A stretch of 23,146 nt of DNA from a virus: positions 1 to 23,146 of the IMG/VR virus record IMGVR_UViG_3300025941_000099; one strand, 5' to 3'. Positions 1 through 23,146 of the stretch are shown here, one piece after another. The translations under genes and the position numbers were made by a program. Numbering within the stretch: the first letter of the stretch is position 1; each line of letters starts with the position of its first letter. The notes beneath the pieces were generated by a model. That model was not told the origin of the DNA and made no database searches. It saw only the letters and a list, made by a program, of their open reading frames with translations.

Positions 1-557
1 TTTGCCTTTTGCTTGTCGAGCTTTTTGGATTTGTCGGCGTTGGCGTCGGCGAGGGCCGTGATCGTTTCGAGGATCCGGGCGCGATCGGTAAGAGCGATCT
101 CGGTTGCCTCGTCGCCGTCCTTGACGATAACGACGTCACCGGAAAGCTCAACGTTTCCCTGGCCAAGCAGCTTGCGACGGCGGATCGACATGCCGAGCTC
201 GGTCAACATATCGAAGAGCGACTCACCCTCTTTTTCCAGCAGAGCCTTTCGCTCGTAAAACTGCGCCTTTGTCATTGGCGAGTATTCGGACTCGCCGAGA
301 AAATCGACGAAGGTCTCGAAGCCGAGAGCCTCGTGCATCTTCTCTTCCTGAAATTTGACCAGGGCTTTTATCGCCTCGGAACCGAGAGAAGCTGCCACTT
401 TTCCCGCGATGTTGACGCCGCCGAGAATGAACATCGCCCGCATGCGTAAGGCGTCGCCGTGCTTTGACAAATGAGTGTCGAGGACCTGACCGGCATGCTC
501 GTCCTCGACCTCACGTACTTTTTCAGCTAAAGAATCTTTCATATATGTTCGTGCCAT
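1..557 (-). CDS. Phage early protein of unknown function (partial, C-terminus off the left edge)
   Basis: An open frame runs leftward from an ATG at 557 to the window edge, giving 185 residues without a stop. The start MARTYMKDSLAEKV is set by a good ribosome site (AAAAGGAG) about 6 nt upstream. The visible part is charged and helical. It has a segment FILGGVNIAGKVAASLG around residues 46-62, a conserved-looking stretch SEYSPMTKAQFYERKALLEKEGE, and a Lys/Asp-rich end compatible with a coiled coil. I do not recognise the family. It is the last gene of the leftward early operon seen here, and twin palindromes precede it. One of these abuts its ribosome site, so it may be controlled separately from the upstream genes. 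Codon use and GC content match its neighbours. Confidence 0.75.
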   Translation of the reverse strand, partial: MARTYMKDSLAEKVREVEDEHAGQVLDTHLSKHGDALRMRAMFILGGVNIAGKVAASLGSEAIKALVKFQEEKMHEALGFETFVDFLGESEYSPMTKAQFYERKALLEKEGESLFDMLTELGMSIRRRKLLGQGNVELSGDVVIVKDGDEATEIALTDRARILETITALADANADKSKKLDKQKA

Positions 558-566
558 TTGCTCCTT

Positions 567-590
567 TTAAATTCCTGCGCAGGAATTTAA
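567..590. promoter_or_regulatory. Perfect 24-bp palindrome (candidate operator A)
   Basis: Half-site TTAAATTCCTGC is followed directly by its exact reverse complement. The palindrome ends next to the AAAAGGAG ribosome site of the gene starting at 557. No T-run follows on the minus strand, so it is a poor terminator candidate. An operator, or an RNA hairpin controlling translation, fits better. Confidence 0.6.
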
Positions 591-601
591 GCTCCAGTGT
601 T

Positions 602-988
602 TTATTGATTGCGCGAGGGTTTAAATTCCTGCGCGCATGAATTTAAAGACTTTTCGAGGCGATACTCTGAGCGATCCGGATCAGCCGCTTGCCGACGGTC
701 CACTTGCCGTTTTCGCATACGGCATACCCGCGAAGGCGAAGCGTTTTTAGCGACCGGTCCACCTGATCGCGACTCAAACCAGTTCGGTCCATAACGGTCT
801 TGGCGGTCACCGGCTGCCAGGCCGTTCCCTCCAACGCTTCGAGGACCAGCAGTCCCCGCGTCAGTGATTCGTTCTCGTACTCTTCGTCGCTTCGTTTTGC
901 CATCGTCCTCGTAATCGATGAACTGCAGAAAATAGATCAGCGCGGTCGCTATGAGAGCGAACACCAGCATTTCAGGCAGCTGCCACAT
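602..988 (-). CDS. Small membrane-protein ORF overlapping the wHTH gene (extent uncertain)
   Basis: The ATG at 988 has an excellent ribosome site (AGGAGGT, 8 nt upstream) inside the end of the preceding gene, so translation very likely starts here. The first 37 residues look genuine: one membrane helix (MLVFALIATALIYFLQF) and an acidic, then basic tail. From about residue 37 the frame runs through the wHTH gene at 903-643 in another phase. There it is Arg/Gly-rich and looks like a shadow, and the stop lies at 602. Either a short membrane peptide lost its stop through an indel, or two proteins truly share this DNA. The N-terminal part is credible; the full 128 residues are doubtful. Confidence 0.4.
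   Translation of the reverse strand: MWQLPEMLVFALIATALIYFLQFIDYEDDGKTKRRRVRERITDAGTAGPRSVGGNGLAAGDRQDRYGPNWFESRSGGPVAKNASPSRVCRMRKRQVDRRQAADPDRSEYRLEKSLNSCAQEFKPSRNQ
620..647. promoter_or_regulatory. 28-bp near-perfect palindrome (candidate operator B)
   Basis: The arms TTTAAATTCCTGCG and CGCATGAATTTAAA are complementary except for one pair. The left arm repeats the half-site of the palindrome at 567-590, with centres 55 bp apart. It covers the stop codon of the wHTH gene. No T-run follows on the minus strand, so a shared protein-binding site is the best explanation. Confidence 0.55.
643..903 (-). CDS. Small winged-helix DNA-binding protein (IclR-type N-domain)
   Basis: This is an 86-aa protein. 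Residues 14-80 fit the IclR/MarR-type winged helix: an opening helix RGLLVLEALEG, a helix-turn-helix AKTVMDRTGLSRDQVDRSLKTLRLRGYAV, then a wing ENGKWTVGKRL. It has no effector domain, so it is a stand-alone DNA binder. It is the sixth or seventh gene of the leftward early operon. Its ATG at 903 has only a weak, close ribosome site (GAGGA), and its frame is nested in the ORF starting at 988, so it may be translated by coupling. The twin palindromes just downstream are natural candidate targets, which is inference. Confidence 0.65.
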   Translation of the reverse strand: MAKRSDEEYENESLTRGLLVLEALEGTAWQPVTAKTVMDRTGLSRDQVDRSLKTLRLRGYAVCENGKWTVGKRLIRIAQSIASKSL

Positions 989-1574
989 CGACGCTTACCT
1001 CCTGTGGATCCATGTCCGCCCAAAATTCGAGCTCCATCTGCTCGGCGAAAACGGGAAAGTTTGCCTGGGCGACGCGATGGATCGTTCGCAGCTGCGTGAT
1101 CGGAGCGGCCTTTGCCCGGTTGACCCACTCGCGAAAATCGTCCAGCTCGGTGATCAGCCAATAACCGGACGGATCCTCTTTGCGGCTGCCGACCGGCAGA
1201 CACCAGAGCCGCCGAAGCGTTTCGACGACACCTGTGAAAGCTCGTTGAGGATCTTTGGAATGACTGAAGTGACCGTCGAGTATTCGCCGGCGTTTGCAGG
1301 GCACGTCGCTCGTGTGACCGGCGAGCAGCTTCGCAAGCTCGAAGTGATGCGGATCGAGAGCAATGCCGTCGCGAATGAGGCTGATCATCCGGTTTCCGAG
1401 GATCCGGGCGGCGTCATTCGGAACCGCATGCTCGGCTCCGGCTTTCATTCGCCAGCAGGTATTGATCCCAAGATCACGGATGAACGTGAAACCGACGTCG
1501 CCGCAGATGAAACAGCGAGGACCGTAGTTGTTGCAGATCGATGTTGTTTCGGGCTCATCAAGAAGCAAGATCAT
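972..1574 (-). CDS. Phage early protein with Cys cluster and winged-helix-like region (possible replication role)
   Basis: This is a 200-aa protein; the start at 1574 is chosen because ATGA couples it to the upstream stop. An N-terminal Cys group (C14, C22, C25, C41) could bind metal. The middle, from about residue 55 (ISLIRDGIALDPHHFELAKLLAG), reads like a helical/winged-helix domain that accepts or rejects an alternative regulatory state. It ends GYWLITELDDFREWVNRAKAAPITQLRTI. That GYW-x-E-x-W-x-R arrangement resembles small phage wHTH proteins found near replication genes. No ATPase motif is seen. Replication or regulatory function is inferred from position and this partial likeness only. 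Confidence 0.6.
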   Translation of the reverse strand: MILLLDEPETTSICNNYGPRCFICGDVGFTFIRDLGINTCWRMKAGAEHAVPNDAARILGNRMISLIRDGIALDPHHFELAKLLAGHTSDVPCKRRRILDGHFSHSKDPQRAFTGVVETLRRLWCLPVGSRKEDPSGYWLITELDDFREWVNRAKAAPITQLRTIHRVAQANFPVFAEQMELEFWADMDPQEVSVDVAAA

Positions 1575-1816
1575 TTTTCGATCCTCCAATCGTCGAGATA
1601 TTCTTCGAGCAGAATGCGATCCTCGGCGGTGAGCTGATAAGGCTCTTTTTTCGAAAGCCGATCGGCTGCCTGCTGGACCGGTTTCGGCATGGCGATAGGT
1701 AGTCGCGAGATCTCGTTGTGAACTGAGCGTCTGCCGGCGGCGTAGCCGATAACGCCTCCTATCCAGAAGCCCGAGGCGACAAGCCCGAGCCCGCATGCGT
1801 ACATGAACCAATCCAT
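1571..1816 (-). CDS. Small single-span membrane protein
   Basis: This is an 81-aa protein. Residues 3-28 (FMYACGLGLVASGFWIGGVIGYAAG) form one glycine-rich membrane helix. A soluble, mainly helical tail follows (VQQAADRLSKKEPYQLTAEDRILLEEYLDDWRIEK). The start shares a base with the upstream stop (TAATG), and a strong ribosome site (AGGAGG) lies about 7 nt before it. The tight coupling on both sides places it in the leftward early operon. The family is unknown. Membrane proteins in this position are sometimes exclusion or lysis-timing factors, but nothing here proves such a role. Confidence 0.65.
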   Translation of the reverse strand: MDWFMYACGLGLVASGFWIGGVIGYAAGRRSVHNEISRLPIAMPKPVQQAADRLSKKEPYQLTAEDRILLEEYLDDWRIEK

Positions 1817-2031
1817 TACCTGACCTCCTCGACACCGATCACCCGGGAATATGGGAAGCGAAACATTTCGCCGTTTTGAAAGATCCGCAGGATGAGCGGC
1901 TCGTTTGAATCAGGCTGATAGGTGCCGATGTACCAGCGCGTCGACCCCTCGTGCGCTCCGCGGACATGAGCTCGGACGCGTTTGCCGGCCTTGATCGGTT
2001 TGGTCGCCTCGCGAAATTCGGTCATTGTCAT
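1816..2031 (-). CDS. Small beta-rich early protein of unknown function
   Basis: This is a 71-aa basic protein with predicted beta strands (KRVRAHVRGAH, TRWYIGTYQPD, PLILRIFQNGEMFRFPYSRVIGV), reminiscent of small SH3-like folds. The ATG at 2031 overlaps the upstream stop as ATGA and follows AAAGGAGG, so the start is secure. It sits between the GemA-like gene and a small membrane protein in a fully overlapping gene chain. I do not recognise a family. Confidence 0.65.
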   Translation of the reverse strand: MTMTEFREATKPIKAGKRVRAHVRGAHEGSTRWYIGTYQPDSNEPLILRIFQNGEMFRFPYSRVIGVEEVR

Positions 2032-2543
2032 GCCGCCTCCTTTGTCGTCACGGTCGATCGCGGATAGAGTCCGTCGCGACGGTTCATGGCTTTCAAGGCC
2101 TCGACGATCTTGTTTCCCTCGGCGGTTGTCGTCGGGCGGCGTTTGCCGTTAAGCATTCGCTGGCAGAGCTTTTCGAGGCCCTCGGGGGTCATATTGCGAA
2201 GGCGGGCGAGCTCGTCGATCAAGGACAGGTGTTTGACCGTTTCAAGCTGCTTAACTCCCGCCTTCTGCCGGCGATAATTCAGCGTCCGCCGTGACACGTC
2301 TCCGCCCACAGGAAACGGATCACCGCCGAGACGCCGAATCATCGCGTTGGCCTCGTCAAAGGAAAGACCGGAGAGCCTATCGACTCGCTCATTTGTGACA
2401 TCTGCCGCGAGTTCCTCCAGTTCCTCCTTGCCGCATCCCCTCTTGCGGCCGAGGCCAAAAATTGCACGTAGCTGTTCAGTAGACTTCGGTTTGAATTTTT
2501 GCCCGGTCGCTACTGCTCCCGGTTCTGACTTAAGGGCTGACAT
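2028..2543 (-). CDS. GemA / Mu gp16-like regulatory protein (DUF1018 family)
   Basis: This is a 171-aa protein starting at the MSALKSEP methionine at 2543, which has GGAG 8 nt upstream. Longer starts would run deep into the preceding gene. The segment TEQLRAIFGLGRKRGCGKEELEELAADVT followed by LSFDEANAMIRRLGG matches the pattern I know for the Mu gp16/GemA family (DUF1018): an opening QLRxI helix, a residue pair like LD/CG, a V-T pair, then L-x-E-A-x-x-xI-x-xL. The C-terminal half (VKHLSLIDELARLRNMTPEGLEKLCQRML) is another helical unit. GemA-type proteins are early modulators in Mu-like phages, reported to influence host supercoiling genes; the exact role here is unknown. Confidence 0.65.
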   Translation of the reverse strand: MSALKSEPGAVATGQKFKPKSTEQLRAIFGLGRKRGCGKEELEELAADVTNERVDRLSGLSFDEANAMIRRLGGDPFPVGGDVSRRTLNYRRQKAGVKQLETVKHLSLIDELARLRNMTPEGLEKLCQRMLNGKRRPTTTAEGNKIVEALKAMNRRDGLYPRSTVTTKEAA

Positions 2544-2547
2544 TTGT

Positions 2548-2988
2548 TTACTCCTTCTCTGAAAGGGCGATAACCATTTCGAGAGCTTTTTCGAGAATCT
2601 CCTTGGCCTGGGCGATCTCAACGGTGCATTCCTTAACTGCCTTGCGAGTGGCGACGGCGAACATCGCTTCACCGCATTCTTTGGCAGCCTGGCCGAGGAC
2701 TCGCAGAAGATCCGCCTCGGTCACGACCTCGGGCGCGGCGTTAAAGTTGCGGTACATCGAAAGGTAGCGTTCGCCGATCAGCCGGACGGCCTGGGGATTT
2801 TTGCTCAGTGCGTATTCACAGAGCAGGTCCAGGCGTTCGATCGTGTTGCGCGTGCCGGTATCGGTAGGCTTTTCGCGGAACGGCCGCCGCTCCTGGTAGA
2901 GGAGCGATCGGGAGAGGCCGACAAAACTCGCGACACGATCTATCTCGTTGTCGGGAATAAGCAGCCTCATGAGCTCGTGAGATTCCAT
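2548..2988 (-). CDS. CII-like phage regulator (HTH plus helical tail)
   Basis: This is a 146-aa helical protein starting at the MESHELMRLL methionine at 2988; a longer start would need TTG at 3039. Residues 1-40 contain a helix-turn-helix-like run, IDRVASFVGLSRSLLYQERRP. A helical body follows (TIERLDLLCEYALSKNPQAVRLIGERYLSMYRNF), then a long C-terminal helix. This shape resembles phage CII-type and other oligomeric early regulators. It lies after a terminator that ends the first early gene, so its expression may need antitermination or its own promoter; I see no convincing promoter between 2989 and 3054. Family assignment is tentative. Confidence 0.6.
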   Translation of the reverse strand: MESHELMRLLIPDNEIDRVASFVGLSRSLLYQERRPFREKPTDTGTRNTIERLDLLCEYALSKNPQAVRLIGERYLSMYRNFNAAPEVVTEADLLRVLGQAAKECGEAMFAVATRKAVKECTVEIAQAKEILEKALEMVIALSEKE

Positions 2989-3054
2989 ATACGTGTGACC
3001 TTCGTAATCTGTCGTTGCAATCGCAGGGCGAAAAAGCAATTGCCAACTCGGGGC

Positions 3055-3096
3055 AAAAAAATCTAGGCTCAGACCTCATAGGGTCCGAAAGCCTAG
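3055..3096 (-). terminator. Rho-independent terminator after the Ner-like gene
   Basis: Read on the minus strand, a CTAGGCT / AGCCTAG stem with an inner GACC / GGTC stem is followed by ATTTTTTT. It lies just past the stop of the first early gene and before the CII-like gene, so it would limit early transcription to the first gene unless read through. Confidence 0.75.
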
Positions 3097-3104
3097 TTTG
3101 TTGA

Positions 3105-3350
3105 TCAGGCGGCCCGCTGAACGGCCTCTCTTACCGTTTGCGGACGCGTCGGCTGATCGATCTTTATTCCGTACTTCTTGCGGACGAGCGACGCGAGTTT
3201 GGCGTTGTGCTTTCCGTAATAAAAGAGATCTTTAAGCATGGTGCGCAGACTCTCGAAGGTCGCGCCGTATTCGTCTTCCAGTTCGCGGGCAATACCGGTG
3301 ACCGTAAGCCCGTTCTTTAGGAGGTGAATTTTGACTTCAAGTGCGTTCAT
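3105..3350 (-). CDS. Ner-like early DNA-binding protein
   Basis: This 81-aa basic protein is the first gene of the leftward operon. The start at 3350 (MNALEVKIHLLKNG) is preferred: it has GGAAG upstream and lies about 44 nt from the predicted transcription start. The order VKIHLLKNGLTVTGIARELE, then LVRKKYGIKIDQPTRP resembles Ner/Nlp-type regulators of Mu-like phages. Those pair an early helix VKxxLxKxGxTxxxIAR with a late (K/L)G(I/V) segment. The middle (FESLRTMLKDLFYYGKHNAKLA) is longer than in Mu Ner. In that family the protein damps the early and repressor promoters. Its position facing the repressor gene supports a similar role. Confidence 0.6.
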   Translation of the reverse strand: MNALEVKIHLLKNGLTVTGIARELEDEYGATFESLRTMLKDLFYYGKHNAKLASLVRKKYGIKIDQPTRPQTVREAVQRAA

Positions 3351-3359
3351 AGCTATTCT
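3331..3359 (+). promoter_or_regulatory. Rightward sigma70-type promoter for the repressor operon
   Basis: The -35 box TTGACT (3331-3336), a 17-bp spacer and the -10 box TATTCT (3354-3359) predict a start near 3366, upstream of the repressor. The promoter overlaps the start codon of the divergent Ner-like gene, so the two directions are likely to interfere. Confidence 0.55.
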
Positions 3360-3389
3360 TCCAAGTACTCCAGTTGGGATTCCATCTGG

Positions 3390-3453
3390 AAGTAAACCCA
3401 AAAGTAAACCATCACTTGACTATTGTCAAGCAGAAAGTAAAGTGACGCTTGAC
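3390..3453. promoter_or_regulatory. Operator region of the lysogeny switch
   Basis: CTTGAC-TATT-GTCAAG (3415-3430) is a perfect inverted repeat over the leftward -35 box. AAGTAAA-N6-CTTGAC occurs twice with a 33-bp period (3402-3420 and 3435-3453), about three helical turns. The second copy covers the repressor start codon. A further AAGTAAA lies at 3390-3396. This layout suggests cooperative repressor binding that shuts the early promoter and adjusts the repressor's own synthesis. Confidence 0.55.
3401..3429 (-). promoter_or_regulatory. Leftward early promoter
   Basis: On the minus strand a consensus -35 box TTGACA (3429-3424), a 17-bp spacer and a -10-like TACTTT (3406-3401) predict a start near 3394, about 44 nt before the Ner-like ATG. 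The -35 box lies inside a perfect inverted repeat, as expected for a repressed early promoter. Confidence 0.6.
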
Positions 3454-3996
3454 GCGGCAAAGATTTTTGAGCGAATACTGAAATCTCTCGGTGCAAAGAA
3501 TGCACCCGAAGCAGCCCGAAAACTGGGCATTTCCAAGCAAGCAGTCTACGATTGGCAGAAAAACCCGCCCGGCCTCGACAATCTCATAAAAATCGCCGAG
3601 TCAACCAATACTTCACTGGACTGGTTATTGATAGGCCGTGAGGAACCGACAAGAAGTCAGGTCTTCGATCCGATTCTTAATAGGGATGCCTTAACTGAAA
3701 TGATCAGAGAGGTTGTTCGATCGGAGATCGCCCAAAATGTTCAGGATCTAGGTTCCATAGATGAATTTGATGTTGCAACGGCGATACAAAAATACGATAA
3801 TCCTGGCACAGTATTAACCGAGTGGTATAAACACGACGGCATTGCAGTCCCCGCCCTCACCTCAATGGCATTTTCCGGTTGGGCGAAAATGTCGGTAGAA
3901 CAAAAAAACAAGGAGATTGTAGCTGCCCGCGGTATCCTCGACCGGCAGCGAAAACGCAGAGCCCATGTATCTCCCAAAGACACTAAGCGTTCTTAG
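3442..3996 (+). CDS. CI-like phage repressor (HTH, no LexA-type peptidase)
   Basis: This is a 184-aa protein. The only plausible in-frame start downstream of the promoter is GTG at 3442, and its ribosome site is weak. Residues 3-63 form an XRE/CI-type helix-turn-helix: ILKSLGAKNAPEAARKLGISKQAVYDWQK, then LDNLIKIAESTNTSLDWLLIG, which is the Bac_CI_repr pattern. The C-terminal part is helical and charged. It has no Ser/Lys S24 peptidase motif, so RecA-driven self-cleavage is unlikely. The ImmA/IrrE protease gene overlaps its end by 32 nt, so repressor removal by that protease is expected. It would bind the repeats at 3402-3453. Confidence 0.8.
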   Translation: MTLDAAKIFERILKSLGAKNAPEAARKLGISKQAVYDWQKNPPGLDNLIKIAESTNTSLDWLLIGREEPTRSQVFDPILNRDALTEMIREVVRSEIAQNVQDLGSIDEFDVATAIQKYDNPGTVLTEWYKHDGIAVPALTSMAFSGWAKMSVEQKNKEIVAARGILDRQRKRRAHVSPKDTKRS

Positions 3997-4363
3997 AAAA
4001 TTCAGCAGAGCTCCCCTCACCGGCCCCGATTTTGTGGAGCTCTGTAATCACAATCACATTGAGCTGATCCTGTCGTCGGAAGTCGACCGTGGCTTCTATT
4101 ACCACATCGACGGCAAGCACACGATCGTGTTGTCGACAAGGCTGAAACCGCGAGAGCGGAGTCTGGTCGGATGGCACGAGTTTGCTCATTTCCTGCAGAA
4201 CTTTTACAGGCGAGAGACAGTTGCGGCCTTCTCTGGCGTAGAGCCGGACGCCGCCAGCGAGAAGCTCGCGGACGTATTCGCAATGATCGCCACGCGTCCG
4301 GACCGGATCAGGATCACGCGGGGACTGGATTTTATAGACATGATCATGAGAGGTGAAAAATGA
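3965..4363 (+). CDS. ImmA/IrrE-family zinc metallopeptidase
   Basis: This is a 132-aa protein with the zinc-peptidase motif HEFAH (residues 71-75, in GWHEFAHFLQ). Downstream, EKLADVFAMIAT (residues 99-110) supplies the third ligand region typical of ImmA/IrrE proteins. The preceding strand HTIVLSTRLKPRERSLVGWHEFAH matches the family order (active-site helix after an N-terminal beta sheet). In ICEBs1 and many phages such an enzyme cleaves the adjacent repressor to trigger induction. Here the gene overlaps the repressor gene, which strongly supports that pairing. The protein is close to the minimal family size. Confidence 0.85.
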   Translation: MYLPKTLSVLRKFSRAPLTGPDFVELCNHNHIELILSSEVDRGFYYHIDGKHTIVLSTRLKPRERSLVGWHEFAHFLQNFYRRETVAAFSGVEPDAASEKLADVFAMIATRPDRIRITRGLDFIDMIMRGEK

Positions 4364-4863
4364 AGAGAATCCTATGTCTCGTTGTTTTCGTCCTTGCACT
4401 CTCGGCAGTGATCTCAGCCCAGCAAGTTGCAGTCATTACTGAGAAAGCAAATCTTCGCGGTACACCTAACAGTAGCGGAAAGGTTGTTACTGAGGTTTCG
4501 CAGGGGCAGCTTTTTGACCTGATAAAACAGGTAGGAGGTTGGTTTTTGGTTCAGACGCCCGATTATGTGGGATGGCTTCACGGCAGCACCATCAAGCTAG
4601 TCGGAGCCGAGCAGACCATCAATGCGGCCGTCGAGCCGCCAGCTGCGCCCGCTTACACTCCGCCTCCTGCTCCGGCCTACCAGGCCCCGGTTCCAACTCC
4701 AGCTCCTATTCGTGACCCGATATACCCGAAACCCGCGACGGTTTACACACCGTCAACTACTGCGACCCGATCGGGCGGATATATTCGCGGTCCTCGGGGT
4801 GGTTGTTACTACTACAGCGCCAGCGGCCGGAAGGTGTACGTCGATCGGAGCCTGTGTAATTAG
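4360..4863 (+). CDS. Secreted SH3b-domain protein with C-terminal GPRGGCYYY motif
   Basis: This is a 167-aa protein. A signal peptide occupies residues 1-20 (cleavage near ISA-QQ). A bacterial SH3 domain lies at about 22-80 (ITEKANLRGTPNSSGKVV, then GGWFLVQ and GWLHGS). A Pro/Ala/Tyr-rich linker at 92-132 leads to the tail GPRGGCYYYSASGRKVYVDRSLC (positions 144-166). That tail is one I associate with secreted proteins of acidobacteria. The start overlaps the metalloprotease stop (ATGA) with GAGGTG upstream, so it is in the lysogeny operon. It probably acts at the cell wall or outer surface of the lysogen as a conversion gene; the ligand is unknown. Confidence 0.75.
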   Translation: MKRILCLVVFVLALSAVISAQQVAVITEKANLRGTPNSSGKVVTEVSQGQLFDLIKQVGGWFLVQTPDYVGWLHGSTIKLVGAEQTINAAVEPPAAPAYTPPPAPAYQAPVPTPAPIRDPIYPKPATVYTPSTTATRSGGYIRGPRGGCYYYSASGRKVYVDRSLCN

Positions 4864-4869
4864 CGAGTT

Positions 4870-5490
4870 ATGAAAGGCATTTTGTTTTTTATAATTTTGG
4901 CGGCTTCAGTCGCTTGTTTTGGCCAGGGCGATCGTGACCTGCGAATAATGAACACAGACCTTGCGTCAGAGAAGGTGTGTGGATCTCCCGAATGGGCCGT
5001 TAAGGAGAAGATGTCGGCGACGGTCGCCAAGCGAAGCTTTGCAGACGACGAACTGACACTTACGGGCGTCGTTCTGAAAAACGATCAGGATCAGCGGATG
5101 TTCATTAACGTTGATACCGAATTTCTAAAGGACACCGTCTTAATGGGTGACCTTGCAGACTACCTGATAGTTGGGAAGAAGATCGACGCGACTCTGATTC
5201 GTTGCAGCCACATTTATTATCTCGCTAAGTTAAGTCCGGCTCCGGATGTTAAAAATAGAATTGCAGGACTTACCCTGGCTAGATTCAACGCGCTGAAGAA
5301 AGGCATGACCTACGACGAGGTGATCGCAATACTGGGCAAACCAGGTGAACTCACCAGCACGGCGGAAAACGCCGCTCACAAGACGCAGATGTATATCTGG
5401 AAAGTTCCGAAAAGCCCGATCGGGGCAAATATGAATGCCCTGTTTACGGACGGGAAATTGGTGAGTAAGGCCCAGGCGGGCTTGAAATGA
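4870..5490 (+). CDS. Secreted protein with DUF3862 / SmpA-like C-terminal domain
   Basis: This is a 206-aa protein with a signal peptide (residues 1-19, MKGILFFIILAASVACFGQ). The central part, about 60-125, is a small beta domain (LTLTGVVLKNDQDQRMFINV ... KKIDATLIRC). The C-terminal 75 residues (LARFNALKKGMTYDEVIAILG ... MYIWKVP ... MNALFTDGKLVSKAQAGLK) match the DUF3862 pattern, a relative of the BamE/SmpA fold. It starts 6 nt after the SH3b gene, so the two are probably co-expressed as envelope proteins of the lysogen. A Cys at 16 (SVACFG) lies in the signal region, so lipoprotein anchoring is possible but the lipobox is imperfect. Confidence 0.7.
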   Translation: MKGILFFIILAASVACFGQGDRDLRIMNTDLASEKVCGSPEWAVKEKMSATVAKRSFADDELTLTGVVLKNDQDQRMFINVDTEFLKDTVLMGDLADYLIVGKKIDATLIRCSHIYYLAKLSPAPDVKNRIAGLTLARFNALKKGMTYDEVIAILGKPGELTSTAENAAHKTQMYIWKVPKSPIGANMNALFTDGKLVSKAQAGLK

Positions 5491-5649
5491 CAAAAAGAAC
5501 TACGTTTTTGCGACATTGAAACCCGTTTCGGGCATCCAAATTGCATTAGAAAAATTCGCTGTTCTGATTTGACTATGGAGCGTATGATAAATAAGGATAT
5601 GTCGGACCTCACCAAATTCATGGCAGCCCCTTACGTATGCGGAGGCCTT

Positions 5650-5844
5650 ATGACGAAAGACGAAGTCAATCGTGTACCGGAACGCGAATCCGACGAATCT
5701 CGCGAGATCGAGGCGAGGCTTAAGAGAATCCGTGAACGTTATGACGGTGATTTTGGAGCCTTCTTTCGAGATGCTCAGCAGTCTGTTAGAAAGCAATATC
5801 AACCTGATGAGGAGTGTGCAATCGACGGTTTAGCCCGCACGTGA
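5650..5844 (+). CDS. Small charged protein next to the ClpP-like gene
   Basis: This is a 64-aa, highly charged helical protein (MTKDEVNRVPERESDESREIEARLKRIRERYDGDF, broken here at residue 35). The start at 5650 is chosen for its GGAGG 4 nt upstream; a longer form from 5575 or 5570 is possible. It ends in GTGA, coupled to the ClpP-like gene. The family is unknown. A role as adaptor, inhibitor or substrate of the protease is suggested only by the coupling. Confidence 0.55.
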   Translation: MTKDEVNRVPERESDESREIEARLKRIRERYDGDFGAFFRDAQQSVRKQYQPDEECAIDGLART

Positions 5845-7007
5845 TTGTTCCCGATCCTAAATATCGCCCAGATTTTGGCCGTTCCATTTATGTCGATGGT
5901 ACGATCGACGCTTCGATGGTGTCTCGGCTGACTCCTCAAATAATTAAATTACAGCAAGAATCCCGCGAGCCGATTACTGTGGTTATCAACAGTAACGGCG
6001 GGTCAGTCGCATCCCTGGTAACCTTAAAACATCTGTTGAAAGCTCCATCTCAGGATCTGGGAGAGGGGTGTCGACTGATCACCGTAGTGCCGACTTTTGC
6101 CGCAAGTGCTGCCGCAGATTTGTTGTCAGCTGGCGATTATGCAGTGGCCTATCCAAAGAGTAACGTGCTATATCACGGAACGCGACTCAGCGACAGTGAA
6201 CTCACCGCCGAGCGCTCATCATATTTAGCACAGTTGCTCCGCCTTACCTTAGAAGGCACTGCAATGGATCTTGCTCGCGACGTGGGCTTTCGCTTTTTCT
6301 TCAGATTCATCGCTTCACGGTCCCAGTTTTCGAACATCAGGGCTTCACTTAAAAAGCCGGCACTGAACGATCTTAGCTGTTTTCTCGAATACATTCGCCC
6401 AAAACTGTCGAGAACAGCCAGCGAAATCCTCACGATAGCCGAAGGACGTTATAATCGGTATGCTGAGGTTCTCGACTTCGTCAGTAAGAAGCTGAGGCGC
6501 ATCAAGACGAGTAAAACGGAACTAGAGCTGGACGGTATTCGGCTAAAGGCGATCGTCGATTTTGAAATCAAAGAGAACAGCTCGGCTCCCGGTTGGTCCT
6601 TACAGTTTCAAGGAGTGCACAAGGTAACGGAAGATTTTCTCTTATATCACGAATACCGAAATGTTACTTCAAGTCGCCGCTTTAAGGGCTGGTGCTTAGC
6701 TTATGGTCGGTTCCTTGTGAGCGACGATGAGGCAAACCAATTGGATTCAATTATCGATCATGATGAGAAGGTAGAAAAATGGACCGAGCGCGTTCGGGAT
6801 GATATTCAACCTATTTGGTCTTTCTTTGTGGCCCTATGCTTTACCTTGCAGCGGGGGGAAAACGATGCCTTCACGGCTCAGGATGCCTACTGGCTTGGAC
6901 TGATTGATGAGGTCTTAGGCGAAGAAGAGTGTCCACCCGTCCGCCTAATATATGAAAATAAACCTGATCCGCCTGCAGCGCTTCCGGCCGCGGGAAGTGA
7001 GAGTTAA
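5841..7007 (+). CDS. ClpP/SppA-like serine protease with large internal insertion
   Basis: This is a 388-aa protein if it starts at GTG 5841, which overlaps the upstream stop as GTGA; GTG 5814 adds nine residues. It aligns by eye with ClpP in two separated parts. N-terminal: a strand IYVDGTID, the oxyanion loop INSNGGSV, the nucleophile elbow FAAS89AAADLLSAGD, and VLYH112GTR. C-terminal: GEND342AFTAQDAYWLGLIDEV. The Ser-His-Asp triad is therefore complete. However, His and Asp are 230 residues apart, against 49 in E. coli ClpP, because of a mainly helical insertion of about 180 residues. It has no signal peptide, so it is cytoplasmic. Its place in the lysogeny region, not beside the capsid genes, argues against a head-maturation protease. 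Confidence 0.7.
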   Translation: MIVPDPKYRPDFGRSIYVDGTIDASMVSRLTPQIIKLQQESREPITVVINSNGGSVASLVTLKHLLKAPSQDLGEGCRLITVVPTFAASAAADLLSAGDYAVAYPKSNVLYHGTRLSDSELTAERSSYLAQLLRLTLEGTAMDLARDVGFRFFFRFIASRSQFSNIRASLKKPALNDLSCFLEYIRPKLSRTASEILTIAEGRYNRYAEVLDFVSKKLRRIKTSKTELELDGIRLKAIVDFEIKENSSAPGWSLQFQGVHKVTEDFLLYHEYRNVTSSRRFKGWCLAYGRFLVSDDEANQLDSIIDHDEKVEKWTERVRDDIQPIWSFFVALCFTLQRGENDAFTAQDAYWLGLIDEVLGEEECPPVRLIYENKPDPPAALPAAGSES

Positions 7008-7054
7008 GTGGGTTGCAGTGGGCTGCTTTCTCAATCTCCGACTCGAAAAAGACA

Positions 7055-7086
7055 AAAAGGCGTCGGGGTTCATTACGACGCCTTTT
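7055..7086. terminator. Bidirectional rho-independent terminator
   Basis: An 11-bp perfect stem (AAAAGGCGTCG / CGACGCCTTTT) with a 10-nt loop gives a T-tract in both directions. It separates the rightward lysogeny operon from the leftward gene ending at 7169. Confidence 0.85.
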
Positions 7087-7153
7087 CTTGCAAAAAATCG
7101 AAAAACCGATAATTTGGAGATATCGATGTTTCGAAGGCAATAATACGGATATT

Positions 7154-7168
7154 TTTGACTGAGTCAAA
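7154..7168. promoter_or_regulatory. 15-bp palindrome TTTGACT-G-AGTCAAA
   Basis: This perfect dyad lies just past the stop of the leftward HTH gene. Its half-site TTGAC/GTCAA is the same as in the switch inverted repeat at 3415-3430, but with a 3-nt instead of a 4-nt spacer. It is a possible extra repressor site; the match is short. Confidence 0.35.
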
Positions 7169-7429
7169 TCACGCCGCGAGCTTTTCCGGCTGCCAGCCGG
7201 CCCACTTCCAGAACGAATCTTCATAGACCATCCAGCCGCTAGGACCGGGATCCTCGCCGACGGTCTCAAACTCTCCAGCTTCGCACATACGAATCAGCGT
7301 CTGTCGTGACGGACACGGCACGACAATGCGGTATTTTTTGATCAAGCGCTCGACCTCGGAGAGCTTCATACGGGTGCGCGGAGAGAAGCCGAACGGCAGA
7401 TCCTGTTGTACGTTTCTGGTCGCAATCAT
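7169..7429 (-). CDS. Small HTH/excisionase-like protein
   Basis: This is an 86-aa protein from ATG 7429; a GTG at 7441 would add four residues. Its core reads LSEVERLIKKYRIVVPCPSRQTLIRMCEAGEFETVG, then GWMVYEDSFWKWAGWQPEK. The arrangement of an HTH with (S/T)RxTLxRMxxxGEFE, followed by a Trp-rich 'w..y.dsf..W' wing, is like MerR/AlpA/excisionase-type small binders. It stands alone, leftward, between a bidirectional terminator and the first 82-bp repeat, which covers its start. It could be an excisionase or a regulator of the adjacent late region. No integrase lies nearby to support the first option. Confidence 0.6.
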   Translation of the reverse strand: MIATRNVQQDLPFGFSPRTRMKLSEVERLIKKYRIVVPCPSRQTLIRMCEAGEFETVGEDPGPSGWMVYEDSFWKWAGWQPEKLAA

Positions 7430-7509
7430 TCCATTTACCACAAATCAAATAAAGTCACACGAAGCTTGCCAAGTGATATTTCCTGAGCGGTGAACGTTGC
7501 CTATTCTCG
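7428..7509. repeat. 82-bp duplicated element, copy 1 (candidate late-control site)
   Basis: This block aligns without gaps to 20080-20161. By eye, 45 of the first 55 positions are identical, and after a variable stretch both end in CTA(T/A)TCTCG. Shared cores include ATTCCATTTA, CGAAGCTT and CAAGTG-N-TATTTC. It lies between the leftward HTH gene and the rightward Gam/lysis block. On the minus strand it also contains a weak promoter (TTGGCA-17-TTTGAT), so it could serve the HTH gene instead. Confidence 0.65.
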
Positions 7510-7571
7510 AAAACGTCGGCGGACGAAGCTGTTCAGAAAAAGGGCTGACTGTAATTTTCCGTCGCTAATAA

Positions 7572-7614
7572 GGGTCAGAAGGTGAAAAGCTTGGCAGCCG
7601 AAATCTTCTGACCC
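7572..7614. promoter_or_regulatory. Long-loop inverted repeat in the leader of the Gam-like gene
   Basis: GGGTCAGAAG (7572-7581) is mirrored by CTTCTGACCC (7605-7614) around a 23-nt loop. It sits 46 nt before the start at 7661, in an otherwise gene-free 230-bp leader. No T-run follows, so it is more likely a regulator site or RNA structure than a terminator. Confidence 0.45.
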
Positions 7615-7660
7615 AGAACCTACATCAAGACCATGAAAAACGTCAAGGGAAATCAGTGAG

Positions 7661-8125
7661 ATGGCGAAGCTAACGCAGGCGGAAGTAAGGGCAAAGGCCG
7701 ATGAGTACGCGGCCCTGAGCAAAAAGATCGAGAAGTCCGAAGCGGCACGCGACGCGGAGATGCAGCCGTTCGTTGAAAAGCATCAGCGAGCGATCAAGGG
7801 AATCGTCGATCATCACGAGCCGCGGATCCAGAAGATGCGTGATCAGCGAGACGCTCTTCAGACTGAGGTTTTAGGGTGGTTGAACGGGGTGGGAAAACCT
7901 CTGGTCCTTGAAGGTGAGAACGCGACCGCCGTCGTCGAATCGAAGCCGGGCAGCCGAGTGATCGACGTCCAGAAGTTTTTGAAAAAGGCGAAGGACAAAG
8001 GGTCCGCGATGTGGGAATGCCTGAGCGTTGCCGTTGCTAAAGCCGAGAAGCTGCTCGGCGAAAAAACGATCAGTGAGATCTCGAGGAAAGATTCGAAGCT
8101 GGTTGCGAGCTTGAAACTGAAATGA
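7661..8125 (+). CDS. Mu Gam-like host-nuclease inhibitor (tentative)
   Basis: This is a 154-aa protein. A long N-terminal helical region, about residues 5-70, runs from AEVRAKADEYAALSKKIEKSE to MRDQRDALQTEVLGWL. A beta unit (KPLVLEGENATAVVESKPGSRVIDV) follows, then a helical end (EKLLGEKTISEISRKDSKLVASLKL). This order, coiled coil then 'GWL' then a small beta-alpha unit, is that of Mu Gam, a dimer related to Ku that protects DNA ends from RecBCD. Mu gam is early, whereas here the gene leads the lysis block, which is unusual. The stop overlaps the lysin start (ATGA). The alternative is a generic coiled-coil phage protein. Confidence 0.5.
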   Translation: MAKLTQAEVRAKADEYAALSKKIEKSEAARDAEMQPFVEKHQRAIKGIVDHHEPRIQKMRDQRDALQTEVLGWLNGVGKPLVLEGENATAVVESKPGSRVIDVQKFLKKAKDKGSAMWECLSVAVAKAEKLLGEKTISEISRKDSKLVASLKLK

Positions 8126-9213
8126 GTTTTTCGGAGCGAGACAAACTGAAAGCACTTGCGATCGTGCATGTCTTCGAAACGTCGAAACCCTTCGGGGATT
8201 ATTCGGCCCTCGCCGTGCTTAATGACGGTGCTGGGATCTCGTACGGCATCAACCAGTTTACGCACAAGTCAGGGAGCCTCGAGCTCGTGCTGAATGAGTT
8301 CGTCCTGCTCGGCGGTGAGCTGCCGCAGGTCCTGAAAACTGTCCTACCTGACATCCAGAATCCGAGGTCCTCAAACATACTTCTGCTGTCGAAAAACTCG
8401 GCGGTCAAGGCGGCGCTCAAAAAGCTCGGCGGAGATCCGCTGATGCGGCAGGCACAGAACGAAGTTGCGTTTGATCATTTTCTCAGGCCGGCGATCACTG
8501 CGTGTGACGGCTCCGCCTTCAAGGATCCGCTCAGCCTGGCGGTGATCTACGACTCGATCAACCACGGCTCGTGGGAAAAGGTCCGCGACCGCGTGTCTGC
8601 CGGCGGTGGTGAAAGAGGATGGATCGAGCGTTATGTACGAACTCGAGATGCGTGGCTAAACTCGGTGCCGCGGCTTAGATCTACACGATATCGAACCCAG
8701 TTCTTCCTGAATGAGATCCGGCACGGCAACTGGGAGCTTAAGCTGCCGCTTTACGTTCACGGCTGCGAGCTGACAGAGGACATCTTTCCGCCAATGACAA
8801 GCCCGGCGGTTGAGCAGTCAATAGTGATCATGCCCGTAACTACCGCAGAAGCCCCAGAGTCGGCCGCTACTTCTTCTCCCGCCAGTCAGGCCCAAACGCC
8901 GGGCACGTCGGAATCGGTTCTTGGTGCCATCACAAGGGCCGGACAGTTTGTCGAGGCCGCAGGCAAACCGATCGATGCGGCCGCACAGGTGACGGCCTCG
9001 GTCACGCAACGCAAAGACAGCGTCAAGTCGATGTGGACAGCTCTGCTGCATTCCGTTTGGCAGGTGATCTGGGCGGTGCTCGGATTTTTTATCGGCCTGC
9101 CAAAAGAGGTTTGGTTCGTCGTTGCAATTATCGTCGCGGCCTTCGGACTGTATTACCTTTACCGGCAAATCACATTGGGTAAGATCCGCGAACAGGCGGC
9201 ACTTCAAAAATGA
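8122..9213 (+). CDS. GH46 chitosanase-like endolysin with C-terminal membrane anchor
   Basis: This is a 363-aa protein. Residues 8-45 (LKALAIVHVFE19TSKPFGDYSALAVLND35GAGISYG) match the catalytic entry of GH46 chitosanases: FE, a Tyr-containing turn, then DGxGIxxG, with Glu and Asp as acid and base. The downstream helices (AVIYDSINHGSW ... RGWIERYVRTRDAWL) also fit GH46 or lysozyme-like folds. A Pro/Ala/Thr-rich linker, about 235-290, leads to two hydrophobic helices (313-327 and 332-352), so the enzyme is tethered to the inner membrane. Position ahead of holin- and spanin-like genes makes it the probable peptidoglycan lysin. There is no N-terminal signal. Confidence 0.7.
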   Translation: MSFSERDKLKALAIVHVFETSKPFGDYSALAVLNDGAGISYGINQFTHKSGSLELVLNEFVLLGGELPQVLKTVLPDIQNPRSSNILLLSKNSAVKAALKKLGGDPLMRQAQNEVAFDHFLRPAITACDGSAFKDPLSLAVIYDSINHGSWEKVRDRVSAGGGERGWIERYVRTRDAWLNSVPRLRSTRYRTQFFLNEIRHGNWELKLPLYVHGCELTEDIFPPMTSPAVEQSIVIMPVTTAEAPESAATSSPASQAQTPGTSESVLGAITRAGQFVEAAGKPIDAAAQVTASVTQRKDSVKSMWTALLHSVWQVIWAVLGFFIGLPKEVWFVVAIIVAAFGLYYLYRQITLGKIREQAALQK

Positions 9214-9416
9214 CAATGCAGGATTCAAAGAACGGCCTTCTGGCCATATTCAGCGGAATACCCGCATATATCGCGGCGGTCGATGCTCAGACGATAACGA
9301 TAATTTCGGCGATCGTGCTGCCGGTCTTTTTCTTCTGCGTGGGAAAGGCGGTAGATGTCGCCGTGCAGATCTACTTGAGGCGTCGCAGAGCGGACAAAGA
9401 TCATGACGATCAATGA
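9210..9416 (+). CDS. Holin-like small membrane protein
   Basis: This is a 68-aa protein with one long hydrophobic segment (ITIISAIVLPVFFFCVGKAVDVAV, broken at residue 51) and a basic/charged tail RRRRADKDHDDQ. The short first hydrophobic patch (LLAIFSGIPAYIAAV) could make a second span. The start overlaps the lysin stop as ATGA, and its end overlaps the next gene. Size, topology and cassette position fit a holin or antiholin. Sequence alone cannot prove pore formation. Confidence 0.6.
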   Translation: MTMQDSKNGLLAIFSGIPAYIAAVDAQTITIISAIVLPVFFFCVGKAVDVAVQIYLRRRRADKDHDDQ

Positions 9417-9837
9417 GGGCATAAAAGATCTGTTCACGGATCTCACGTCAAAGCAAATTATCACGGTGATCGCGATCGCCGTCTTCATCGTTTGCGTCGC
9501 GATCTCGGCCGGATCGGCGTTGTCGTTTTTAAGAATTCGCGCACTCGAAAAAGATGTCGCCGCTGCCAAAGAGCGAGCGGACGCCTTTGAAACAAAGGCG
9601 GACCAAAAAGAGAAAGAAGCGGCGAAGTACCAGGAGAAGATCACGTATCTCGAATCAAACCTGGTCGAAATCCAAAACCTAGCGAGGAAACAAGACGATG
9701 AAATTACCAGGCTTAATTTTACTGTCGCTGGCTCTCGTACTGATGTTGACCGTGCCCGTAGCGTTCGGTCAATCGCCAGCACCGCCGACGAGCTCTGTGA
9801 TCGCCTCAAAGAAACAGGCCACCCGTGCGACCCCTAG
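9403..9837 (+). CDS. Rz-like inner-membrane spanin
   Basis: This is a 144-aa protein. An N-terminal membrane helix (residues 19-44, IITVIAIAVFIVCVAISAGSAL) is followed by a long coiled coil, about 48-105 (ALEKDVAAAKERADAFETKADQKEKEAAKYQEKI). It ends with RSIASTADELCDRLKETGHPC. Membrane helix plus periplasmic coiled coil is the layout of i-spanins such as lambda Rz. Its last 140 nt overlap the next gene out of frame, as in Rz/Rz1 pairs. Confidence 0.65.
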   Translation: MTINEGIKDLFTDLTSKQIITVIAIAVFIVCVAISAGSALSFLRIRALEKDVAAAKERADAFETKADQKEKEAAKYQEKITYLESNLVEIQNLARKQDDEITRLNFTVAGSRTDVDRARSVRSIASTADELCDRLKETGHPCDP

Positions 9838-10192
9838 CCCGACACCGGAGATCCAAAAGATCATCGACGCGTGCGCGGCGACGGCAGACGATCTGAAAGC
9901 GACAAGGACCTACGCGTCGAATCTCGAATCCGAGAACAAGCTGCTTAGCGAGAGGCTCGAAACGGAGAAGAAAACTACGGCGATCCTGACGGAGCTGAAT
10001 AAAACCCGGGAGGCAGAGAACGCTGCTTTAAGGGATACGGTCATGGCGAAAAACGAGACCATCGCGGCCAAAGATGCCGTGATCACAGCCCAGGACAAGC
10101 TTGTCGCGAAACTACAGAAAAACAAGAGCTCACCCTGGCAGAGAGCCGCCGACGTCCTTCTCGGCGTCGGCTTGTTTGCACTCCTTAGGTAG
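9698..10192 (+). CDS. Secreted coiled-coil protein, overlapping spanin partner
   Basis: This is a 164-aa protein. A signal peptide (residues 1-24, MKLPGLILLSLALVLMLTVPVAFG) is followed by a Pro/Ser/Thr linker (SPAPPTSSVIASKKQATRATPSPTP). A long coiled coil, about 55-145, and a C-terminal hydrophobic stretch (VLLGVGLFALL) complete it. The start has AGGA 9 nt upstream inside the Rz-like gene, and 140 nt are shared in another frame. The signal plus Pro-rich region recalls Rz1. There is no lipobox Cys after the signal, and the protein is much larger than Rz1. An outer-membrane or periplasmic spanin partner is likely but atypical. Confidence 0.6.
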   Translation: MKLPGLILLSLALVLMLTVPVAFGQSPAPPTSSVIASKKQATRATPSPTPEIQKIIDACAATADDLKATRTYASNLESENKLLSERLETEKKTTAILTELNKTREAENAALRDTVMAKNETIAAKDAVITAQDKLVAKLQKNKSSPWQRAADVLLGVGLFALLR

Positions 10193-10745
10193 GCGTCTTA
10201 TCTAGGATTTCTCTTCGGTGAACGGAAGTTAGCTTTCGGGCTTCTAATGCTATTTTCATAAAATGGCCTGTTACGTCTGATACTTTGAATTCCTGACTGA
10301 ATTTCATCATTGGAAACGTTCTTCCCATGTTCACTAAAAGAGCGTCGTGTTCATGAATGTTGTCATCGAGGCGGATTTGAATTCGAGAATAGGTAACCAT
10401 GAGATCGTTTATAAGGCGATTCATTAACTCGAATTCCGGATCCGTAACTTTCCCTTTGTTTCGGTGAACAACTTGGCGAACATCCGCCAATTGCTGGCCA
10501 ATAGAAAGAAAGGAACTTAAATCAAGCGTGATGGATTCAAGCCATTCTTTTCTAACCGTTAGCCTGGCGTTGGACTTCGCAAGGCTTTCCGCCGATCGAA
10601 TCTGATTTCTGGCGATTCGGGAAGCAACAATCGGACCGACGACTGTAGCGATAAGTGCGACGAGTGCTGAAATGATCGCGGTGATTGTTTGCCAGCTTAG
10701 ACCACCGTCATCGCCGACAGAAATAGTGACGCGAGGATCGAACAT
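10185..10745 (-). CDS. Membrane protein moron of unknown function
   Basis: This is a 186-aa protein with one membrane helix (residues 19-45, TITAIISALVALIATVVGPIVAS) and a helical cytoplasmic part containing no motif I recognise. The start has AGGAGG 8 nt upstream. It is transcribed against the surrounding late genes from its own promoter (10772-10800), has more AT than its neighbours, and overlaps the spanin gene's end by 8 nt. These are moron traits. A superinfection-exclusion or other lysogen-protective role is plausible by position and topology only. Confidence 0.65.
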   Translation of the reverse strand: MFDPRVTISVGDDGGLSWQTITAIISALVALIATVVGPIVASRIARNQIRSAESLAKSNARLTVRKEWLESITLDLSSFLSIGQQLADVRQVVHRNKGKVTDPEFELMNRLINDLMVTYSRIQIRLDDNIHEHDALLVNMGRTFPMMKFSQEFKVSDVTGHFMKIALEARKLTSVHRREILDKTPT

Positions 10746-10771
10746 GTGTGGGGCCTCCTAAGATACTGCAA

Positions 10772-10800
10772 AAAGTAGAGGAACCCGTTGATTTTGTCAA
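10772..10800 (-). promoter_or_regulatory. Leftward promoter of the membrane moron
   Basis: On the minus strand TTGACA (10800-10795), a 17-bp spacer and TACTTT (10777-10772) predict a start near 10765. Box sequences and spacing are the same as in the early promoter at 3401-3429. A TTGAT-TTT-GTCAA dyad (10788-10800) overlaps the -35 box. Confidence 0.55.
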
Positions 10801-10814
10801 AGACCTAGACTCTC

Positions 10815-11384
10815 ATGTCACAAACATCGACCAGGACAAACCCCGAGACGATCAAAGACGCTTTCGCTTTGTATTTGAAATACAACGGCGAGCGTTTTGA
10901 TCTGATCGAGGAAGAGATGCACCGGCTCGGCTGGGAAGGGTTTCGGAAGCAGATCCTGTTTAGCCGCGGAAAGGGTGAGAACTATCGTGACGGATGGATC
11001 GATCGCTTTGGCTGGAAGAATGCTCTCAAGGTCCATCTCGCCCAGGCCGCGACGATCGCGGCGACGTCGGCCGAATCTCTCCTGGCTGAAAACGAGTCGA
11101 TCAGAAAGGCCGCGTACATGGAGATCCAGGAGCAAGGCGTGCGAGCGAACAAGGATCTCGTCTACCAGCACAATCTCTATACCCAGAACTGCATCAAGAT
11201 CCTCGACAAGCTCGCCGAGGCCCGCGACAACTACGCGAACTTCACATTTTTCCTAAATCACCTGCTTCGAGCCGCGACGCAGATCTCGCCGGCGTTAGCG
11301 AAAGAGCTGTGCGATGCCGAGGAGCCGTTGATCGAATGGGCGGAAAAGGAATTCGTGACCGAGGATGAAAAGCCTGAAGAGTAA
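10815..11384 (+). CDS. Candidate small terminase subunit
   Basis: This is a 189-aa helical protein. Residues 9-60 (PETIKDAFALYLKYNGERFDLIEEEMHRLGWEGFRKQIL) form a possible helix-turn-helix. The rest is helical with an acidic C-terminal tail (EWAEKEFVTEDEKPEE). It opens the packaging block, one gene before TerL, the normal place for TerS, and the size fits. I see no ribosome site before the ATG. I do not recognise a specific TerS family, so the call rests on position and shape. Confidence 0.5.
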   Translation: MSQTSTRTNPETIKDAFALYLKYNGERFDLIEEEMHRLGWEGFRKQILFSRGKGENYRDGWIDRFGWKNALKVHLAQAATIAATSAESLLAENESIRKAAYMEIQEQGVRANKDLVYQHNLYTQNCIKILDKLAEARDNYANFTFFLNHLLRAATQISPALAKELCDAEEPLIEWAEKEFVTEDEKPEE

Positions 11385-11387
11385 GCC

Positions 11388-12473
11388 ATGCGGACCGTAA
11401 ACATTAAGTTGAAGGAGCAGGAGGCAGGTATACGCAAGGTGCGTTTCCTGCCCGATGTGACGCCCGGCGACGATGATCTGATCCTTAACGAGTATTACTC
11501 GGTCATGACCGATGCCAACGGTCTCGCCAGCATCGATCTGCCGACAAAAGCGACGGGAACTGTTCGGTACAAGTGCGAGATCCCTAATCAGATCGGCGGA
11601 GACAACGCAGGTTCTTTTTATTTGGCAGCCGGCGGGGCGGTCGATCTCGAGGACCTGCTTGCGACCGGCGTTCCGGCAACAGAGACCGTGAAGGCTGCGA
11701 TCGATGACGCGATCGCGAATGCTGCCAGCGGCGGAGCGGTGTTTCAAGGCCTATACCCAAATGCGACGTTCCCTGCGGCATCCACGCTCAACTCAGCGAA
11801 TGGGCACAACGATCTCTACACCGTTCCGGCCGGCAGAAAAGCTCTGGTCATTGATTACATAAAGACCAACTCGACGGGTGGAGCGATCAATAGCTTCCCA
11901 GAGATAAAGATCGGCTCGACCTATTATCAGCTGGGGAACAGCCTCAGCGAAGTGTCGGGAGGTATCGGTCACAATTACGGAATGACTTCCGGTAACTTTT
12001 CCCAGTCCATCGTCCTGAACGCAGGCGAGAAGTTTTCGGTAAATTGCGACGCGCCAGGCCTGAGTGTCTGGGTGAATATCATCGAGTTTGACGCGGCCAG
12101 CCCATTGGGCAGGGCTGACATTCAAACATGGGTCAATGGTGCGAATACGCTGTTTACGGTACCTGTAGGAAAGACTGTGTCTTTTGGAGCGACTACGCTT
12201 CAAGCTAATTCCAATAATCCCGGCACGATCATAACCTCTTACGTTTACCGTAATACCAGCGGTTCCAGCCGCACCATCAGCACTGTCAATATCGTCCCAT
12301 CAGGTGGGAGCCCGGCTGCGAATAATCAATTCGTCGGAAGCAATGTGATCTTTAACGGCCAGGGATTCAACAAATATTTCCACGGGAACATGAGACCCGG
12401 AGATTTTATCAACGTTAACAGCGACTCAAACGCCGCCGGACAGTACGCGTGGATCAACTACGTACTGAGGTGA
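11388..12473 (+). CDS. Beta-rich structural protein with two related C-terminal domains
   Basis: This is a 361-aa protein. Residues 1-95 form a beta-type N-domain (VNIKLKEQEAGIRKVRFLPDV). A linker at 96-125 is followed by two similar beta-sandwich-like domains: LYTVPAGRK at 143 to WVNIIEF at 228, and LFTVPVGKT at 255 to WINYVLR at 361. Gly/Asn/Ser-rich loops suggest a virion surface protein such as a head fibre or receptor binder. It lies between the TerS candidate and TerL, only 3 nt and 1 nt from them, an odd place for a structural gene. No enzymatic motif is seen. Confidence 0.6.
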   Translation: MRTVNIKLKEQEAGIRKVRFLPDVTPGDDDLILNEYYSVMTDANGLASIDLPTKATGTVRYKCEIPNQIGGDNAGSFYLAAGGAVDLEDLLATGVPATETVKAAIDDAIANAASGGAVFQGLYPNATFPAASTLNSANGHNDLYTVPAGRKALVIDYIKTNSTGGAINSFPEIKIGSTYYQLGNSLSEVSGGIGHNYGMTSGNFSQSIVLNAGEKFSVNCDAPGLSVWVNIIEFDAASPLGRADIQTWVNGANTLFTVPVGKTVSFGATTLQANSNNPGTIITSYVYRNTSGSSRTISTVNIVPSGGSPAANNQFVGSNVIFNGQGFNKYFHGNMRPGDFINVNSDSNAAGQYAWINYVLR

Positions 12474-12474
12474 T

Positions 12475-13878
12475 ATGGCTCAGGCAACAAAATACGATCA
12501 TCGCAAAAAGATCAAGTCCGACATGGACCGGGCACGCCGGCAGCTCGGGCTTAATCAGCTTGTGTTTCCCGATTGGCTGCCGAGAGTAACGCCGCAGTGG
12601 CAATGGGACTGGCCGCACCAGATCTATCTCTACAACGCTCTGCAGCGGGTGACTGACGGGCTTTGCAAACGGCTGATGATCTTCCTGCCGCCGCGGCATT
12701 CGAAATCGGAAACGGTCACCGTTCGTTATGCTGCCTGGCGGCTTGAAAACGATCCGAAAGCCAACATCATCCTCGGGTGCTATAACCAGAAACTCGCGAA
12801 CCGCTTTTCACGAAAGACCTACCGCATCGCAAAAAACCGCGTCGCGATGGCCAAGGACCGGAAGGCGGTCGAGGAATGGGAAACCGCGATCGGCGGAGGG
12901 CTGCGTGCCGTCGGCGTTGGCGGTGGTATCACCGGGTTCGGCGGAGATCTGATCCTGATCGACGACCCCGTCAAGAACCGCGAGGAGGCCGAATCGGAAG
13001 TTTATCGCGATAAATGCTGGGACTGGTTCAATGACGATCTTTACACGCGTCTCGAACCGAACGGAGCGATGGTCCTAACGATGACTCGGTGGCACGATGA
13101 CGATCTTGCCGGGCGGCTGCTGAAGGAGGTCGAAGACGGAGGCGAGAAATGGGAGGTTGTAAAGCTGCCGGCGATCGCCGAGCCGGACGATCCGTTAAAC
13201 CGTCGTGAGGGCGAGGCTCTGTGCCCGGCACGTTACGACATTGACGCACTGGAAGCCCGAAAGAAAAAGCTCGGGCCGTATTCGTTCGCAGCTCTCTATC
13301 AGCAGCGTCCGGTCCCGATCGAGGGATCGCTATTCAAACGCGAGTGGTTTGAAAAGAACTTCGTTGAGCGAGCTCCTGACGGACTGCGTTGGTGCCGCGG
13401 ATACGATCTGGCGGTCTCGCAAAAGACCTCAGCCGATTACACAGCGAGCTTTCGATGTGCGTTCGACAAGGAAGGAAATCTCTTCATCGCCGATGGCTTT
13501 CGTAAACGGATCGAGTATCCCGAGCAAAAGCGTTATGTCGTCGGCCGGATGACCAACGAACAGAAAACCGAGCACGGCGTTGAAAAGGCTCTACATGGCG
13601 AGGCTCTTGTTCAGGACCTTCGTCGTGTGCAATCGATCCGTGGCGTGCCGCTGAAGGCGATCAAGGTCGATGTCGATAAATTTACGCGGGCCCTGGGCTG
13701 GGCGAACCTCGCCGAGGAACGAAAGGTTTACCTGGTCCGCGGCGGATGGAACGCCGATTTTATCGACGAGGTATGCAGGTTCACGGGAAAGGGCGACGCT
13801 CATGATGACCAGGTCGATGCGGTCAGTGTGGCGGTCGGAATGTTGTCGAAGAGACGAGCGAAGCTGCACGCATTCTGA
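12475..13878 (+). CDS. terL: Terminase large subunit (ATPase/nuclease)
   Basis: This is a 467-aa protein. The ATPase has a Walker A variant LPPRHSKSE (residues 71-79), where the usual Gly before Lys is Ser, and a Walker B DLILIDDP (158-165). A coupling-motif-like TMTRWHDDD (202-210) follows. The nuclease domain shows GYD311LAVSQKTSADYTAS and GDAHDDQVDAVSVAVG (440-454), the acidic residues expected of an RNase-H-like fold. It packages DNA into proheads through the portal encoded next. The ribosome site GAGGTGAT lies right at the start. Length and motif order are standard for this family. Confidence 0.95.
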   Translation: MAQATKYDHRKKIKSDMDRARRQLGLNQLVFPDWLPRVTPQWQWDWPHQIYLYNALQRVTDGLCKRLMIFLPPRHSKSETVTVRYAAWRLENDPKANIILGCYNQKLANRFSRKTYRIAKNRVAMAKDRKAVEEWETAIGGGLRAVGVGGGITGFGGDLILIDDPVKNREEAESEVYRDKCWDWFNDDLYTRLEPNGAMVLTMTRWHDDDLAGRLLKEVEDGGEKWEVVKLPAIAEPDDPLNRREGEALCPARYDIDALEARKKKLGPYSFAALYQQRPVPIEGSLFKREWFEKNFVERAPDGLRWCRGYDLAVSQKTSADYTASFRCAFDKEGNLFIADGFRKRIEYPEQKRYVVGRMTNEQKTEHGVEKALHGEALVQDLRRVQSIRGVPLKAIKVDVDKFTRALGWANLAEERKVYLVRGGWNADFIDEVCRFTGKGDAHDDQVDAVSVAVGMLSKRRAKLHAF

Positions 13879-13932
13879 TGCTCGCCCTGTGTTGATCAAA
13901 AACATCGGCACGCCCAACGAGCCGCGTAGGTG

Positions 13933-13952
13933 ATTTGGAACAATTTGGAACA
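13933..13952. repeat. Tandem 10-bp repeat between terL and portal
   Basis: ATTTGGAACA occurs twice in direct succession in the 112-bp gap between terL and the portal gene. It could be a cos/pac or regulator site, or a chance slippage product; nothing else marks it. Confidence 0.5.
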
Positions 13953-13990
13953 CCGTTCTGCGACGGGGCGGCACTATTTAATTCGAAACC

Positions 13991-15394
13991 ATGAGCGATC
14001 TAACAAAGGCGGTCAAGGCACTCAAAGACAATTCCTGGTGCTATCAAAAACCGGAAGACTATTACGACGGGAAGCACAAGCTGTCGTTTGCCACGGAAAA
14101 ATTCAAGAATGCGTTCGGAGAGCTCTTTCGGGCGTTCGCGTTGAACGTGTGTCCCGCCGTGGTCGACGCGGTAGCAGATAAGCTGGTCGTTGAAAACTTT
14201 GGAGTGGACGAGGGTGACGCGAAGTCTGCCGAAGATGCCTGGTCGATCTGGCAGGCGAACCGGATGGGGCAGAGATCAGGCCAGGTACATAAGGAAGTAT
14301 TGCGTGCCGGAGATGCCTATGTGATCGTCTGGCCTGACGTCACTTCGGGCAAAGCGACGATCTATCCGAACAGGGCTGCGACCTGCACGGTCTTTTACGA
14401 TGAGGAGACGCCTGGCAAGATCCTCTGGGCCGCGAAATACTGGACGCATCTCGACGGCCGTGTGCGGCTGAATCTTTATTACGCAAATCAGATCGAAAAA
14501 TACATTGCGAAGAAGGCGGCACTTGACGACCTCTACACTCAGAAAAAAGAGCAGACGATCGAGAACCGGAACCGATACTCCGTGTTGCCCGAGGCTAAGG
14601 AGTTTCTTCCATACACCGAGGACGGACCGGAAACGATCAAGAACCCGTACGGCGTCGTGCCGGTCTTTCATTTTGCAAACAATGCCGACGTGGGGTCCTT
14701 TGGCATGTCAGAGCTAAAGCACGTCGTGCCGGTGCAGGACGCTTTGAATAAATCGGTCCTCGACATGCTGGTCGCGATGGAGTTTGCGTCGTACCGGCAG
14801 CGATGGGCTTCGGGTATCGAGATCGAGATCGATGAGACCACTGGCAAGCCAATCCCGCCGTTTACCGCCGGGGTCGAACGGCTATGGGTAACCGAGAGCC
14901 CGGAAGCGAAATTCGGAGATTTTGAGGCGACGGACCTGGAGCAATTCCTAAAGGTGAAGGACGGCATGCGTATAGACATCGCGACGGTGTCGGGCACGCC
15001 GCTGCATTATTTTCTGCTGACCGGGGCCGCCTTTCCGCAATCCGGTATATCGATCGAAAAACTAGAGTCGCGTTTTCTCAACAAAGTAAGGGACCGGATG
15101 GAAGCATTTGGCAATGTATGGGAGGACGTAATGCGATTCGCACTGCGCATCGAGAACAAGGGCAAAGACGCCCAGCTCCACACGAACTGGGCGAACCCGG
15201 CACCGCTTTCCCAAGGCGAGCAGCTCGACAATCTGCTCAAGAAAGAGCAGATGGGAGTTTCGGAAGAGCAGCTTTGGAAAGAAGCCGGATATGGCGAGAA
15301 GGACATCAAGACGATGCAGGAGGCAAATGCTGCGAAAGCCGAGGAAGAGGCGAAAAGGTTCAACGCCGGTGACCTGGGAAACAACCTTCCGTAA
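13991..15394 (+). CDS. Portal protein, SPP1 gp6 family
   Basis: This is a 467-aa protein with the order typical of SPP1 gp6-type portals. An N-terminal helical part (ALNVCPAVVDAVADKLVVENFGV, broken at residue 72) comes first. A beta wing follows (VLRAGDAYVIVWPDVTSG, ATCTVFYDEETPGKILWAAKYW), then the stem/crown segment GVVPVFHFANN ... GMSELKHVVPVQDALNKSVLDMLV. A C-terminal helical part (FPQSGISIEKLESRFLNKV) is last. It forms the dodecameric DNA gate at one vertex and docks TerL. The MuF gene follows after 3 nt, as usual for this portal type. There is no ribosome site upstream of its ATG. Confidence 0.9.
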   Translation: MSDLTKAVKALKDNSWCYQKPEDYYDGKHKLSFATEKFKNAFGELFRAFALNVCPAVVDAVADKLVVENFGVDEGDAKSAEDAWSIWQANRMGQRSGQVHKEVLRAGDAYVIVWPDVTSGKATIYPNRAATCTVFYDEETPGKILWAAKYWTHLDGRVRLNLYYANQIEKYIAKKAALDDLYTQKKEQTIENRNRYSVLPEAKEFLPYTEDGPETIKNPYGVVPVFHFANNADVGSFGMSELKHVVPVQDALNKSVLDMLVAMEFASYRQRWASGIEIEIDETTGKPIPPFTAGVERLWVTESPEAKFGDFEATDLEQFLKVKDGMRIDIATVSGTPLHYFLLTGAAFPQSGISIEKLESRFLNKVRDRMEAFGNVWEDVMRFALRIENKGKDAQLHTNWANPAPLSQGEQLDNLLKKEQMGVSEEQLWKEAGYGEKDIKTMQEANAAKAEEEAKRFNAGDLGNNLP

Positions 15395-15397
15395 TGA

Positions 15398-17059
15398 ATG
15401 TCAGTTCTCGACAACACCCTCAAGAAGCACCGCAAGCGGATTATCGATCGCGAAGAGCACGCTTTCCGCGAGATGCTGCAGGCATATAAAAACGTCGAGC
15501 GTGAACTCAAGCGATCGATCGCCGAGCTGCAGAAGAAAGTCAGTGATGCAAAGGCAGCCGGCCAAGAGATCTCACCCGCGTGGCTTCAGCAACAGGATCG
15601 TCTCAAAACTCTTGTAACCCAAGTCAAAAATCAAATAACCCGCTTCGGCGGCACTGCCTCGCGAATTACCGCCCGTGAGCAGCGGGCCGCGATCGGCATT
15701 GCGATCGACCAGACGAAGGATATGATCTCGGCGATCGCTGGAGATCCTTTCGCCGCAGGTTCGCTGCTCAACCCGACCGCGGTCGAAAATGCCGTGGGTA
15801 TGATGGGCGACGGCTCGCCGATCCTCGATTATTACGAAAAGAATCTTGCTCCTAAAGTCGCCCAGATGATCCGCCAGGAAGTGATCAAGGCCGCCGCTCT
15901 CGGCACCGATTTCAGAATGATCTCCAACCGCCTGCTGCAAACGGGACAGATCACCCGAACGCGAGCTCTCGCGACTGCCCGCACTGAAGTCAATCGTGTT
16001 CGCCGCGAGACGACACGGCAGATGTACCAGGCGAACTCGGATGTGATCACGGGCTGGGAATGGGTCGCGAGCAAATCGGCAAGGACCTGCCCGGCGTGTC
16101 TCGCTCTTGACGGCCGCGTCTTTGATCTCGACGAAGTTTTCCCTCAGCACGTTAATTGCCGCTGCACGATGATCCCGGTGATCGACGGGATCCAGCGGCC
16201 GCCGCGACAACTCGGATCGGATTGGTTCGATCAGCAGTCCGACGAGATCAAAGAGACGATCATCGGCAAGGATGGCGTGGCGGCGTATAACGAAGGGCTG
16301 GTCGGCCTTAAGGACTTTGTTGGCTGGCGAAACGACAAACGATTCGGAAAATCGGTCTATACGAAACCGCTGAGTCAGGTCCTGCTCGAAAAACCGATCG
16401 GCGAAAAGATCATCAGGACGCCGAAGAATGTTCATGTCGATTTCGAATTTGGAGCGGAAGAGGTCCTGCAGGATCTGCTGGCCAGGGATCTCAGCCACAA
16501 TGAAATCGGCGGCCTGGTAGGTGCTCTCGACGGAGCGAAGATCTCCGTTGACCACAATGATGAAGGCGGACTATTCCTCCACGTAAATCATCCGCTCATT
16601 AGCCAACAGGTCCGGAGCCTCGATCGGGATTTCAGAGGTCGCGTTTTCATGCATAACGAGATCTTCCGGGCATCGCGTACTGCACCGAAGGGTACAGGTC
16701 TCAAATCTTTCGCGACACAGGTCCTTCATGCGGGGAAATTCGGCGTCGAATATATCGATACAGACGCCGTCGGCAATTACAAGACTAGTAAGGATGCGGC
16801 TCGCTGGAATGGTTATTACACCTGGGCGAGATTTGGCTACAACGCTCAACTCGGTCCGAATGATTGGGCGATATTTCCGGAGACTTTCAAGGGTATCCAG
16901 GATCTCAACGAGCTGATGCTGCAAACTAACGGCAAATTCGTCTGGCTTTATAAGGGTACTGGCAGGCCGATGCTGTTCGATTTGGACCGGTCAAGCCGCA
17001 GCCGGAGGATCCTCGAAAAATATTTACAGGAAAAGAACTTTGCTGTAGACTTCGAGTAA
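15398..17059 (+). CDS. MuF/SPP1 gp7 head morphogenesis protein fused to a GNAT-like C-terminal domain
   Basis: This is a 553-aa protein. The N-terminal 150 residues are helical. The MuF core, about 185-265, holds RALATARTEVNRVRRETTR and the metal site C231PAC234 ... H251VNC254RC256. Classic MuF proteins end soon after this. Here about 210 further residues follow, including HNEIFRASRTAPKGTGLKS (positions 419-437), QVLHAGKFGVEYIDTDAVGN, and NGYYTWARFGYNA (471-483). A glycine loop, then a long helix, then an NGYxxWxxxGF-type motif is what I expect of GNAT-fold or related effector domains. MuF proteins can carry polymorphic toxin tails delivered with the virion. The small acidic gene downstream could be its immunity gene. 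Confidence 0.75.
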   Translation: MSVLDNTLKKHRKRIIDREEHAFREMLQAYKNVERELKRSIAELQKKVSDAKAAGQEISPAWLQQQDRLKTLVTQVKNQITRFGGTASRITAREQRAAIGIAIDQTKDMISAIAGDPFAAGSLLNPTAVENAVGMMGDGSPILDYYEKNLAPKVAQMIRQEVIKAAALGTDFRMISNRLLQTGQITRTRALATARTEVNRVRRETTRQMYQANSDVITGWEWVASKSARTCPACLALDGRVFDLDEVFPQHVNCRCTMIPVIDGIQRPPRQLGSDWFDQQSDEIKETIIGKDGVAAYNEGLVGLKDFVGWRNDKRFGKSVYTKPLSQVLLEKPIGEKIIRTPKNVHVDFEFGAEEVLQDLLARDLSHNEIGGLVGALDGAKISVDHNDEGGLFLHVNHPLISQQVRSLDRDFRGRVFMHNEIFRASRTAPKGTGLKSFATQVLHAGKFGVEYIDTDAVGNYKTSKDAARWNGYYTWARFGYNAQLGPNDWAIFPETFKGIQDLNELMLQTNGKFVWLYKGTGRPMLFDLDRSSRSRRILEKYLQEKNFAVDFE

Positions 17060-17061
17060 TT

Positions 17062-17253
17062 ATGGGAATTCCTCTGAGCGATTACGACGAGATCTTAAAT
17101 CGTCCCAGCCGTAAAGCCGGCGGCGATGATGGCCCCGTGTTGATGCGGTCAGACGAGGCTGCCCTGGACAAAGCCTGGTCCGTCGTAGCGGAGGAGGATG
17201 GCGTCGATCAGTTGCCTGATCAGCCGAGTCGCGAAGAGATCAGGAATTCCTAA
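17062..17253 (+). CDS. Small acidic protein downstream of the MuF fusion (candidate immunity or chaperone)
   Basis: This is a 63-aa acidic protein (IPLSDYDEILNRPSRKAGG, then LDKAWSVVAEEDGVDQLPDQ), starting 2 nt after the MuF stop and ending before a strong terminator. No family is recognised. Its coupling, size and charge fit an immunity or chaperone partner of the MuF C-terminal domain. An unrelated small head protein is the alternative. Confidence 0.5.
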   Translation: MGIPLSDYDEILNRPSRKAGGDDGPVLMRSDEAALDKAWSVVAEEDGVDQLPDQPSREEIRNS

Positions 17254-17268
17254 TTCTCCATCCAAAAG

Positions 17269-17310
17269 ACGAAAAAAGAGAGTCAAAAACGGCTCTCTTT
17301 TTCGTTTTTT
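17269..17310 (+). terminator. Rho-independent terminator of the packaging/head block
   Basis: The stem ACGAAAAAAGAGAG / CTCTCTTTTTCGT (one bulged A) closes a 10-nt loop and ends in TTTTTT. It stops rightward transcription before the leftward moron operon. Confidence 0.85.
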
Positions 17311-17327
17311 GCGTTCTTGCCAAATAA

Positions 17328-17351
17328 AAACCTCCACCGAAATGGAGGTTT
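17328..17351 (-). terminator. Terminator of the leftward moron operon
   Basis: The 9-bp stem AAACCTCCA / TGGAGGTTT has a 6-nt loop, followed on the minus strand by TTTTTATTT. It lies 25 bp past the stop of the Cys-rich protein gene, back to back with the rightward terminator. Confidence 0.8.
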
Positions 17352-17375
17352 CAAAGGTTCTAAGAACCGAACGGC

Positions 17376-18590
17376 CTAATGCACTAGGAAGACATCCCAA
17401 GCCCAACGGCCAATCTGAGCACCGTGAACGTCCTTTACCTTTGCCCGGTAGCGGAATTGGTTGCCATATCGATCGACTCGTTTCGATTCCTTATAATCAA
17501 GGTCGATCGACGCGAGCCCCAGTTCCGACAGGGCATGCAATTCGTCGGGTTCGGAGACCCCGTTATGATTGACATCCCTCCATAGACGCAGAGAGCTAAA
17601 AACCGAATCCTGAATCGAAATCTTACCGTCGCCATTGCCGCCATTGGCTGGCTTATCAAACTCTGCAAGAGCCCGAAAGCCGTTTTGCTTTTCCCCTTGA
17701 GCAAGCGGTGGTTGAGGAGTTGTATCTCCGAACAACTCGCTTCCGTCGTCGATGAAGTTGTTACCGTTTCTGTCGACAGCCAGCCAAGCATCGTCAGAAT
17801 CAGACGTAGTCCAGCCGACCTGTACTGGCAAACCACTACCATTGATATCAAACGTAACGCCATTGGCAAGATTAGTGAGATCGAAACCATTTCCAGAAAC
17901 GTCGATCAAAATCGGGGAGCTGTTCGGTTCGCAATCACATAGATCCAAGTCCCAATGATAGCCGGCATCACAAAACCCCATATCGCATGGTGGTGGAGTC
18001 GGCGTCGGGTATCCATCGGGGCATGAACAACTATCCCAGTCGTAAAAAGTCGGCCCGTTACAAGAATCTTGTTCCGCCAACGATAAATCGCACCAGTTGT
18101 CAACGAGAGTTAGACCGGAGCTGCAGCCGGTGGTGGGATAGGTGGTGTAATCAGCAAAACCGCCGCATGCGCCAGCACTAGGCGTGGGAGTAGGAGAAGG
18201 TCGGCAAGTTTGGCAGTCAAAGCCTCCCACGTGCACGACCTGATTGCAATCCTCCCAACTCGACTCGACACCTGTTATTTCCTTTGTCCGAGGGTTCTTA
18301 TCGCAAATATAGCTGCAGTTCGTTTTTTGGCACGCATCGAGCGGATCATTATTAATGCAATATTCCTGTTGTGCTCCAGAATCTGTGCTGGGGAAACTAC
18401 ATTTATAGAATGTTGCATAGACCTGCTTCCCGTATACGGTAACATTGTTAGCACGCGCCCAATGTTGGTCCGTAACGGTGCAAGTTTTTCCGAATTTTTT
18501 GCAATCTTGAATCTGCGTGGGGCCGCTTTGGCCCGAAATCACCAAGAAACTGCCAAACACAAGGAAAAAATATGAGAGTATTTCTTTCAT
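17376..18590 (-). CDS. Secreted Cys-rich protein with C-terminal calcium-loop domain
   Basis: This is a 404-aa protein with a signal peptide (residues 1-20). Residues 30-221 hold 20 cysteines, some in pairs such as CSC and CDC, with Pro/Thr linkers (TPTPS, PTPTPPP). The C-terminal part from SPILIDVSGNGFDLT, about 225-404, is Cys-free. It contains Asp/Asn loops (DRNGNNFIDDGSELFG, DVNHNGVSEPDEL, NGGNGDGKIS) like dockerin or EF-hand calcium sites, and ends GRWAWDVFLV. I know this C-terminal unit from large secreted proteins of acidobacteria, so the gene looks host-derived. It is the last gene of a leftward operon that also encodes a thioredoxin-like protein, and its many cysteines may be that protein's substrate. 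Confidence 0.75.
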   Translation of the reverse strand: MKEILSYFFLVFGSFLVISGQSGPTQIQDCKKFGKTCTVTDQHWARANNVTVYGKQVYATFYKCSFPSTDSGAQQEYCINNDPLDACQKTNCSYICDKNPRTKEITGVESSWEDCNQVVHVGGFDCQTCRPSPTPTPSAGACGGFADYTTYPTTGCSSGLTLVDNWCDLSLAEQDSCNGPTFYDWDSCSCPDGYPTPTPPPCDMGFCDAGYHWDLDLCDCEPNSSPILIDVSGNGFDLTNLANGVTFDINGSGLPVQVGWTTSDSDDAWLAVDRNGNNFIDDGSELFGDTTPQPPLAQGEKQNGFRALAEFDKPANGGNGDGKISIQDSVFSSLRLWRDVNHNGVSEPDELHALSELGLASIDLDYKESKRVDRYGNQFRYRAKVKDVHGAQIGRWAWDVFLVH

Positions 18591-18628
18591 TTGCAGCCGT
18601 CTCCTCGGAAGAACTGCACGGGGCTGAC

Positions 18629-19381
18629 CTACTTCTCCAAAACCTTAGCTATGGCCGCCGTATCGCCCTTCTTGTATTTTTCTAAAAGAAACCTTCGGTA
18701 AGCGTTAGCACCAACACGGGCCCCACCCGATAAACCATCTAACTCAGTGGATTCTGCATCGTCTAAGCGTGCAAGAATTGCACTCACCGATCTTCCCTTA
18801 TTCCGAAACTCTCTCCGTAAAGCGTCTTTGAACTTTGCGGCTCCATCGCGAACTTCTGCTATCATGTCAGCCCCCGCCCCTTTACCAACAGTAGTACCGT
18901 CGGAGAATTCAATGTAAACAGGTTCCAGTTCAAGAGCCTTAATCTCAGAGTCTGGCTCAACCACAGGTCCTGGAGCCATAACATGTAGTTGGCCACCCGG
19001 AGCTATCGCTTTTTTAGTTTCGGCCAAATCTGGGTTTATGTACGTGTCTGCTACGTCCAGCCGAGCATCACGCTGCTCGGCACCGTCCTTTTCGCTGATA
19101 ACGGTATATCGCACGCTCGATGCACGAATGTCTTTGTCAGTTCCGTTGATCAGTAGACAATTAAATCTTTCTATAGTGTCAGCGTTGGCAAACACCGGAT
19201 CGCATTTGATTTCGATCGGAACAATCTCACCGCCTACCATCAGGGGTTTTACGACGACCGGAATCTGCCTTTGAATAGAGGCGTCTTTATCTTGAACCTC
19301 AGCGGTTGGGGCCAAAAAGATTAGACCTCCGCAAACTAGCAGTATTATGACTCCCGCGATAAGGGATGTTTGTATCCTCAT
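18629..19381 (-). CDS. Membrane-anchored or secreted protein of unknown function
   Basis: This is a 250-aa protein. An N-terminal hydrophobic helix (residues 8-27, IAGVIILLVCGGLIFLAPTA) acts as signal or anchor. The middle, about 45-165, is beta-rich (IPIEIKCDPVFANADTIERF is typical of the style) and may be an Ig-like or NPCBM-like domain. The C-terminal 80 residues are helical (DAESTELDGLSGGARVGANAYRRFLLEKYKKG). I do not recognise a family. It is the middle gene of the three-gene leftward operon, with about 35-nt gaps on both sides, and should be exported together with its partners. Confidence 0.65.
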   Translation of the reverse strand: MRIQTSLIAGVIILLVCGGLIFLAPTAEVQDKDASIQRQIPVVVKPLMVGGEIVPIEIKCDPVFANADTIERFNCLLINGTDKDIRASSVRYTVISEKDGAEQRDARLDVADTYINPDLAETKKAIAPGGQLHVMAPGPVVEPDSEIKALELEPVYIEFSDGTTVGKGAGADMIAEVRDGAAKFKDALRREFRNKGRSVSAILARLDDAESTELDGLSGGARVGANAYRRFLLEKYKKGDTAAIAKVLEK

Positions 19382-19414
19382 ACTCTCATAATCTCCATTC
19401 TGCCCTGATCAGGT

Positions 19415-19960
19415 TTACGATGTTACTCTGCGAATTACTTCGGCCTCCGTCTCCGGTGGCAGCTTTCCAACCCAGGAATCGATAATCTCCCCCTTATCGT
19501 CGACGAGGATCAGAGTCGGAGTGCCTTCAACTTGGATGCTATCCAAGGATGCAGTCTTAACATCCAAGCTGCTCAAACCAAGTTTATTTAAATGGTCCCT
19601 GCTTTCTTCAACGTTAGACGGGAGAACGGCGACCAATTTGACGTTCTTGCCTTCCGCGCTCGAGATCAGGCGTTTATAAAACGGTGCGCTTTCATTGCAA
19701 AAGTGACAACTGGTTTGAAGAGCCAGGATGAGCGTTTTAGATCGTTCCGACCAATTAACATCCAGGGGCACACTCTTAACATCCAAGGGCGCACGTTTTC
19801 TGGCTCCTCGGGTGATTTCTGGTTTGGTCGATTGGATAGCTTCTGGTGCGGTTGATGCTGCAAAAATGTACTTATGAATCAAGTATTCGCTAGCAAAAAC
19901 CGATAACACGATGACAGAAATGCTAATAAATAGTTCTGTCTTTTTTGGGAGCGACATCAT
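19415..19960 (-). CDS. Membrane-anchored thioredoxin-like protein (CHFC)
   Basis: This is a 181-aa protein. One N-terminal membrane helix (residues 10-33) carries a periplasmic thioredoxin-like domain. It has the redox site TSC85HFC88NES after strand KTLILALQ, a helix and strand VKLVAVLPS, and the cis-Pro loop EGTP148TLILVDDKGEIIDSWVG. This is the TlpA/ResA-like order. It would handle disulfides outside the cytoplasm. As first gene of the operon ending in a 20-Cys secreted protein, it is a likely folding helper. A short tandem repeat in its linker encodes LDVKSVPLDVNW. Confidence 0.8.
   Translation of the reverse strand: MMSLPKKTELFISISVIVLSVFASEYLIHKYIFAASTAPEAIQSTKPEITRGARKRAPLDVKSVPLDVNWSERSKTLILALQTSCHFCNESAPFYKRLISSAEGKNVKLVAVLPSNVEESRDHLNKLGLSSLDVKTASLDSIQVEGTPTLILVDDKGEIIDSWVGKLPPETEAEVIRRVTS
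19755..19796 (-). repeat. 21-bp tandem repeat inside the thioredoxin-like gene
   Basis: TTAACATCCA(G/A)GGGC(A/G)CAC occurs twice with a 21-bp period, encoding a repeated PLDV segment in the linker between membrane helix and redox domain. It looks like an in-frame slippage duplication. Confidence 0.6.
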
Positions 19961-20029
19961 ACGTTAAATTGTAAAGAAAGAGAGAGAGAAGTGAAGACGT
20001 CAGATAAAACTACTACTTATTTTGCGAAC

Positions 20030-20058
20030 ATAATATGCCTACCGATTGCTCATGTCAA
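20030..20058 (-). promoter_or_regulatory. Near-consensus sigma70 promoter of the moron operon
   Basis: On the minus strand TTGACA (20058-20053), a 17-bp spacer and TATTAT (20035-20030) predict a start near 20023 and a leader of about 60 nt before the thioredoxin-like gene. It is the best promoter in the window and points to strong expression in the lysogen. Confidence 0.8.
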
Positions 20059-20079
20059 CACTTTTTTTACGCCTCACTC

Positions 20080-20161
20080 ATTCCATTTATCACAAGTCCA
20101 ATAAACCCTCGCGAAGCTTAACAAGTGCTATTTCTCGGCGCGCATGCTTTGGCTAATCTCG
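20080..20161. repeat. 82-bp duplicated element, copy 2 (candidate late-control site)
   Basis: This is the second copy of the block at 7428-7509, here directly ahead of the scaffold gene and behind the moron promoter. The rightward -10-like box TAATCT (20154-20159) would start transcription at about the scaffold ATG. The minus-strand promoter seen in copy 1 is degraded here (TTGTTA ... TTGGAC). Its preservation therefore suggests a rightward or shared role. Confidence 0.65.
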
Positions 20162-20162
20162 C

Positions 20163-20810
20163 ATGTGTATGGCGAGTAAGGCAGGCGAGAAAACCGCATC
20201 CGACGACAAGGACAAGGACAAAAAAGCCGCCGATGACGGAGCGGCGGGTGATGACGCAGGAAAAAAAAGCTCCGACGACGGCGGAAACGACGACGACGCC
20301 GGTGAAGGCAAGCAGGATCCTCCGAAAAAGAAGGCCGAGAAAACCTTCACCAAGGCTGAGATCGACGCGGCTGCGAAAAAAGCTGTCGAGGATGCCAAGA
20401 AAAAGTGGGAAGACGAGAAAGATCTCACCGAGCTTGAACGGCTCAAGAAAGAAAACGCGGATCTGCAGGCGTCCAACCGGCTGCGTGATGCTCGCGACGA
20501 GGTAGTCGAATCTCTTGGTAAAGCCGGTGCGAAATCGCCGGCACTGATCTTCAACTCGATCAAGGACCAGCTGAAATTTGACGACGCCGGAAAGCTGATC
20601 AATTCCAAGGACCTGATCGAATCGGTCAAGGGCGATTTTCCCGAACAGTTTGGCGACGAAAAGCCCGAAGGCGGGATCGGCGGAGGTGCTGGACAGGGCG
20701 GAAAAGGTTCCGGTGAAAAACTCACCAAAGAAAAACTCTCGGTGATGACGCCGGCCGAGGTCAATGAGCTCCCCTGGGAGGACGTCAGCAGAGTAATGGC
20801 CGAAAAATAG
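20163..20810 (+). CDS. Capsid scaffolding protein
   Basis: This is a 215-aa protein; ATG 20163 and 20169 are both possible starts, and neither has a ribosome site. The N-terminal 60 residues are an extreme Asp/Lys/Gly/Ala low-complexity run. A helical coiled coil, about 62-120, follows (FTKAEIDAAAKKAVEDAKKKWEDEK, then LTELERLKKENADLQASNRL). A globular middle and a Gly-rich linker precede the terminal helix VMTPAEVNELPWEDVSRVM. Coiled coil, acid/base-rich composition and position before the major capsid gene are typical of scaffolds of the DUF4355/gp46 type. It guides prohead assembly and is then lost. Confidence 0.8.
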   Translation: MCMASKAGEKTASDDKDKDKKAADDGAAGDDAGKKSSDDGGNDDDAGEGKQDPPKKKAEKTFTKAEIDAAAKKAVEDAKKKWEDEKDLTELERLKKENADLQASNRLRDARDEVVESLGKAGAKSPALIFNSIKDQLKFDDAGKLINSKDLIESVKGDFPEQFGDEKPEGGIGGGAGQGGKGSGEKLTKEKLSVMTPAEVNELPWEDVSRVMAEK

Positions 20811-20849
20811 GCCGCGACGGCGATGATACGCCGCTCTTAACACACAACT

Positions 20850-21698
20850 ATGTCACTCAATTTTATCCCTACCGTTTGGGCAGCTCGACTGCTGAAGGCT
20901 CTTGACAAGGCCCTGGTCTACGGACAGGCGGGCATCGTCAATCGTGACTACGAAGGAGAGATCCAGAAATCGGGAGACACGGTCAAGATCGCATCGATCG
21001 GCGACGTGACGGTCGGTAACTACACCAAAAACACTGACATCAACACACCGGAGATACTTACCGATGCCGAGCAGTCCCTGCTGATCGACCAGGCGAAGTA
21101 TTTCAATTTCTACGTTGATGCGATCGACAAAGCTCAGCAAAACGTCAACTCGATGGATGAGGCGATGCGCAGGGCTGCGTACAAGATCCGCGATGTCCAG
21201 GACCAGTTCATCGCCGCCCAGTACGTTAATGTACCGGCAGCGAATCTGATCGGTTCCGACGCCGCCCCGATCACGCCGACGAATACCACCGCGTACGAGT
21301 ACCTGGTCGATCTTGGTGTACTGCTCGATAACGCGAATGTTCCTTCGGAAGGGCGTTTCGCTATTTTGCCGCCTTGGTACGTCGGCCGCCTGTTAAAGGA
21401 CGATCGTTTCGTCAAAGCGGGCACTCCGACCACTGACAACGTGCTGCGAAATGGCCAGGTCGGTGAGGCGGCAGGCTTCCGGATCCTGAAGTCGAACAAC
21501 GTTCCGAACGCAGCCTCGATCAAGTACAAGGTCATCGCCGGGGTTGATATGGCCTACTCCTTCGCACAGCAGATCACCGAGCTCTCGACCTTTAAGCCCG
21601 AACGCCGATTCGGCGATGCGGTCAAAGGCCTCAGCGTTTACGGCGGCAAACTTGTCCGCCCGGATTGCTGGGCGGTTCTGACGGCCAACCCGAGCTAA
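20850..21698 (+). CDS. Major capsid protein (P22 coat/gp5-like, HK97 fold)
   Basis: This is a 282-aa protein. The opening FIPTVWAARLLKALDKALVYG, then VNRDYEGEIQKSGDTVKI and the E-loop-like IASIGDVTVGNYTKNTDI, are characteristic of P22-coat-like major capsid proteins. The later part (AYEYLVDLGVLLDNANVPSEGRFAILPPWYVGRLLKD, EAAGFRILKSNNVP, ELSTFKPERRFGDAVKGLSVYGGKLVRP) follows the A-domain order. The A/C-rich leader has no ribosome site. It lies 40 nt after the scaffold gene. Confidence 0.9.
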   Translation: MSLNFIPTVWAARLLKALDKALVYGQAGIVNRDYEGEIQKSGDTVKIASIGDVTVGNYTKNTDINTPEILTDAEQSLLIDQAKYFNFYVDAIDKAQQNVNSMDEAMRRAAYKIRDVQDQFIAAQYVNVPAANLIGSDAAPITPTNTTAYEYLVDLGVLLDNANVPSEGRFAILPPWYVGRLLKDDRFVKAGTPTTDNVLRNGQVGEAAGFRILKSNNVPNAASIKYKVIAGVDMAYSFAQQITELSTFKPERRFGDAVKGLSVYGGKLVRPDCWAVLTANPS

Positions 21699-21738
21699 TA
21701 GGCGGATTGATATCACGGAGCGGAGAGAGACCGCTATA

Positions 21739-21767
21739 GGGACGGTCGCCAGGATCGGGGCCGTCCC
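21739..21767 (+). other. Hairpin after the major capsid gene
   Basis: The perfect 7-bp stem GGGACGG / CCGTCCC encloses a 15-nt loop in the 90-bp gap downstream of the capsid gene. No T-run follows, so it is more likely an mRNA-processing or stability element than a full terminator. Confidence 0.45.
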
Positions 21768-21788
21768 GCTCTCAAATCAAACACAGAT

Positions 21789-22166
21789 ATGGCAAATCCA
21801 GCAAATCTTATTGTGAATGCCTGCGTTGCGAATGGCTCGATCGCACAGCCCGCAGCCCAGACGATCGACACGGCCGGAACGGTCCCCATGCCAGCCGGGC
21901 ACTCGATGGACCGCATGATCATCGAGGTCGTCAACTCAGCGGCCCAAAACTGCGATGTGGTGCTCAAGGCTGGCACGCGGCCTCCGTCGCTGCTGGCGGC
22001 TGACATGACAACGACGGTGGTTGCGACCACAGGTAAAGCGATCATCGGCCCGTTTGAATCGGGAAGGTTCGTGCAAGCGGACGGCACGGTCAACGTGCAG
22101 TTTAATCCGGTTTCGGGCTCGCCCAACCTGGCGATCCGCGTTTACAAACTGCCGAAGCAGATCTAG
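21789..22166 (+). CDS. Beta-rich decoration-like head protein
   Basis: This is a 125-aa protein of beta character (MDRMIIEVVNSAAQNCDVVLKAG, KAIIGPFESGRFVQADGTVNVQF, NLAIRVYKLP) in the slot right after the major capsid gene, where head decoration or fibre proteins usually lie. It has no signal or enzymatic motif. I recognise no family, and the call rests on fold impression and position. Confidence 0.6.
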   Translation: MANPANLIVNACVANGSIAQPAAQTIDTAGTVPMPAGHSMDRMIIEVVNSAAQNCDVVLKAGTRPPSLLAADMTTTVVATTGKAIIGPFESGRFVQADGTVNVQFNPVSGSPNLAIRVYKLPKQI

Positions 22167-22203
22167 GCCCAAGCAGCGAGTTCTTTTCTAGGAGGTCAGT
22201 TTA

Positions 22204-22497
22204 ATGATCACAAAATTTCTACGCGGCGACGGCGTCGAATTCGAAACGATAGTCGGCAGTGAAGCTTTTCTGCAGATGGTAAAGGACGGCAGTTTCAAAC
22301 GCGTCTTTACCGAGGAAGAGGCCGCTGAGCAAGCTACATCGGAAGTCGCGGCCGGCGAAAAGGCTGCGAAGCCCCTCGCGAAAATGAACCGGACGGAGCT
22401 TGCCGATCAGGCGATGACCCGCGGGCTCAGCGTTTCTGGCGACATGACGAAGGCTCAGATCGTGGCCGCGATCGAGGAACACGACGCCAAGAAGTAG
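22204..22497 (+). CDS. Small head protein with C-terminal HeH/SAP-like motif
   Basis: This is a 97-aa protein. The N-terminal half (FLRGDGVEFETIVGSEAFLQMVKDGSFKRV) is a short alpha/beta unit. An acidic Ala/Glu linker follows, then KMNRTELADQAMTRGLSVSGDMTKAQIVAAIEEH (positions 61-94), a helix-extension-helix of the SAP/LEM/HeH type common in phage connector-region proteins. The ribosome site TAGGAGGT 7 nt upstream is among the strongest in the rightward genes. It is probably a minor head or neck component. Confidence 0.65.
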   Translation: MITKFLRGDGVEFETIVGSEAFLQMVKDGSFKRVFTEEEAAEQATSEVAAGEKAAKPLAKMNRTELADQAMTRGLSVSGDMTKAQIVAAIEEHDAKK

Positions 22498-22863
22498 ATG
22501 CCGGACTCAGCCGAGAAAACCCGTTTGAAAGCGATGACAGCGTGGGACAGAGAGCCCACGCTTTCTGATGCTGAGATCGACTCACTCCTGTCGCTCGCAC
22601 AGGTCGTTGACGTAAACGGTGTTGCTCCGGGAGGAGATGACTACGTCCCAACTCATAACCTGCGAGCCGCAGCTCGTGAGGGCTGGAAGTGGAAAGCCGG
22701 CCGGGCCGCCGAGCTGCAGTCGACGGATCTGGATGGCGACAGGATGTCAGCGAACCAGATCTACGATCACTGCAAGGCAATGATCAGGGAATATTCGGGA
22801 ACTGCGAGCCCGAAAATGCCTTCGCGAGATGAGGAATGTGCGTCTACTGCAACCTGCGTCTGA
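22498..22863 (+). CDS. Head-tail connector / adaptor protein
   Basis: This is a 121-aa protein starting directly after the previous stop. The sequence PTLSDAEIDSLLSLAQVVDVNG, then YVPTHNLRAAAREGWKWKAGRAAELQ and SANQIYDHCKAMIREY, is the helical pattern I know from small phage adaptor proteins (the 'yxpTxdLxxAAaxGWxwKAgrva' type) placed after the capsid genes. It should bind beneath the portal to close the head. The last residues (EECASTATC) overlap the next gene. Confidence 0.7.
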   Translation: MPDSAEKTRLKAMTAWDREPTLSDAEIDSLLSLAQVVDVNGVAPGGDDYVPTHNLRAAAREGWKWKAGRAAELQSTDLDGDRMSANQIYDHCKAMIREYSGTASPKMPSRDEECASTATCV

Positions 22864-23146
22864 CCGCGATGAACCGGCATCGGATCCGGACATTCGGTAA
22901 CGACACGCTGAGCGTTTACACCGCGACGCCGGCAGCTGGCGAAACGGTAGCGGCGACATTCACCCAGGACTGGTTTGGTCATCGCGTCGAGCAGACCACC
23001 GCTAACGCAGCCAAGGAAGAAGGAGCCTGGCAATTCCAGATCGCGGCTCCTGATACCTGGGAAACGAGCCAGCAATTCATGTACGCGATCGGCTCTCTCG
23101 TTATAGACAACCGTCGCTGGAAGGTAAAGAAAGTTGAGGCACCTGT
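22836..23146 (+). CDS. Neck/head-closure protein, partial (runs off the right edge)
   Basis: An open frame from ATG 22836 (or 22869, MNRHRIRTFGNDTL) stays open to the edge for 103 residues. It is beta-rich (NDTLSVYTATPAAGETVAATF, AAPDTWETSQQFMYAIGSLVIDNRRWKVKKV). No family is recognised. Position right after the adaptor gene suggests a head-closure or tail-joining protein. The ATG at 22836 overlaps the upstream gene by 28 nt and has GAGGA directly before it, so the start is uncertain. Confidence 0.6.
   Translation, partial: MCVYCNLRLTAMNRHRIRTFGNDTLSVYTATPAAGETVAATFTQDWFGHRVEQTTANAAKEEGAWQFQIAAPDTWETSQQFMYAIGSLVIDNRRWKVKKVEAP

Follow-up and report, generated by a model that had tools for sequence, protein, structure and literature searches.

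A temperate Acidobacteriota phage carries, in a variable slot of its genome, a mobile pair of genes in which a protease of the ClpP fold family with a conserved Ser and His and a large insertion travels together with a small charged partner protein. We consider the chances about even that this pair is a mobile lysogenic-conversion cassette, made of a self-standing, regulated ClpP-fold serine protease and its cognate small partner. ClpP itself is a barrel protease under ATPase control. The window, by which we mean the whole stretch of DNA that was analysed, covers positions 1 to 23,146 (23,146 bases) of the IMG/VR virus record IMGVR_UViG_3300025941_000099, and by its terminase relatives the phage belongs with prophages of Acidobacteriota (L084, L085). 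The pair comprises the following features:

5650-5844, plus strand: gene of the 64-aa charged partner protein, with GGAGG at 5641-5645, four bases 5' of its ATG
5841-7007, plus strand: gene of the 388-aa ClpP-fold (S14-like) serine protease homologue (PF00574, E 5.6e-11; relatives in 13 Acidobacteriota genomes)
6105-6107, plus strand: codon of the catalytic Ser89 (AASAAADLL), invariant in 11 of 11 aligned members
6174-6176, plus strand: codon of the catalytic His112 (HGxR motif), likewise invariant in 11 of 11
6177-6857, plus strand: family-specific region at the ClpP handle position, residues 113-339, kept in every aligned member
6858-6863, plus strand: acidic/Asn pair E340-N341 at the position of the ClpP catalytic Asp, from the 11-member alignment

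Both open reading frames exist and overlap as a preliminary description of this DNA had stated, the GTG that opens the 388 codons of the protease overlapping the stop codon of the 64-codon frame in the sequence GTGA. A GGAGG precedes the small frame but not the protease start, in keeping with translational coupling of the protease to the small gene. Furthermore, the GTG or TTG start codons of three members (the window, G410 and G582) fall into one alignment column, in which the TTG starts of relatives read LIVP..., LIIP... and VIVP..., so that 5841 is a likelier start than 5814.

Membership in the ClpP fold family follows from the match of Pfam CLP_protease PF00574 to residues 14-112 (43.1 bits against a cut-off of 20.2) and from the solved ClpPs in the PDB, which match the profile of the protease family with an E-value of 3e-13. 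Narrower models stay below their cut-offs, with 19 bits against 309 for NCBIfam TIGR00493 and 42 bits against 228 for PRK12553, and the best equivalog- or subfamily-level scores across 11 members are still weak by E-value. A second, weak match between the solved ClpPs and the family profile corresponds to the C-terminal LTAxDA..GLID motif, which indicates that the C-terminus of the protease is ClpP-like too. S89 and H112, which had been assigned to ClpP contexts from the outset, lie within the PF00574 match, and R115 of the HGxR motif is as invariant as they are. The third residue originally named for the triad, D342 (6864-6866), is ruled out as the catalytic acid by the 11-member alignment, its column being absent from nine of the 11 members and occupied by Glu in the closest relative, G821. 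The column of E340, on the other hand, holds E or D in all 11 members, and that of N341 holds Asn in ten and Asp in G821. Both belong to the family motif [E/D]-N-x-L-T-A-x-D-A-[FY]-W-L-G-L-[IV]-D-E-V, whose E (E340 in the window) lies eight residues ahead of the motif Ala in most members, just as the catalytic Asp of ClpP does in the ordinary ClpPs that were checked; the window protease and G821 have one extra residue at the acidic motif. On this alignment, the third triad residue would be E340 or N341, not D342. With a Glu/Asn-like third residue, protease activity is not guaranteed; a Ser-His-Asn triad, with Asn at the third position, is found in Listeria ClpP1 (cited in PMC12900304).

The large insertion between His and acid, also part of the preliminary description, proved to be a property of the whole family: the His and the acidic motif are 213-259 residues apart in every one of the 11 aligned members (228 from His112 to N341 in the window), compared with 48-52 in ordinary ClpPs, and the difference amounts to about 180 extra residues. 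An alignment that included short ClpPs misaligned the C-terminal motif. The existence of a full-length relative, 50% identical and with this same insertion, places the observation far beyond chance. When searched against Pfam and the PDB, the family-specific insertion had no significant relative. In ClpP, the ATPase is contacted by the apical grooves and the N-terminal axial loops, away from the handle, and it is the axial loop that touches ClpX. With the ATPase contact located elsewhere, the place of the insertion lends no support to the earlier proposal that it replaces this contact, as it sits not at the docking face but at the position of the handle, which forms the interface between the heptameric rings and serves the alignment of the triad (PMC9823225, PMC12900304). 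The N-terminus of the protease is ~14 residues shorter than that of solved ClpPs in the PDB profile alignment, where profile position 12 pairs, for most of the full-length chains, with positions 24-33, and the loop for ClpX contact is thus probably absent. An AlphaFold model of the protease alone, from its single sequence, had a pLDDT of 36, too low to interpret.

These features also bear on a different reading, namely an accessory ClpP paralogue that co-assembles with the host ClpP, is served by the host ClpX or ClpC and shifts the targets of the Clp system, the small protein acting as adaptor. Such a paralogue would agree with the clear ClpP core, with the ordinary ClpPs of the host Acidobacteriota genomes (open frames of ~180-310 aa, weak matches) and with the existence of heteromeric ClpP1P2 systems and Ser-His-Asn subunits (PMC12900304). 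However, an insertion at the handle that pairs the rings, the shortened N-terminus, the HG-x-R motif in place of the usual HQ..GG and a horizontal spread without a Clp ATPase are difficult to reconcile with it, and we hold it to be unlikely.

That the 64-aa gene might travel with the protease had been suggested as a check, and it was found directly upstream in eight of the 11 assessable loci. Seven relatives have a short charged frame directly upstream of the protease, with the motif RRIYxxYGxDLxxFxRDV, and a profile built without the 64-aa protein of the window matches that protein with an E-value of 2.1e-5 among 4,988 segments, the next best match standing at 1.0. Likewise, the small protein of G821 is still detected when held out of the profile, with an E-value of 1.5e-14 in the segment set and 7.7e-13 in the whole-genome search. 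Across 26 whole genomes, each genome with a profile match had a single one, located upstream of the protease, and none occurred in the 13 genomes that lack the protease. Plain BLASTP of two of the small proteins gave no match; profile search alone worked. The small gene overlaps the protease gene in the window and is separated from it by 4-10 nt in G410, G582, G515 and G821. For the protein of the window, a single-sequence AlphaFold model (mean pLDDT 67) predicts a two-helix hairpin with helices at 11-30 and 34-49.

The 64-aa partner is not universal, since the integrase-linked members G553 and G555 have a different small upstream frame, the two being mutually related, and in G852 none is evident. 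In G553 (L139, 8746-9039) and G555 (L142, 9488-9781), the order is integrase, a small protein of this other family, with the motif IGQRILAAxLxxQLGI, and then the same protease family, an arrangement that we read as a partner swap. That no antitoxin common to all members is apparent weighs against a toxin-antitoxin-like pair, in which a toxic protease would be restrained by the small protein and freed on infection or upon loss of the cassette. Although a small first gene tightly coupled to a larger second one, a sporadic mobile distribution and defence genes adjacent in two genomes would all suit such a pair, we judge it unlikely.

Upstream and downstream of the pair, the lysogeny region of the phage contains the following features:

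3331-3996, plus strand: CI-type HTH repressor (PF07022, E 7e-10), upstream of the pair and in the same direction
3965-4363, plus strand: ImmA/IrrE-like metallopeptidase (phrog_87, E 7.4e-6; PF06114, E 0.0018, under the cut-off)
4360-4863, plus strand: secreted SH3-domain (SH3_3) protein in the cargo slot of the pair (PF08239, E 7e-9)
4870-5490, plus strand: secreted DUF3862/BLIP-like protein in the same slot (PF12978, E 8e-7; phrog_6148, E 8e-15)
7056-7085, plus strand: terminator-like GC-rich hairpin followed by a U-rich tract (fold -17.8 kcal/mol, z -3.4)
7169-7441, minus strand: conserved gene at the right-hand boundary of the variable slot, 66.7% identical to its homologue in prophage L084

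The placement of the pair in the lysogeny region, as first described, is upheld by this layout: a rightward operon runs from the CI-type repressor through the ImmA-like peptidase, the SH3 protein and the DUF3862/BLIP-like protein to the protease pair as its last member, and the head genes (portal, minor head protein, scaffold and major head protein) lie at 13991-21698. Downstream of the protease, the transcription unit ends at the terminator-like hairpin, and the common orientation suggests that the pair may be expressed together with the repressor. In the syntenic prophage L084, other genes stand between the repressor and the minus-strand homologue of 7169-7441, and L088 is similar; these related phages share the backbone and differ in what the slot contains, which identifies it as a variable cargo slot. 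Besides the protease pair, the slot houses the two secreted proteins at 4360-5490.

Some further observations concern the rest of the window. Minus-strand genes within the late plus-strand module, at 10185-10745 and 17376-19960, encode a membrane-anchored protein without a Pfam family and two secreted proteins, one Cys-rich and the other thioredoxin-like, and look like further cargo between the head genes. A candidate endolysin at 8122-9213 combines a match to glycosyl hydrolase family 46 (chitosanase) with a C-terminal membrane segment, unusual for a phage lysin. The same phage has a second record, L086 (IMGVR 3300009177_000178), which was compared with window positions 15398-18590 and is 99-100% identical up to gpF, with 94% identity in the gpF portion and 49% in the next minus-strand gene, a difference that may reflect local recombination or an allelic swap.

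Given the operon that the protease has in common with the CI-type HTH gene and the ImmA-like gene, it might be thought to control lysogeny, cleaving a repressor or antirepressor alongside the ImmA-like peptidase with the small protein as signal or inhibitor. Moreover, the protease of G410 adjoins an HTH and ImmA/IrrE (capH/capP-like) pair. Most chromosomal relatives, however, lack an adjacent repressor, related phages that share the backbone retain the repressor without the protease, and in G410 the HTH/ImmA pair is accounted for by CBASS; lysogeny control thus appears quite improbable to us.

A displaced capsid (head) maturation protease would be another way to explain a ClpP-like gene in a phage, and the NCBIfam model Clp_rel_HeadMat and PHROG head-maturation models do match the core weakly. 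Yet the family score of 24.2 bits is to be compared with a cut-off of 120, and the gene lies ~7 kb from the portal gene, in the repressor operon and not in the stretch from the portal to the major capsid gene. Portal, minor head, scaffold and major head genes are present in the head module, which does not include this gene. The related phages L084 and L087 share these head genes, the slot of L084 is without the protease, and the relatives are mostly chromosomal. The initial opinion that this is not a capsid maturation protease therefore stands; by location, content of the head module, scores and chromosomal relatives, a head function is excluded, and we attach almost no probability to it.

Whole-genome searches recovered relatives of the protease in 13 Acidobacteriota genomes, with full-length identities to the window protein of 32-50% and with the Ser, the His and the entire insertion in common. 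Nine members are intact (G025, G410, G582, G708, G459, G553, G555, G821 and G852), two (G545 and G515) are truncated by the contig end, and the remaining two (G731 and G863) are fragmentary or decayed. In the tree, the closest relative of the window protease is the chromosomal G821 (support 92/96), and the prophage members G553 and G555 form a separate clade (100/100); the cassette thus seems, from a tree that is weakly resolved, to have been acquired by phages on more than one occasion. Its distribution is sporadic, as within one sampled family it occurs in two of 89 genomes. Searches of IMG/VR and GTDB contigs with exact peptide patterns retrieved only the second record of the same phage, and a corrected codon pattern in IMG/VR matched the same phage alone. 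With the window protein as tblastn query, phage and plasmid collections yielded only ordinary ClpPs at E-values of 0.4 or worse, and with a relative as query there was one ClpP match at 19% coverage and none in phages. The viral matches L144-L156 were rejected as relatives, being ordinary ClpPs of 207-252 aa without the insertion.

Most relatives reside on chromosomes outside any phage, for instance between rpmE and dusB in G025 or beside leuS in G708, and those of G553 and G555 adjoin prophage integrases. In G410, the cassette lies within an island of CBASS and type II R-M genes, and in G852 the protease adjoins a GmrSD-type gene, both being part of an element that also encodes a TraA-like helicase. 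The G410 locus (L135) has, at 6854-13500 and directly downstream of the cassette, capH/capP-like regulators, a CBASS SMODS cyclase with a 4TM effector and type II R-M. Defence-gene neighbourhoods were thus seen at two of ~11 loci with usable flanks, and most contexts are not defence islands. Differing contexts, sporadic occurrence and a variable phage slot together point to a mobile accessory cassette. PADLOC models gave no match for the protease or the small protein. A defence role of the pair is plausible but unproven, and it is our leading guess on the basis of the two neighbourhoods in G410 and G852 and of mobility. More specifically, and as a tentative possibility, the pair may represent a novel defence or exclusion system that stands on its own in Acidobacteriota and in the prophages of these bacteria, in which a new domain in the handle renders the protease free of a Clp ATPase and control falls to a dedicated small helical protein, itself released or modified on infection.

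Several known systems resemble the pair in part. With ClpP (S14; PF00574, TIGR00493), the protease shares the INSxGG core signature, the AASAA nucleophile, the catalytic His and the C-terminal LTAxDAxxxGLID, and it differs in the ~180 extra residues from His to acid, in Glu/Asn for the catalytic Asp, in HGxR instead of HQ..GG, in the shorter N-terminus and in a conserved domain, unrelated to known sequences, where ClpP has the handle by which two heptamers pair. The head maturation proteases of phages that are related to ClpP (NF045542, phrog_94) have in common with it a distant match in the N-terminal half and occurrence in phages, whereas the protease described here lies outside the head module, is neither fused to nor beside a scaffold or capsid gene, has mostly chromosomal relatives and is unique in its insertion. 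Listeria ClpP1 (PMC12900304) also has a third triad residue other than Asp, with Asn at or beside the position, but is no larger than usual and has ClpP2 as its partner, where the present enzyme has a new domain for the handle. Finally, the pair is reminiscent of prophage exclusion and lysogenic-conversion genes such as P22 sieA/sieB (PMC10883804), which are likewise accessory, variable among related phages and expressed by the prophage, as the pair would be; in contrast to these, it encodes a protease instead of a membrane exclusion protein. Our literature searches found no description of a pair of this protease and small partner, and the family seems previously undescribed.

Returning to the mobile lysogenic-conversion cassette, our working model is as follows. 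The cassette would occupy a lysogenic-conversion (moron) slot downstream of the phage repressor and would be made in the lysogen. Its first gene would provide the 64-aa charged helical-hairpin protein, and translation of the second would probably be coupled to it, yielding a ClpP-fold serine protease whose handle may be replaced or expanded by the conserved domain of ~180 extra residues. With its short N-terminal axial loop, the enzyme may work without Clp ATPase docking or with an altered form of it; it would not form the usual handle-to-handle double ring, and the insertion might gate or align the active site instead. The small protein would bind the enzyme and either keep the protease off or switch it on, and the pair would act in the protection of host or prophage (superinfection exclusion or anti-phage defence), not in virion assembly.

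A ClpP-fold enzyme that keeps the Ser-His core, has a new domain in place of the handle and is paired with a small protein dedicated to it presents a testable example of unfoldase-free regulation. Furthermore, the cassette adds an undescribed mobile element to the accessory gene pool of the little-studied phylum Acidobacteriota and of its temperate phages.

Follow-up and report, generated by a model that had tools for sequence, protein, structure and literature searches.

A divergent GNAT domain in the exchangeable tail of a phage MuF head protein, and its small acidic helix partner

The MuF minor head protein of an environmental phage carries, in a part of the protein that is exchanged between related phages, a C-terminal domain that is assigned by predicted fold and profile to the GNAT acyltransferases. 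The domain is accompanied by a small acidic gene that recurs beside it in other phages. We consider it rather probable that the locus is an effector cassette seated in an exchangeable MuF slot, in which a virion-borne GNAT would be combined with a GNAT-specific helix partner that restrains the effector in the cell producing the phage. The DNA analysed, called the window below, is the whole of the 23,146-base virus record IMGVR_UViG_3300025941_000099.

The MuF gene and its exchangeable tail

The gene in question (15398-17059, plus strand) encodes 553 amino acids, and its assignment to the MuF minor head proteins follows from the ORF call, profile matches and gene context. Directly 5' of it lie a terminase gene (Terminase_6, 12475-13878) and then a portal gene (SPP1_portal, 13991-15394). 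Residues 157-259 match Pfam Phage_Mu_F with an E-value of 2e-18 (67.5 bits, the curated cut-off being 29.6), and the product is matched further by NCBIfam phageSPP1_gp7 (E 1e-13) and by PHROG minor head proteins. The initial annotation had described a MuF core with the metal-binding residues C231, C234, H251, C254 and C256, and all five are invariant in an alignment of five core sequences. End-to-end alignment with relatives whose MuF protein ends there places the core at residues 1-330 (15398-16387). Its last part is a junction segment, LKDFVGWRNDKRFGKSVYTKPLSQVL (16307-16384), delimited by pairwise comparison with the core end and the orphan tail start of one relative, L003; tail-less MuF proteins end with this segment, and the separate tail ORF of L003 starts with it. 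The remainder of the protein, residues 331-553 (16388-17056), is the tail.

The comparison with a sister phage, L002, is the most direct. Its DNA is 100% identical to the window over positions 9398-16014 (6.6 kb) and diverges inside the MuF gene at codon 206, the first differing base being 16015. The L002 MuF protein stops at residue 329. Both the tail and the 63-codon acidic gene are absent, and 3' of the MuF gene there is a terminator-like sequence, then a minus-strand gene of the same kind as that in the window. As a sister phage with otherwise identical DNA for 6.6 kb does without it, the tail seems to be dispensable. We considered whether the pair could be an assembly chimera; each arrangement is found again in relatives further away, the one with the tail in L090 and the one without it in L091, L094 and L095. 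The conclusion on tail exchange is therefore independent of the window and L002 pair.

L090 (core 68%, tail 57%) has both the tail and an orthologue of the small gene. In L003 (core 45%, tail 47%) the tail is a separate ORF 3 kb downstream, preceded by a duplicate of the junction segment, FGKSxYxKxLxxIL. By analogy, this looks like an orphan effector cassette and recalls the orphan cassettes of polymorphic toxins. Between the tail-less MuF gene and the displaced tail ORF of L003 there are GIY-YIG and DUF559 nuclease genes (2228-5888).

Among the best 80 core relatives, 52 end no more than 60 residues past the core, 27 extend further and one is cut off by its contig end; sorting the extensions of 100 residues or more gives 12 tail groups. 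An ORF of 35-110 codons directly follows the MuF gene in 18 of 20 tail-bearing cases versus 14 of 46 without a tail (Fisher p 8e-6). We conclude that the tail occupies an exchangeable effector slot of the MuF protein. The idea of a tail swapped on a kept core, raised as a check from the window alone, is borne out by these relatives: the tail is not conserved with the core in all of them, and where the same tail is found in L090 the small gene is found too.

Some further observations concern the surroundings of the tail. Other tails on related MuF cores (L092, L100, L103, L122, L134, L124, L096 and L152) mostly have a small downstream ORF of their own; the motifs of the tails, assigned by eye only, are metallopeptidase-like (HExxH) in several groups, ADP-ribosyltransferase-like in one, papain-like and HNHP. 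In the window, three minus-strand genes (17376-19960) separate the MuF cassette from the scaffold gene. Their products are an Asp-rich EF-hand-like protein of 404 aa, a protein of 250 aa and a redoxin-like protein of 181 aa, and a homologue of the first comes after MuF in L002; they are likely to be added host-interaction genes. The window also encodes a ClpP-like protease with a long C-terminal part (5814-7007) and a GH46 (chitosanase-type) glycosidase with a hydrophobic C-terminus (8122-9213), which is probably a lysin. A CI-type repressor is present as well (Phage_CI_repr HTH, E 7e-10, with a weak IrrE-like peptidase match). No integrase was seen in the window, and the record may be a fragment. 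Judged by the CI-like repressor, the genome appears to be of the temperate type.

The GNAT domain

No family in Pfam, PHROGs or NCBIfam matches the tail itself, from about residue 331 to 553, and with its sequence alone as query nothing was found directly in viral contigs or phage records. Only one PDB sequence was hit by the window tail as sole query, Phi92 gp134 (E 0.0097); read residue by residue, the match showed no GNAT features and was set aside as due to chance.

The GNAT-like character that was guessed at in the initial annotation emerges from structure prediction and from the relatives. The AlphaFold2 model of the tail, computed with a 46-sequence alignment as input, has a pLDDT of 93.4 and a pTM of 0.90. 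Compared with solved structures by Foldseek, it matches almost exclusively GNATs or chains of Mtb ICL2, the C-terminal domain of which is GNAT-like. The TM-scores to solved GNATs are low (about 0.3), and the tail would therefore represent a divergent GNAT branch. A separate model of a relative, L072, again has chiefly GNATs among its structural matches. When the alignment profile was compared with PDB sequences, 15 of 17 matches were GNATs (best E 0.007). The Pfam families reached by any of the 46 members are GNAT families throughout, and one member, L015, lies above the curated Pfam cut-off (Acetyltransf_1). By predicted fold and profile, then, the tail is a divergent GNAT domain, that is, one of the acetyl-CoA-dependent acyltransferases.

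The extra residues after the core had been put at about 210, with two conspicuous segments; the tail measures 223 aa and both segments are in it. PKGTGLKS (residues 430-437, 16685-16708) aligns as the putative acetyl-CoA pyrophosphate loop, with GxG/A at 432-434. NGYYTWARFGY (residues 471-481, 16808-16840) aligns at the position of GNAT motif B (alpha4-beta6). As NGYYTWAR was the scan pattern used to find members, its invariance is largely an artefact of selection; members found by another route have VGYYVWPRFG (L074) and NGYYTWPRFGY (L090).

Could the tail be a catalytically dead, purely structural head domain? In the window loop GxG is present at 432-434 and the Q/R position of the Q/RxxGxG/A pattern is substituted, and the similarity to solved enzymes is low, as such a reading would have it. 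We nevertheless hold it to be very improbable. G432 is kept in 40 of 45 aligned members and G/A434 in 46 of 46, and a loop retained in nearly all members argues for activity, as far as conservation can tell. Loops of the canonical form occur in L010 (QSQGIG) and L015 (QGKGIG), and the tail is missing from near-identical and related phages.

Scans of viral and bacterial contigs gave about 50 loci with the GNAT-like domain. Its fusion partners are MuF proteins of several kinds, portal, portal plus MuF, a protein with ADP-ribosyltransferase plus 2H domains and an InPase polyvalent protein; elsewhere it forms a gene by itself. Searches of 50,697 phage records with a consensus and several tail sequences gave nothing significant (there was one match at E 0.4), and Burkholderiales plasmids gave weak matches.

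Several of these loci have peculiarities of their own. In L043 (3030-5390) and L024 (2886-6041), MuF proteins with the GNAT tail have intein/Hint-like insertions near the metal-binding motif. L076 (1199-4996, minus strand) encodes a single protein with three GNAT domains of this family, and its acidic-helix ORF is upstream, not downstream. In L014 (1-630) pieces of the GNAT domain come in permuted order, followed by an acidic-helix ORF; this locus was excluded from the tail alignment because of the permuted order, which is probably an assembly fault, the other option being a rearrangement. The unfused GNAT proteins of L030, L036, L038, L074 and L076 start with HPRDxxGxFAxxGG-like segments, and in L036 the product of the following gene opens with such a segment too; it is possibly a packaging or processing signal.

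The acidic gene and its helix

The second gene of the cassette (17062-17253, plus strand) starts exactly 2 nt after the MuF stop and encodes 63 amino acids with a net charge of -8, as had been described. It lies at the end of the head-gene operon: 20 nt 3' of it there is a terminator-like hairpin (17273-17302) with a 12-pair stem and then a T-rich run. It is short and its product belongs to no family in Pfam, PHROGs or NCBIfam, features that might suggest an ORF that is not a gene. We find that hardly credible given what the relatives show. L090 has an orthologue of 65 aa at the equivalent position; it shares 52% identity across the full 63 codons, free of internal gaps, and the alignment score was matched by none of 2000 shuffles. 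Third codon positions differ 38 times between the two genes, first positions 24 times and second positions 23 times, as in coding DNA. With a leave-one-out motif HMM the window protein scores 20.5 bits versus at most 10.7 in 5000 shuffles, and the linkage of the gene to the GNAT domain is specific.

The motif just referred to is an acidic amphipathic helix, VLMRSDEAALDKAWSVV (17137-17187; consensus LTxEDEAILDxxWxxI), defined by the motif HMM and by unbiased pattern scans. It ties the 63-aa protein to ORFs at other tail-bearing loci. The partner proteins have 42-65 aa, are acidic and are built around this one conserved helix, which begins with a T/S-x-E-D/E cap and has hydrophobic residues (I/L, A/I, W, I) along one face. 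Read from the sequence, this is the pattern of a protein-binding helix.

How specific is the link? A scan of 2.9 million viral contigs with the DNA pattern for [DE]DEAILDxxW returned seven contigs; in six of them the motif adjoins a GNAT domain, and the seventh encodes an unrelated protein. A looser helix pattern returned ten more contigs. The sole complete motif among these was in L079, a GNAT fusion, and the other nine, which lacked both the complete motif and the GNAT, encode unrelated proteins that serve as a control. In a ranking of every ORF at the loci by the motif model, the best matches from outside the training set (L011, L040, L015 and L057) were also directly 3' of the GNAT domain. 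The separate small ORFs of L003, L006 and L021 did not pass the leave-one-out motif test convincingly. The motif is absent at about half of the GNAT loci; at many of these, which for the most part involve other MuF types, another short ORF takes its place. Together with the L090 orthologue, these counts uphold the proposed link between the acidic gene and the tail, and by sequence criteria the 63-aa ORF is a real gene and a specific, recurrent partner of the GNAT tail. Short ORFs of another set also come after GNAT tails; they have PEIPIEEVD-like ends or IAYLSxxDxxxDFSKV-like segments (L043, L066, L049, L058 and L051; L053, L054, L060 and L041). These are perhaps other partner families.

The helix occurs in three gene forms. 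It can be a separate gene, as in the window, a C-terminal extension of the GNAT domain itself (L072, L033, L068, L057, L079 and L013), or an N-terminal part of the following gene's product (L015, L036 and L038). AlphaFold2 models the helix of L072, a natural fusion, with a pLDDT of about 90-95, after a weaker linker. These forms bear on what the partner might do. It may be a folding or packaging cofactor, with a helix that stabilises or completes the GNAT domain or that recruits a free GNAT to a virion protein bearing the helix. Fusion in cis and the confidently predicted helix of L072 would fit this, as would the helix that heads the following gene's product at loci with a GNAT separate from MuF. 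In the window and in L090, however, the GNAT is already within MuF and recruitment would be needless, and many GNAT domains manage without the helix. On balance we regard a cofactor role as possible, if rather less likely than not.

Alternatively, the acidic helix peptide could be a GNAT-specific immunity or auto-inhibition device that moves freely among the three gene forms. We put this forward tentatively, as a possibility. One would hardly expect an immunity protein to be joined in cis to its GNAT, and the fusions agree just as well with a regulatory or stabilising segment. A search for promoters near the 63-aa gene gave weak matches only, none of them convincing; with no convincing promoter of its own and a late-operon position, protection of a lysogen by the 63-aa protein is doubtful. 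In view of that position and of the cis fusions, control in the producer cell or a stabilising role is about as likely as classical immunity. If helix control does apply, it would be a new device among injected phage effectors.

Possible action and relation to known systems

The cassette we favour, effector plus restraining partner, might work as follows. The MuF core would build the tail into the phage head near the portal, and the GNAT tail would probably enter the next cell together with the DNA. There it might acylate a host molecule, either a protein (RNA polymerase or a ribosomal protein) or an aminoacyl-tRNA as in GNAT toxins. In the phage-making cell the acidic amphipathic helix of the 63-aa protein would most likely dock on the GNAT domain and keep it inactive, or neutralise it.

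The GNAT could instead be a takeover factor that serves phage growth, injected early and acylating the host transcription or translation machinery like Rac or T4 Alt. Portal is another fusion partner of the domain, and so are polyvalent proteins that bear ADP-ribosyltransferase, 2H and InPase domains; these have been interpreted as injected factors for takeover or counter-defence (PMC5512222, PMC7824862). We see this role as possible but doubtful: the window genome, with its CI-like repressor, is of the temperate type, the tails of MuF relatives resemble classical toxin domains by motif reading, and the tail-less but otherwise identical 6.6 kb of L002 make the tail look dispensable.

The closest known relatives of the arrangement are the MuF polymorphic toxins, where exchangeable tails and a small downstream ORF have already been described (Jamet 2017, PMC5576092). 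The conserved core, the exchangeable C-terminal tail, the small downstream ORF and the temperate-type phage are common to both. Such an ORF was reported for 89.4% of tail-bearing versus 25.5% of tail-less proteins (PMC5576092), and our 18 of 20 versus 14 of 46 are close to this. MuF toxins were reported to be restricted to temperate phages (PMC5576092), and the CI-type repressor of the window is in line with that. Apk2 MuF toxins are paired with IapK (PMC12226406). The window differs in its effector, as the main text of PMC5576092 has no acetyltransferase or GNAT, and in its partner, an acidic one-helix protein whose helix is elsewhere fused to the effector.

In polyvalent proteins (Iyer 2017, PMC5512222), GNATs are likewise part of virion-linked multidomain proteins and can have an ADP-ribosyltransferase neighbour, as here in L057. 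The GNAT section of PMC5512222, though, contains neither a MuF-GNAT fusion nor an acidic helix. The exemplar of polyvalent GNAT family 2, Mycobacterium phage Alice gp113, scored -1.5 bits with our profile, that is, no relationship. By this sequence comparison, which covers that exemplar and not family 1 (BAR32501.1), the tail family differs from the family of Alice gp113.

GNAT toxin-antitoxin pairs (TacT-TacA, AtaT-AtaR) also combine a GNAT with a small neighbour, and a structure of TacT3 with a C-terminal TacA3 peptide, as well as AtaTR, are among the weaker fold matches of the tail (Foldseek, E 0.02). Unlike those systems, the window has its GNAT in a virion protein and lacks a ribbon-helix-helix antitoxin: none was found, the 63-aa protein having no Pfam match and one conserved helix motif only. 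The Rac acetyltransferase of phiKMV-like phages (PMC7824862), compared through the literature only, is a phage GNAT acting on host machinery, which is what we propose for the window tail, but PMC7824862 describes neither a head-protein fusion nor an acidic partner. The pairing had at first been put down as one not known to be described. For a MuF tail with a small ORF this does not hold (PMC5576092); for a MuF-GNAT effector with an acidic-helix partner it stands, in that no description was found in the MuF-toxin and polyvalent-protein literature searched (PMC5576092, PMC12226406, PMC5512222).

Uncharacterised C-terminal extensions of MuF proteins are among the open questions of MuF-toxin research. 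One such extension now has a fold, a predicted chemistry, a specific small partner and natural fusions that are open to testing. Since the domain is essentially without match in cultured-phage records at the sensitivity used, the set of candidate injected phage effectors is widened, and the helix motif offers a searchable tag for finding further members. That the acidic gene travels with the enzyme across phages suggests an injected molecule that comes with its own controlling partner.
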